NCBI GenBank assembly: GCA_037447655.1
Contig: JBBHKE010001258.1
Span: 1-64,000 of the forward strand
Length of the DNA: 64,000 nucleotides
Reading direction: 5' to 3'
Source: Zygnema cylindricum
Lineage: Eukaryota; Streptophyta; Zygnematophyceae; Zygnematales; Zygnemataceae
In this document: positions 1-64,000 of the stretch, in pieces
Position numbering within the stretch: position 1 is the first letter of the stretch
How the letters are laid out: every line of letters starts with the position of its first letter
Notes under the pieces: generated by a model
What the model saw: only the letters and a program-made list of their open reading frames with translations
Database searches by the model: none
Told to the model about the DNA's origin: nothing
Position numbers and translations under genes: made by a program

Positions 1-128
1 TGCGATATATATCGCGATAATTTATGTTGGTCCCGGTACGATATATCGAGGAATCTGCTCGATCGATATTCGATATATCGAATATCGAAATTATCGCGAT
101 ATGAATTTACCCGATACCCAACACTAGT
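1..128. repeat. Truncated TIR-type repeat rich in GATATATCG
   Basis: This stretch is dense in short palindromes such as GATATATCG and TCGCGATA. It ends in CCCGATACCCAACACTAG, the inverted form of the terminus that opens the 10724-11837 element (CTAGTGTTGTGTATCGG). I read it as the right end of another member of that non-autonomous DNA element family, cut off by the window edge. No coding capacity is visible. Confidence 0.5.
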
Positions 129-183
129 TGACCATCGCACTTTTTAATTCAATTTGCATTATTAAATAAATGAAAGAATGAAC

Positions 184-790
184 CAAAGGGTGTGCCAGGA
201 ATCATAGTGGGATATGATGATAACGCAAAGGGTTGTAAAGTTTTTGATCTAAGAAAAGGAGATGTCAAAATTGTTAGGAACATCATTGTAAAAGATGAGG
301 GCAAATCAATTGATGCATTGCACCATCCGAAAACCGGTTAGTGAGCCAATACGGCCGGTTAGACTATGGATGAGGATCAATACAACTCCCATTGATGATC
401 CAGAAACTGTACCTAACGGTGGTAGAACCTGTAGCTCCACCCAGATACGGAAATATACCTAGTATAGCACCTGTGACATTTCCATTCCCATGCAGTAAAA
501 GGACTAGTGGCAGGCTCAAGGAAGGGAATTTAACTTATGATTTTTCATCTCAGCTTATGAGGCCTTTAACTCAATCAGGACAAGGCAGATGGAAAGAGGC
601 CTTTAAGGACGAAATAGCTTTCGTCATGAAGGCTCCGACATGGGAACTTACGAAACTGCCCGAGGACAGGAAGGTTACTGGATGCAAATGGGTATTCAAG
701 ATCAAGCTAAATCCCGATAACACTATTGAACGATAATAAGGCTAGACTGGTCGCTAAAGGATTCACTCGAAAAGGAGGGAACAAGTGAAA
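184..790 (+). pseudogene. Copia-1: Ty1/copia pol remnant (integrase C-term to RT N-term)
   Basis: The first part (190-340) reads IIVGYDDNAKGCKVFDLRKG, the post-integrase segment typical of copia polyproteins. The part at 520-735 reads WKEAFKDEIAFVM, then TGCKWVFKIKLNPDNTIER, the start of the copia reverse transcriptase domain (RVT_2). The same segments occur in Copia-2 on the opposite strand (KPIGCKWVLKLKLNPDNAIER). Several stops and frame changes separate the pieces, and the reading fails after LVAKGFTRKGG near 775. No LTR or target duplication was found, so this is an old internal fragment. Confidence 0.85.
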
Positions 791-1091
791 AGTATATCTC
801 AATAATCCAATGGTGTTGACTTAATGGCAACGACTTTAATACATAAAGAAGACATGATCGGAACCAAAAACGGAGGCATTAAGAAAGGACTAGCATATGG
901 GTGTCCACTAAGAGAGCGGGTAAATGTAGCCATACACTTTGAAAAGAATTGCGAAAGCAAAAGTTAAAGGCTATACAAGAAAGCATCTTGTGTTTGTACT
1001 GACTTCTTAGGAGAATGTAGATCGAAGGACAAGTTTTAGACCTCCACAACGTCGTGCACAAAATACATCCATTTTTTTGGTTTGATTCAAG
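791..1091. other. Unassigned sequence
   Basis: About 300 bases follow the copia remnant. I see no motif or repeat boundary here; it may be diverged copia RT sequence that can no longer be read. Confidence 0.3.
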
Positions 1092-1770
1092 CTTAGGGTA
1101 AGGTTCCATTAGGGAAAAAATGTCGTTGTTTATTGGAAGCCGTACTGTTTCGTACAGTGCCGTACCAAAAAAAATAAAATATAAAAAAACAAACCTACTG
1201 AATGAGGGATTTGATTCTCCACGTTTATGGGCGTAAACGTGGACCGTTGGATGCATAATCGTATACGCCATCGTCTGACACTTTCAGTTCGCAACAAGTG
1301 ACCTGGAGTAGGTCAATTCTAAGCGCCTGAACGTATAGCATCGTGCCTCGTGGAAAAGTGAACAAATATCCACGACGACCGCGCGACCAAGTGGGTACAC
1401 GTGGCATATGACATGTGCCTTCCGCCAAGGAGGATGCGAGGCCACCGGAAGCCGCAAGAAAATTTTTGACGGAGGATATTGTTTCACGCTTCTGTTGCCA
1501 TCCACGAACCATTCTGACATATTCGAACGCTTTTACAAATCTTAAGATTCGTTTGCCCGTACATATTTTATTCAATACGTCGTACAAGTCACTTTTTACC
1601 TTCGTTGGTACAAATATGTGGTCACAATTTGCTGTCAGAGATTCTTTAAAGATTATCAAAATCGATTTCATCTATTAATAAAATGTCGGTTACTGACCCG
1701 ACACAATGGAACGATGGGTTCAGTAAACGAATTTTTTGACGTTTACAAAGACCGCCTAATGGAACAACGC
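1092..1770. mobile_element. Non-autonomous TIR element, TTAGGGT family, copy 1
   Basis: The left end reads CTTAGGGTAAGGTTCCATTAGG, and the right end (1752-1770) reads CGCCTAATGGAACAACGC, its approximate inverted form with a few bases missing. The left subterminal block continues with a TTTATTGG motif and several CGTAC motifs, matching the left part of copy 2 and the inverted right part of copy 3. There is no transposase. The family cannot be named from the ends alone, and no clear target duplication is visible. Confidence 0.5.
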
Positions 1771-2530
1771 TCTTAGGGTAACCTTCCATCAGGCGAAAAG
1801 TGGGGTTGTTTACTGGAGAAAGTACCTTTCCGTACTAGGCCGTACTGTTTTTTTTTTTTTTAACAAAATATTTTTACTAAAAAATCGTTGAGATTCTCCA
1901 GACTTCTTGGCGAAAATTACCACCGTCCGATTTTCAATTTTCGACGCAAACGCCCCGTGTTTCTAGTACCTGGCTAGTCTCCTCCGGCTGTTCTCAGGAG
2001 GACACTTTGCGCTTACTGGACGCGCATTTTGGTCCACTTGTAAAGTCGGAGTCGATCCACGACGGACGCGAAGTTATAAAGTTACATGTGGCAGTTGGCG
2101 TGTACCTTCTGACATCGAAGCCACCCTGTTCGACGACAAAATCTAGTCTCCGCTATAAATGTGCACAATCAAGTACAGAGAAAACTTGGTTGTAGGACAT
2201 CGTGTCACGCCTCCTTCATAAATGTGTAAAATCAAGATTCAGTACAGTACATGCCATTTCCTCCATCTACGTTCAGGTTGTACATTAGCGTCACGCTACT
2301 ATATATTTTAATCGACGTCCGCCCGTACAGATACGCAGTCAATTTTTTTTACTTTTCGAAACTTCCAATATACCCGGCCGGCTCAACAGGATCCTACGTG
2401 GTACCAAAAGGAATCCAACACGTAAGCAATATTTGCTTTACTGACAAGACCTGATGGAAGGGTGTTACAAATATTATTGTCGGTAAACGTGACCGTACAA
2501 TTACTGGGAACGCCTGATGGAGGGTTACCC
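1771..2530. mobile_element. Non-autonomous TIR element, TTAGGGT family, copy 2
   Basis: The left end TTAGGGTAACCTTCCATCAGGCG is mirrored at 2510-2530 by CGCCTGATGGAGGGTTACCC, a near-perfect inverted repeat of about 20 bp. The element is about 0.76 kb, has no credible coding region and abuts copy 1 directly. The inner ends carry TTTACTGG on the left and ATTACTGG on the right, as in the other two copies. Confidence 0.6.
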
Positions 2531-3342
2531 ATAGTGATTACATGGCTTAATGGCTAGCATGTCGCTAAAATGATCGATAAAGGCGACATGACGACAGGCC
2601 ATGTGCCTACGAACAAGGTGGACGCGAGTCCACCAGAATCCAAACAAAAATCCATACCGAAATATATTCCGTAACGCTCTTTCGTCACGCTCTTTCGACC
2701 TTCTAGCTTTGTGGTTTCCCGCGCAAAGGGTGATTAATTATGTGGTTCAAAGACTTGTACGCAAGTACATGGCATACAAAGTACATGACATACAAAGTAC
2801 ATGGCATGCAAAGTATAGGGTAATGCAAATGAACTAATGAAGACTTTAAGATTTTACATGAAAATTGGTCGGTGTTTAAAAATCTTGGAAGATTTTTATT
2901 TTTTAATATACGAAATTAACGTACATGGTACCACTAAAATTAGAACACGTATACGACAGCTTGTTTACAGAAACGACATGAATGGCCCCTCGTCCAAAAC
3001 ATTACATCTAGGAATGTTGACCGCACAACTACACCGCCAATCGTTATTAGCGTTGTGTACGCTAATTCCGTCCCGTTTTTTTTTTCTTATTCTCAAAAAG
3101 AATTATCCACACTATTTAAAGAAATCTTAATTTCTAATTAGAATATACGATTTCTTTGAAAATTTTCAAATTCCCAGTTAGCGCAAACCACGCTAATTAT
3201 TCGTATACGATAAAAAAACTTACACGCTAATAACGATTGGCGGTGTACTAAAGCTTCCCGATGGAACTTCGACATAACGTGAATAATGACACAGAAATGT
3301 GACGCTATTTGACGTCATCCCGATGTGTGCACCTTGCATTAG
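2531..3342. other. Unassigned intergenic sequence
   Basis: This is AT-rich DNA with a small direct repeat of GTACATGGCATACAAA-type units at 2765-2815 and scattered CGTAC motifs. No credible coding region or known element was recognised. Confidence 0.3.
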
Positions 3343-4112
3343 GCTAAGGGTGGAATTCCATTAGGCCGTCCCAGTAAATGTACGGAAAATTTTACTGGCA
3401 GCGTTTACTGGAAGACTATTCCATTTTGTCGGGCCAGTAACAAACCTTCCTCAATTATGATTAGCGCCACGTAGATTAGAGTCCAGATTTGAAAATCTTA
3501 AATAAAATCTTCAAACGGAAAGTCAGAACGAAATATCTGTACGGCCGGAGGTAGTTAATGATTCGTACGTAAAGTTTGCGGCCAGATTTTTGATTTTGAA
3601 AACGTAAATCAAAATTTTGAAACGGAATGGCAAAAAGACGCGGCAAACTTTGAAGGTCGCCGCAAACTTTGAATGTCGTGGATGTCAGACGGAGCGTGCG
3701 AAAAAAAATTCGGCTCACTTGCATCCAGCGTGGCAGGCGGCACATGGACCGTACGACGTAGGCACATGGCCTATACGACGTGTAGACCTGTGATCGCTTG
3801 TTCAAAACAGATATTTTTTTTCTTTTTCACGTGTACCAATGGTACACGTCTAGTATCATACAACTCTCCTCGCGAGGAGACTATCGTGACACTGGATGAT
3901 GTGCGCGATTGCTTCGCGGATCTGAAAATGTGAAATATCCAACGGCCAGGAATTACGCCTACATCATTGGAGCCTTCCGACAGCTTTCCAGTAAAGAATT
4001 TTCGTCTGACAACTTTTTTTTTAAGGTACGGCGTGGTACGAATATGTACGAACCTGTACGGCATCCAGTAACGAACCACACTTTTCTTCTAATGGAATTC
4101 CACCCTAACGCG
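3343..4112. mobile_element. Non-autonomous TIR element, TTAGGGT family, copy 3
   Basis: The left end reads CTAAGGGTGGAATTCCATTAGG and the right end (4090-4110) reads CTAATGGAATTCCACCCTAA, an almost perfect 18-20 bp inverted repeat. The length of about 770 bp matches copy 2. Subterminal TTTACTGG and GTTACTGG motifs repeat on both sides. No transposase is present, so movement would have depended on an unseen autonomous element. Confidence 0.65.
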
Positions 4113-5123
4113 TCCATACAAATTAACTAGCTGGACGATGAAGATTTTATTTTCAGAAGCGCGATGCTGAAACCATCGAAGTGAAAAAACATGATGGAAA
4201 TGGAAAACTGCTGACTGCCAAGAGATGGAAAACCCAAAAGAACTAAAAAACACCATAAAATCGAAAAAACACTACAAGCATGAAATCGAAAGCTATAAAA
4301 ACAAATAGAGAATAAAAAATCAAACTTCAAGAGCAAGAAAAACTACTCTCTACACTGACTCCAAAAGAGAAATGGGCGTTAAGCCCAAAACCGAAAACAA
4401 TTCCGCACTAAAGGTTAGAAATACAAATACCATCTATGTTTGCCCGGTGGAGCAAGGAGGAAAAGCGTAGAGTGGGGGTCCAGAGACCAAGACCAGGGAT
4501 AAAAAAAGGTTACAGAATCTAGAACTCGATTTGTCAGTAACAAATTTTGTACGAACTCGAAGCTGTCCGTACATAGGGTCAACCTCCTCCAATTTGAGCA
4601 TTCTATCGTACAGTTCAGACTAGTACTGTAGCGTCGGTAACGAAGGAACAAGTCGACGTGTCACCTTCCTCTATTCACTTTAAGCACGCTTCGCTTCTGT
4701 ACGGAGCATACGGAGATTTTTGTCCGTCATCCACTTCAAAACAACAATGTACTTTCAGGAAACGCCAAAACGACAAAGTACTTTCGGCTTTGCCGGACTT
4801 TATTCGACCTAAATGTCACACTTTGAAACTATCCTGTCTTCGTGGCATGATTTGGATGGCCGATGGAAGATATGGTGTCTGAGCGCAGAACCCATTTCGT
4901 GACGGTGTGACGCGACGTGCAGCAAGTACGGAATGCGACTGATCCTTGTGTCAAATCAAGGGGATAGTACGTCAGACATGTACCCAAGAGCCAATAGAAT
5001 GTCGATTTCTAAACGTTTAGTTTGATTTTTTTGCGAATATGAGATTTATTGAGCTGTAAGTCATACGGAGTAGTACGGATAAAGCTTCGCGAAACTGATT
5101 TTTCGCTGCATGGACCCTAGCCT
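4113..5123. other. Unassigned intergenic sequence
   Basis: An A-rich stretch (4180-4350) is followed by mixed sequence with several CGTAC motifs. No coding region, structured RNA or clear repeat boundary was recognised. Confidence 0.3.
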
Positions 5124-5985
5124 TACCGTAGTGGTATTCGACATTGGGGGGAGGGCACATTTGGCGGGCGGCGGAGACCTTCGAGGAGGATTTTGCCCGG
5201 GCAATGTAAATCCCTCCCAGTTATTGATAAGGACAAAAAAATCGCGCGAAGCGCGGAGATTTTTTTTTTGGGAGTCTCCTCGCTGATTAGGTCAGATGGA
5301 CAAAAAAAAAAAAAAAAAACCAAGTGTTCATACTTACAGCGTTCCCATATAGAGCATTCGCTACAAATAGCGTCACGCGCGTCGCATGAGAACATGTAAA
5401 TCGCGTTCGTGACTCAAAATATCTACAAAATTTAACAAACGTTCACACTTTAAGCACTACCATTTAATCCGTCGAACAATCTGAGCCGCGCGTCACGTGA
5501 GAACACTCACGTATGACATCGAAAACAAAAAAAATAAAGTACAGTCATATTATCGTGAGAACACTGACATATGACATTAAAAACAAAAAAAACAAGTACA
5601 GTCATATGTCGTCTTGTTTGGCGCCGCAGGCGATTTTTTTTCAGTACTATACGTGAAATGAGGAGCATCCGCGGAGAGTACAAAAATATCCTAGAGAAAA
5701 AATTGAACGAGTATTTTGAAAGGAGGAGAAGGTATTGTGAAAGCGGAGAAGTTATGTACATTCAAATTTTGAAAAGCACAACACAAATTTGCGTGTACGA
5801 TTAACAATCCCAAATGTAGCGTTATTAATCGATTTTCGTACGGTCGAAAGTGAAATTCCGTACTTCTCAATGTAGATTAACGCTCCTCGCGAATGTCCGT
5901 ACGTGGTTATATTGAATTTCGTACTCTCCAATGTAGATTAACTCTCCGCGCAAAATTCCGTACGCTCGTGATGTACATTAACTCT
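5124..5985. repeat. 0.9 kb dispersed repeat R, copy 1
   Basis: The copy starts at TACCGTAGTGGTATTCGACA, as do the copies at 8661 and 14424. It contains a GC-rich block (GGCGGGCGGCGGAGACC), the palindrome GCCCGGGC, a hairpin of A-run, CGCGCGAAGCGCG and T-run, and an A-tract near 5300. Beyond that it matches copy 3 (14424-15310) to about 5985. That part includes tandem blocks built on TTCCGTAC, AATGTAGATTAAC and CTCCGCGCG. Seen on the minus strand, the common end is a fixed 3' end. Confidence 0.7.
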
Positions 5986-7542
5986 CCCCCAAAATGTACT
6001 TCTATTTTAGAACATATGTTTTCAAACGTACGAAAATATGACGTCGACTAACACTTCTAACGACATTTAGTACGCTCGAGCGTACATGAATATTAATACA
6101 CTTACGAACGATCGCAAATTATTTTAATAGAGTATATAAAATACATGCTAAATTTTCAAACTTAAACCATGAATCGCTATTAATTATCAAAAATAACTCG
6201 TGTGAAGGAACAATTAGTATTATTAACCCTATTTAATGTTATAAGAGCCTAATGCCAACAAAACAATAACGCTAATTTATACATGTAGCACTAATTTTGA
6301 TACACGTTCATATAGTGTAGCCGCTATAGGTTGTGTCCACATAGTCGATGCTTGAACATGTGAGAACATGTTGGCGTTATGTTTTCGCGTCTTTATTACT
6401 GTTATCGAATTTGGGGGTGCTTTCTCAAGACAACGCGACTCATTTTTCGTCTCTACATCGTTATTTTACACTTTTTTTGTAGGTTCGTACTTAAAAACAA
6501 AGCAAATAGTATGTGTTGGCACATGTGTACACTACACTATTTCAAAATTGCCCAAATTATAGTCGTTGATATTCAGTACACTTTACATATATAAGCAAAA
6601 AGAAAAAAATATAATTATTAATTCTATTATGGGTTCGTGGGTCAAAATTTGGGAACGTAAACTTAATGTTAATGACGGTAATAGTAATTCACCTTGTAAT
6701 TTTGTTTCCAAAAGAAAAAAATCAATCTTTTTTTTGTTTTCATTATATGCTCTTTGTCTTTTTTGTTTTGTCTTTTCCATTGATGTCATATTAGTTTTGT
6801 GTTATTTGTCCATTTTATTTTTATGAGTTTTACTTTGAAACTTATGTTGCATCGTTTCTATCATTAACATATTATTAGTTTATTTATTATTATTGTTATT
6901 TTTTTATCAAGAAAATGACATTTTTTTTTGTTTTTGTTAAACGAAACTGTGTTTATACGCGTATGCTTTGTTGCATATTACAAATTACTTTTTGTTTATT
7001 TTTTCGGTATGTATCGATGAAAGTTTAATAAACCTAATTGCGTAACTTGTTTGTTAAAATGGAATGTGTAGTTTTCAATGTTTGTTAAAAAGAACGTTTA
7101 TATTTATTTTTTACAAAGCATTTATTATAGTTATCATTCAACATTCGTTTTTATTTAATGTTTTCTCATGTTACCTTCGATTTTGTATGTACGCACTAAT
7201 TGTAGATGTAAATAGTTTGCGCTTTGTTTGTTCGATATTGGCATTTCGTACATTTTGAAATGAAAAACTACATATTTATTACGTTTACACAACAACTTAA
7301 ATTACTAGAGTGTAATTGTGAATTTTTTTTTACACAATGTAAACCAAAAAAAGGCTAAAAAGCGATTAATGTCTTGCTTGAAGTTAAATTATAAATCGTT
7401 CGTTTGAGGTATGTTAAAGGAAAACAAAAGTAACGTATAACTAATTATTAGATTTTGTATGTTTTTTTTTCAAATGCTTTTCTACACAATGTTGTTTAAA
7501 ATTATTACAAAATTATGTACGTAATTAATGTGTATTTATGTC

Positions 7543-7577
<35 letters not shown>

Positions 7578-7586
7578 TATATATAC
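5986..7586. other. AT-rich intergenic sequence, no gene seen
   Basis: The stretch is strongly AT-rich, with T-runs from 6700 to 7500. Short open frames here have the biased composition of the background and no recognisable domain. I see no repeat boundaries. Confidence 0.35.
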
Positions 7587-7783
7587 ACACATACATACAT
7601 ACATACATACATACATACATACATACATACATACATACATACATACATACATACATACATACATACATACATACATACATACATACATACATACATACAT
7701 ACATACATACATACATACATACATACATACATACATACATACATACATACATACATACATACATACATACATACATACATACA
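7587..7783. repeat. (ACAT)n microsatellite
   Basis: An essentially perfect ACAT tract of about 49 units is preceded by ATATGT/ATAT variants and followed by imperfect ATGC and ATAC units to 7840. Long open frames of Tyr-Ile-His-Thr repeats are by-products of the tetranucleotide and not genes. Confidence 0.98.
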
Positions 7784-7844
7784 AACATACATAAATACAT
7801 ACATGCATGCATGCATGCATACATATATACATACATACATAAAA

Positions 7845-7990
<146 letters not shown>

Positions 7991-8409
7991 ATATGTATAT
8001 ATATGTGTTTGTTAATTTATATCATATTTAGTATATATTATATGTTATCACTATATTATATGTTATATATATTAAATTTCATTTTATTATATTATATCTT
8101 ATTATATATTGTTATATTATATTGTATTGTAATGTATATTAAAATGTTGCAAAAATTGAACGAGAGATTAATTTAATTCGACTAAATAGATTAATAAACA
8201 GACTAATTAAAATAATTGTATCGGTAATGAGGTTTAAACGCCCTAAGTGGTAAACTGTCATGAAATTAAAATCGTATCGGTAATGGGGTCGGAGTAATAG
8301 GGTAATGACAACATTTTGTTTTCTTAGTGTTATATTTCATTATTTTTTTAAGGGGAGGAATAATTGGTTGCTTTACATAAAATTGAAGCGCTTTAAAAAA
8401 ATTGAAGCA
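7991..8409. other. AT-rich sequence, no gene seen
   Basis: Degenerate TATATTA units to about 8140 are followed by a short direct repeat around CGTATCGGTAATG (8217-8232 and 8271-8286). Nothing coding is visible. Confidence 0.35.
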
Positions 8410-8660
8410 TTTTAACATCGGCCGTCGCTGAACGGGCTATTTATCTGGTTGCGTCCTCCCGCGAGAGGTCGTTCGCCGCCAGCTAATACAGGTATACCTG
8501 GCCCGGTGACGTCTTCGCGGGCCAATTCGAAATGTGTCGAACCGGCATCCGCGGGAGTCTCCGCGAGGTTATCCCGCGGCCGGCGTAATTATCCTCGGAC
8601 CCTCCGCGAGTCTCCTCGTTTCGACCTGTACCGGCTGTCTACTCTCCGCGCGAAGCAGTA
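8410..8660. other. GC-rich island of CTCCGCGAG-type motifs
   Basis: A sharp switch from AT-rich to GC-rich DNA occurs at about 8410. The block repeats CCGCGGG, CTCCGCGAG and GAGTCTCC motifs, resembling the GC-rich part of repeat R that follows. An open frame runs through it into repeat R, but its product (rich in Arg, Pro and Ser) matches no family I know. Confidence 0.4.
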
Positions 8661-8885
8661 TACCGTAGTGGTATTCGACATTGGGGGGAGGGCACATTTG
8701 GCGGGCGGCGGAGACCTTCGAGGAGGATTTTGCCCGGGCACTGTAAATCCCTCCCAGTTATTGATAAGGACAAAAAAAATCGCGCGAAACGCGGAGATTT
8801 TTTTTTTGGGAGTCTCCTCGCTGATTAGGTCAGATGGACAAAAAAAAAAAAAAAAACAAAGTGTTCATAATAATAGCGTTCACAA
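8661..8885 (-). repeat. Repeat R, copy 2: short copy adjoining the RT pseudogene
   Basis: It shares the fixed end TACCGTAGTGG, the CGCGCGAAACGCG hairpin and the A-tract with copies 1 and 3, but homology stops soon after AGTGTTCATA at about 8885. Immediately beyond, on the minus strand, lies the decayed reverse transcriptase. In minus-strand orientation the layout is RT, then this block as a 3' tail, which is how a 3' UTR of a non-LTR element would look. Confidence 0.6.
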
Positions 8886-8989
8886 GAGAGAAATCGAGCA
8901 CGCGAAGAATCGGAGGGAAGCGCCTTCTGAAGCTCGGATTTAATGGCGGTGACGACTCGATCGGAAATCGATTCCAGAACACGCTCAAC

Positions 8990-9890
8990 AGATTTTTTAA
9001 CAAGGGTGGAGAAAATCGGCACATCCACTAAGGCATGGTGAGGAAGAGAACGTGACGCGTCCATTAGAGATCGTTGGAAGGCGAACACACTGTCTGAAAC
9101 CTAGGGGACAACAGTAGCTAGAACGGGGGTGTCCCCAGCCAAAAAAGGGGAAACAAGAGTAGAGGCAATAGGACAACAACTTCCCAAATAGCCAGCGGGA
9201 GCAACACGAGCATTGGATAATAATTAACCCCCCAATAGAAATAGGGAGGGATTCCTGAATGCGGACCGATGGCCCAGACTCGCGATCAAATGCCCCACGA
9301 CCTAACAAAGTGTAGATGACGTCCGTAAGGCGATCGTCAAAAGCTAAGAGAGAGGAGACAAACGTCAAGGTGGGAGGAGAAGTACGAGTAAGGTAAGAAA
9401 GGCGGTGGGGATAACACCTGGTTAACATAGCAAAGGCAACTTGGGGATCGAGAAGGTGAGGAAGGTTGTCCACTTGGGCCAGATCTGTCTCCAAAGCATC
9501 ATGAAGGAATTGGGTCACAAAAGTATTCAAACCAAGGGAGCAACAAAGCACACGAATGCCATCGAAGGGAGAAGGGGTTTGAAAACTATGAGTGGTAGTA
9601 AAGGAAAGTGGAATATCCTGAGGAGACCAAATAACACACTTCGACTGCTGGACGAAAGGTTGAGTTCGACTAAATGTTCTTTGAAAAAATCATATGCCAA
9701 CACGACTTGTTCTCTGGGCCCAATAATGTCCGTATCATCTACGGCCGAAGGGAAAAGGTAAGAAGGGAAGGCGGCTGCAGAGGCACGAAGGGCCCGGTAA
9801 TGGGCAAGGGCGAACAAAGGTCCGCCGAGAGGGTTGAAATGAAGGTGGCAACAGAATTTGCGCCCGATTCCTCATGAAACAAATGAAATT
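8990..9890 (-). pseudogene. Decayed non-LTR-type reverse transcriptase (C-terminal half)
   Basis: Read on the minus strand, 9870-9780 gives GGPLFALAHYRALRA, then AVDDTDIIGP (about 9745), the catalytic motif C of a reverse transcriptase with an Ala-Val-Asp-Asp core in place of the usual Phe/Tyr-Ala-Asp-Asp. After it come SKCVIWSP (about 9625), SLGLNTFVTQFL (about 9530) and HLLDPQVAFAMLTRC, then SYLTRTSPP (about 9370). This series is the usual thumb-side sequence of a widespread eukaryotic RT family that I associate with non-LTR elements. The segments lie in at least two frames, and the N-terminal fingers and any endonuclease are missing. It is therefore a 5'-truncated relic. The exact clade is uncertain. 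Confidence 0.7.
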
Positions 9891-10723
9891 TGTCTTATTG
9901 CCAAAATGACGACGCTGCGTCAGATCCCTAAAAAAAATAAATTATATTTAGTTGGAAATGCTTCGGCCAAAAAGGAATCCATTCTTCTATGGATAGTCCG
10001 TATTTGGTGTTACTTCGACCCAAATATCACCAACGCCGAATATTGATTTTTTAATCTATTTATTTTTACCAAGTAACGGTAATTTGTGGTCTTTTTGTCA
10101 ATTTGACCATTTATTAAGGTATATATTAATTCTAATTCATTGTGAAATCACATCTAAACAACATAGTAGAATAAACATTTATGGTAAATGTGTTTGTTTG
10201 TATCGAAACAGGATACAAATTGAAGCTAATTGGACACAAAAATGTTACTGTGTTTATATAAACTGAACAACAATAATTCACATGGAGTAAGACTTTGCAT
10301 TTTCAACACGTTGTAGGTGGGCGTGTAACTACACACGGTTCAATTATTAAACTTAAAGATCGTGACTTCCCACATGCGAACATCTTTTATATTCACACTG
10401 CAAAAGCCGCGATTGTAAGAGAATGTGTGCGAACATGATTTTTGACGATGAGGTTGAACCCATTTTTTAGCTAACGTTCGTATGTATGCGCGTATAACAT
10501 AAAATTTATTTTTTTAGATTTCAACTAAAAAGGTATATATATGTACGGTTTCACATCAACCGTACACAACACTAATTATACATTAATGTACTTTCGGACT
10601 CCACGCTACTTTGTATGGTACCTCAATTAACGTCAAAGAAAAATTAAAATCATGTATCCTATTTCGGGAAAAAAATCAAAATTTTAAGAAACCCAAATTA
10701 GTGACTTTGACACTAATAACTAG
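9891..10723. other. Unassigned intergenic sequence
   Basis: AT-rich sequence with no recognisable coding region. A few CGTAC motifs lie at 10480-10620. No repeat boundary was found. Confidence 0.3.
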
Positions 10724-11837
10724 TGTTGTGTATCGGTAAAAAATTTATCGCGATAACACCGATACAGATAGTTATCGGTTATCGAACGGTCAAAGATCCG
10801 AATATATCGTTCCAAAACCAACAAATTTTATATCGGCGATAACTTCAAAAATATATAGTACGCATTCTATAGTACTTCTTATTATCTATATAATACTATT
10901 TACATTATATAGCATGGCATGCCACGTATACTAATTTGTTCCATAACTATTTAACTGAAAATTATTACGGACAACGGAGCACAGAAAACGTTGGCCGGTT
11001 AACTAATTTTACAGCAACGTACGGAATTATACCGACAAACTGGTGAACATGGAACGGGAAAAGGACGGCAGAGACAAAGTTCAACAGCCGCAAAATAACA
11101 ATCTGCACGCCGCCGGAATCGAACGGACGACTTGGAATGAGAGAATACGAGCGCACGGCCAACGTGAGCGCCGGCATCTCGGAATGGCTCTTTTGGCGGC
11201 TTATGCCAATATAGCTGACAGATTGACACGTGGCTAGTCTCTTATGGATCCCAAGGAAGAAAAGGACAAAACCATGGCGTCGGATGTGTCGTTTTTTGGA
11301 TCCGTACAAAAACCATAGAGTTGCGTACATAATGTATGGATCTTGACAAACGGTCAAAATGTTGCCGTCAAATTAGAATGGACGTCAGAAAATTATGTGA
11401 ACAAATTTTAAGATTATCCAAATCACAATGATTCTGATGTTGAGGAAAAATGTTCTTGTTTCACGTGTCAGGCTCACATATGTCACATGAATGGAAATCG
11501 GACAGACATGCTTATTTCCTTGCTGATTTCTAGCGTTTTTTCTGCAGGAAGAAAAAAAAACACGAGAAAATGAAGCTGCCCGGTAATCATTTGAAAAAAA
11601 TCGTTGGCGGTCACGACAGTATTGTAGAGGAGACTGACCGTACTTTTATCTGTACGGTCCGTACATATATCACCGATAGTTATCGATATGGGTTTTATCG
11701 CCAATAAATACCGATAAATATGGGTTATTTATCGGCGATAACACCGATAACAATATATCGTACCAATATATCGTTTATCAGGTACTCGAAAAAAGGTCCA
11801 TATCGGTTATCGGCCAATCCTTACCGATGCACAACAG
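10724..11837. mobile_element. Non-autonomous TIR element rich in ATCGG/CGATA
   Basis: The ends are TGTTGTGTATCGGTAA on the left and TTACCGATGCACAACA on the right, a near-perfect 16 bp inverted repeat. Subterminal 100-150 bp blocks on both sides are packed with TATCGGTTATCG, GCGATAAC and ATATATCG motifs. A central 10950-11480 segment carries no recognisable transposase. The right end of a relative opens the window (1-128). The dense subterminal motifs look like a transposase-binding array. No clear target duplication is visible. Confidence 0.6.
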
Positions 11838-12176
11838 TACTACAACGATTCACAGTGTAGCAGCGAGCAGCGGGATTTACGGCTTCTACAACGGCGACTT
11901 CTTCTAGAAGACGCCGTGGAGGACAGATAAAAATAAATGCGCGCAAATGAAGCAACATTTTTTTTTTGCTTTGCCCTATTTTTAAAAGGGAAAAGCTTTC
12001 TGGTCACTTTCATCTCTGGTGACAACGATATCAGATTGTCGATTTTTTTTGTGTAAGATCTTGAGCCGTTGAGCGTGTTGAGTTTTAATTGGCCTTGTCA
12101 TGTTCCAATTTTGATGTGAGGGAAAGAGACACATGGTACAGTTTTATTTGTTATATTTCGCGTGGTTGTAATGGTT
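11838..12176. other. Unassigned sequence between two DNA elements
   Basis: About 340 bases with no credible coding region and no repeat boundary recognised. The last eight bases (12169-12176, TAATGGTT) are the probable target duplication of the next element. Confidence 0.3.
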
Positions 12177-13124
12177 CATAGTTCAAAATTAGGTGAAAGT
12201 ACGCCTATACAATATGCCTATTGTACGTAAAACTTACAATTTGACCTTAAGACCCATATTGTATTGGTTGCAAAATCTACATAAAATTCATAGACCGTTG
12301 GTCGTCCGTTTGAAAACCTTTAAATAGGCAGACTTTTTGTTCGTCTGCACCCATTAACGGCGTGGCCCTCGGCCCACGTCAGCGACCGAGAAACTTTGTC
12401 CCTTGGGCGAACTCAACGATCGCGTAACTTTCGAAATACCCCATCACAATCGTTTTTAACCGTCAAATCTTGGCTGCTCGAACCTGTCATCTTTCCTTCG
12501 TTCGCGACCATCCGATTTTTCGTCAATCGTTGTGTTGTTTTGGGTCGCGTCTACATATTCACGTACGGACGTCTTTCATAGTACAAAAAGTACTTAGACG
12601 TTTTGGTAAACAGGACGTGGTCCATGAGCGCGTCAACGGGCACGATAAACAAGACATTGTCTAGGTTCGGTCTTGGTTGTTTGATCCTGTCAACCGATTT
12701 GCGTCAATCGTTGTTTTGGGTGGCGTTTACAAATACCCGTACGGACGTCTGGCACAGTACAATATTACTTCGACGTTTTAATAAACAGGAAACGGTCCAT
12801 GTGTAACGGGCATGGAAAATTGGACAGTCCATACCCGTGTAACGGGTGTGATTTACTAATGAAATAAAATAATAACAGGGTTGAGTTGCACATCGATCGA
12901 TAGGGAATTAAATGTCATGCCTAAATTTTGAAAAACATTTGGACAAAAAAATATTTTTCTGTGAGTTTTAAGGTACTTTTTATTTAAACCGTCAGATTTG
13001 GACGATCGGATAGACTTTGATTAAAGTAGCGATCTAAGAAGATCACATGAAAAGCCTGTAACACTACTTACGCTAAAGGTGGCCTACAAAAGGCCTACGA
13101 AAAAACGCCTACTTTTGAACTATG
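12177..13124. mobile_element. hAT-like non-autonomous element, copy 1
   Basis: The termini are CATAGTTCAAAATTAGG and CCTACTTTTGAACTATG, a 17 bp inverted repeat with one mismatch. Flanking bases TAATGGTT (left) and TAAGGTTG (right) fit an 8 bp target duplication with one base lost. CA-starting TIRs with 8 bp duplications are the hAT hallmark. Inside, a segment of roughly 180 bp is tandemly duplicated; both copies contain CGTACGGACGTCT and AACAGGA (12560-12615 and 12738-12790). No transposase remnant was seen. Confidence 0.7.
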
Positions 13125-13788
13125 TAAGGTTGTGGCCCCATTTGGCTAAGTTAGGGTTTTTTTTTGTCGTTTTCCTTTCAAACTTAGCGCCGTACTGTTG
13201 AAGTTACAACCGTACGAAGAAATTGCAAATTTGTAGAGTACAATTTGTTTAGGATGTACGAAAATTTGTCGTCTTGCGTTTTTTTGACCCACCGTCACGT
13301 CATTTTCAAACTTATCATAAAACACATCGGCAATGTGTTTTAAGCTAAGCAAATCCGTCTTCACCAATCTGAAAATATATTCCCACGTGTGAAAAGTTTT
13401 TTAGAAGTTTTTGACGACGAAAAAAAGTACAAGGTTCGTTTGTTTTTGTCGGCTTGCATGCTATACAGTTTTTTTTTTGCAAGGGTCTCGACGCTGCAGT
13501 GTCATTTCACGCAAAGTTTAAAAGTCTGCGAACATGAAAAATCTGCGAAGTAATGGCGGCAGGACGGGAGAGGTTTACGCAAAGGCATTTTGTTCAGCCA
13601 AGGGTGCAAGGCTGTACGTCAACGATGGCACGCAAAGACATGCGACATACCAATTCCGCAATCGTTTCATAAATTACGATGTGCCGTGCGATGCTTCAAA
13701 AAGTTTCAAAAAAATATGGCGCGTCATCACAAATTGTACACAGGGACAGCCGTCACGGGCGTTGTCGACTTATACAATTCTCACAAAC
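13125..13788. other. Unassigned sequence between the two hAT-like elements
   Basis: The 13160-13480 part is T-rich with CGTAC motifs. Short open frames at 13534-13812 show no family resemblance and run into the second hAT-like element, so I do not call them genes. Confidence 0.3.
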
Positions 13789-13796
13789 TTAAGTAA

Positions 13797-14252
13797 CATA
13801 GTTCAAAAGTAGGTGAGCGTACGCCCATACAATATGCCTATTGTATGCAAAAGATATAATATGGCCTTAAGACCCATATTGTATTGGCCGCAAAATTAAA
13901 TAAAATAGTAACAGGGTTAAGTTGCACATGGATCGATAGAGAATTAAACCAAGTCTAAATTTGAAAAAAAAAATCGGACAAAAAAATCTTTTTCTATGAG
14001 TTTTGAGCGACCTTTTATTTAAACTGTCAGATTTAGACGATCCGACGGTCGTTGATGAAAGTAACAATCTAAGAAGATCACATGAAAAGCCCATAACACA
14101 ACTTACAATAGGACTATCGTCAGTATCGGACGATCGGACGGTCTCTGATGAAAGTAGCGATCTAAGAAGATCACATGAAAAGCCTGTAACACAACTTACG
14201 CTAAAGGCGACCTACAAAAAGCTTAGCAAAAAACGCCTACTTTTGAACTGTG
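13797..14252. mobile_element. hAT-like non-autonomous element, copy 2 (456 bp)
   Basis: The termini are CATAGTTCAAAAGTAGG and CCTACTTTTGAACTGTG, flanked on both sides by the identical 8 bp TTAAGTAA (13789-13796 and 14253-14260). That gives a perfect hAT-type target duplication. The interior matches both ends of copy 1 (GACCCATATTGTATTGG on the left, TCTAAGAAGATCACATGAAAA on the right) but lacks its middle. A segment of about 90 bp containing TCTAAGAAGATCACATGAAAA is duplicated in tandem (14040-14110 and 14130-14200). It is an internal-deletion derivative. Confidence 0.85.
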
Positions 14253-14423
14253 TTAAGTAACAATTTCGAATGAACACATAGAGACACTTGAAATCCGGGT
14301 TCGCCGGATCCGCGCTAAAATACAAAGTAAGTACGCTAAGTTACAACTACATAGGGCCACACCCTAATGGTATGATAAACGGCTAGAAAAATTTGACGTC
14401 ACGCCAAAATGTCGTGTTATCAA

Positions 14424-15310
14424 TACCGTAGTGGTATTCGACATTGGGGGGAGGGCACACTTGGCGGGCGGCGGAGACCTTCGAGGAGGATTTTGCCCGG
14501 ACAATGTAAATCCCTCCCAGTTATTGATAAGGACAAAAATATATCGCGAAGCGCGGAGAAATATTTTTTTGGGAGTCTCCTCGCTGATTAGGTCAGATGG
14601 ACAAAAAAAACAAAAAAAAAACAAAGTGTTCATACTTACAGCGTTCTCATATAGAGCATTCACCAGAAATAGCGTCACGCGCGTCGCATGAGAACATGTA
14701 AATCGCGTTCGTGACTCAAAATATCTACATAATATTAGAAACGTTCACACTTTAAACACTACCATTTAATCCGTCGAACAACTGAGTCGCGCGTCACGTG
14801 AGAACACTTGACCTTTGCCATTAAAAACAAAAATAGAAATTAGCCGCGCGTCAAGTGAGAACACATTTACAAACAAAAAAAAAAGTACAGTCATATTGTC
14901 GTCCTTTGGCACTACATGCAAATTTTTTTTTACTACACTACGTGAAATGATGATCATACGCGGAGAGTGTAAAAATATCCTACAGTCATCATTGACCTAG
15001 TATTTTGAAAGGAGGAGAAGGTATTTTGAAAGCAGAGAAGGTATGTATATTCAAATTTTAAAGAGTACAAGACAAATCTGCTTGTACTATTTACTTACTC
15101 CAAAATGTGACGTTATTTATCATTTTACTCACGGTCGAAAGTGAAATTCCGTACTTTTCAATGTTGATTAACTCTCCTCGCGGATGTCCGTACGTGGTAA
15201 ACTTGAATTTCGTACTCTCCAATGCAAATTACCTCTCCGCGCGAATTCCGTACGCTCCGTACTCTCTAATGTACATTAACCCTCCGCGCGAATTTTGTAC
15301 GCTCAAATGT
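14424..15310. repeat. 0.9 kb dispersed repeat R, copy 3
   Basis: It begins with the shared TACCGTAGTGGTATTCGACA and carries the GC-rich block, hairpin and A-tract in the same order as copy 1. It stays alignable to copy 1 through the TTCCGTACTTTTCAATGTTG-type tandem blocks at 15140-15300. Differences from copy 1 are scattered substitutions and small indels, so the copies are not recent. Confidence 0.7.
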
Positions 15311-15479
15311 GAACCAATTTTTTTCAGTATGTATCGCAAATGATTACATTTCTAATTGGTTTGTTTTTAAACGTAAGTAAATATAGATGTACGTTAATCT
15401 ATTTATTACGTGCCCTTTAACCATAGGTTTTGATTTACGTTTTAACATATTTAGTGTTAAAACCAAGAGCTAAATTAGT

Positions 15480-15590
15480 TTAACCCTAAATCCTACAACC
15501 TAACCCTAAATCTTACAGCTTACAGCCTAACCCTCTACAGCCTAACCCTAAATCTTACAGCCTAACCCTAAATCTTACAGTTTTGAGTTT
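15480..15590. repeat. Degenerate telomere-type minisatellite
   Basis: There are four to five imperfect units of about 20 bp with the core CCTAACCCTAAATCTTACAG. The CCCTAAA core equals the plant-type telomere repeat, but the units are longer and interrupted. This is an interstitial telomere-like minisatellite, not a chromosome end. Confidence 0.75.
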
Positions 15591-15750
15591 TCGTTTTATG
15601 TTTTATTTTATTTTTTCATTTCATCTTTTTTATTCATTTACTTGTTTTTCTTTCAACACTTTTATTTTAAATTAAACTTTTTAAAGGTTTATCTTATTAT
15701 TTTATTTTTATTATGATTTTTTTTTCTTCTTCATAAAAATTTCCTTTTCA

Positions 15751-18700
15751 ATGTTTTCTTGGCGTAAGGGAATTTTTCAAATTTTACCTAGTATTGTCTC
15801 AGGGCTCACATTTGGAAACTGTCAAAAAATTGTTCATTTAGAAGATGACGATAGCAATGTAGGAATAAATAACCCCCCACAATATAGTGAAACAGATAGA
15901 GCACGTATCATCAGAGATAAGTTAAAACAACGTAACATAAACACAAAACAAACTTTTCAAGTTGGTTTAAATCAATATGAAAATTTTTGGAGTGCACAAA
16001 GGCACCCAAATGTAGCTATTACACCTGGTGGAGTTACTAGACTATTACAAAATAACAAAAATAAAATTTATACCACACTCATACAATGGGTGAAAGGACT
16101 TCAAGACTCACATAAAACGCAATTAGCTATAAAAAAAGGAGGGGTGAAAATGTTAGAGACAACAATATCATCCAAAAACTTTTACAGGTGTCCAAAAAAA
16201 TGCATCAAATTTTTAAAAAAATAACCATAAAGACCGTCAAGAAGGCGTACGAGAAGCGTATTCTCTCGAAGATTATAAAAGGTTTTCAACATTTTGGTTG
16301 GAGTTCGCCGAAAGAAAGCACAAAGAAAAAAAGTTGGGGATGGAACCATACACCAGCATTCAAGTGAGGTATGTATTGATAAAAGTACTAAATCTTGTAT
16401 TTTATATTTTTGATTCATGTTGTTTTTTACTTTACACTTTATTTTATAGGGTGCATTTCTTATAAGTTCCTTATCCAATATTCTTATTTTAGGGTTTGAA
16501 TTTTATTTTTTCACTTCATATTATATTTTTTTTAAAATATTTTTTTGAGATCCTTAAAGTTTTTAGGGGTTACCTCCAAAGTCTATTTAAAAAAGAGTCA
16601 AAAATTATGTGCTATTTTTGTTTTTTGGGAAAAAGTAGACATTATTTTAAAATAAAACTCACATTATGTTTGTAACACTGTTATTTTTTTTGTTTGCGTT
16701 GTTTTGTTTATTTTTTTTGTGATGCAATTTTTGTTTTTTGCGAAAAAGGGTGTATTTTTTTCACAAAAAAAAATTTATTATGTTTGTAACATTGTCATTT
16801 TTTGTCTCTTTGATGTTCTATTTTTGTTTTTTGTTGGAGTCAATTTATCATAAACCATGCGTGTCTTAGTTGTGGCGTTGATTCCATAAATGCTCAGTTA
16901 GCGGATGTTTTTTCGTATGATCTTCCTTATCTTGGGCCGGATAAGGGTTATCTTTTGGCGATGGTTACAAGAAATGGGAAAACTAATGTGGTAAGAAATC
17001 TATAAAACTGAAGCTTTAACAAAATATGTATTTTTGTGATATTTTGTGCATAACCCAAAAACAAATTTTACTATTTTTTTTGGGTTTTTTTATGGTATTT
17101 TTTATTCGCAGATTGGTCGTGCATAATTCATCGGATGCATGCGTCACTTAGACTTTCTTAATTGTATAGTAGGTGTTGTGGCCAAACAATTTTTTTGGAC
17201 GTGGGAATTAGCTACAAATAAAAATCAAATTCCTAATTTTTCGAGAAAGGAAACTTAGTACAGAGAGCCTTTCACAGAAGGGGGAGTTTTAGCGAAAGAC
17301 ATAGAAAGAAAAGAAACACCATTCATGCAACCTTTTTGCTACAATTCACAATTTCAGTATATAAAAATAACATTCCAAACCAAAAATATTTCCTTGTCTT
17401 TTAAAACCCATGTCAAACATGGTCCATGAGCAACAATGTTGGTGACATGAGGGTGTGTTTTTTTAAGCTTAACATTTGATTTTTATCATGCATTTATTTG
17501 AAGTAATGAAGTTTTGTCATCTATGTTTTAATTTTCCAAGTTTAATTTTTTTTATGGCAAATATTTCAGTGCTAATCGAGAAGCCATCAAAGTGATGGGA
17601 CGTTTGACATCCGACCACTTCTCATACTCGCATGTCACGGATTTGCCAAAGGACGTTCTACTTCAAGCTTTTGGCCACGAAAACAACACCAGGAAATATT
17701 TTATACCTTGTTCTATAGTGGAACCCCCTATTATTCTTTGTGTTATATTTTGGTCGTGGATCGAAACGGCATATGCTGAGCTGCTAATGGTATCTTTAAA
17801 AAAACTCTCACCATTTATATCATTACTTTTTGTGTTAAGTAATCTTTGGTATTAAATCTCCGTCACATTTTCTTTTTATTATTCTATTTTTTTGTTGTAT
17901 CATTTGTTTTGATTTTTTTTTGTTGTTTTTTTTATATTTTATTTTTTTTGTCCTTTCAATTGTTTTTCTATTTTTTCAATTGTTTTCCTTTCTTTTTGTC
18001 GTTTTTTAAATGTTTTTTGGATAATTTGTTTTTTTCTTTTTTTTTTTTTTTTTTCTTTTTCCCTCTCACTCTCTTTTTTTTATTTATTTTCCTCTCTCTG
18101 TCACATTTTTTTTGTTTTATATTTAATGAATTATTTTTCTATTTTTGTTTTATATTTAATGATTTTTTTATTTTTTTTATACTTAATAAATTATTCTTTT
18201 ATTAAAACATACAAATGTTTTTTTTTGCATAAATATGCTCGAGGTTATAAATGTGAACATGATTTAAGCGCACAAAATTTCCTTCACATCATGTTATGGC
18301 TTAAAACTGTGTTTTTACAGCACCATATTTTTTCCAAGATTTATTTCTTGATCTTCCTATCCTCAAACACAAATTGTTCCAATCATCTTTGTGGTCATTG
18401 TTTAAAGATAAAGTCAAAAAAACGTGTCATGAAGCATTACACATGTGGGCTTCAATTGCTGATGACGAAGCAAATGTGCCGATTACGATCGCACAAGTGG
18501 GAAAATCAGTTGATTCGTTATTCAAGTAGAGTCAAACTTGTAGAAAAAAAAATCATTATATGGGAGAGGAAATGTGTTATGTAAAAGAGACACTTTCAAG
18601 TTTGAAAGAGAAAATATGTAATATAAATGACAAGTTAACCCATATTATGCAGGTGATGGACGGTCAAGGAGAGACGTTGCATGTACGACAACTTTCTCAA

Positions 18701-18961
18701 AATCAAAATAGACCATAAGAAGGTGAATCGGCCATGGGAATTGGGACTGTTGAACGTAATCTTCCTCGAAGTGAAGACGAGGGGCATGAAACCCATGGGG
18801 AAACGGCAAGAGCAACTGAAGAATCTCCACCTCTTGTTCTTTCACAAGAAAAATCTTATCAAGTTCCTTTGATGACTCAAATAGGAGCCCGACTTCACAC
18901 GGTTAAATATGTGTGGAAAACATATCATGATGGTATAGTTGGTATTAAAGGAGTAACCTAG
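15751..18961 (+). pseudogene. Decayed Crypton-like tyrosine recombinase gene with Ndc10/GCR1-type segments and introns
   Basis: An open frame at 15751-16224 contains TFQVGLNQYENFWS and ITPGGVTRLLQ, like the N-terminal SAM-like DNA-binding part of tyrosine recombinases. Later segments follow the order seen in Ndc10-domain recombinases. They are ADVFSYDLPYLGPDKGY with NGKTN (16900-16990), FIGCMRHLDFLNCIVGV (17125-17180), NSQFQYIKITF with KTHVKHG (17345-17425) and VMGRLTSDHFSYSHVTDLP (17605-17650, likely the region of the catalytic Tyr). After these come YFIPCSIVEPP, then DLSAQNFLHIMLWLKTVFLQ (18262-18320), and a GCR1-C-like tail, LHTVKYVWKTYHDGI (18893-18937). Splice-like borders occur at 16991 (GT), 17111 (AG), 17569 (AG) and 17790 (GT), with T-rich introns. 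In-frame stops (for example in the third segment) show it is dead. Family assignment rests on pattern memory. Confidence 0.6.
17793..18205. other. T-rich intron-like segment
   Basis: An almost pure pyrimidine/T stretch with runs of TTTTTCT. It lies between two recombinase-like coding segments and reads best as an intron or a low-complexity insertion. The open frame of Phe and Leu across it is a composition artefact. Confidence 0.6.
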
Positions 18962-19780
18962 ACACCACGTCCAAAATGCACAGCGGAATGTTCCCAGAGA
19001 TTCAGTCGTAGCAACAGCAAGATTACACAATGCACACAAAGAAAAGCTGGAGCTTTATTAACCAGAAAGAGATTGCAAGATTGTCTGCTTGTTGTCAAAA
19101 GTGTGCTTCCAAAAAGAGTGTCTCTTCACTAGATCTACTCACTATTTAAACTAGCTACTTGCCAGTTAATCCGGTACTACAGCTAGTCAACTATGTACAC
19201 GTGGACACACTTCATTAAATGCATCCTATCCTCACTAGGTTCTATAACTATACAGTACACTCTAAATTTTGCTACGTTGCTATGCTGCTAAGTTGCGTTG
19301 CTATGCTGCTATGCTGCGCTAGTCTGACATCGCAGCTGCGTTGCTGTGACATCGCAACTACAGCAACTTCTCCAATCTGCTCCCATTCTGTAACCCTGTT
19401 ATAGTTGGGCTCCTTTCCATCGCCGATTTGTAATCAAGTGGAACTAGGTTGAGGAAAGGAGAATCTCGGAAGTTTTATAATTCAAATGTCATCTTGGAGG
19501 AAGTTAAAATAATAGCAGAGGTGAATGATGTAACGTCAAAGTGGGGAATATTGTCCAAAACACATATTCAAGTTTTGCATTCTGTGGTGGAACTGAGCAC
19601 ACAGAAGGTCTTCTCTTCACAAGGGTGAAGGTGTATTGGGGTTCTAATTGTAAAAGGATCAGTCATTTGGGTTTATATCAACTTGGAGTTGGCACTATCT
19701 AGATTAGCTTCATTTGGAATGCGAATTATGTGGGCAATGGAGCCTATAGAATTTCATAAACATTACTCCGTGAAGATCAA
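18962..19780. other. Unassigned sequence with GCTATGCTGC repeats
   Basis: Between the recombinase relic and Gypsy-A, 19268-19360 contains several imperfect GTTGCTATGCTGC units followed by CGCAGCTGCG. These resemble the foldback motifs at 40685-40795. No 5' LTR matching the Gypsy-A 3' LTR was found here. Confidence 0.35.
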
Positions 19781-19849
19781 GCCTCTTTAGGGTATAGAGG
19801 AGCAAAATTTTGGACATCTTTCCCCAAGCTCATAGTCTCTTCTTTCCCT

Positions 19850-21727
19850 AGAAACAAACCCAAGGGAAATACAAGTTTTAAGGCTAAATCACCACTAGCT
19901 GCAATTTCCTCATTGGGGGGGGTTCCCATCTCTCGCGAGGCAGCTCCTTCTACCGGAGAAGGAGGCAGCCCCGAGCCAAACAACACAGATTTAAGGGTAA
20001 TTTCACCAGTTTGGTTTGTCGGCCCAACTGGAACATCCTCTTCTGAGATCACCAACCTTACAGAGGAGGAAAAAGAAATGGGGGAATTAAGGATCTTTAC
20101 GAGAGATATTCGAAATCGCCTTCTCAAATTTTGAATTGCTATGGAAATCGTTCACCCAGTCTGAAATCAAGAAATATAAGGGCGGAGCCATTCCGGATGA
20201 CTTCAAAACCATGTTTTTCCCCATGATGGTAAATTATCTTGCTGGTAACGCTTTAGCTGATTATAAGGAGTGACAACCTCCCCTGATGGCTCCCAACATC
20301 AAAATTTCAGACCCAATCTTTGATGAGGCAGTCTTGCAGGTGGAAGCAGACTTGGATGCCGCTGCCGCCGCTCCTGTCAACGCCCTCTTCACAGAGGACA
20401 TGAAATTGCAGGCACACGGACGAGCCTATGTCGCTCAGCTTCAGGCCATTCAGGAGGCCACGACAGCCACTCGGATGGTAGCTGACCCAACCCCCTGTAC
20501 CACTCTTTTGAATGTTTGGAGACTCCTTTACACCTAGAGGAATGAATTTGCTATCAAGGAATTCACGAAATTCCGTTGCCAAAAGAGTGAAACACCCCGG
20601 ACTCTTTTTAACAGATTGTCCAGCCTCTGTCAAAAAACCAAACTCTTAACCATTGATCTTCCGGCAATGACAACCAAATATTTCATTGCCATCCGAAATT
20701 CGTTCGGACCGACGAGGCTGGCAACCCTCGATAATTGGATTGCGGGCCATGCCATCTAGGACGTTAATCCAACCGTCAAAGAAATATCTCTTGCCCCAAT
20801 GAAGCTTTATGATCACTTTGTCCATGGAGAGGCCTAGGAAAAGGCAGTAACTGGAAAAACCTGAGGGATTTTTGCAGGATTTGCCGAAGAAATGCCTCTT
20901 GAAAATGAAGAGTCGGCCGAACCCTTAGCTTTGCGAAAGCTCAAGGGGAAACAAGTGGCGATATCGGATCCTAACCTTCCATGGGGGCCGATGATTGTGT
21001 CTTCCTCTATAACAGTTTAAATTGTCATCAAACAGGTCATGGATGGAAGCGATGCCCTCAGAAGCTCAAACCGGAATTAGCTTTTAAGCAAAAGGAATGG
21101 GAGAAGGAGAGAGCTGAAAGGACAAAGAGGCAGCAAGAAAGGAAGCAAGGAGGAGGGTCAGACGATAAAACACCGGTTAACAAAGACTATTTCCAACTGA
21201 CACCACTATCTGAGACTTCAAGGATGTCACAAGCCCAGTTGCGACAAATAAAACTTCCAAAATTTGATGACGCACAAATTTCCAATGAATTGAGGGGCAA
21301 ATATACTACTGAGGGCTCTAAGTGTGAGGCTTGCGGTTTCATGGGTCACAAAGAAGGGCATTGCTTCCGAAATAATGAAGTTCCTAAAGAGATGATGGAA
21401 TATGCATTGTTCACCAGAGAAGGTGAAACTGCCGTGAATCCTCTCCCGTTGCAGCTTCTTTACCCTTGGGGACGCCGCACCCTGGAGAACCCAGAACGAC
21501 AGCCAACATGTCAAGCCCGAATAACACCGGAGGTTATCATCCAACAACAGAGCCACCAAATGGCAGCCATGGTTGCCGAATTGGAAGCGCTGCGATTAGG
21601 ATCGCCCTCCAAGACTCCAACTTTGACGGCGGCCAGAAACTCCACTGAAAGAAACATAAATTACTCCAGAAGCTGGCAAAGCTTGAATAGGAAACCGCAG
21701 CAGGCGAAGACGATGACGAAGTGATGG
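19850..21727 (+). pseudogene. Gypsy-A gag (capsid-like region and two zinc knuckles), degraded
   Basis: The N-terminal part contains LRVISPVWFVGPTG and EEEKEMGELRIFT (19990-20100), matched by Gypsy-B on the minus strand. The capsid-like part (20130-20860) includes CTTLLNVWRLLYT and SSLCQKTKLLTIDLPAMTTK, with several in-frame stops and a frame change near 20110. The nucleocapsid part is open from 20981 to 21724. Its first knuckle reads NSLNCHQTGHGWKRC, where the first Cys expected for CX2CX4HX4C is Ser. Gypsy-B keeps Cys at this place. The second, CEACGFMGHKEGHC (about 21330-21370), is intact. Gag would package element RNA into cytoplasmic particles. Confidence 0.85.
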
Positions 21728-21728
21728 G

Positions 21729-22931
21729 GTGGGACATGGAACCTCCAAAGGCACATCACCCACAGACCTCTTTTTATGGATCGTGGAATGTCGGTGTGGG
21801 GGACAATCGCAATCAGCTGCGCAACTCAACCTTGGAGCAGAGAAGGGACAAGCAAAAGCTCGCTCCACGAGACCACAACAGGAACGCCACTGGACCTCTG
21901 TCCTTCACCTCAGAGCCGTCATCGTGAACGACAACATAGGTCTTAGGATAAAATCTACAAACCCACCTCCTTCAACCGCAAATAAACTACCTCCCAGATT
22001 CGAAAATAACAGGACAACTAAAACAAGGAAGATGGAGGAACAAGCAAAGGAGGAAGAGACGCGTGACAACCAAGATTGGTTCGAAAAACATTTGGCGGAA
22101 CGTTTGGAGGATAACACGCCAAAAACGCCACAAGCGCCAGAATTTGACAAAGAAAGTGAGGAAGCAAGGTGGGGGGAAAAGGAAAATCAACCGCCAAAAC
22201 CAGGCGATTCCCCTAGTTCGTCGCCAAAAATTCAACCTCCTTCCTCCAAACCAGCAGTGATATTAGTATGGCATCTAATGCCCTACACTCTTACTCACGT
22301 GAAAACACTGGCCTCTTCCCATAACTTGCCGGAGGAAGTTCTCATCCAGGACCTCGGAAAGGAAATCCATTCACGAGGGGAGAAACACCGGGCCGATCAG
22401 GCCAGATCTGTTTTTTGGTCAGCAGACCCAAAGACCCCTATGATGGATAGGAACTACAAAACGTTATCTCTGGCGCTAATTCTCAACCTGACGGGGAATT
22501 TTAAACTCAACGGATACGGCGGGTATCAAGACGCAGTTGTCAATACAGGAGCACTCCGAAATCTAATCACCACATCGGCTTGGCAGCAAATGCCTGAAGA
22601 ACTCCGACTGGAAATCTTCCCCAGTGACATCTGCCTAAGTACTTTTAGCAGTGGGAGCCAACTGGTATACAGAAAAATCAAAGCTATGTTAATACAGTTC
22701 GCCGACGACGCAGGTCAAAAGGTCTGAATTCAGCTTCCCTTCCTGGTGGTGGAAGGTAAGCAGTTTGAGATATTATTGGGAATGGCCACCTGGACAAGGA
22801 TGAATATGGGATTAAGTGTGTGGAAGGAGCAGCTTACTGTTCGGGATCTTGAGGATCCAGAAGGAGTGAAGAAGGTGGTTCCCCTGGATATATGGAATAG
22901 GGGGAAAGATAATGCTCCCGTCGCAGGATGA
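21729..22931 (+). pseudogene. Gypsy-A aspartic protease region
   Basis: This frame differs from gag and overlaps its end. After a charged linker, LSLALILNLTGNFKLNG leads into DAVVNTGALRNLI at about 22530-22565. Here the catalytic D-T/S-G-A motif of retropepsins reads N-T-G-A, so the active-site Asp is replaced by Asn (codon AAT near 22542). The downstream flap-side sequence FLVVEGKQFEILLGMATW (about 22740-22790) follows a TGA at 22725-22727. The same frame then continues, with further stops at about 22931 and 23000, into the methyltransferase. The protease would cleave Gag-Pol, but this copy should be inactive. Confidence 0.8.
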
Positions 22932-23078
22932 TATCCCGTCAATGCCACCAACACACCTACGGAACTGCTCGCTAGCGCCACCGATATTGCAGACATAATA
23001 TAGCAATTCCATATTTCCAAGCGGTGGGAAGAGGGATACCAGAATAGGTTATTACAAATAACAAAACTTCGGCGAGAA

Positions 23079-24243
23079 GTGGACAAATCCTTGACAGTTG
23101 TTTTTGTAAACGAAAAAGAACCTCGGTTGGAATCTTCGGAAGTTCTGCCCAAAAATCAAAAATTCAATCGACAAGTGGTGTCATTATCTATCCCGGATTT
23201 TGGACTCCGGATATTATCCTTATTTTCTGGAATAAGCTCGGACCTCGAAGCTGTCTTGAAAGCTGGGCATAAAGTGGAGTCATATGTGGCCGTGGAAATT
23301 TCACTGGATGCTCGGGCCGTCAGTGAATACCGACTCCAACAACTCCACCAATTGTATCCCCAGCAACTTCCTGTATCCGCCATCTGCAGATCTCACCGAA
23401 GTGTTCCGCAAAATATAGACAATATCCTTAAGCCACATCTCGCTATGCTGGAGCAAGTAGATTTGGTGATTGCAGGATGGCCATGTCAACAAAACTCTCT
23501 AGCCGGGAAAGGCGAGGGAGATCAGGATAGCAGAAGTCGAACCTTCTTCCAGATGATCAAATTACTTTCCTGGCTGCAGCAATCCCAAGACCAACCAGTG
23601 GGGTACGTTTTGGAGAATGACCATCGGGAGATGATAAGAGAAAACAAGTCGCAAATAGCTGGAATAAGGTCAAGCAGATTCTACGAGCTCCACTTGTTTT
23701 CGATGCGGCGCAACTGGGATCCAGGGCTCACAGAGTTCGGGCGTACTGGACAAATTTGATACCTCTGTCAGTCCTGAACAAGCTCTTACAGAACCACAAA
23801 ACAGGTCCCCAGAAAACCCTGGACAAATTTTAGGGACAAGGCGGATGGCTACTCCCTTAACTAAGGCTAATCGTCCTCTGTTCTTCCAGTGCAACCAACC
23901 AGGAGCACCACGACGAGCACTGCCAGCATTGGTTTCCTTCCCCAATAGCCATGCGTATCGAGAGGGAGCGGCAGGAATGATATTTGACAGCAAAAGTGGA
24001 GTTTGGACAATGCCAACGGTGGAAGAACGAGAACAAGCCATGGGATTCCAACCAGCCAGTACGGCGGCACCAGGCATATTAGACCTCCAGAGGTGCAGCC
24101 TACTCGGACAAAGCATGGATCTAAATGCAATAACATGGATGATAAAACATTCTCTGGCCTTCTCTAGCCTACAGTCTCCGCAATCGAGGGATCGCTACCT
24201 TCAAGCTCCAAAGTTGTTAGCGGTGCAGGCCCACTTGCAGCTT
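23079..24243 (+). pseudogene. DNMT3-like C5 cytosine DNA methyltransferase domain inside Gypsy-A
   Basis: Motif I (S-adenosylmethionine binding) reads LRILSLFSGISSDLEAVL at about 23201. YVAVEIS (about 23283) fits the acidic motif II residue. Motif IV, VDLVIAGWPCQQ (about 23459-23492), holds the catalytic Cys in PCQ. RTFFQMIKLL and YVLEN (about 23605-23619) fit motifs V and VI. After a frame change just past LEN, another frame gives DAAQLGSRAHRVRAYWTNL (about 23702-23758), the motif VIII region in its DNMT3-like form. A second frame change near 23825 leads to MPTVEEREQAMGF and RCSLLGQSMDLNAITWMI (24010-24140), motifs IX and X. Total length is about 330 residues. It sits between protease and RT and shares the protease frame. 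DNMTs transfer a methyl group to C5 of cytosine. I infer capture by the element; two frameshifts inactivate this copy. Confidence 0.88.
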
Positions 24244-24535
24244 TAGGTGGGGAGGGAGGCAAGAAAAAACAATTTTTATCATCAAAATTTTCCAGTCCCA
24301 GCATTTTACCGAAATTTAAGGATTCCTCAGTGGGGGGGAGCGGATGCTCGGAGAGAGACAGCTTAGTGGAAGTTGTTAGCAGTAGCATTCTAACGGGAGA
24401 AGCTGAGGTTGACCTGCAGATAAGGATGGAATTCGATATCTCCCCCTGGGATAGACCCCCGGAGGCCAGGGCAGCGGTGGAACCAAGAAAGATGGATTGG
24501 ACCTTAGGGGAGCAGTTGGACCCTTAGCAAAAGGC
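24244..24535 (+). other. Gypsy-A linker between methyltransferase and RT
   Basis: A mostly open linker in the RT frame includes EVDLQIRMEFDISPWDRPPE and ends at a TAG near 24526. It has no recognised domain. Its position suggests spacer polyprotein sequence. Confidence 0.5.
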
Positions 24536-25634
24536 CCAGCTCTCCGACCTGTTGGAGAAGAACAAACAAGTGTTCTCCTGGTCAGACGTAGGCATCTACA
24601 AATGAACCCTTTTTCGAAACGATTTAATAGACGAGACTTCTACTGTTAGGCAGAAGCAGTACCCTCTCAGTTTCAAGGAAAAGGAGTTCATCACGGCAAA
24701 GGTACAAAATCTGGTAGAAGCAGGATTTGTTCCAAAAAGTACCGGACTCTATGGATTTGCGTCTCCAACCGTTCTCCCAACCAACAAAGACTCATCTGGG
24801 AAAACGATAGACTTTCGGATGTGTGGGGATTACCGAATGCTTAACACGGCAACTGTACCTGACCGATACCCAATGCCTACCCGGGAAGAGATTTTTGACT
24901 CGCTGGCCGGGGCCACCATTTACTCCACACTAGACATGAAGAATGGGTTCCACCAGATCGCTATGGAGCCAAAGCACCGAGAAAGGACAGCTTTTTCGGC
25001 AGGGTCCATGTTGTATGAATGGCTCTACATGCCATTCGGGCTAAAGAATGCGCCAGCCAAATTCCAACGTGCCATGGACGAGGCACTCCGGGGGATTGAT
25101 TATGCACGGTGCTATATAGACGATGTTATTATCTTCTCGAAGACATTCGAGGAACACTTGGAGCACATACAGATTGTACTCCGAGCTCTCCAAGCAACGG
25201 GCTTGAAATGTCACCCGGGTAAGGGAATTTTTGGGGTGCAGAAAATTATTTACATGGGACACGAAGTTACACCTGGGACAGTGGGTCCCCATATCGTCAA
25301 AGTTGCAGCCCTTGATGCCCTTCCCCCTCCTCAGGACGTCTTTGCACTCTGCACATTTTTAGGCCCGGCTAACTATTATCGGAGATTCATCCCTGAATTT
25401 AGCAGCCACGCTCAGCCTCTGAACCAGTTGCTGCGGAAAGACCAGGAGTGGCAGTCGACGGAGGAGCAACAGATTGCCTTCCAGTTCCTCAAGGATTCCC
25501 TGAAGCAACACCTAGTGCTCCGAATGCCTGATCACCAAAGACCCTTTCTCCTTTACACTGATTGGAGCCGGTTTGGATTGGGAGCTGTTTTAGCCCAACT
25601 AGATGATGCTGGTGCCAAATATGTGGTAGCTTAG
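24536..25634 (+). pseudogene. Gypsy-A reverse transcriptase
   Basis: The reading starts QLSDLLEKNKQVFSW (24536), meets an in-frame TGA at about 24603, and continues with PTVLPTNKDSSGKTIDFRMCGDYR. STLDMKNGFHQI (24940) is RT motif A with its Asp, FGLKNAPAKFQRAMD is the next conserved block, and YIDDVIIFS (about 25115) is the catalytic YxDD. FLGPANYYRRFIP (about 25360) is the connection block typical of Ty3/gypsy. A TAG at 25632 interrupts the RNase H start (LLYTDWSRFGLGAVL). The enzyme copies element RNA into DNA. This copy is broken only by point stops. Confidence 0.92.
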
Positions 25635-25930
25635 GCCAGTACAAGTAATAACCGAGCGGAGGGGAATTACAGCAGCTATCACGGGGAATTATTGGCGGCG
25701 GTATGGGCCATCCAACACTTCAGACCATACCTATACGGAGTCCATTTCACTCTGATCACGGATCACCAACCTCTCAAATGGATTATGGAGAACAGCAAGC
25801 TCACTGGCAAGCTCGCGAGGTGGGTGTTAATACTGCAGGAATATGACTTTGACATAATCCACCGGGCCGGAGAGATTCATGGGAATGCCGACAGACTAAA
25901 CAGAAATCCTGACCCTTCCACTAGAGATTC
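25635..25930 (+). pseudogene. Gypsy-A RNase H
   Basis: The frame continues after the TAG at 25632. YHGELLAAVWAIQHFRPYLYG carries the second acidic residue (Glu), FTLITDHQPLKWI the third (Asp), and GEIHGNADRLNRNPDP the terminal Asp block (usually NADALSR). It is the RNase H domain that follows RT in gypsy elements and removes the RNA template strand. It is open from 25692 onward. Confidence 0.88.
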
Positions 25931-25979
25931 CACCGAAGCCCGCCATGATGAGGATTGTGAAATCAGTTTGGGACTCATT

Positions 25980-27324
25980 CGAGCTTCCTCTGCCTTTATT
26001 TGGCTTCCTCAATCTGGGGGGGAAATGTCTACTTTCTCTGCAGACGTGGAGGGTCAGGCGCCTATAGGGGCCGGACGGAAAGATATTTGGAATGATCCCG
26101 ATACACTCCTATCTGTCCAACAAGGTTTCCCTCTTCCACATTTGTCAGGAGTGAAGTTATCTCGGGTGCAAACACGAATGGTGTGGGAAAGGGGCAACTT
26201 AATCCGAAAGTGGTTAGATGGGACGAGGAAAGTGGTTCCTCCCCCGGCCAACAGGGAGACTCTTATTTTTAACCTTCACCAGCAGTGTGGCCATTTTGGG
26301 CAGAAACGGACCACCTCCTTGGTCGCAGGATCGTACTAGTGGCACAAGTTGCGGACCCAAGTCAACCAGATTGTGCAAACGTGTTCCTCTTGTGACCGAG
26401 TCAAAGCAGCTTTCGACAAAAAGGGGGGTGCTCAGATTCATTCCCTTCCCATCATGGGGATGTTTTATCGGTGGTCTCTGGATCTGCTAGGTCCTCTCCC
26501 CACTAGCAGACGAGGGAACCGCTTTGTGTTGGTAATGATAAAGGATTTTTCCAAGTGGATCGAATTGGTGTTCTTACCTAGGAAGGAGTCTAAGGCAATT
26601 GCAGACACATTCTTGCAGAGAGTGCTTTCCCAATTTGGGGCCCGAGCCAAAGTTCTGACTGACCAGGGCTCCCAATTTGCGAGAGAATTCTCCAACTTGT
26701 TGGAATTTTGCCTCATCAACCACTGGTTGACCAGCCGAGACCACCCACAAGCCGACGATTTGGCCGAAAGGTGTGCAGACGGCGAAGCGGTCACTATGTA
26801 AATATGCTGTGGAATATGATCTAGGAGAGTGGGATAGAAGGGTGCTTTGGATCGCCATGGGGTACCGATTTAGCCTGCAAACATCCCTCCACTCCTACAA
26901 TCCATATTTCATTTTGTTTGGACGGCATCCCATCCTCCCCGGCGCTGCCGCTGCCCAAGGAGTGGTTCTTCCGGAGATAGACCGCATGGGAACGGTCGAA
27001 AAATTGATTGCCGACAGGGCCAAGGTATTTCACTAGGAAATGCCTTTGGCCATGGGGAACTTACAAGCAGCTCAGCACCAAGATCAACTCTGGTATTCGC
27101 AACGCCGCAGCGGGAATTTTGTCCCGCGGCAACGGCGATTTCTACACAGGGATTTCGTGTATCGGATGCAACAGAAAAACGACACTCTGGACATTTCAGC
27201 GGCGAGGGTGATTTTGAAGGTAGTGGAAGTCTCCAATAAGGGGGTCTTGACACTTGAAGGGAACGATGGGCGGAAGATCAAAGAAAATCAGATCAATGTG
27301 GCTCCCTATCACCTCCGGGGATAA
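25980..27324 (+). pseudogene. Gypsy-A integrase
   Basis: The HHCC zinc-binding part reads LHQQCGHFGQKRT (26275) and QTCSSCDRVK (26375), split by a TAG at 26337. The catalytic core shows WSLDLLGPL (first Asp, about 26480), VLTDQGSQF (second Asp, about 26655) and PQADDLAERC (Glu, about 26750; the usual Gly-Gln after HPQAD is changed). A frameshift follows at about 26790. The C-terminal part resumes in the next frame with LHSYNPYFILFGRHP and, after a TAG at 27034, FVYRMQQKNDTLDISAARVIL to 27324. No chromodomain is recognisable. Integrase joins the cDNA ends to host DNA. Confidence 0.9.
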
Positions 27325-27558
27325 GAAGACAAACCTACTTTCCACCTTACCTATTTTGTTGATCCCTCTTTGTGTTCCTCCAAATGCCTCTCATCTTCCT
27401 CCCAGAATTCAGTACTGGTCTCTGATCGATGCGACCAATGTTAGCATCAATCTTGTCTCCCCTCCTCTTGGGACCCCCGTCTTGAACCCCCTGCTCTTTG
27501 GTTCTGCGGGAACTGCGAATTGGGGGGGTAATATTTCAAAGTCTTAGTCACAATTGAC

Positions 27559-27573
27559 TAAGAGGGGGGGAAA
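27559..27573 (+). other. Gypsy-A polypurine tract
   Basis: The tract TAAGAGGGGGGGAAA lies directly before the inferred 3' LTR start. This is the position expected for the plus-strand primer of reverse transcription. Confidence 0.7.
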
Positions 27574-28852
27574 TCAAAGACCCGGCTCCACCTCTAAGGG
27601 TTTCCTCCTTTCCTCCGTCCAGGAGGGGGAAGGCGAGGGGAGAGGGGATATCTTTTCGCCCTCCCCAAGCACTCATCCCCACCTTTGCATACATGCCCAT
27701 ATGAACAAGGCGCGCATCATTGGGCACAAGCATGGTTGTGGTGAGCATTCGCATTTTGGGAAAGGTTGTTTGTAGGACTCCAATGCAAATCACCCGGGCA
27801 GTGGGCCCTCCTCTGATGTTTGCGGCACGCTCAACAACTGTCAAGATGATTTGCTTCTTAGGAACCCCTTTTATCTTACCAAGAATTCCAGGGCCCTTTT
27901 TCCTCTGTACGGTCATTAAAGTACGGGGAAAGAAGCGCACTCAGCCAGGCCAAATTATTCTATTTTCCTAACTAAACGGAACGCACTTTATTTCGCCCCT
28001 AACAGAGGTGGGACGACAAAGTTACTCCATTCCAAAGATTACCATCCTGTTAGATGTGACCAGTTGCCAACTGTCCCATTGGGGGCTACATTGTTGAAAC
28101 AAGTAACTTTTGGGATAGTCTTGTAGATTTTGCTGTTGGCTATCAGTAAGATGTTAGTTCAAGTCCACCAGCCGAATAGAGCATTTATTAATGTGAGTCA
28201 AAGTTAGGCGTTTCACGTCAATTTAGAACTTTGTTGCTCATGATTGTGTTATAGAAAACCACGTGGCTTCTAATCTAGCTGGAGATAGTTGCCTAACTTT
28301 TTGCCCCAATTGTACTACAACATGTTTTGTCTTATGTGTGTACGATAACAATTCCTGGCCGGTGATTGGCTCCTGGTATTGCTTTGACTTTTGGTACTAT
28401 CGGTAGGACAAACTTTGCTTGTATAAGGCACTTGGGGCCAAGGGAGACAGGTTGCTGTTTTAGTACTCTCTCCTGAGAAAAACCCTAGAAATTCCAGCAA
28501 ACTTTCTTGTGGAGAACTTCTGTTTTGCATGTGATTGTGACCCTATTGCCATCTTGGTTTGCATCCATCCTTTGTGGAAATCGTAGTCCGGTTGGGTGGT
28601 TGGCACCGTCTTTCCTGTTTTGGGCGGTTTGGGAACTGGTGTTTATTCGAAACCAAGAAGGGTCTTCCCGGTTCCGGGTCGCGGAAATCGAGGAGTTAAG
28701 GAGGCCTTACCTGTTCCGGGGTTTTTAGAGGGAGATTTTGTCTCCTTTTGATTGTCCACGTTACGTTTTGAGGGTAGGTTGAGCTTGCTTGCTATTATTC
28801 CACACTCTAACTTTATATCTCTATTTTTCTAAGGGCAAGGTGATATTGTTAA
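27574..28852 (+). repeat. Gypsy-A 3' LTR
   Basis: The start is set by the polypurine tract and by a second copy of the first 250 bp at 28855-29107. The end is set by the inverted LTR at 42158-43132, which matches from about 27880 up to AAGGTGATATTGTTAA. A probable promoter, GTATAAGG (28421-28428), is conserved in both copies, followed by CACTTGGGG and ACTCTCTCCTGA. The termini do not show the usual TG..CA, so the exact ends are uncertain by a few bases. Confidence 0.75.
28421..28428 (+). promoter_or_regulatory. TATA-like box in the Gypsy LTR
   Basis: GTATAAGG followed by CACTTGGGG is conserved in the inverted LTR (minus strand, about 42571-42579). It lies near the middle of the LTR, where a transcription start at the U3/R border is expected. 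Confidence 0.55.
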
Positions 28853-28854
28853 TA

Positions 28855-29107
28855 TTAAGGACAGCTCCACCTCTAAGGATTCCTCCTTTCCCAGCCAGGA
28901 GAAGGGAAGGAGAGGGGAGGATATCTTTGCGCCCTCCCAAGCCACTCCTCCTCTGCTTGCATGCATGCTCAAAGAACAAGGCGGGCAGCATTGAGCACAA
29001 ACATGGTTGTGGGGAGCAATCGCATTTTGGGGAAGGGTGTTTGCATGACTCCAATGCCAATCACCCGGGCAGTGGACCCTCCTTTGATTTTTCCAGCACG
29101 CTCGACA
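28855..29107 (+). repeat. Partial second Gypsy LTR, head-to-tail with the Gypsy-A LTR
   Basis: This segment matches 27574-27840 in the same orientation (GCTCCACCTCTAAGG, CATGGTTGTGG, GCATTTTGGG, CACCCGGGCAGTG). It begins two bases after the end of the first LTR and stops at 29107, where inverted Gypsy-B methyltransferase sequence begins. Confidence 0.75.
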
Positions 29108-29735
29108 TGTCTTCAAAACCGCTTCCAAATCAGAACTAATTCCGGAAAATAGAGATAAAATACGCAGTCCGGATTCAGGGACTGCCAATGACACCACTTG
29201 TCGATTGACTCGTTACCGGACTTGGGTCTCGAAGTATTAGACAATGGTATTGAAACGGCTTCTTTCCATGTTAAGGCTGAAATTGCCCTATCCACTCCCC
29301 GCTGGAGTTTTGCTACCTGCAATAATCTATTCTTATATTCCTCTTCCCACCGCTTAGAAGTTGGAAATTGCTAGATTTCTTAGGCGATATCTTTAGAACT
29401 GCCAAACAGTTCCGTCAGAGATGATGTAGTGTACACAGGGTAGTAACCAGACACAGGGACATTTGTCCTCCCCCGGTTTCATAATCCAAAGGAACCACCA
29501 CTTTGGTTCCTCCCGGATTTTTGGGGTCCCGGACGGTACATTGTTGTTTCCACACCCACAAACTCATATTGAGCCGGGTCTAAATGGCCATTCCTAACAG
29601 AATTTCAAATTGAGTCCCTTCCACCACCAAGAAGGGAAGCTCAATTTTCACCCGTTGGCCTCCGTCATGAGAAAACACGATCGCCATGGCCTTTATTATT
29701 CCATGGACTTGTTGACTACCGCTTTTTACGGTGCT
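29108..29735 (-). pseudogene. Gypsy-B protease-methyltransferase linker and methyltransferase motif I fragment
   Basis: Minus-strand positions 29185-29110 read GLRILSLFSGISSDLEAVLK, identical to motif I of the Gypsy-A methyltransferase. The upstream 29200-29735 sequence corresponds to Gypsy-A 22690-23150 (protease C-terminal end plus linker), with frame breaks. The domain stops abruptly at the junction with the partial LTR, so no catalytic motif is left. Confidence 0.8.
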
Positions 29736-30570
29736 TAAGCAGATATTGCTTGGGCAGATTTCGGGCTAGAGTTCCTCGGGCATTCATTGCAAAGCGGAGG
29801 TGGTAATGAGGTTGGGGAGAGCTTCGGTGTCAACCACAACGTCCTGGTTCCCCCGTACCCGTTGAGCTTAAAGTTCCCGGTCCGGTTCACTATAAGAGCC
29901 ACTGATAAGGCTTTGTAGTCCATATCCACTATACGGGTTTTACTATCGGTGGACAAAAATACTGCGGTTGGCGAAGTGGTCCTGTTTACCCCCCTCTTTC
30001 CGAAGTGGATCTCCTCCCCCAATGCCCAAATGAGGATTTCTTCAGGCAGGTTGTGGGAGGATGCTAGAGTCTTCACGTGTGTGAGGACATAGGGCATGAG
30101 GTGCCAGACTAGCCTGAAAGCCTGTTTGGAGAAAAGAAGTGTTGCTTTCGTTGAAGATGGGGATGAGTTGGGTTCCTGCAGATCTTGATCTTGTCCTTCT
30201 TTCTCACTCTCAGAGTCGTAATCCGGGATAAGAGGGGTTTGGGGAGTGTCATTCTCCGGGCATTCAACCATATATCTCTCAATCCAGTCAGATTGTCTTT
30301 TTTCTCTCTTTCCATTGACTCCTTCTCTCGCTGTTGTTTCTCGTTGTGGTAATTTTTGAAATCGTGAGGCAATTTTGGTTTGGGAGGAAGAGAAAAGGGT
30401 TGGTTGGGTTTGATTCCCAGGTCAATGTCGCTGTTCAGCATTACTTCGCGGGGAGTAAATGACAAAGGCCCTATAGCTTTCCAGTTGTGGTCCCGCTGAC
30501 CCATTTTCTGCATGTTCTGTCTTTGCATCGAGGTGGAATTGCGGAGTTGGCATCGGTTGTCTCCCACCCC
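29735..30570 (-). pseudogene. Gypsy-B protease region
   Basis: The matching linker and LVWHLMPYVLTHVKTLASSH (about 30100) parallel Gypsy-A (LVWHLMPYTLTHVKTLASSH). FKLNGYGG is followed, after a frameshift near 29850, by the active-site region, where Asp is kept but the following Gly codon of D-T-G reads Glu. A stop lies shortly downstream. This copy and Gypsy-A therefore lost the protease by different mutations. Confidence 0.8.
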
Positions 30571-30699
30571 AACATTCTAAGCTCCCGACAGAAAGGTTCA
30601 CGCATGGTGGGCATTTGGGGGTTCCAAATCCCAGCCCAATAGGTCGTCATTGTTGACACCCGCTATGCCTTAAAGCTCAAGCTCCGCGAGCTTCTGTAA

Positions 30700-31373
30700 C
30701 AACTCATGTCTCTGCTTCTAGAGTCGTTGCGCTGCCATGAGAGGAGCAGTTCGGGAAAAAGATCCCAAGCGGAGGGCAACCAACTCTACAGCCATGGCCG
30801 CCAGCTGCTGAATGAGCTGTTGTATGATGATCTCCGGCATAAGCTTGGCTGGAGCAGCCGGGGCTCGCTCAGGTCTCTCCGGTGTGGACGTAAGTTTGCG
30901 CCCCCAAGGGTAAAGAAGTTAGAGTGGGAGAGGGTTAACAACGGTTTCTCCTCCTTCACTAAACAAAGCAAATTGCATCATTTCCTTGGGTACTCCATTT
31001 TTCCGGAAACATTGCCTTTCCTTGTGCCCCAAAAAACCACAAGCTTTGCACTTGACGCCTTTCGTGGTAAATTTACTCCAGATTTCGTTGGAGATTTGAA
31101 CATCATCAAACTTTGGGAGTTTGATTTGCCGCAACTGTGATTTGGACATCTTAGAGGTTTCGCTCCGAGGAGTGGGGCGGTAAGTCTCCCTCGTTACCGG
31201 TGTCTTATCCTCTCCCCTCCCTCCCTTAAGCCTTTCTTGTTGTTTCAAGGTCCTTTCTCAAAGTTCTTTCTCCCATTCCTTGAGTTTCAAAGCCAATTCT
31301 GGTCTAAGTTTCCTGGTGCAGTGCTTCCACCCATGACTCGGTTGCTGACAATTCATGCAATTATAGAGGAATA
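30700..31373 (-). pseudogene. Gypsy-B gag C-terminal part with two zinc knuckles
   Basis: Minus-strand reading gives CMNCQQPSHGWKHC (about 31355-31315), a complete CX2CX4HX4C knuckle, and CKACGFLGHKERQC (about 31050), a second complete one. A TGA at 31258 interrupts the linker between them (EKEL, stop, ERTLKQQERLKGG). The upstream part is displaced by Copia-2; the gag reading resumes at 37734 on the far side of that insertion. Confidence 0.85.
31369..31373. repeat. Copia-2 target-site duplication, left (GAATA)
   Basis: GAATA directly precedes the Copia-2 left LTR and recurs at 37729-37733 just after the right LTR. Removing the element and one copy rejoins the Gypsy-B gag sequence in the register seen in Gypsy-A. 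Confidence 0.9.
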
Positions 31374-32421
31374 TTAAACTCTGAGACCTCCATAAGTCCT
31401 CAGAGTAGACAGCTTCCAAGAAGCCTCTAGGATAACCTTGACCCCTTTCTGTTTCAGCAAAAAGAACTGCCACCTTCGCAAACAATAACTCTGACCAACT
31501 TCACCCCTGTGAAGGCAAGACTCGCTTGAGTCAATAGCAAAAAGAATCTGTGAATTTTCTCCCCTGAGCAGTAAGTTATGGAGGGTCAAAGTTGACCTTT
31601 TGTATAGAAGCTCTCTAAGAGAGAGGGTCCTATCTCCTAATTTTTCTATCTCTCTCACAGACTCTATCTACTGATGTACGGAGCCAATCAAAATACAATT
31701 CCGTACACAAAAGTACAGCTGTCGGTGTACTTTCTGTACGAACACTGTACGACATGGCCTTAATGTCGACACGTGGTATGTCCGGATTCACTCCCTTAAT
31801 CCTCGGAGATGCCGCGATCCATTGTCATTCCGCCACGTGTCATCCAATGTGGCGATGACCATAAACCGCCGAAATCCTCTTCCGCTATCTTGGCGTTAAT
31901 TCCAGTCGTCCGATTAAATTCACATTTAACCGTAGCCGTAATAAATACATGCGCGGTATTCGTTTCATTAGAGAAATAAATGCGCGGTATTGGTTTCTTA
32001 TCCGTACCGTAATCCGTACTTTTACATTATTGGATCTATGTATCCCGTGAACAGTTATAGTTAAATGAATTATCCTATTAGAAAATCTTTAATTAATTAT
32101 TAAACCATATAGTACATAACACTAATTCTAAACTTAACGACTAAGGCTACCGTCTACCAGCTGTCTGTCGGCCGGTAGGTATTAGGATCAAATCCTATGA
32201 ACAGCATATACCTTTTAGTAAATAAACCCCAAACTAATATATATTTCCCATAAACCTCTGGATAGCCTAGGTAGCCATGGCTCTAGCTCCCTTTCCAATT
32301 TCTCAATGACTGCGACAAGTTTGAGAGTTGGAAAGAGAAGTTAGAGGTAGACTGCCTTGGCTTCTTTCTATATTTCTATTTAGACCTAGAAAATACTTAA
32401 AATGGACCATTAATTTTTACA
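31374..32421 (-). repeat. Copia-2 3' LTR (left)
   Basis: It is a direct repeat of 36674-37728. It begins TTAAACTCT (the right copy has TGAAACTCT) and ends TTTTTACA, so the ancestral termini were TG..CA. A polypurine tract (AAATAAGGGGAT on the minus strand) lies immediately inside at 32422-32434, marking this as the 3' LTR of a minus-strand element. Confidence 0.92.
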
Positions 32422-32434
32422 ATCCCCTTATTTT
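32422..32434 (-). other. Copia-2 polypurine tract
   Basis: The minus strand reads AAAATAAGGGGAT directly before the LTR start TGTAAAAATTAATGG. Confidence 0.75.
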
Positions 32435-32649
32435 CTAGTCAATCTTTAATTTCAGACCACACTTCTCCCTTCAGAAAATTAGCTTAGGGGAAGGCACAGG
32501 TTTGGTCATCATATCTGCTACCATCTCACTATGTGGTCGGTATTCTAAACTGATTATTTTGTTTTCTACTTTCTCTCTAACAAAGCTAAGTCTGATGTCC
32601 ATGTGTTTGGCTTTAAAATGATGTTTAGGATATGCAGAAATAGCGATTG

Positions 32650-33270
32650 CTACCTAATTATCACAAAAAAAATCTGCACACCACTCTTAAGGTGACCAAG
32701 TTCACCAAGCAAAGACTTGACCCACATCAATTCTTTTACAGCAAAGCAAGAGGCCATATACTCAGCCTCCATGGTGGACTGAGCAATAACCTTTTGTTGT
32801 TTGCTACTCCAACAGCAAGCCCCATCACCCACATATAATACATATCTAGAACTACATCTCCTCATCAGAGCATCACCATAACTAGCATCACTCCAAGTAG
32901 TGATGTCAGTATTCTCCCCACCCAAATGCAACCATAGATCCCTAGTTCCTATCAAATATCTAAGGACTCTCTTAGCTGCCTCCCAATCCCTCTTAGTGGG
33001 AGCATTTAGACTTCTACTCATCACTCCTACAGCTGCAGCTAAATCCGGCCGAGTAGAATTCATAAAATAGATTAGACTTCCCACTACTTGCCTGTAAGGA
33101 ATAGTCTGCATGAACTTCTGTTCTTCAGGAGATAATTCCTCGTCTAAGACTATGACTCCTTCTTCCTCACTCCCCTCACTTCCCTTCTTCAACTCCTTTG
33201 GAGTTGTGCAACTATTAGCTTTATCCATTTGAAATTTTTCAAGCATGTTCCATATTGCTTATTTTTGAGT
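32650..33270 (-). pseudogene. Copia-2 RNase H
   Basis: STRPDLAAAVGVMSRSLNAP, DWEAAKRVLRYLIGT, TTWSDASYGDALMRRCSSRY and STMEAEYMASCFAVKELMW follow the standard copia RNase H order and include the SDA..Y and TEAEY-type acidic blocks. The frame is open from 33246 to 32650. A stop near 33260 separates it from RT. Confidence 0.9.
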
Positions 33271-34070
33271 CAATCATATAATTTTCCTTTTTCGGTCTCT
33301 CTCTACTTGTATTCCCAAAATATATTTTGCTTCCCCCATATCCTTAATTTCAAATCTCCCCTTAAGATCGGTTTTCAGTTTATTAATTTTTTCCATTGAT
33401 TTACTTAAAACAAGCAAATCATCAACATAAATTGCAATAAATATAAAACCTTCCTCATCTTCGAAAACATAGATTGAGTAAACAGAGCTGATCCGGATAT
33501 ATCCTAGACCGGTAAGAAACTCATCAAGCTTCTTATTCCACTGCCGAGGCGCCTGTTTCACACCATAAAGAGATTTAATCAGTCGGCATACCTTACTCTC
33601 ATCTCATTCCTCCACAAACCCTCCGGGTTGTCGCGACATATCTCCTCATCCAATTCTCCATGCAAAACGGTTGTCTTGAAGTCCATTTGGTGGACTTCCA
33701 TGTCTTCCGCTGCTGCCATGCTGAGAAGTATGTGGACAGAGGGAAATTTGACCACCGGGGCAAAGGTTTCCTCGTAGTCAATTCCCTCCTTTTGTGTAAA
33801 TCCCTTTGCCACTAGTCAGGCCTTGTAGCGCTCGATTGCGTTATCTGGGTTCAGTTTTAATTTCAAAACCCACTTACAACCGATTGGTTTTCGGTTAGGT
33901 GGACAATCCACCAGCTTCCAAGTATCGGATGCCATAATTGGGGCCATCTCCTCATTGCTGGCTGTCTTCCACCGATTTATTTCTGGACAAGTCATCGCCT
34001 TTCCATAAGTTTGAGGTTCATCTTGATGAGATAGTTTAGTTACCTTGTTATTAACTTGTTCTTCTTGCAT
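33271..34070 (-). pseudogene. Copia-2 reverse transcriptase
   Basis: The domain starts with EINRWKTASNEEM and IGCKWVLKLKLNPDNAIERYKA. After a TAG comes LVAKGFTQKEGIDYEETFAPVVKF, MDFKTTVLHGELDEE (motif A), and after a break KQAPRQWNKKLDEFL and IAIYVDDLLVLS (catalytic YVDD, about 33430). IKDMGEAKYILGIQ closes the domain. Stops or frame changes occur near 33814, 33575 and 33272. Confidence 0.92.
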
Positions 34071-35720
34071 TCTTTTGCTACTTCTCCTTCCCCCCTCAAA
34101 ATATGAGGCCGGAATAGATGGTTATCGTGGATTCTATCGAACAAACTCGGCTTCTCCCCTATCCCTTGATTCAAAATCAATTTCCACCACGTCTTCCGTT
34201 TCGGGTAGAGTTGTCACTGGAGTTTCCACAGCCGAGTCCTTTTCGGTCTGATTTGTACCTGCAAGAATGTCATCTTCTCTAAAACCTATATAGTTAGGAA
34301 GCTCAAAGTCATTGGAATTTTCTGACTCAAATCTGATTTTTACTGACTTTGTATATTTGAAGGGATCCACAGACTTTCCTTCATCCATAACTACTAGATG
34401 CTTTACTAAGATTATATCTTTCCTTTTTAGATCATAAACTCTATATCCTTTAACATCCTCATCATATCCTAATAAGTATCCCGATTTTCCTTTAGAATCT
34501 AGCTTCCAATTAGACCGATCTGTATCTAGACTGAATACTTGACTACCAAAAACCTTTAAGTGAGATATGTCTGGTTTCTGGCCTGTCCATCTCTCATAAG
34601 GTGTTTGATCTTTTATAGCTGAAGTAAGAACTCTATTCTTGAGGTTATTAACACAGTTCATTGCTTCTGCCCAAAACCTTTTTCGTATCTTCTTATCTGA
34701 CAACATACTTCTAGCACTATCACTTAGTGTTCTATTTAACCTTTCAGCTACCCCATTCTTTTCCGGGTTTTCTGGAACTGTCTTTTGGTGTTGGACCCCA
34801 TCTTCCCTCAGAAAATCCTCAAACTGGTTAGAAGTATACTCTCCACCATTGTCACTCCTTATTCTCTTGATTGGAGTTTCATAAAGTTATTCGCTCCATG
34901 CTTTATATTGTCTAAAATAATCCTGAGCTTCAGACTTGTTTTTCAAAAAATAAGCTCGAGAATACCGAGACCAATCATCAGTGATAGTCATCATAAATCT
35001 CTTCCCCCCCGCTGAGGGCACTTTAGCCGGTCCCCATATATCTGTGTGTACTAGATCTAGAATTTTTTCTCCCTTATAGATGGCTATTTTAGGAAAGGGT
35101 AATCAGTGTGTTTTACCTTGAGCACATCCACTACAATCACTTATATTATCACTCTCACTGAACTTAATCCCTTCCACCACTCCCATCTTTTTCATCTCTC
35201 TTAACTTGTCTAGATTCACATGCCCAAGCCTCTTATGCCACATCATAATATTATGAACACCAGCATAATAAAGTTTCTTCTTTTCATTACTTAAAACCTG
35301 CCTAAACATCCCATGGCTACCTTTCTCAACAATGAAATAGACATCCTCCTCCAAACTAGCAGTAAAGACTCCTTCCCTAGTGGTAGTAAAAAATCCCTTA
35401 TCATCTAGTACGGATGTAGAGATGAGGTTTTTGTTCAGCTCCGAAATAAACAATACATTGGAAAATGTTACTATGGATGTCTTTTCTTCTACTAACACTT
35501 TCAAATCTACCGATCCTACAAGAGTAGTGGTGACTATCCTCCCATCCCCGTACTCTATCTCTACGGTGGGAATATTTCTTATCTTAGTGAACAGGTGCCT
35601 ATCCTTACACATGTGCAAGGAGGCACCTAAATCTACAATCCAGCCTGCTTCACCTTTCAATCCACCGTAAGCACATTTCTGCCTTCGTGGAATTTCGACC
35701 TCGTTTTACGCCTCAAACTC
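34071..35720 (-). pseudogene. Copia-2 protease remnant and integrase
   Basis: WIVDLGASLHMC (about 35640) is the protease active site, with Asp kept but the canonical Ser of D-S-G changed to Leu. GAG-pre-integrase reads MWHKRLGHVNLDKLREMK with CSGCAQGK (zinc-binding HHCC). The integrase core keeps all three acids: LVHTDIWGP (about 35055), RSDNGGEY (about 34855) and NGVAERLNRTL (about 34760). One TAA interrupts the core near 34890. The C-terminal part SGYLLGYDEDVKGYRVYDLKRKD resembles the Copia-1 remnant. Confidence 0.9.
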
Positions 35721-36669
35721 CTCATCTAAAAGGAGCTCATCGTCTTCGTCCTCGGATTCCGCCTCATGTACTTGTGTCACAAGGGCCTTTTTCCTTCCTC
35801 TCAGGGTACCACCAGTCTGCCCCTCCTTTAACCGAAGCTCGGTTAGCTTAGTGCACTCTGCCATATAGTACCCAAGTTTCTTACAAAAATGACATAAACC
35901 TTTGGGAGCTTTTGGTCCAAACTCGTCGGTCTGATTTTTCTACTCCCCCCCCCTATAGGTTCCGACCGGTTTCCGAGAATCCTTGTTCCTCCAATCGGTC
36001 GCAGTTGCCAAGGCTTGGCCACTCTTTCCTCCCCTTCGGATCTCAATCGTATTCTACCGAACGAGAATCATCCCTACCACTGAGTTCCATATCCACCTTG
36101 AGTCCGGCAATTCTTGCACACGGTTAACTATGTTTTCGAACTCATCGGGTATCTTCATCAGTAAACAGTTAACCTTTTCTTTTTCACTAAAATCTTTTCC
36201 CGCACTCTCTAGCTCCATGAAGAGTGTAGCAAGCTCATTGCAAAAATCCAAATTTCTTCCCCCCTTTATATACATACTCCTTAACTTTCTGATCAGCCAA
36301 CTGTTGTTGCTGAATGGTACCACTTCGGTACATCTCTATGAGAGCCATTCAAAGATCGGATGCCCTTTCTACCTGCAAATGAGGACATGCAAGTCCTTGA
36401 GTGAGATGGCGTAGAATGAAGTGCTTTGCCGCCATATTGTCAAAGTCCTAGGTTTCAGTATCATTCTCTTCCTCTGTTGAAGGTGGATCCTCTTTCCTGG
36501 TGACTCTACTTCCTCGAAACCCTGGAGGAATTCGAAGACTTGATGGACGCCCAAATTGTCCACTCATTATCCCCCAAAACCTTTTTTCGCATAGAGCTCC
36601 TATCATCATACTTTCCCAGTATATGAAGCCAGTTCCATTAAATATTGGTACCTTAAAAAGTGGGCCCAT
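35721..36669 (-). pseudogene. Copia-2 gag
   Basis: The likely start is the ATG at 36669-36667, which overlaps the primer-binding site (MGPLFKVPIFNGTGFIYW, the typical copia gag opening). Downstream, FSEKEKVNCLLMKIPDEF (about 36180) fits the copia gag core (UBN2 type). The zinc knuckle CHFCKKLGYYMAEC (about 35880-35850) has Tyr where the CCHC His should be. Frames are broken several times. Confidence 0.85.
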
Positions 36670-36673
36670 AACC
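36658..36673 (-). other. Copia-2 primer-binding site of the internal initiator-tRNA type
   Basis: The minus strand reads TTTCA (LTR end), then GGTTATGGGCCCAC with no gap. GGTTATGGGCCC is nearly complementary to the anticodon stem-loop of initiator tRNA-Met (complement GGTTATGAGCCC), not to its 3' end. This matches the half-tRNA priming known from Drosophila copia and some plant copia lineages. Confidence 0.6.
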
Positions 36674-37728
36674 TGAAACTCTACGACCTCCATAAGTCCT
36701 CAGAGTAGACAGCTTCCGAAAAGCCTGTAGGATAACCCTAACCCCTTTGTGTTTCAGCAAAAAGAACTTCCACCCTCGCAGTCAATAACTCTGACCAACT
36801 TCACCTTTGTAAAGGCAAGACTCCCTTGAGTCAATAGCAAAAAGAATCTCTGAATTTGCTCCCCTGAGCAGTAAGTTATGGAGGGTCAAAGTTCACCTTT
36901 TGTATAGAAGCTCTCTGGGATAGAGGGTCTTATCTCCTAATTTTTCTAAGTCCTATCTCTCTCACAGACTCTATCTACTGATGTAAAGAGCCAATCAAAA
37001 TACAGTTCCGTACACAAAAGTACAGCTGCCGGTGTAATTTCGGTACGAACACTATACAACATGGCCTTAATGTCGACACGTGGTATGTCCGGATTCGCTC
37101 CCTTAATCGTCGGAGATGCCCCAATCCAATTTCATTCCGCCACATGTCGTATGATGTGGCGATGACCATAAACCGCCAAAATCCTCTTCCGCGATCTCAG
37201 CGTTAATTGCGGCTGTCCGATTAAATTCACATTTAATCGTAGCCGTAATAAATACATGCGCGATACTCGTTTCATTAGAGAAATAAATACGCAGTATTGG
37301 TTTCTTATCCGTACCGTAATCCGTACTTTTACATTACTGGATCTATGTATCTCGTAAACAGTTATAGTTAAATGAATTATCCTATTTGATAATGTTTAAT
37401 AAATTATCAAACCATATAGTACGTAACAGTAGTTCTAGACTTAACGGCTAAGGCTACCGTCTACCGGCTGTCTGTCGGCCGGTAGGTACCAGGATCAAAT
37501 CCTATGACCGGCATATACCTTTTAGTAAATAAACCCCAAACTAATATATATTTCCCGTAAACCTCTGGATAGCCTAGGTAGCCATGGCTCTAGCACCCTC
37601 TCCAATTTCTCAATGACTGCGACAAGTTTGAGAGTTGGAGAGAGAAGTTAGAGTTAGACTGCCTCGGCTTCTTTCTATATTTCTATTTAGACCTAGAAAA
37701 TACTTGAAATGGACCATTAATTTCTACT
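36674..37728 (-). repeat. Copia-2 5' LTR (right)
   Basis: It is the second copy of the 31374-32421 repeat, starting TGAAACTCTACGACC and ending TTTCTACT (final CA lost). The primer site lies just inside, and GAATA follows at 37729. Confidence 0.92.
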
Positions 37729-37733
37729 GAATA
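37729..37733. repeat. Copia-2 target-site duplication, right (GAATA)
   Basis: It matches 31369-31373 exactly and is followed by Gypsy-B gag sequence in register with Gypsy-A. Confidence 0.9.
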
Positions 37734-40600
37734 CTCGCTCATCTGCACCCAAAGATGGTTCTGACCCGCTGTTAACCACTTGCTTCCCTTTAAGCTTCCT
37801 CAAAACTTGAAGTTCAGCGGTTCCTCCTCATTCAAGGAGGTTTCCTCGGCGAATAGTGCCAAATTTGCTCGGGCTTTGCTGGTCACGGCCTTCTCTCTTG
37901 CTTCATTGTGAACGAAGTGGTCATAAAATTTCATTCCCACTAGTGAGATTTATTTGGCGGAGGGATTGATGTCCTGAATGGCTTGTCCGGCAATCCAGTT
38001 ATCTAGAGCAGTCTGCCCTGTCAGTCCGAATGAATTACGGACAGCGATGAAGTATTTAGTTACCATTGCCGGAAGGTCAATCGTTGACAGTTTCGTTTTT
38101 TGACAAAGGCTTGAGAATCTGTTGAAAAGAGTCTGGGGAGTCTCGTTTTTCAAACATCGCAATTCCGTGAATTCCTTGATTGCTGACACGTTCTTCTCTA
38201 TGTAGAGGAGTCTCCAGATATTCAGCAAGGTGGTACAAGGGTTAGGGTTGGCCACCATGCGAGTTGCTGCCTAGGCTTCTAGGATCGCTTGCAGCTAGTT
38301 AACATAGGCACTTCTTTGCGCCTGTAGTTTCATCTCCGGTGTAAATGTAGCAGTCACAGGGGTCACCCCAGCCGCGGCCAAGTCAGCCTCCGCTTGCAAA
38401 AGAGCGGCATCAAGGGCTGGATCTTAGATTTTGATGCTAGGAGCCATCAAAAGAGGTTGATGCTCCTTGTAATCCGCCAACGCCCCTCCAGACAGGTACT
38501 TGACCATCAGGGGGAAAAGGGTGGTTTTGAAGTCATCCGGAATGGCTCCCCTTGTTACTTGTTGATTTTCGATTGGGTCAAAGATTTCCACAACAACTCG
38601 AAATCTGAAACTGCATTCCCCGAGCTATCTCCGGTATAGATCCGAATATCCCCCATTTCCTTTTCTTCCTCTGCAGAGTTGGTGTAATGGGAAGAGCAAG
38701 GCCCAGTTGGGCTGACAAACTGAGCGGGCGAGATGACTCTCGTATCCTCTTCCTCGAGATCAAGACCGGGTCCTTCCGTGCAAGAAGGTGCAGCCCACTG
38801 TGGTGTAGATCCCCCTCCCACTGAGGAAGAACCAGCGCCGGAAAAGATAGTTGGAGGTAGGATGTCCCCCACTACTCCTCTATGTCCAGTAGAATATTGT
38901 GGATCCCGGAGAATGGTTGCCACCGATAGGATGTGGAGACGCGGCTTGTTCATAAGCTTTTGGGGAATTGCTGGTGGCAGAGACGAAGAAGGGGATGGAC
39001 ACGGAGACGGATGAGCCCTTGCGGGGAAAGGTGTCAGTCTCCTGGTTCGCCTCCTAGAGGTCTCGGGAGGTGAAGTGCCGGAGCTAGAGGAAAGGGAGCG
39101 CCGGTGAGGAGGGGAATAGGCAAGTACGTCGTATTTGTAGGGTAACACATGCGAACCAGGCGACCCACGGACAGCTGCAGCGGGAGAGATGGATGGCGAA
39201 GGAGAGGGATCTGAACAGTCTCGGGGATCGGTGGTGGGTTCCGGGAGTGACAGAAATAAGGTGGAGGAGCCGAAGATGGGAGCTCCGGGGATTTCTAGGA
39301 AAAGTGGGAGGAGGGGTTGGAGCTCTCAAGAGGATGTGAATCCTCTCGTCAGGTCGTAACTCCACTAAAGCCTCCACGGCAGTAGACACCTCCACCGAGA
39401 CAAAGGCAGTCTCTCCCCAAAGAGCCGAAGCGGTTCCAAAAAGTAAATTTGCACCTAAACCCTCCACATTAGGGCATGTGTTTTCCTCCCCTTTCCGCTG
39501 AAGGAGAGGCTCTTGGCTTGGCTCCGAAGAAGGCATTTCAGGCTGAGTACTGGCGAGAGGAGAAGTCCACGCTGCTAAGGCTAATGAATGCGGCACTATC
39601 TTTGGTGTAAGAGGAATCTTCCCGCTAAAAATCCCACTTGTCCTACGCCGAGCTTCCCTAATGAGCGTCAATTCTTGTTCCCATGCCTTTCGCCTCTCTT
39701 CCTCTAAGGCCTCCCAATCTACCGTGACGGGTCCGGCCCTCGCCATAGCCTGTCCCTGGGATTTTAGAACCTCCACTAGTTCCTTCGCTTTTTCCACTAC
39801 TTTGGTAAGATCCGCTATCTCTATCCCCGGAATTTCGAGATCATTGGGTCTAGTCCGCCACCATCCCTCAAACGAATCTTCTGGTCCCGTACCCGGAACC
39901 TTAGGATCGGTAGGTCTGGATCGCCTGATCCCCTCGGCTGGTCGATTATGAGTAGCGCTGGGGACTGGTCTCTCGGTGGAGGGTGAAATAGGTGTTGGGG
40001 ATGTCTCCTCCTTGGTAAGAGGTGCAAATCTCCCCTTGCTGTCACGGTGGTCAAACCTCTTTCCCCTCAATGGATCCCGTGCGTCCCTCTTAATACCCCC
40101 TTCTCCTCTACGAAGCCACGAAGAAGTACTCCCGTGGGTGGGTCTGCTGGCTGCGGTGTCCTGAGAGGAAGATGGGGGAGGGCGAGAATAAGGAGCTTTC
40201 AGTGACCGGTTTTACATCGACTGGGAAGAGCTGCTCTCCGAAAAATTGCACAAAATCTCCACCAATCCTCCCACGCGTCTAATAACTCTGACTTGATCTG
40301 TCCGAGCCACTCTCTATACCAGCTCCTTCTTCACCTTGAGCTCATTAAGGTCGTGAAGAGCAAGGAGTTCCTTACAACCTCGGCGACGTGGATCCGTCAA
40401 AACCGCAAGGTCAATTTGGATCTCGCCCCGGGTTCTTGGATCTGGTGTGTAGTTTGATTTCCGGAAGAGGACCAATATGGGACTCCTTTTGCGCCTGTCT
40501 CTTGAATCGGGCCCTATGAAACACATTGTTGCTTTCTTAGGCCTGGGCCCGAGCTTCCCTCCTTTCCTCACCATAGGCCCTAGCGGCCTTTGCCAAAGAA
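37734..40600 (-). pseudogene. Gypsy-B gag N-terminal and capsid-like region
   Basis: The minus strand gives a long, nearly open stretch. The 40070-39084 frame is Pro/Ser/Arg-rich with EIPGIEIADLTKVVEKAKEL and WEALEEERRKAWEQEL. Next, 39148-38555 contains TRVISPAQFVSPTG and EEEKEMGDIRIYT, homologous to Gypsy-A. The 38258-37950 frame reads PCTTLLNIWRLLYIEKNVSA and TKYFIAVRNSFG, the capsid-like core shared with Gypsy-A 20480-20760. Stops (38555, 37950, near 37770) break it. A 40574-40314 frame upstream (LVLFRKSNYTPDPRTRGE) appears to be the more N-terminal part. Confidence 0.8.
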
Positions 40601-40669
40601 GGGTTATGTTCGGAAGTCAGACTTGGAGGCGGAGGAGGAGGAGAATGTTGGTTTTTGGAAACCTTTAGT

Positions 40670-41600
40670 CCTCTCTATATCACATTGCTATGCTGCCATG
40701 CTGCGCTGGTCACACCGCAGACATAGCAGCATGTATGAAAAAGATATTGTGCTGCCATGCTGCGCTGGTCACATCGCAGCCATAGCAGCTTGCATACTAA
40801 GTACTAAGAGTATTGAACGTACGGAATTGGACTTCAAGTGACGCGAAGAAACATAGACGAAAGTGTTGAATGTGTTGGAGAAATGGACGGCGGATCGCGA
40901 AGCGATCCGATGATTAACATTCGAAATGATTTAAATTGTACGTCGGCCGTACGAAACATAATGCGGCGGTCAACATGTGATGAATTGGACGCCACCGGAG
41001 CTACGGACGGCAGCGCCGTCAGTTTGGTGAGGGACGCGAAATCGCGTCCATCACATGATATTTATTTTGGACGGTCCTGATTCGTTTGACGGAATTCGTA
41101 AGACTTGTAAATATTTAACAATGTTTGTCCCGTGTAGCTCTCAGGTACACTCACATTAATAGAGGTAGTCGATTGATTACGTACTGCTGGTATGCCTCCG
41201 TACAGTTAGTAGTAAGCTGTAGTATATATTTGTAGGACTTAGTCATTTCTAGACTTAGGAACTTTTTTTGGACAGAAACTGTTTCTGCTCCTTTTTGGGA
41301 TTTTCATCTGAGAATTGCTCTCAGTTTTATTGGCAGAATTATTTGAAATTTTGCATGTGTGTTCCTCTTTGTATTGGCAATATTGTGGCGAATTTGCAGA
41401 CCTATTGTATGTCTGGTTTGCTTGGGGCTTCATTGTGAAGTTGGTCATATTTATTAAAGTTCTGGCAGGCTGTTTTTCTGCAACTTTGACTGAGTGTTGT
41501 GATTATTCGGTTTGGTATTATTATATGAAATTTGGTGGGAATACTAAGTGGACTTGAAACTATCTGGTTGAGTAGTTTCAGCTTGGTTTGGTTATTCTGT
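40670..41600. other. Unassigned insert-like segment with tandem foldbacks
   Basis: Two consecutive imperfect palindromes of GCTGCCATGCTGCG...CGCAGNCATAGCAGC lie at 40688-40735 and 40752-40797. Following sequence has many CGTAC motifs, other short palindromes (GGATCGCGAAGCGATCC at 40891-40907; GGACGCGAAATCGCGTCC at 41033-41050) and a TATATTTGTAGGACTTAGTCA block at 41224-41245 that resembles LTR promoter and leader sequence. It separates Gypsy-B gag from its leader and may be a solo LTR, but I could not set ends or a target duplication. Confidence 0.4.
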
Positions 41601-42157
41601 AGAATTCTGAGTGGAATCAAAGAAGGTTGTTTTGGGGTAGTCTGTGGTGCTTCCGAGGGTACATTCATGGCTGAAAAGGGCTATGAACAACAGAGAAGAG
41701 GCACCATCCGGTTCCTTGGCCGAAGATTCAAAGACAGTCTCCATGGGCTCAGACTCCTTGGACCTCAGAGATTTTTCTTCCTGCATAGGCATCTCTGTTC
41801 GACCCTGCTCTTCGCTGCTCTTCGGATCCTTTACCTGGAGTCTCTCCTCCCCCCATGATGGAAGAGGTAACGAGAGGAAGAGTAGTAAATAAAACTAGAG
41901 CTCACTTCCAAAAAGAGGGCTTTCAAAGAAAAAGCTCCTATCCCCCCTAATCTGAGAAGACAGGTGTTGCTTTTTAGTACTGTGCTTTGACTACGGGAAA
42001 TCTATCGCATTTGTTCCCTCAAAACCCATTGTTCTGATCCAGGGGGTTTCAGCTTACTCCGAAAAAGTAACTCCAAAGCAAAGAGAACTCCAGATGAAGA
42101 CACAAATGTACTACCACGTTGATATATATACAAATAAATATGATTGGCTTTTCGGAT
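41600..42157 (-). other. Gypsy-B leader and possible gag start
   Basis: On the minus strand the LTR is followed by about 300 bp of leader, then ATGGGGGGAGGAGAGACTCC (about 41860), a plausible gag start (MGGGETPGKGSEEQ) that meets a stop about 35 codons later. No canonical initiator-tRNA primer site was recognised next to the LTR end. Confidence 0.45.
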
Positions 42158-43132
42158 TTAACAATATCACCTTGCCCCAGAAAAGAGAATAAAAGATAGA
42201 AAATGTGAAATGTAGCGAAGCGAGCACAACATACCCCAACAATCAACGATGAAAATTAGAAAAAGGCGACCCCTCTCCCGATAGTATCGTCAAAAAGGGT
42301 TGGTACTCCTGCAACCTTCGGTGTCCGCAGCTCGGAACTAACCAGACTCTTCTAGGTTCCAAACAGCAAAAAGTCCAAAATCACCCAAAAAGGAAGATAG
42401 TGCCAACTACCCGCCCGGATTGTGATTTCCACAAAAGACTGATCCAAAACCAAGATGGCAATAGAGTCGAAACAACACAAAGGTTCTCCAAAAGTAGGTT
42501 TGTTGGAATTTCTGAGGGTTTTCACAGGAGAGAGTACTGAAAAGCAATATGTCTCCTTCGACCCCAAGTGCCTTATACATCAAAGTTTGTCAAATTGCAG
42601 GTCCAAAAGTCACGCTATAAACCAATGAGCGGCAAGCAAGTGTAATTGAACTGACATAAGACAAAATAATCCGTAATACACTCGAGGCAAAAAGTTATGC
42701 TCCGGAGTGCAGCTAGATCCGCGGCCGGAAGTAATTATTTAGTCCCCTATTATAAGACAAAGTCCTGAAAATGACACTAACTTGTCAGACTTTGACCTAA
42801 AGTAATTAATAGACCCAAAATCAGCTGAACTTGAGCTAAATTCCTACTGACGGCTAACAGCATAATCTAGATGCAAATCTAGAAAGTTACGTGGCAATCC
42901 ACAATGTACCCGCCACGAAGGCTGTTGGAAACTGGTCTCAGTTAACGGAATTGCAATCTTTGAAACAGTAGAACTTGGTCATTCGGCCTCCGTTAGATGC
43001 AAAATAAAGTGCGTTCCGCTCAGTTTAGGAAATACAAGGATCTCATCCGGCTTGGTGCACTCACTCCTCCGTAATCTAAAGACCGTACAGGGTAAACTGG
43101 GAAGGAGATCTCCAGGCCCTTTTGTGTCCTCT
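42158..43132 (-). repeat. Gypsy-B LTR (5' LTR of the minus-strand element)
   Basis: It is homologous, inverted, to Gypsy-A 27880-28852. Shared blocks include CGGAACGCACTTTATTT, TGTATAAGGCACTTGGGG, TACTCTCTCCTG and the end GGCAAGGTGATATTGTTAA. Its outer (U3) side is cut off near 43132, where Copia-3 gag sequence begins, so the first 300 bp present in Gypsy-A are missing. Confidence 0.8.
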
Positions 43133-44389
43133 CCCCCCTCTTCTTCTCAGATTTCCCCCTCTTCCTCTCGGATTTCCCCCTCTTCTTCCTCCTCTTCACC
43201 GAAAATAATTTAGATCGGGCGTTTCCGGTGTTGCCGCATTGAGGGAACCGGTCGGTTGGGTTCCCCTCGATGAGCTTGGTCGATTGGCCTCGGTTGATTT
43301 AAAGAATATAATGATCGAATCCAAGGTGTTTGAATCCCTCGATAAGAGAATGTCCCATAAGTGTATCATTTTCTCCGGTAAGGCATGAGTGAAGACTGAT
43401 GCCTTATCATTCTCTTCAATGAATTTCCCCATATTTGCGAGTTGCTCGATAATAATGTTAAATCTCTTTGCGGCCTCATGGATCGATTCATTTGGTTTCA
43501 CTTTGAATGATGTATAATCGTTATAAATATGTTGCCCCTTGTTTTGAAGACTTTTCTCAAAATGATTTTCAAGGGCCACCCAACAATCATGGGCGAATCT
43601 TCGGGTAAGAAATAAATCGTGAATAGAAGTGCTACATGATTGGAATAAACCGCCAACAGCGGAAAGATTTTTCTTCGTCCACACGCGATAAGCTCTCTGA
43701 TCCGAGGTAGGCATCTTGTCCACCCCTTTTACCACCTTCCAAAGGCGTTCTAATTTAAATTGGCCTTTGATATATTTCTTCCACGATTGATAATTCGTCC
43801 CATTGAAAATGACAATTTTTCCGGACATAGATTCAACTTGCTCGTCCCCTTCACTCCAATCGTCAAGATCCGAATCGTCATCTATGGGAAGTTTCCCCTT
43901 TCGAATCAATTCCCTCATCTTCTCCTCATCTCCTCCTCATCTCCTCCTCATCTCCTTCAGTATTAACGACGCTTTGTGTCGGAATGTGATCTCCGAAAAA
44001 TGGAGGTCTCGTGACACGGTTCGTCTCCGAGATTCGTTGATCAACATATCGAAAAAGACCATCCATCATTTTTTGTAGACGATCTCCCATCGCGTCACCT
44101 TCCTCCTTCTTTTTCCCCTCATTCTCCTTCTTTTGTCCGATCGGATCGATCGGAATGGCTTCCTCAAAAGTTTTGCCGGTGAAGGCAAATGGAGTTTCTA
44201 CTTCCGGATCCGACGATGATTCGGATTTGGTTGGATCCAGAGGATCCGGATCCGGATCCGGAGGTCGAGGAATCATCGTAGAAGAAAAAGGCATCATAGG
44301 AGAAGGGGTATTCTTCTTCTTTCTCCCTATGGCGGCCAAACTAGCCACTCTTCTACACCTCAAAGGAGCACGCAAGCTCGGATACCACT
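43133..44389 (-). pseudogene. Copia-3 gag, truncated
   Basis: In minus-strand order there is a variable N-terminal part (44320-43926, Pro/Asp-rich, with MMDGLFRYVDQRISETNR), then MSGKIVIFNGTNYQSWKKYI (about 43825), the usual copia gag opening. HDLFLTRRFAHDCWVALENHF and FNIIIEQLANMGKFIEENDK then follow (UBN2/gag_2 core). The 240-codon frame ends at TGA 43196, but Arg-Gly-Gly-rich codons continue to about 43135. Protease, integrase and RT are absent; the sequence joins the Gypsy-B LTR directly. Copia-4 carries the same gag type. Confidence 0.88.
44376..44387 (-). other. Copia-3 primer-binding site
   Basis: The minus strand reads TGGTATCCGAGC two bases after the LTR end CA. It is complementary to the 3' end of plant initiator tRNA-Met (TGGTATCAGAGC) with one change. 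Confidence 0.85.
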
Positions 44390-44777
44390 TGATAGGATCT
44401 CACACAAAAATGCAGAGTGCAAGACTACAGCAGAAGCAAAAAAAATATAACATCCAGACGAGAGAAAACTGTCCACGGAAGCCAATATATTTCATAGACA
44501 TTTTCTTCCACAAAAAAGGTTAAGTTTTCCCTCCCACTAAGTTGTAGTATATAGTACTGCAAATGTAACGTCACACAATCAAACTAAAAACAAACCAAAC
44601 TATAAAGTGCGCATTGAGTGCCTACAAATCAAATCGCGTCTATACGCGAAACGACATAATGCAAGGTACAAGACACACGTACAAACAAGAATAAATAAAG
44701 ACAAAATGAACCCACTAACCGTACACACCAAACGAAACAAAATACTTGGTCGTCATCAAACTAAGGGCGTGTCCCCA
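44390..44777 (-). repeat. Copia-3 5' LTR
   Basis: On the minus strand it runs from TGGGGACACGCCCTTAG to CCTATCA, followed by AG and the primer site. It matches the Copia-4 LTR at both ends (GGGGACACGCC and GATCCTATCA) and at TTTTGTTTCGTTTGGTGTGTACG. Confidence 0.75.
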
Positions 44778-45459
44778 TGTGTTCAAGTAAGGGTTTTTTT
44801 CGGTCGTTTACACAAAAAATGGACTTCCTACTTGATAATATTACGCCGTACAAAAAATGGGCAAAAACTCAAATACATTTTGTGTCATCTTGGAACTTGA
44901 AAGGTACGGCGATTTGGCAGTATTAGCATCGCGACACACTTCTAGCTCATCTTCACACTTGCACTGAAATCAAACCGCGACCTGCTTTTAATCAAAATAC
45001 TACCCTATTGACGAATAGAAAGCCTAGGTTGCACGCGTCAAAAGTTTTCATTTGTTTTTTTGCAGTTGGGAGAATACACGAAAAAAAAAATTGTTTGTCC
45101 GTTTGCTTATGTTGTCCACATGTGGGCGTATACAACTGTCATTTTTGAGACATAGGCGATTGGTTATGTCATTCACGTGTGGGCGTCAACAAATTACAGT
45201 TGGCGTCGACAATTTTCTCAGTATGTCAAGAACTCTTTGCGGTGTACAAATGTCCGTAGTTGGTTCCGAGATCGTTGGCGCCGACAAATGTCAGCAGTTT
45301 GTTTGCGTCTACAGGTGTCGCAAGTATTGGCGACGTGTACAACTGCCACATATTCAAAATAATGAACCCGCAAGTAACGATTGATATAGGCACACTTCCA
45401 AAAGTACACCGTTAAATCAGCGCTAAATTCCAAAATAACATTTCAAAATATCGATTACA
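44778..45459. other. Spacer between head-to-head copia LTRs, with GGCGTCNACAA repeats
   Basis: A 682 bp spacer. From 45124 to 45350 a degenerate motif (GGCGTCNACAAATGTC) recurs about seven times at 25-45 bp spacing. Open frames here follow this repeat and show no known domain. Confidence 0.5.
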
Positions 45460-45924
45460 CGGGGACACGCCGTTAGTTGTGTTGAGCGCCGTATTATAAG
45501 TTATTTAGCTACCGTGTGATTTGTGTGGCGTGTTGTGATTAGTTAGTTATAATTTGTTATTTTGTTTGGTGTGTACGTGAGACTTTTGTCTTGTACGACG
45601 GTATTTTGTGACTTTTGTTTCGTACGGCGATATTTTATTTATACAGTACTGCGTTCTTTATGTTCTTTCGGCAATACTTTGCTCTGATTGGTTCGCCCAT
45701 GTACCTTTGTATGTCGTGCGATTTATTTTTACATTGTAGTACTTGTCTACTTCATGTGAGAGTATTTAGGACTTAGTCGTTTGGGGAAAATATTATCATT
45801 TGTAAAAGGGGAAAAATTCTCGTGAAATATATTTGTCTTTTGTTGGAGTGATCTCTTCTTACTATCTTTGCTTCCGCATGCTATCTTGTCTTTTCTTCTA
45901 CTCTTAAGAATATCGATCCTATCA
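45460..45924 (+). repeat. Copia-4 5' LTR
   Basis: It begins CGGGGACACGCCGTTAG (first base probably T originally) and ends GATCCTATCA, followed by AG and the primer site TGGTATCGGAGC at 45927-45938. It is the inverted counterpart of the Copia-3 LTR, somewhat longer (465 bp). Confidence 0.75.
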
Positions 45925-45926
45925 AG

Positions 45927-45938
45927 TGGTATCGGAGC
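45927..45938 (+). other. Copia-4 primer-binding site
   Basis: TGGTATCGGAGC, complementary to initiator tRNA-Met with one change, lies two bases after the LTR. Confidence 0.85.
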
Positions 45939-45982
45939 TAGTGTGCTCCATCTAGAGTTAGCAAGGTGGCAAGTCTTGCCAC

Positions 45983-47440
45983 CATGGGGGGAAAGAAGAA
46001 GAAGTCAACCTCTAACACCTTCTCCTATTGCGGCTCCTAATCCGGATCTACCGAATCTGCCGGATCTGGCCGATTCATCTCCAGATCAGAGTGTGAAAGA
46101 TTTCGGCTTCGGAGGAGAGACTTTTGAAAAGGGTTCTCCCTCCAACCCACTTCCAAAAGGAGACGAAGAGAAGAAGGAAGGGGTAGTGTTAATCGAAGAT
46201 AGCCTCAACGAGTTATTTGATGGCTTTCTCACTCTTGTAGATCAACGGATCTCAGATGCAAATCGAAAGGGGAAGTTCAAGGTGGAGGAGGATCCGATCT
46301 TAGATTCTTTGGAGATCGCTTCGGATGGAGGGGTCGGGAATGACAATGTTTTGAGGGAGGCTCTCGGAGAGGGGAAATTTGTGATAGACAACGACTCGGA
46401 TCTCGATTAAGAATCCAATGATAAGTTATCGATCCCTTCCATGCCGAGGAAGATCGTCCTCTTCAACGGATCTAACTATCAAATATGGAAGAAATACATC
46501 AAAGCCCAACTAATCCTTCGTCATCTTTCGAAGATCATGAATGGGGAGGAGAAAATGACGATCGACGATCCAAAGGCTCGCCGTCTTTGAAAATAAATAA
46601 TATTGTCACCATCATCAGTCTCATGCAATCATGCACCGCTTCAGTGCACGATCATTTTCTTACCCAAGATACGGCTCACGAGTGTTGGCAGGCTCTTGAG
46701 GGCCAATTTGAGAAAGGACTTCAAAACAAGGGGCAATATACTTACACGGACTTTATTAAATTTAAAATAAAATCTTACGAATCGATCAATGAAGCGATCA
46801 AGCAATATAATATTATTGTGGAGCAACTCTCAAATAATGGCCGGATTATTATCAAAGAGGATAAAGTTATCGGTCTCGTCAATGCTATACCCAACAATCT
46901 TACTTACCTCAATGAAATTATTTGGGCACAAAAAATCCAAGTTATGAATTATCTTGAATTACCTCAAGACCACCGAAAGAAATTGCAGAGGGCCGCCTAA
47001 GGCTTCGGCCTCGGGTGGATCTCTGAACGCATCAGTTCAAGAACCTGCAAATCTAAATTTTCTCCGAAGGGGGAGAGGAGGAAGGGGAAAGGAAGTGGAT
47101 CTAGGGGAAGGGGAAGTAGCACTAAAAGGAGGGGAAACTTTCCCAGTTAACTTCCTTTCCAAGACCAGTCTGTTGTCACATGCTTTCGATGTAACAAAGC
47201 TGGCCATATGTCCTCCTCATGCCCGAACAAGTAAAAACAATGCCATTATTGCGGGAAATGGGGACATATTTGTCCCTAATGTTACGCGAAATATGACGGC
47301 GGCAGCGGCCGGGCAATTGCAATGGCAGATTCGGTGGAAGTGGCGGTGGCCGATTTGATAGAGGGGGGCGTGGTGGAAGTGGCGGCCGATTCGGCGGCCA
47401 TAACCACTTTGTTGGGGAGAAGGGTCTTAGGTTTTCAAAA
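45983..47440 (+). pseudogene. Copia-4 gag, truncated
   Basis: A start in good context (GCCACCATGGGGGG, ATG at 45984) opens a basic N-terminus that shifts frame near 46030. The next frame runs to 46410 (DSLNELFDGFLTLVDQRISD, as in Copia-3). MPRKIVLFNGSNYQIWKKYI follows at about 46440 and the core HECWQALEGQFEKGLQNKGQ at 46680-46740. Two zinc knuckles follow in other frames: CFRCNKAGHMSSSC (about 47190) and a shortened CHYCGKWGHIC (about 47240). A Gly-rich tail ends near 47440. Protease, integrase and RT are missing. At least four frame breaks are present. Confidence 0.88.
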
Positions 47441-49384
47441 GTACAAGTGTACGGGTGAGATTAACATTCTATTTTGTGCATAATCGTTTATAAAAAACAA
47501 GGCAGCCAACACCGCAATTACTTCGAGCGCCAAACGCTCTTCCATTGGTCAAATCTGTACAACCTATTACTTGAGGAACACTAATGGTCCACACATGATT
47601 AGGCACCACGCAAGATAGAAATCTTTATGAGTCAGAAATTTAACTGACTCGAAATCACCACATGTGTACGTGGGAGATGAATACTTATCATATCGGAAGT
47701 GTAGTTGCGAGATTGCAACTTCAGAGAATTAAAAGAACATCAAGTGGATTGTACCACAAGTATTGCGCCGATCTCGAGTGGGATTGTTAATTCGGGTTGA
47801 TGTATTTGTGTGACGTCATTGACTTACACGTGCGAAATCTCACGATGGATTCCATGACAAAAATGTACTGAAAAAGGACAAATGAAAATAGGCTGTTTGT
47901 GAGTGAAATATTACATGTGGCATCATGTGATAAGACCACACAAAATAGACCTTTCACAACATAGTGAACACACAGAGATATGGAATGCATCCCAGCATTA
48001 GAGATAGGTTTCTCACATAGAAATTACATTCATAGAATTGAAGGAGTCCAAACATGACATTTATTTTCAGTCTTTATATACATAGAGATAGATAGAGATA
48101 GATAACAATAGAATTAGGAGGGTAATTCAGCTTTATTATGTTGTTCAACAACCAATGTTGGAAGAGGAGAACCAGCACTATTAGTGGAAGTAGACATGAA
48201 CACTAGCAGAAACTATTAAAGTACCTACTCAACAGCCAACTTTGAACTGACACAAAATTTGACTCACACAGCCAATATGCCTCAAATTTGCGCCAATGAC
48301 ACAAAATTTAGCAAACTCAAAATTCCCAAAATTGCAGCCAAAATGACCCATTAAACCATAAGATATGATGTTTGGAAGTTTCCCAAAAAACTGCCCTCAT
48401 AAAATCATATTCCCAAAACTAGATACTACAAAATTGGTTAAGTCCTAAGCTATATACTCACAGTGTGTATCTACTGATCTACACTAATTTGGGTAACCGC
48501 TACTACGGTTATTATCCTGAGTAACAACAAAGCATCCTACATGTACGTCACTGTACCTTAAAACCCTAATTATTACTTTCTAAAAACCTGATTAATGGAA
48601 CACTATTTTTTATAACACTAAACTACAAACCAATGATATTCAGATATTTACAGATATTGAACCGTAAACAAAACGTTCCAACCGTACACAAAACGTTCGA
48701 AATGCTTAGTCAGCGCTAATCGCTAAAGTTCAGCCCAATGCGGTCGTGTAGTACAAAGCACCTGAGTGCTTCGTCACTTGTGGTCCCACGCAAATCACGC
48801 TTGTGGTCCCTTGTGAATCAGGCTTGTGGTCCCGGGTGAATCGCTTTTGTTGGAGCAAATTTAATCGACGATTGGTATTGTCGAAATGTACCATATGTTT
48901 CCGGAATACCTGGGTCAGATCCCGTTCGTCCGATCATGTGAATCAAATCGTCAACTGTTTGACACGTATGGTTGACTGTCGGTGCCACTCTGAAAAACCT
49001 GCATACGTTTTTTCGCCAACACGTGTCCCTGCAAAAGTACGATACACTCTACTGTACTATTTGCTACTGTAACAGTAATAAAGGTAAGTATTAAAGGTAA
49101 GTATTACAGTAGACTACTAGGAAAATATCTTAAGATATTTTTACAACTATTTACTAAAATAAAGATATATAAATTACAACATATTAGAAGTAGAAAGTTT
49201 TGAGGAACTATTGTACTTTAGTGGATCGTGTTTTATTAATCAAAGCAAAGTTGTCTAAACCTGCCTCTCTCTAATCTACCTATCTATTCGTTCTCCCTTC
49301 TATAATCTACCATTGTGATTTTCTAAGGTCCACACTAGGTGTGTATATTTGTGACGTAACAACTTTAGTCTGAGGCCACGCGCT
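47441..49384. other. AT-rich intergenic sequence, no gene seen
   Basis: No domain is recognised in about 1.9 kb. Minor features are AGATAG repeats at 48088-48107, a doubled AAAGGTAAGTATTA at 49080-49106, and a doubled CTTGTGGTCCC motif at 48800-48835. No LTR matching Copia-4 was found downstream of its gag. Confidence 0.35.
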
Positions 49385-49399
49385 ATGGTGACTATCCCA

Positions 49400-50289
49400 A
49401 ACTTATAAGAGGGAGAGGGAGAGGGAGGGAGGGAGGGAAAGGGAAAGGGAGGGGGAGAGGGAGAGGGGTGAGGTAGAGGGAGAGGGAGAGGGAGAGGGAG
49501 GGGGAGGGGGAGAGGGGGGGAAAAAGGGGAGGGGAGGGACGGGGCGTTTCTTTCTTTGCCTCTCGAGGACCCCCATATCCTCCTATGTTAGAGATGAGAC
49601 CGAGGGCTAAAGGCTGAGGCCACCCTATGGCCGTCACCCCACGCCTTCCCGACTCTCTCTCTCTCTCGCTCTCTCTATCTCTCTCTCTCTTTCTCTCTCT
49701 CTCCCCTACTAAATTCCCCTTTCCTCCTCTCTCTGATCTGTGTGTCTCTCTTTTCCTCTCCCTCCCGGTTGTCTCTCTGTCTTCCTCTCTCCCTACCATT
49801 TGTCCCACTCCCCTTCTCCCTCCCGGTTGTCTCTCTTCCTCCTTTGTGGGGGGAAAGAGACAGTTCTCCCATCCTTTGGAGAGGAGTCCGGGTTTCCTTT
49901 CTCTCTCTCTCCCTCTCCACCTTTCTCCAAAGAGATGGAGGGATGCCATTTCAATCTCCTCCCCCCTTTTGAGGGAGATTGAGGGGAGGGTGAGGATCCG
50001 TACTCCCATGGCCTTTATCGTTCCTTGAGGAAGTAAAAATGGGAGGATGATGAGAGAGGGGCATAGAGAAGTGACGAGGGAGGGTTCGAGAGGGCGCAAA
50101 GAGAGGGGACGAAGGAGGGGCAGGGAGAGGGGCAGAGAGAGTGGCAGAGAGAGTTCCAGTGAGAGGGCAGAGAGAGGAATAGAGAAAATGGCAAAGAGAG
50201 GGGCAAAGCGAGGGGATGAGGGAAGGGTAGAGAGAGGGACAGTGAGAGGGGTAGAGAGGAACAGAGAGAGGGTACGAGGAAGGAGTAGA
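49400..50289. repeat. GA/CT-rich low-complexity DNA
   Basis: Blocks of GGGAGAGGG (49405-49540), CTCTCTCT (49650-49730, 49900) and GAGAGGGGCA (50050-50280) follow each other. Open frames in both strands (Leu/Ser/Pro or Arg/Glu-rich) are composition artefacts. Copia-5 is inserted at 50289, and the GA-rich sequence resumes at 55987. Confidence 0.85.
50285..50289. repeat. Copia-5 target-site duplication, left (GTAGA)
   Basis: GTAGA precedes the left LTR and recurs at 55987-55991 after the right LTR. Confidence 0.95.
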
Positions 50290-50882
50290 TGATAGATTAT
50301 AAACCAAATAAAACACACACACGACAATGTTGTTCCTCCAGAAACATTTAATATATTAAGCACAATGCAAATAGAACTTCTTTTCTTCTTTCCTTTTACT
50401 TCTGATCTTTCTACGCCTCCTTAACAAGCTACACCTCCAAAAGATAATTCTACCATAAAGTCTCAACCAATATATATAGGTACACGACTAGATACGTGTA
50501 AGAGTCAACGCGGTGAAATGAACGACCGACAAGTTTGAACCGACTTGAACAACACGGTACGCGTAACCGCGAACCAACTTGAATCACGCGGTACGACTTG
50601 AACTTCCGTGAACCAAAACTACTAAGAAATTCCCACGTCACTTCTATAGTAGAATTCAAACATACGTGAAACGAAACAAACATTTCATTTCACGTCACTT
50701 CAAATATCCAGTGACGAAACTTCTTCGTCGCTAATACTTCACTTCAAATATCCAGCGACGAAACTTCTTCGTCGCTGGTACTTCAACTATCCAGCGACGA
50801 AACTACTTCGTCGCTGAACGTCGCTACCTTAGATACGAGAATGACTCGTCGCTAACAGAGTTCTCAGTACCAAATCCTAACA
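50290..50882 (-). repeat. Copia-5 3' LTR (left)
   Basis: It begins TGATAGATTATAAACC (the right copy has TGAAAGATT) and ends AATCCTAACA. It contains three tandem near-perfect palindromes of the type AGCGACGAAACTTCTTCGTCGCT at 50710-50732, 50753-50776 and 50792-50815. On the element strand these lie near the LTR start, in U3. Confidence 0.95.
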
Positions 50883-50896
50883 TTCCCCCTCTTAGT
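50883..50896 (-). other. Copia-5 polypurine tract
   Basis: The minus strand reads CTAAGAGGGGGAA immediately before the LTR start TGTTAGGATTTGG. Confidence 0.85.
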
Positions 50897-50916
50897 GAGA
50901 TACTCAAAGCCCCCTC

Positions 50917-52470
50917 TTACTCCATGCCAACTAATTTCTTTCCCATTTCATAGACTTTCTTTAATACTGCTTTGGTTAACATATCAGCAGCTTGTTCTTC
51001 TGTAGGAACAAACGAAAATTCAACTTCTTTTTCCGCAACCAAATCTCGAACAAAATGCCACTGAATTTTAATGTGTTTAGTGCGCTTATGCAAAATAGGA
51101 TTTTTACTAAGTGCAATGGAAGACATATTATCACTTAATATTTGCATGCATTCTTTTTCCACTCCAACCTCCGATAGAAATTATTTAATCCATACAGCAT
51201 TCTTCGCAGCATGACACGCAGCCATATACTCCGCTTCCGTTGATGAAAGTGCCACAGTAGGCTGCAAACGGGAATTCCACGAGATCGCTCCTTGTGCAAG
51301 TAAAAACACATATCCTGACGTAGACCTTCCAGTATCATAGTCTCCTCCATAGTCGGCATCACAATATCCATAACAACTCAAGCCCTCACCCTTCCTATAA
51401 ACAATTCCAAGACTAAGTGTTCCAGCCAAATATCTAAAGATTCTCTTCGCTGCCTCCCAATGTATTTTTTTCGGATTGCTACAGTACCGACTAACCACGC
51501 TCACTGCGGCACTAATGTCAGGCCTAGTACCGACACTCAAATACATTAAGCTTCCGATTGCCTCCCTATACGGGGCATCAACGTCGGGACTTTTAACAAA
51601 GTTAGAAAGCTTATCACGAGGATGAAGGGGAGTTCCAAGTGGCTTACAATCTAAAAACCCAAATCTTTTAAGTACCTCTTTTGCATATTGTTCCTGGCTT
51701 AACTTAATATCTCCGTTCCTCCTTCTCTGAATCTCAACTCCCACAATGTATTGTGCATCTCCTAAGTCTGTGATTTTAAAATACTTCGGAAATTCAATCT
51801 TTAATTCTCCAAGTAAATCCAAGTTGTGAGTGATAGAAATGAAATCATCTACGTAAACACTGAAAATTACCATGTCGCTACCTTCTCCCCGAATATACAC
51901 TCCACAATCTCCAGTAAGCCTCCTAAATCCCAAAATTAGTAAGACCTTGTGAAGCTTATGGTTCCATGTTCTTGGTGCCTGCATCAAACCATACAAAGCT
52001 TTCCACAACCTCCATACTCTTCCATTCTTTCCAGGAACTCCTTCTAGGATTTTCATATACACCTCCTCTTCTAATTCTCCATTCAAAAAAGCTGTCTCTA
52101 CATCCATCTGTTGGATATGCATTCCTTCCGCCGCCGCCATTACAATAATTGCTCGCAAAGAATCAAACTTAACCACAGGAGCAAAAGTCTCAGAATAATC
52201 AATACCCTCCTTCCGCTGAAAGCCCCTACATACTAACCGCGCCTTATACTTAAGAATTTCTCCCGAAGCTCCCTTCTTTGTCTTAAAAACCCACTTTGAG
52301 TCAATCGCCTTCTTACCAACTGGTAAATCTACCTCTTCAAAACATCCATTCGATTTTATAGAATTAAATTCTTTGATAAACGCCGGTTTCCACTTCTCCT
52401 CCCATTCGTCTGAGTCTCGAGCCTCTTGGTATGATTGAGGATGCGCCGGACGATTTTCTGTAATTGCCTT
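50917..52470 (-). pseudogene. Copia-5 reverse transcriptase and RNase H
   Basis: In the pol frame, EWEEKWKPAFIKEFNSIKSN and IDSKWVFKTKKGASGEILKY open RT, followed by LVCRGFQRKEGIDYSETFAP. MDVETAFLNGELEEEVYMK is motif A and FSVYVDDFISI (about 51850) is the catalytic YVDD. RNase H shows GTRPDISAAVSVVSRY, YCDADYGGDYDTGRSTSGY and LSSTEAEYMAACHAAKNAVW. A single TAA (51183-51181) interrupts after WIK. The same frame continues CMQILSDNMSSIALSKNPILHKRTKHI to the natural end near 50917. Confidence 0.95.
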
Positions 52471-54260
52471 TCATAAGAGAAAGGATTCCGCCCTTCCTTC
52501 TCTAATTTCGGAAATTGCCCTCTGATAGCTGGTTTGCTTTTTATATGACTGTTCAGGTGAAAATCGTTCCGGTGCCTTCCTTTTATTGGATCTTTTACTT
52601 CTCCGTACGTCATCTGCAAATTCTTTATCCGAATCACTGTGCTCAATCTTGTCATCATCCTCCTTTTTTAGGGGTGTCTCTTCTGATGTCATTTTGTCAA
52701 TGCCTGTAGATGATTCTCTGGTGACCTTGTCTCCTTGTGATTTGGTGCCGCTAAGCTTAAGTGTCGAAACTTTCTCTAAAGGTTTTTTTACAAATCGCAC
52801 ATTTTTCTTCGTCTCTACCTCTGACAAAACTTCGTCCTCTTCCACCTCCTCTCCAGTGAACTTCTTATAATGACTTTCCTCCTCATAATCTTGAGCTCGT
52901 TTAGACTCATTAGCTCCCTTCACCATCCATTCCAAGTTCTCATTAAACTCGACATTTCTAGACTCTTTAACCCTTCTAGTGACTGGGTTGTAAATCATAT
53001 ACTGCATTGAGTTTTCACTATATCCCACAAAATATCCTTCCCATGACCGGGCAGCAAACTTTCCCTCTCGATTTCTTTCCTCTATGTATCCCATAGCCTC
53101 ACATCCCCAAATCCTTAAGTGTTTTACTGTAGGTGTTTGTCCACTCCAAAGTTCCTCCGGTGTTTTGTTGCCCAAAGCGAAGTTTATTCTCCTGTTGGTA
53201 ATATGGTTAGCTATCGTGATTGCTTCTCCCCAAAGACGATGCGTGAGTTTCGTCGTATGGAGCATGGCGCGTACCATCTCTTGCAATGTCCGATTCTTCC
53301 TCTCTGCAATTCCATTCGATTGTGGGGAATAAAGAGCCGTGAACTGCTGCTTAATCCCCGTCTCTTTACAGTAATCGGCGAAAACAAGAAATTCACCTCC
53401 TCGGTCTAAGCGTACCGCCTTTACCTGCCTCCCACTTTCCCTCTCAGCCATGACCACAAAGTCTTTAAATGTTTCAAGAGCGTCTGACTTAGCTTTTAAA
53501 AGGTATACCCATGTCTTTCTGCTGAAATCATCAACTATCACCATAATGTACTTATTTTTTCCAATGGTTTCTAGATGTGTGTCCCCACAAAGATCTACAT
53601 GGACTAGATCTAGAGGGTCATTTGCTTTAAATTGAAGATCTTTCACCGGATGAGGCTTCCTTTTATGTTTCCCTTTTGTGCATCCAACACATCCAATGAC
53701 CTTCTCTCCTGTTACCACATCTAGCCCTCGAACCGCCCCATGACGAATCATCTCCTTAATGTTACTCTCTGAAGTATGACACATACGATGGTGCCACAAC
53801 GTGAGGTCCTCCTTGTTAACTTCTGCCGAATGAAGATGACCTTCTTCATTTGCCGTCCTATTTTTTGGTTTCCTCCAAATCAGTCTACTTTGCATATTTT
53901 CAGTCAGAATGCCTTCTACAAATGGCCCTGTTTTACTACTCAAAATGATTCTACCTCCCTCCAAGCATGTGGCTCTTCCTCCTTTCTTTTGAAGTTGTGG
54001 GACACTTAAGAGATTAATGCACCCCCCTGGATTATAAAGCACATTGTTAAAGCGTACCCTATTGACTCTAGTTTTCCCTTCCCTATCTTGTGTTGGTAGA
54101 TCCAACCGTACTATTCCCACTGTATCGATGACCATCATTGAACCATTAGCCACTATGATGGATTTTGGTATAGTGAGTTTACTAATGTCACTGAATAGTC
54201 CTGGATCTGAACACATGTGATGTGTGGCACCTGAATCTACGACCAGTGTGTCCCCATTTA
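52471..54260 (-). pseudogene. Copia-5 protease and integrase
   Basis: LVVDSGATHHMC (about 54250-54215) is an intact D-S-G-A protease site. GAG-pre-integrase follows with TLWHHRMCHTSESNIKEM and CVGCTKGKHKRKP, the HHCC zinc site. The integrase core has VHVDLCGDTHLE (Asp, about 53610), AVRLDRGGEF (Asp, about 53410) and SPQSNGIAERKNRTLQEM (Glu, about 53320). HLRIWGCEAMGYI and GYFVGYSENSMQYMIYNP follow, then an acidic linker leading to RT. The frame ends at TGA 52471, but the codons after it continue in frame into RT. Confidence 0.95.
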
Positions 54261-55354
54261 TGACAAACGTTACAATGATTGCTTTTGTCTAGGCATTCAA
54301 AAGAGCCATGCCCAATCTCGTTACTATTGTAACAAGTCATCTGAGAGGTATCACGTTGATATGAGCCTCTCCCTAGTTCCTGTGACCTGCCTCCTCGTCC
54401 ACGTTGTCCACCTCCTCTCCCCCTAGATCCCCTAAAGTTGTAAGCTCCTCCGTCATCCTCCTCTTGATAACTCTGGTAGGATGATCCCTTGTTTTCCTCT
54501 TTCGGTGTTGCTTTCTCCTTCTCCGTACTTTTCAAGTGATTGATAGCGTATGCCATTGTTTGTTTCTCTCGCCCCTTGATGACCTCCTTTGCTACCGCAA
54601 ACTTGCTTGGAAGACTCCTCATGAAAACAAACCTCTCTTTTTCTGTAGGGAAGTTATTGAGTGAGTTAAGTTGTTCTATGATGACATTAAACCTTTTGAC
54701 TCCATCATCAATGGACTCATTCTCCTTCATTCTAAACCCAATATACTCCTCAAAGAGATAATTTTCATTTGCCTCAAATCCTTTTTCAAACGCATTTTGC
54801 AAAGCGGTCCAACAATCAAAAGCCCTATCATGAGTTAGAAGGTGTTCATGCATAGAACTAGCACAACTTTGTATAAGTGCGGTGGAGGCCGCCATATCTT
54901 TCTTGTCCCACTTATGTGCTCCAGCTGGATCCACGGAAGGATCCGGTCGTGTTTCTTCCCCGATTACAATGTCCCAAAGTTTTTTCGGTGTGAATGCTCC
55001 TCGAATGTATCTCTTCCAAATTGCATAGTTGGAACCCGTGAAGACAATGGTTTTATTAAACACTTTATAATCATCATCCTCGCTCTCCTCCTCTTCCTCA
55101 TAAAGTTTAGATTTCCCCTTCTTTTTCTTTATTTTCTTAGAGTTGCGTGAGTCTCCACTTACTCCTCCATCTCCATCATCTTCTTGTGTTTTGAGAAACT
55201 CTTGAAAGCGTTCAAACGTTCCCTCGTCCATCTTCACATTTTTCTCCCCCCATTCGTCATACTCATCATATTGTGTCCCTGTAACTCCTCCTCCACTAAC
55301 TCCCCCACTAGCTCCTCCACTAGGTTCCGCCGGGGATTTCCCTTTCTCCGCCAT
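54188..55354 (-). CDS. Copia-5 gag
   Basis: The likely start is ATG at 55354 (MAEKGKSPAEPSGG), about 25 bases after the primer site. A Lys/Glu-rich N-terminal region is followed by FNKTIVFTGSNYAIWKRYI, AFDCWTALQNAFEKGFEANE, FRMKENESIDDGVKRFNVII and FVFMRSLPSKFAVAKEVI, the copia gag core (UBN2/gag_2). An RGRGGGQRGRGG tail precedes a first knuckle, CYNSNEIGHGSFEC, where the second Cys is Ser, and a second, CNVCHKWGHTGRRFRC, disturbed by a frame change. The frame then ends at 54188 after overlapping the protease start in another frame. A small deletion at the knuckle probably separated gag from pol. Confidence 0.88.
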   Translation of the reverse strand: MAEKGKSPAEPSGGASGGVSGGGVTGTQYDEYDEWGEKNVKMDEGTFERFQEFLKTQEDDGDGGVSGDSRNSKKIKKKKGKSKLYEEEEESEDDDYKVFNKTIVFTGSNYAIWKRYIRGAFTPKKLWDIVIGEETRPDPSVDPAGAHKWDKKDMAASTALIQSCASSMHEHLLTHDRAFDCWTALQNAFEKGFEANENYLFEEYIGFRMKENESIDDGVKRFNVIIEQLNSLNNFPTEKERFVFMRSLPSKFAVAKEVIKGREKQTMAYAINHLKSTEKEKATPKEENKGSSYQSYQEEDDGGAYNFRGSRGRGGGQRGRGGRSQELGRGSYQRDTSQMTCYNSNEIGHGSFECLDKSNHCNVCHKWGHTGRRFRCHTSHVFRSRTIQ

Positions 55355-55378
55355 ACCGGCAAGTGTTGCCAGCAACCT

Positions 55379-55390
55379 GCTCCGATACCA
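55379..55390 (-). other. Copia-5 primer-binding site
   Basis: The minus strand reads TGGTATCGGAGC two bases after the 5' LTR end (TTTCA). It is complementary to initiator tRNA-Met with one change. Confidence 0.9.
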
Positions 55391-55392
55391 AT

Positions 55393-55986
55393 TGAAAGAT
55401 TATAAACCAAATAAAACACACACACGACAATGGTGTTCCTCCAAAAACATTTAATATATTAAGCACAATGCAAATACAACTTCTTTTCTTCTTTCCTTTT
55501 ACTTCTGATCTTTCTACGCCTCCTTAACAAGCTACACCTCCAAAAAGATAATACTACCATAAAGTCTCAACCAATATATATAGGTACACGACTAGATACG
55601 TGTAAGAGTCAACGCGGTGAAATGAACGACCGACAAGTTTGAACCGACTTGAACAACACGGTACGCGTAACCGCGAACCAACTTGAATCACGCGGTACGA
55701 CTTGAACTTCCGTGAACCAAAACTACTAAGAAATTCCCACGTCACTTCTATAGTACAATTCAAACATACGTGAAACGAAACAAACATTTCATTTCACGTC
55801 ACTTCAAATATCCAGTGACGAAACTTCTTCGTCGCTAATACTTCACTTCAAATATCCAGCGACGAAACTTCTTCGTCGCTGGTACTTCAACTATCCAGCG
55901 ACGAAACAACTTCGTCGCTGAACGTCGCTACCTTAGCTACGAGAATGACTCGTCGCTAACAGAGTTCTCAGTACCAAATCCTAACA
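55393..55986 (-). repeat. Copia-5 5' LTR (right)
   Basis: It is the second copy of 50290-50882, TGAAAGATTATAAACC to AATCCTAACA, followed by GTAGA. The three palindromes recur at 55813-55919, so they are a stable feature of this LTR. Confidence 0.95.
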
Positions 55987-56779
55987 GTAGAGAGAGTGGC
56001 AGTGATGGGGGACGAAAGAGGGGAAGAGAGACGAGCAAATTAGGGGCAGAGAGAGAGGAGGAGAGCGCTTTGCTTTAAGCTCACTCTCGAGAATATTGAC
56101 TTTTGAGTTTGAAGTTCAGTTCGTATGACATGGCGTAATATTGAAATGCGGACAATGATAGACTACTGTACATACTAAATTAAACGATGGTGCGAATTGT
56201 ACTATGGTTTCTTCACTTCTTTCGTCCACATGTAATTTCGTTTTTCGGCTAAACTATTAATTCTTGAGGAAAATGACGAAGAAAAAAAACCTTAGATGCA
56301 AAGGCCACATAGCATTAGAATCTAGAGAGAAAAGATGGAATGATACAAGTGATCTGGAACAGCTAATGAGACAGATCGGTTAACTGAAACCGAACTGTTC
56401 AACAGTTTTGAAACTAAACCGAGAGGTTCAACACAACTGAAAAGTACATCTAATGCCTCCCTTATTCGTCGATTATAAACATCGACCGCAGTTTTGGGAA
56501 GATTAAAATGCAGGAGATTTAGAGCCTTTGCGAGGAAATCAACATGGATGGAGGATTTGACGATATTCAAAGAAGGCAATATCATCCTCGATGTGTCAGT
56601 AAAGAATGACGTTATGTTTTGTGTGTTTGTGATTTCACCGATTTTCGAGAAGCTCCACGCATTGTTTCGAATCGGTATAGTTCTGAATTGGCGCTTCTTG
56701 GATCCGAGGGGAGAGGCGGGGAGGAATCAACGAAGAAAGAGGAGACAAGAGAAGTGCATCCTCAAGCAATTGCAGCTTG
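55987..56779. other. Sequence right of Copia-5, no gene seen
   Basis: GA-rich to about 56070 (continuing the pre-insertion sequence at 50289), then mixed sequence. An open frame at 56494-56955 runs into the minisatellite and shows no known domain. Confidence 0.4.
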
Positions 56780-59470
56780 CCACGTGGCGGAGTCGAGGGT
56801 GGTCAAAAGAGGAATTGGGGACTGGACGAGGAATTGGAGATAGAGGAACTCGAGATAGAGAAGGAATTGGAGATTGGAGGACGAAATGGGAATTAGAGGA
56901 GGAATTCGGAATAGAGGAGGAAATAAGATTCGAAGAGGGGAATTGGGGATCATAATATGAAGCGGAGATTGCAGGAGGAAATGAGGACTAAAGAAGGATG
57001 ATTGCAGGAGTAATTGGAGATTGAAGGAAGAATCGGAGTTTCGAGGAAGAAATGGGGATTGGAGGAGGAATCGAGCATCGAAGGAAGAATTGGGGATCGA
57101 AGGAGAAATCAAAGTTAGGTGGTGAATTGAAGATTGGAGGAGGATATTTGGAATAGGGGAGAAATTGGGAAGTGGAGGAGGAATTGGTGATCGGATTAGG
57201 AATAGAAAAGTGGAGGAATTTGGGACAAGAGAAGCGATTTTGGATTGGAGGAGGGATTGAAGATAGGAGGAATTGGTGATTGGAAAAGAAAAAAGAGATA
57301 GGGGAGGAATCGCAAACTGGAGGACGTTGGGGACTGAAGTAAGAATTGCGATGCGGAGGAGGAAAAGGGGAATGAAGAAAAAATTAGATATAGGGTAGGA
57401 AGAGGAATTAGGTGGCTGCAAGACTTATTAAGGTAAAAGGAAGAATTTGGGATTGGAGAAAAAATCGATGAGGGAGAGGGAGTGACAAAATACGTCATAT
57501 GGTAGGGATTCGAAAAAAAATTCTCGAAATCGATTGAAATAAAAAACGATTGGTGTAAGTTTCCAATTATAAAATGGAAAGTGCGAAGTGAATAATAAAC
57601 ATTTTACGGACATAATTAGATAGTATTTATAAATACGGGGGTTGATGGATTAAATGCAAATGAAACCAAAACCAAAGGAATAAAATTGTGTTCAAATTTG
57701 GGGGTCAGATACAGATTAGGCAATCACTTAACATTTTTACAATCTTGGGTCAAACGACATTTACAATGATTGTCGTAAAAAGACAAGTGTTAACTTATCA
57801 TGGATTGGATTTCAGTTTAAATTTTCAAAGGTCAAATCTTGTGTTTGATGGGGTGAATTTATAGTTCAACTTGTCACAACAAAATTCCATGCATAAAAAA
57901 TCATATCTTCTAGTAATATTTTTGGTAAATGGTAAGGTTGGGGATTGGAGGAGAAACGAGAGATAGGAATCGCAGATTGAAGGACGAATTGAGCATAGGG
58001 ATGGAATTAGGGATTGGAATAGGACTTGAGAATTGGAGCAGGAAACGGGGATTGTAGGAGAAATTAAGGATTGGAGGAGGAATCGGGAATAGAGGAGGAA
58101 TTGAGGATTGGAGGTGGAATTTGGGATTGGAAGAGGAATTGGAGGTTAGGGGAGTTGGAAGATTAAAGGAGGAATCGGGGATCGAGGAGAAAATGGAGAT
58201 TGTAGGAGGAATTGGTAATTGAAGGAAGAATTGAAGATTAAGGAATTGGGGATAGGGAAAGAATTGGAGAAAGGAGGAGGAATTGGAGATTGGAGGAAGC
58301 ATTGGGAATACGAGGAAGAACAGAGGATGGGAGTGATTGAGGATTGTGGTAGGAGTTGGGATAGAGGTGGAATTGGAGACTTTAGGAGGATTTGGAGATT
58401 GGAGGAGGAATTGAAGATACGGAAGGTTTTGCGGATCGGGGAGGAATTATAGATAGGGGAGGAATTGGGGATTGGAGGCGGAATTGAGAATTGGAGGGGG
58501 GGAGAATTGGGGATAGAGAAGGAATTGAAAATTGGAGGAGGAATTGAGGATGCGAAGAGGAATTGGGAATTCGAGGACTTGAGGATTGGAGCGGGGGGTT
58601 GGGATTAGAGGAGCAAGGGGATTGGCGGAGGAATTGAGGATAGGAGAGAGAATGGGGATTTGAGGAAGAAATGGTGATTAGAGTAAGAATTGGGGATTGG
58701 TGGACGAAATAGGGATTGGTGGGGGAATCGGGGATTAGAGGAATTGCAGATTGAAGGGATTTGGGGAAAGAGAAGGAATTTGAGATTAGAGGAGGCAAAG
58801 GATATTGTAGGAGGAGTTGGGGATAGAGGTGGAATTAGAGAACTGGGTATTGGAGAAGGAATTGAAGGTTGGTGGGGGAATTGGGGATAACGGAAGAATT
58901 GGAGGTTGGAGGAGAAATTGGGATCTGGACGAGGAATTGGGGACAAAGGAGAAATTGAGGGTTGGAAGTGGAATTGAAGATAGGTGAGGAATTTGGGATT
59001 AGGAGATAAATTAAGGTTGGAGGATGAATTGGGGATTATAGGAGGAAATAGAGAAAGGGGAAAAATTGGGGAATGGAGGAGAAATTGGGGATTGGAGTAA
59101 TTGGGGATTGAAAGAGATTGAAAAACTGGAAAAAAGGGAGAGAGAGAGAGGGAGAAAAGGTGCGAGGGATAGAGGGAGTGGGAGGGAGAGAGTGTGAGGG
59201 AGAACAAGAGAGGGTGAGAGAAGAGGGAGAGGGAGAGGGGGAGAGAGGGAAAGAGAGGGAGGAGAGAGGGAGGGGGAGAGAGGGAGATGGAGAGCAAGAG
59301 AGAGGGAGAGAGAGAGAGGGAGAGATAGAGTGAAGGAGAGAGAGAGGTAAGGAGAGGGAGAGAGGAGAGGGAGAGATGACGCGAGATTGAGGAAGACGGA
59401 GAGGAAGAGGGAGGAATAGGAAAAAAGAGACGGAGAAAGGGGGAGATGGAGAGAAAGGGGGATTAAGGTG
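56780..59470. repeat. Degenerate GGAGGAATTGGGGATT minisatellite
   Basis: Units of about 12-25 bp built on GGAGGAATTGGGGATTGGAG recur over almost the whole stretch (56790-57420 and 57930-59130), strongly strand-asymmetric. From 59130 they pass into GAGAGGGAG blocks. A non-repetitive interval at 57500-57920 splits the array. Open frames on the minus strand (Pro/Ser/Ile/Asn/Leu-rich) are repeat artefacts. Confidence 0.9.
57500..57925. other. Unique island within the minisatellite
   Basis: About 430 bp of AT-rich non-repetitive sequence interrupts the purine-rich array. No gene or element end is recognised; it may be an old insertion. Confidence 0.4.
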
Positions 59471-59476
59471 AATGGG

Positions 59477-60127
59477 GAAGAGGAGGGAAGAGGAGAGAAT
59501 AAGGGGAAAAGGGGGGGAAGGGGGGAGAGCGGGAGAGGGGGGAAGCGAAATAGGCGGAGGTTGTAGCGAGTGGGCGAGGGGGAGAGGAAGAGAGAGAAAG
59601 CGAGAGAGAGAGGGAGAGAGATAGGGGAGAGAGAGGGAGAGAGAGTTAAAAGAAGAAAGAGAGAGGGAGAGAGAGGAGAGAGAGAGAGAGAAAGAGAGAG
59701 AGAGAACATTCCAAATTTTTCATCTCTCAAATGTCACAAATTTTGAGGTTTCAGAGTTGTTTTTTCCTCATCAAAACATTTATGGCACAAATGTACAAAA
59801 CGTTTGCTTCAAAAATGATAGGACAACGAAAAATCAACAAAAATGAAAACGAGAAAAAACAAAAATTAAAGACCAAAAAAGAAAAAAAAGTGAAAGTAAC
59901 AAGAACTTTCTACTATATTGTGAAAAAACCAAAATCGCTGTAAACAGCTAAACGTAAAAAAAAATGGGGGGCGGGGGTATAAGGGGAAATCTAAGGCGGC
60001 CTGCTGTAGTAGTTGGCCCAAAAAATCAATCAAAAAAAAAATCAAAATTACAGCTTTCGCCTATTCTATTCAACGAAAGTATGTATCGGGTTTGTACGAT
60101 TTAACTCCGTTGCTTTTACGTCTTTAG
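59477..60127. repeat. 651 bp direct duplication, copy 1
   Basis: It matches 60800-61450 over equal length (constant offset 1323) with only isolated mismatches (for example AAAAGAAG versus AAAATAAG near 59651). It contains GA-rich sequence, then CAAATTTTTCATCTCTCAAATG and A-rich sequence ending in ACGTCTTTAG. Confidence 0.95.
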
Positions 60128-60799
60128 TATCTTTTGTGAACTCCATTGCTTTCACCAAATCTTCATGAAACTCCACATTCCTTGATTCGACAACCGGTCG
60201 AGTAGCGGGATTGAAAACCCTGTATTGACTTGAATTTGGACAATATCCAACAAAAATAATCGTTCACGATCTGGGACTGAATTTTCCCGCTCGATAACTT
60301 TTCTCGATGGAGACAGTGGCTCGGCATCCCCAAATCCTCAAATGTCGAACAAATGGAATCCTGCCACTCCACAATACTTTAGGCGTCTTATCTCCAGAAA
60401 CCGAAGTTAGTCTTCTATTACAAATGTAATTTGCTATAAGAATAGCTTCTCCCCAAAGCCTCACACTATGTTTAGTGCTATGTAACATAGCTCAAACCAT
60501 CTCTTGAAGTGTCCTATTCTTCCTCTTAGCAATGCCATTAGACTCAGGTGAGTACGCAACCGTAAATTGCTACTTAATCCCTCTTTTCTGACAAAAGCTT
60601 TTAAAAGCAACAAATTCTCCTCCATTATGTAATCTAACTGCTTTTAACTTTCTATCCGTTTCTCTTTCAGCGAGTACAACAAATTCCCAAAACTTATATA
60701 ACGCTTCTGACTTATGTTTCAACAAATATACCCAACTCTTTCGACTATAATCATCCACAATTACAAATATATACTTATATCCTTATACATATATATGGA
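60128..60799 (-). pseudogene. Copia-6: integrase fragment between the 651 bp duplicates
   Basis: On the minus strand, DDYSRKSWVYLLKHKSEALY is followed by KAVRLHNGGEFVAF (the second catalytic Asp is His), RLWGEAILIANYICNRRL, KTPKVLWSGRIPFVRHLRIWGC and GFQSRYSTG (with frame shifts). It is the copia integrase core from just after its first Asp to the post-integrase region. It is related to, but distinct from, Copia-5 (RLWGEAITIANHITNRRI). It has no LTR and is interrupted by a stop near 60568. Confidence 0.9.
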
Positions 60800-61450
60800 G
60801 AAGAGGAGGGAAGAGGAGAGAATAAGGGGAAAAGGGGGGGAAGGGGGGAGAGCGGGAGAGGGGGGAAGCGAAATAGGCGGAGGTTGTAGCGAGTGGGCGA
60901 GGGGGAGAGGAAGAGAGAGAAAGCGAGAGAGAGAGGGAGAGAGATAGGGGAGAGAGAGGGAGAGAGAGTTAAAATAAGAAAGAGAGAGGGAGAGAGAGGA
61001 GAGAGAGAGAGAGAAAGAGAGAGAGAGAACATTCCAAATTTTTCATCTCTCAAATGTCACAAATTTTGAGGTTTCAGAGTTGTTTTTTCCTCATCAAAAC
61101 ATTTATGGCACAAATGTACAAAACGTTTGCTTCAAAAATGATAGGACAACGAAAAATCAACAAAAATGAAAACGAGAAAAAACAAAAATTAAAGACCAAA
61201 AAAGAAAAAAAAGTGAAAGTAACAAGAACTTTCTACTATATTGTGAAAAAACCAAAATCGCTGTAAACAGCTAAACGTAAAAAAAAATGGGGGGCGGGGG
61301 TATAAGGGGAAATCTAAGGCGGCCTGCTGTAGTAGTTGGCCCAAAAAATCAATCAAAAAAAAAATCAAAATTACAGCTTTCGCCTATTCTATTCAACGAA
61401 AGTATGTATCGGGTTTGTACGATTTAACTCCGTTGCTTTTACGTCTTTAG
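60800..61450. repeat. 651 bp direct duplication, copy 2
   Basis: It is the second copy of 59477-60127. The sequence after 61450 (CACGTTTGAAAG) differs from that after copy 1 (TATCTTTTGTG), so the duplication ends exactly at the Copia-6 border. Confidence 0.95.
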
Positions 61451-62025
61451 CACGTTTGAAAGTATGTTGTTTCTTTCAAAAGCCGTATTCTTCTTCTCCG
61501 GTAAGGTTATGGAAGAACAAATCAGCCTGTGTTTAAGAAAACAAAGAAAAGGAAAAAAAACCAAAAAAAATTGTTAGAGGACGGAGTTGAAAAAAACAGG
61601 GGAAAAGGATGGCAAAAGAAAGTAAAAAAATGAAAACGTTTCTCTTGCAACATTTAAATACATATAATTTTCAACTTCGAAATATAAAATGGTAAAACAA
61701 TGATGTGAAAATGTTAATTTATATATACATATGCATATGTCTATATTTTAATGTATACATATATATATACACATGTATTTATATATATACACATCTAATA
61801 TATATACATATGTATATACATATATACACATCTATATATAGACATATAAATATATATATACGTTGGTGACATAACTATATATAATATAAAAAAAATAAAA
61901 CATAATACGATTGTATAATAATACGTCTATAACCTTCACCTCTTTAATCGTCGAGCATTTCTCGCCCAGTTTCGAGATTTTAGCGTCCATCTTCGAGATC
62001 CTCCCTATCATCATCCCGATCATCA
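61451..62025. other. AT-rich sequence with TATATACA microsatellite
   Basis: Imperfect TATATACATATG-type repeats occupy 61720-61860. The rest is A-rich and shows no gene. Confidence 0.5.
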
Positions 62026-62095
62026 TCGTGACGATGGCGACGATGACGACGATGATGACGACGATGATGACGACGATGATGGCGACGATGACGCC
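62026..62095. repeat. GACGATGAC-type trinucleotide repeat
   Basis: Imperfect (GATGACGAC)n with GGC variants, about 70 bp. Confidence 0.9.
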
Positions 62096-62892
62096 TGAGC
62101 TCTGCATTTATAAAAACCAAAGTGTGTGAAAAGTGTGTGTGTGTGGGAGGGAGAAGGGGAGAGCGAGAGAGAGCGAGAGCGAGAGCGAGAGAGAAGGAGA
62201 GGGGGACTTTATCATGCTATGTTTCAGAAATCGTGGTGAAGATATAAAAGCTGTGGTAGCCTTACAATTTAAAAGTTATTTTTATAAGAAAAAAACTATC
62301 TAGATAATTTTGTTTTCTTTTCACCTCTTCCGTCTTCGAGATCCTCCCTTCCATCCTCGAGAATCTCTCTTTCGTCTTCTAATGTCTTCCGTTCGGGTGA
62401 GTACCATTTCCCCTTTACCCATCCCTTGGGATTCTTTCCGGCCCATTTGTGTGTAAGTCCTATGAGCAAAGACACAAAAAGCCAAACAAAAAAACCATAA
62501 AAACTAGAAAAATAAGTTCAAGAACGCCAACAGAAATAAGACAAATATAGAGCCCAACAGAAATAATACAAATATAGAGCCCATTTGATGCTTTTTTTAT
62601 TCCCAAACAAGCCAGCAAATATTGCTCAACAAAAGAGCATTTTTTTTTCACCTTTTCCGTCTTTCTCAAAGCAGAAAGTGAACAAGATAGACATAAACAG
62701 AGACAAAATCTGCAATATGACTACTGAAGGAAGAGTACACATGCATGCATATGTATAGAGAGCAAGATATTTATAGATATATGTAAACAAAGGATATAAT
62801 CTGCATCTTATCATGAACAAAAAAGCAAACAACGTTAAAAGTCACGGAAAAAAAAAAATTGTCAACTACAAATGATATTTAGAATTTGAATT
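62096..62892. other. AT-rich sequence, no gene seen
   Basis: It includes a GAGAGCGAGAGC tract at 62155-62205 and a doubled AACAGAAATAA(G/T)ACAAATATAGAGCCCA at 62529-62583. No coding region is recognised. Confidence 0.4.
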
Positions 62893-62966
62893 ACCTCGTC
62901 CTTCTTCGAGTAACTTCCGTCCAGTTCGGACCTCGTCCTTCTTCGAGTAACTTCCGTCCAGTTCGG
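62893..62966. repeat. Perfect 37 bp tandem duplication
   Basis: Two identical units starting ACCTCGTCCTTCTTCGAGTA (62893-62929 and 62930-62966). Confidence 0.95.
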
Positions 62967-64000
62967 ACGACAATCCCTACAAAAAAAAAAAAAAGGTTAA
63001 GAATTTATTACATTATAGGTTGTAAAGCAAAGAAAAAAATAGCATTTTTAAGTGCATGATAAATGCAAATCTGGACTAAGATTCACTTTTTGTTAAGAGC
63101 CAATGAAGGACAATTAAAAAACCTTCACCAAATAATTTTAGTTATATATGCTTCAAACAATATAATATTGAAACTTAAGGTCTTGAAAAACGGTATAAGC
63201 AAGGGAAACCAAAAAAAATTATGCTATGAATCCGAAAACATAAAACACCAACAATCAATAACAAAAACAAATATACATACTTCCGAATATATTATGACCA
63301 TTTTCTTACCAATATCCTTTCCTTAAATTTCGTTTGTATCGACCGAACATTGAATTCACGCCACAAAATTCAAAAGAAAACCCCAAAAAGAATGACACAG
63401 GCACGAAAAAAAGAAATTGTCCCCATTTAAAATTTAATCGCAAAAACCCCAGGGTAGAAATTTAAGCTTCTCGCAGACCCCAAAGTCTCTCCTTTTCTAC
63501 AGAAAGAATAAAATTTCGAAGAAAAAAAATGTTGTATTTAAATGCAGAAAACGCCATGATAAAACGGATCAAAAGTTAAGGGTCAAAGGACAAAAAGCCA
63601 AGGCCAAAGCGAAAGCTAAGCCAAAGCTAAGCCACGGATCAAAGTTCGGTTTCAGATGCCGACTATGGAATATTTCAGTTCGTAAAATATAACTGTAGGA
63701 TTTTGCAACATCGCGATTCATGTGTTTTTGAAGTCCGAGAGGAGTTTTTATTTCCTACATTGGTGAAAATGCTAAACATTTCCAAAAACTTCAAATTCAA
63801 CAAATTTAGGTTTAAGCATTTCGAGTCTTGGCAGAAATAGCTTGGAAAAAACGTAATTTTTCATTGATTAGGCCGTCTGTAAGGATTCACGATGGAATAC
63901 CATACCAAATGGTTCTCCTCGAGCTTAAACCGTGTAATTTTTTGTAAAATTGTTTGAACGTTTTCTAACGTTCAATCGTTCGCGGTCAAAAGATCGTTAA
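62967..64000. other. AT-rich sequence to the window end, no gene seen
   Basis: No domain is recognised. A small GCTAAGCCAAAGCTAAGCCA repeat lies at 63612-63635. A weak 87-codon frame at 63063-63326 has background composition. Confidence 0.4.

Follow-up and report, generated by a model that had tools for sequence, protein, structure and literature searches.

In a 64-kb window of the conjugating green alga Zygnema cylindricum (the whole stretch of DNA that we analysed, with no N and a GC content of 42%) we found a dead copy of a Ty3/gypsy retrotransposon, here called element A, whose Pol region carries a predicted cytosine methyltransferase (DNMT) domain of the animal type, DNMT3, and whose relatives elsewhere in the genome look intact and freshly inserted. 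Cytosine methylation is one of the main marks that hosts use to keep transposons silent, and a transposon with a selected writer enzyme of its own therefore opens this arms race to direct tests. What makes the finding valuable is how many and how young the copies are, and that their ends can be read; with young and dead copies of several subfamilies gathered in one genome, methylation data could reveal what use the enzyme has for the element. Our best explanation as a whole, that the window holds a dead member of a Ty3/gypsy family with a DNMT3 in Pol that would methylate the element itself, and whose cDNA would pass through a form with joined ends, has in our estimate a probability of roughly 0.55.

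The initial annotation had placed the DNMT motifs in the right order between protease and reverse transcriptase (RT), and we recovered them in the order I-IV-VI-VIII-X: LSLFSG, VIAGWPCQ and LEN share one frame, and GSRAHRVRAYWTNL and LLGQSMDLN follow, each in a different frame. The domain of the window copy is split among three frames (23166-23636, 23624-23776 and 23827-24180, with the catalytic Cys codon at 23484-23486): one shift falls at about 23.62 kb, another within 23.78-23.83 kb, and further stops occur in the rest of element A. With its DNMT frame broken twice, this copy is unable to make the enzyme, a point absent from that annotation. The match to PF00145, proposed earlier as a check, was obtained with the frame 23004-23759 (+) at an E-value of 7.8e-9 (35.8 bits, cut-off 22), and tblastn with P0001, a relative from another source, covered 23202-24135 in three frames (E 4e-71).

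Regarding the class of the enzyme, 29 of 29 PDB matches to the window domain were DNMT3A, DNMT3B or DNMT3C. The profile search gave 91.7 bits for DNMT3A, followed by 4onj, which we take to be tobacco DRM (53.5), DRM2 (46.1), HhaI (36.6) and tRNA/DNMT2 (31.6); DNMT1 and CMT were both unnamed among the 60 profile-search matches listed. DNMT3 ranked first by profile, Foldseek and VIA-align 2, and this agreement of profile and structural comparisons confirms the predicted domain as DNMT3-class. The catalytic domain of DNMT3A/DNMT3B, the best match by profile and structure, has an identical order of motifs, whereas identity in the structural alignment is about 25% and the algal motif IV reads Trp-Pro-Cys-Gln or Trp-Glu-Cys-Gln. 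Plant DRM, a relative of DNMT3 and the second-best class in the profile search, is reported to have rearranged catalytic motifs (PMC5890265); a DRM identity was ruled out, since motif I comes first in the window and in its relatives, without any rearrangement. The earlier interpretation stands where it recognized a DNMT3-like enzyme inside the Pol of a Ty3/gypsy element, a combination known from a charophyte, and this part is borne out by profile, structure and genome copies; its further suggestion was that the family may methylate its own cDNA or insertions and alter host silencing.

Around the domain, RT, RNase H and integrase (rve) follow one another in the order typical of Ty3/gypsy elements (Table 1), with an in-frame stop in the RT/RNase H part between 25634 and 25635. 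The gag part, which we take as such from its CCHC zinc knuckle, and the protease-like ORF, whose NTGA is presumably a protease motif with DTGA as its counterpart in the genome copy L002, gave no Pfam match. No left end of element A was found. The joint between repeats B1 and A2 is decayed in this copy (27829-27846, 3 mismatches).

Table 1. Features of elements A and B in the window (positions are those of the window).
Feature	Position	Strand	Evidence or remark
Element A, Ty3/gypsy with DNMT3 domain	19906..29107	+	homology to element B from 19906; terminus GACA at 29107
Gag part, CCHC zinc knuckle (assumed gag)	20975..21721	+	112 codons alignable to element B
Protease-like ORF, NTGA motif	21717..22727	+	open frame; recurs before DNMT in several genome copies
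Predicted DNMT3-class domain, element A	~23166..24180	+	PF00145, tblastn; PDB matches DNMT3 only
RT and RNase H	24606..26339	+	RVT_1 2.3e-28, RT_RNaseH 7.4e-23
Integrase: core 26340-26801, C-terminal part in other frames	26340..27323	+	rve 2.9e-12; tblastn of P0023, P0010
Polypurine tract, directly 5' of repeat B1	27559..27571	+	sequence; position same in C1344, C1042, C449, C1407
Repeat B1	27572..27836	+	direct repeat with B2, 83%
Repeat A2	27837..28852	+	69% identity with A1 of element B across 27893-28852
Repeat B2, right end of element A	28853..29107	+	
DNMT start, element B	29111..29206	-	32 codons shared with A
Element B, same family as A	29112..43101	-	cut short at its own DNMT; split by nested Copia element 31376-37727
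Repeat A1, left end of element B	42158..43101	-	

A second member of the family, element B, lies next to element A in the opposite orientation. Where the two match over long stretches, their DNA is 66-72% identical, and in the 32 DNMT codons that can be compared they show 18 synonymous and 5 non-synonymous differences (4/1/18 by codon position), against 3.5 and 1 synonymous and 18.5 and 21 non-synonymous differences when the same codons are read in the two shifted frames; across 112 gag codons Ka was 0.21 with a saturated Ks. The DNMT of element B ends at the right end of element A, so that A seems to have inserted into it, a reading of the right junction alone; the remainder of element B was not found to the left of element A. 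As to the surroundings, the Copia-type element nested in B (31376-37727, - strand) has LTRs at 31376-32420 and 36676-37727 that are 91.6% alike, another Copia-type element at 51184-55399 (- strand) shows open frames of 429, 605 and 403 aa, the 605-aa one with integrase and Pol domains, and a long microsatellite of CATA and TA units occupies positions 7500-8173.

The search of the genome (352.8 Mb in 2689 contigs) revealed how frequent the family is. With the best 123 of 782 first-look candidates scored for PF00145 and the best 123 of 1756 for P0001, the union of the matches listed comprises at least 203 distinct DNMT places on 180 contigs. The window's own DNMT is missing from these listed places, which means that further copies were missed, and allelic contigs may inflate the count. 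We inspected 24 loci, namely 10 from the PF00145 list (the six at its head and four chosen for their long frames), 12 of its 13 weakest matches, L007 and L008, and 23 of them belonged to this DNMT-Gypsy family, the exception being L007, presumably a chromomethylase-like host exon. An RT less than about 3 kb downstream of the DNMT was present in 17 of the 24 (8/10, 8/12 and L008). Seen from the other side, among the best 118 RT matches scored of 3879 candidates, 58, the window included, had a DNMT of the matches listed 438-1446 bases upstream, and none of the 118 had one of those matches within 3 kb downstream; for the other 60, presence and absence of a DNMT are both possible. Intact-looking copies, for which a genome search had been suggested at the outset, turned up with a single open and intronless frame across DNMT, RT, RNase H and integrase in C1374 (1520 aa), C544 (1525 aa) and C1344 (1650 aa).

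These neighbourhoods bear directly on the possibility that the domain is a passenger, a chance fragment of a host gene captured by one copy, as the broken frame in the window might suggest. The recurrence of the DNMT in the same place in those 17 loci and upstream of those 58 RT matches, together with its presence in element B and, fused to RT or integrase, in the relatives P0015, P0009 and P0023, leaves such a capture with practically no probability, and we consider it refuted by element B, the genome copies and the RT neighbourhood. Neither of the outcomes that the initial annotation had named as fatal to its own proposal, the lack of a PF00145 match or a domain found in this copy alone, occurred.

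Several lines indicate that the domain is maintained. Among stop-free copies covering 85% of the query, a choice that favours low values, the DNMT Ka/Ks ratio ranged from 0.095 to 0.34 for the 7 usable of 21 pairs in one subfamily and from 0.13 to 0.25 for all 3 pairs of the other; these codon comparisons show the DNMT to be under purifying selection. The RT ratios were 0.07 and 0.11 (one usable pair each), below those of the DNMT, a difference that we count against our best explanation. All 23 genome copies compared keep the catalytic Cys and, in motif VI, the Glu-Asn pair, and the motif VIII Arg residues occur in 22 and 19 of them, whereas the residue preceding the catalytic Cys is Pro in 9 copies and Glu in 14. 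In the relatives P0010 and P0012 motif IV also reads Glu-Cys-Gln in place of Pro-Cys-Gln. Purifying selection combined with kept catalytic residues makes use of the DNMT as an enzyme likely. It would be rather surprising if the domain owed its maintenance to a structural or DNA-binding function within the particle, with catalysis not being its purpose: the Pro to Glu change in 14 of the 23 copies and a Klebsormidium nitens counterpart without reported activity in yeast (PMC5890265) agree with such a role, and the conservation of the Cys of motif IV, of the Glu and Asn of motif VI and, nearly so, of the motif VIII Arg argues against it.

Retrotransposons of this kind are already known; what is new here is the host, the copy number, the subfamilies, the young copies and the structure of the ends. 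The work of de Mendoza et al. (2018, PMC5890265) reported KnitGypsy-Dnmt3 of K. nitens, which shares with our family an intronless DNMT3-class domain in a Gypsy Pol and reported purifying selection, and for which methylation of the retrotranscribed DNA was suggested. Its repeats were described as DIRS-like together with Gypsy domains (PMC5890265), and thus the split layout itself was already known; the Zygnema element likewise has split repeats, yet its integrase is of the rve type. Compared by description, the family of Zygnema differs in its host, in its several subfamilies, in its near-identical young copies and in that ends and joint could be read; the phrase 'target site' is absent from the main text of PMC5890265. 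Copies in K. nitens were reported as fewer than those of Symbiodinium (PMC5890265), and the Zygnema genome has at least 203 DNMT places. The SymbioDIRS-Dnmt3 elements of dinoflagellates also carry a DNMT3 domain in a retrotransposon Pol, but they are described as DIRS elements (PMC5890265), whereas that of Zygnema has a Gypsy-type RT, RNase H and an rve integrase. Two of the dinoflagellate DIRS domains were reported to methylate CG in yeast, and no methylation was seen there with the Gypsy domain of K. nitens, a result regarded as inconclusive by its authors (PMC5890265). A 2025 survey likewise states that some DNMT3 reside in retrotransposons of streptophytes and dinoflagellates (PMC12344493). 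The titles and abstracts found contained no DNMT-Gypsy elements in another alga, from which we claim no absence from print.

In the explanation that we favour, the DNMT would be produced together with RT and integrase, in whose support we count the single open frame that runs from the DNMT through to the integrase in C1374, C544 and C1344, would enter the same particle as these two enzymes, and would methylate the new cDNA of the element, probably at CG, before or at integration. An enzyme acting on the host genome or chromatin, either near insertion sites or by diluting silencing, with the element's own cDNA unmarked, seems unlikely to us; at least 203 listed places would provide the dosage, and effects of this sort are discussed for dinoflagellates by de Mendoza et al. 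(PMC5890265), yet the position in Pol between the protease-like ORF and RT suggests that the enzyme works in the particle, and the methylome of K. nitens was reported as land-plant-like (PMC5890265). The CpG content of the window does not help in this respect. The observed/expected ratio in 2-kb bins was 1.14-1.59 in the region 1-16 kb and 0.49-0.87 in the TE-rich 16-44 kb, and 0.62-0.63 in three open or little-broken copies as well as in the dead window copy. Because the depletion is common to Copia elements, and open and dead copies of one subfamily are alike, we rejected CpG loss as evidence for self-methylation; methylation may extend over the entire TE-rich part.

The organization of the repeats sets these elements apart from an ordinary two-LTR layout, which is ruled out by the order A1 ... 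pol, polypurine tract, B1, A2, B2 in C1344, C1042 and C449; in the stretches examined, the full layout was not recovered in the remaining six of ten copies, and C1407 showed B1 and B2 but no A1. The identity of A1 with A2 is 100% in C1344 (over 931 bases), 83% in C1042 and 80% in C449, and that of B1 with B2 is 99.6%, 94.8% and 95.7%, respectively, with 98.3% in C1407. Identical repeats, along with only 4 differences in 4959 aligned bases between C1344 and C1407, whose right flanks are different, show that insertion is recent. We rejected the idea that B1 and B2 stem from a small nested LTR element, because the polypurine tract lies directly 5' of B1 and the layout recurs elsewhere. The B1-A2 joint reads exactly GACA-GC-TGTC in 7 copies (C1344, C1407, C449, C2602, C1984, C1042 and C1374) and is decayed in C571, C46 and the window copy. 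The young copy in C1344 has TGTC...GACA ends with TTGG flanking both sides, a 4-bp duplication that is exact in one of the three copies with both ends visible (C449 has TCAT/GCAT and C1042 none); with that one exact case of three, the ends fit an rve integrase joining TG...CA termini.

Split repeats combined with integrase-type ends raise the question of how the cDNA ends are made. We propose that they would derive from a joined form, kept by the internal GACA-GC-TGTC copy, which would act as a template for the ends, and that the integrase would cut it. More tentatively, and with the odds against it, all these features could be read jointly as an old and widespread Gypsy lineage with a DNMT3 and a permuted LTR, starting with TGTC in one repeat, ending with GACA in the other part and keeping its joined ends internally with a 2-base spacer. 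It would represent a third type of arrangement, between those of LTR and DIRS elements, with a DDE integrase that cuts joined cDNA, and the family would be active today in a conjugating green alga and methylate its own cDNA.

The protein search yielded 23 relatives, among them two from Closterium sp. (NIES-53, NIES-54) and two from EukProt. P0015 has the DNMT followed by an RT 52.6% identical to that of the window, and P0009, P0014 and P0023 have integrase-side sequence after the DNMT with no RT match between them, so that a second domain order may exist within the family. We also built a tree in which 13 of these 23 relatives were placed together with the window and 18 genome copies; some of its branches are long (P0010 the longest). 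The window clusters there with other Zygnema copies (7 rows, 100/99) and next with C412 (96/94); P0001, P0015 and P0020 join this group (11 rows, 96/95), and 11 further genome copies form a separate clade (100/100). When genome copies were left out, the window fell in no starred set. Such a distribution of sequences suggests a wide spread of the family over algae.

Other searches gave 37 and 1 pattern matches for viral contigs, none of them confirmed, and 579 candidates for longer polyproteins, none of them scored. NAC-domain matches in the genome numbered 11 on 6 contigs, some apparently allelic. Dynein heavy chain matches were confined to one contig (G000:C1490:43760-45602, - strand), in a long open frame, which would mean either few host dyneins or a foreign contig. 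Taken together with the chromomethylase-like exon of L007, the NAC and dynein results would suit a streptophyte host, perhaps a conjugating alga. Finally, a family RT match at G000:C961:71509-72534 (- strand), 89% identical to that of the window, belongs to a frame whose reported open length, 5743 aa, far exceeds that of Pol.
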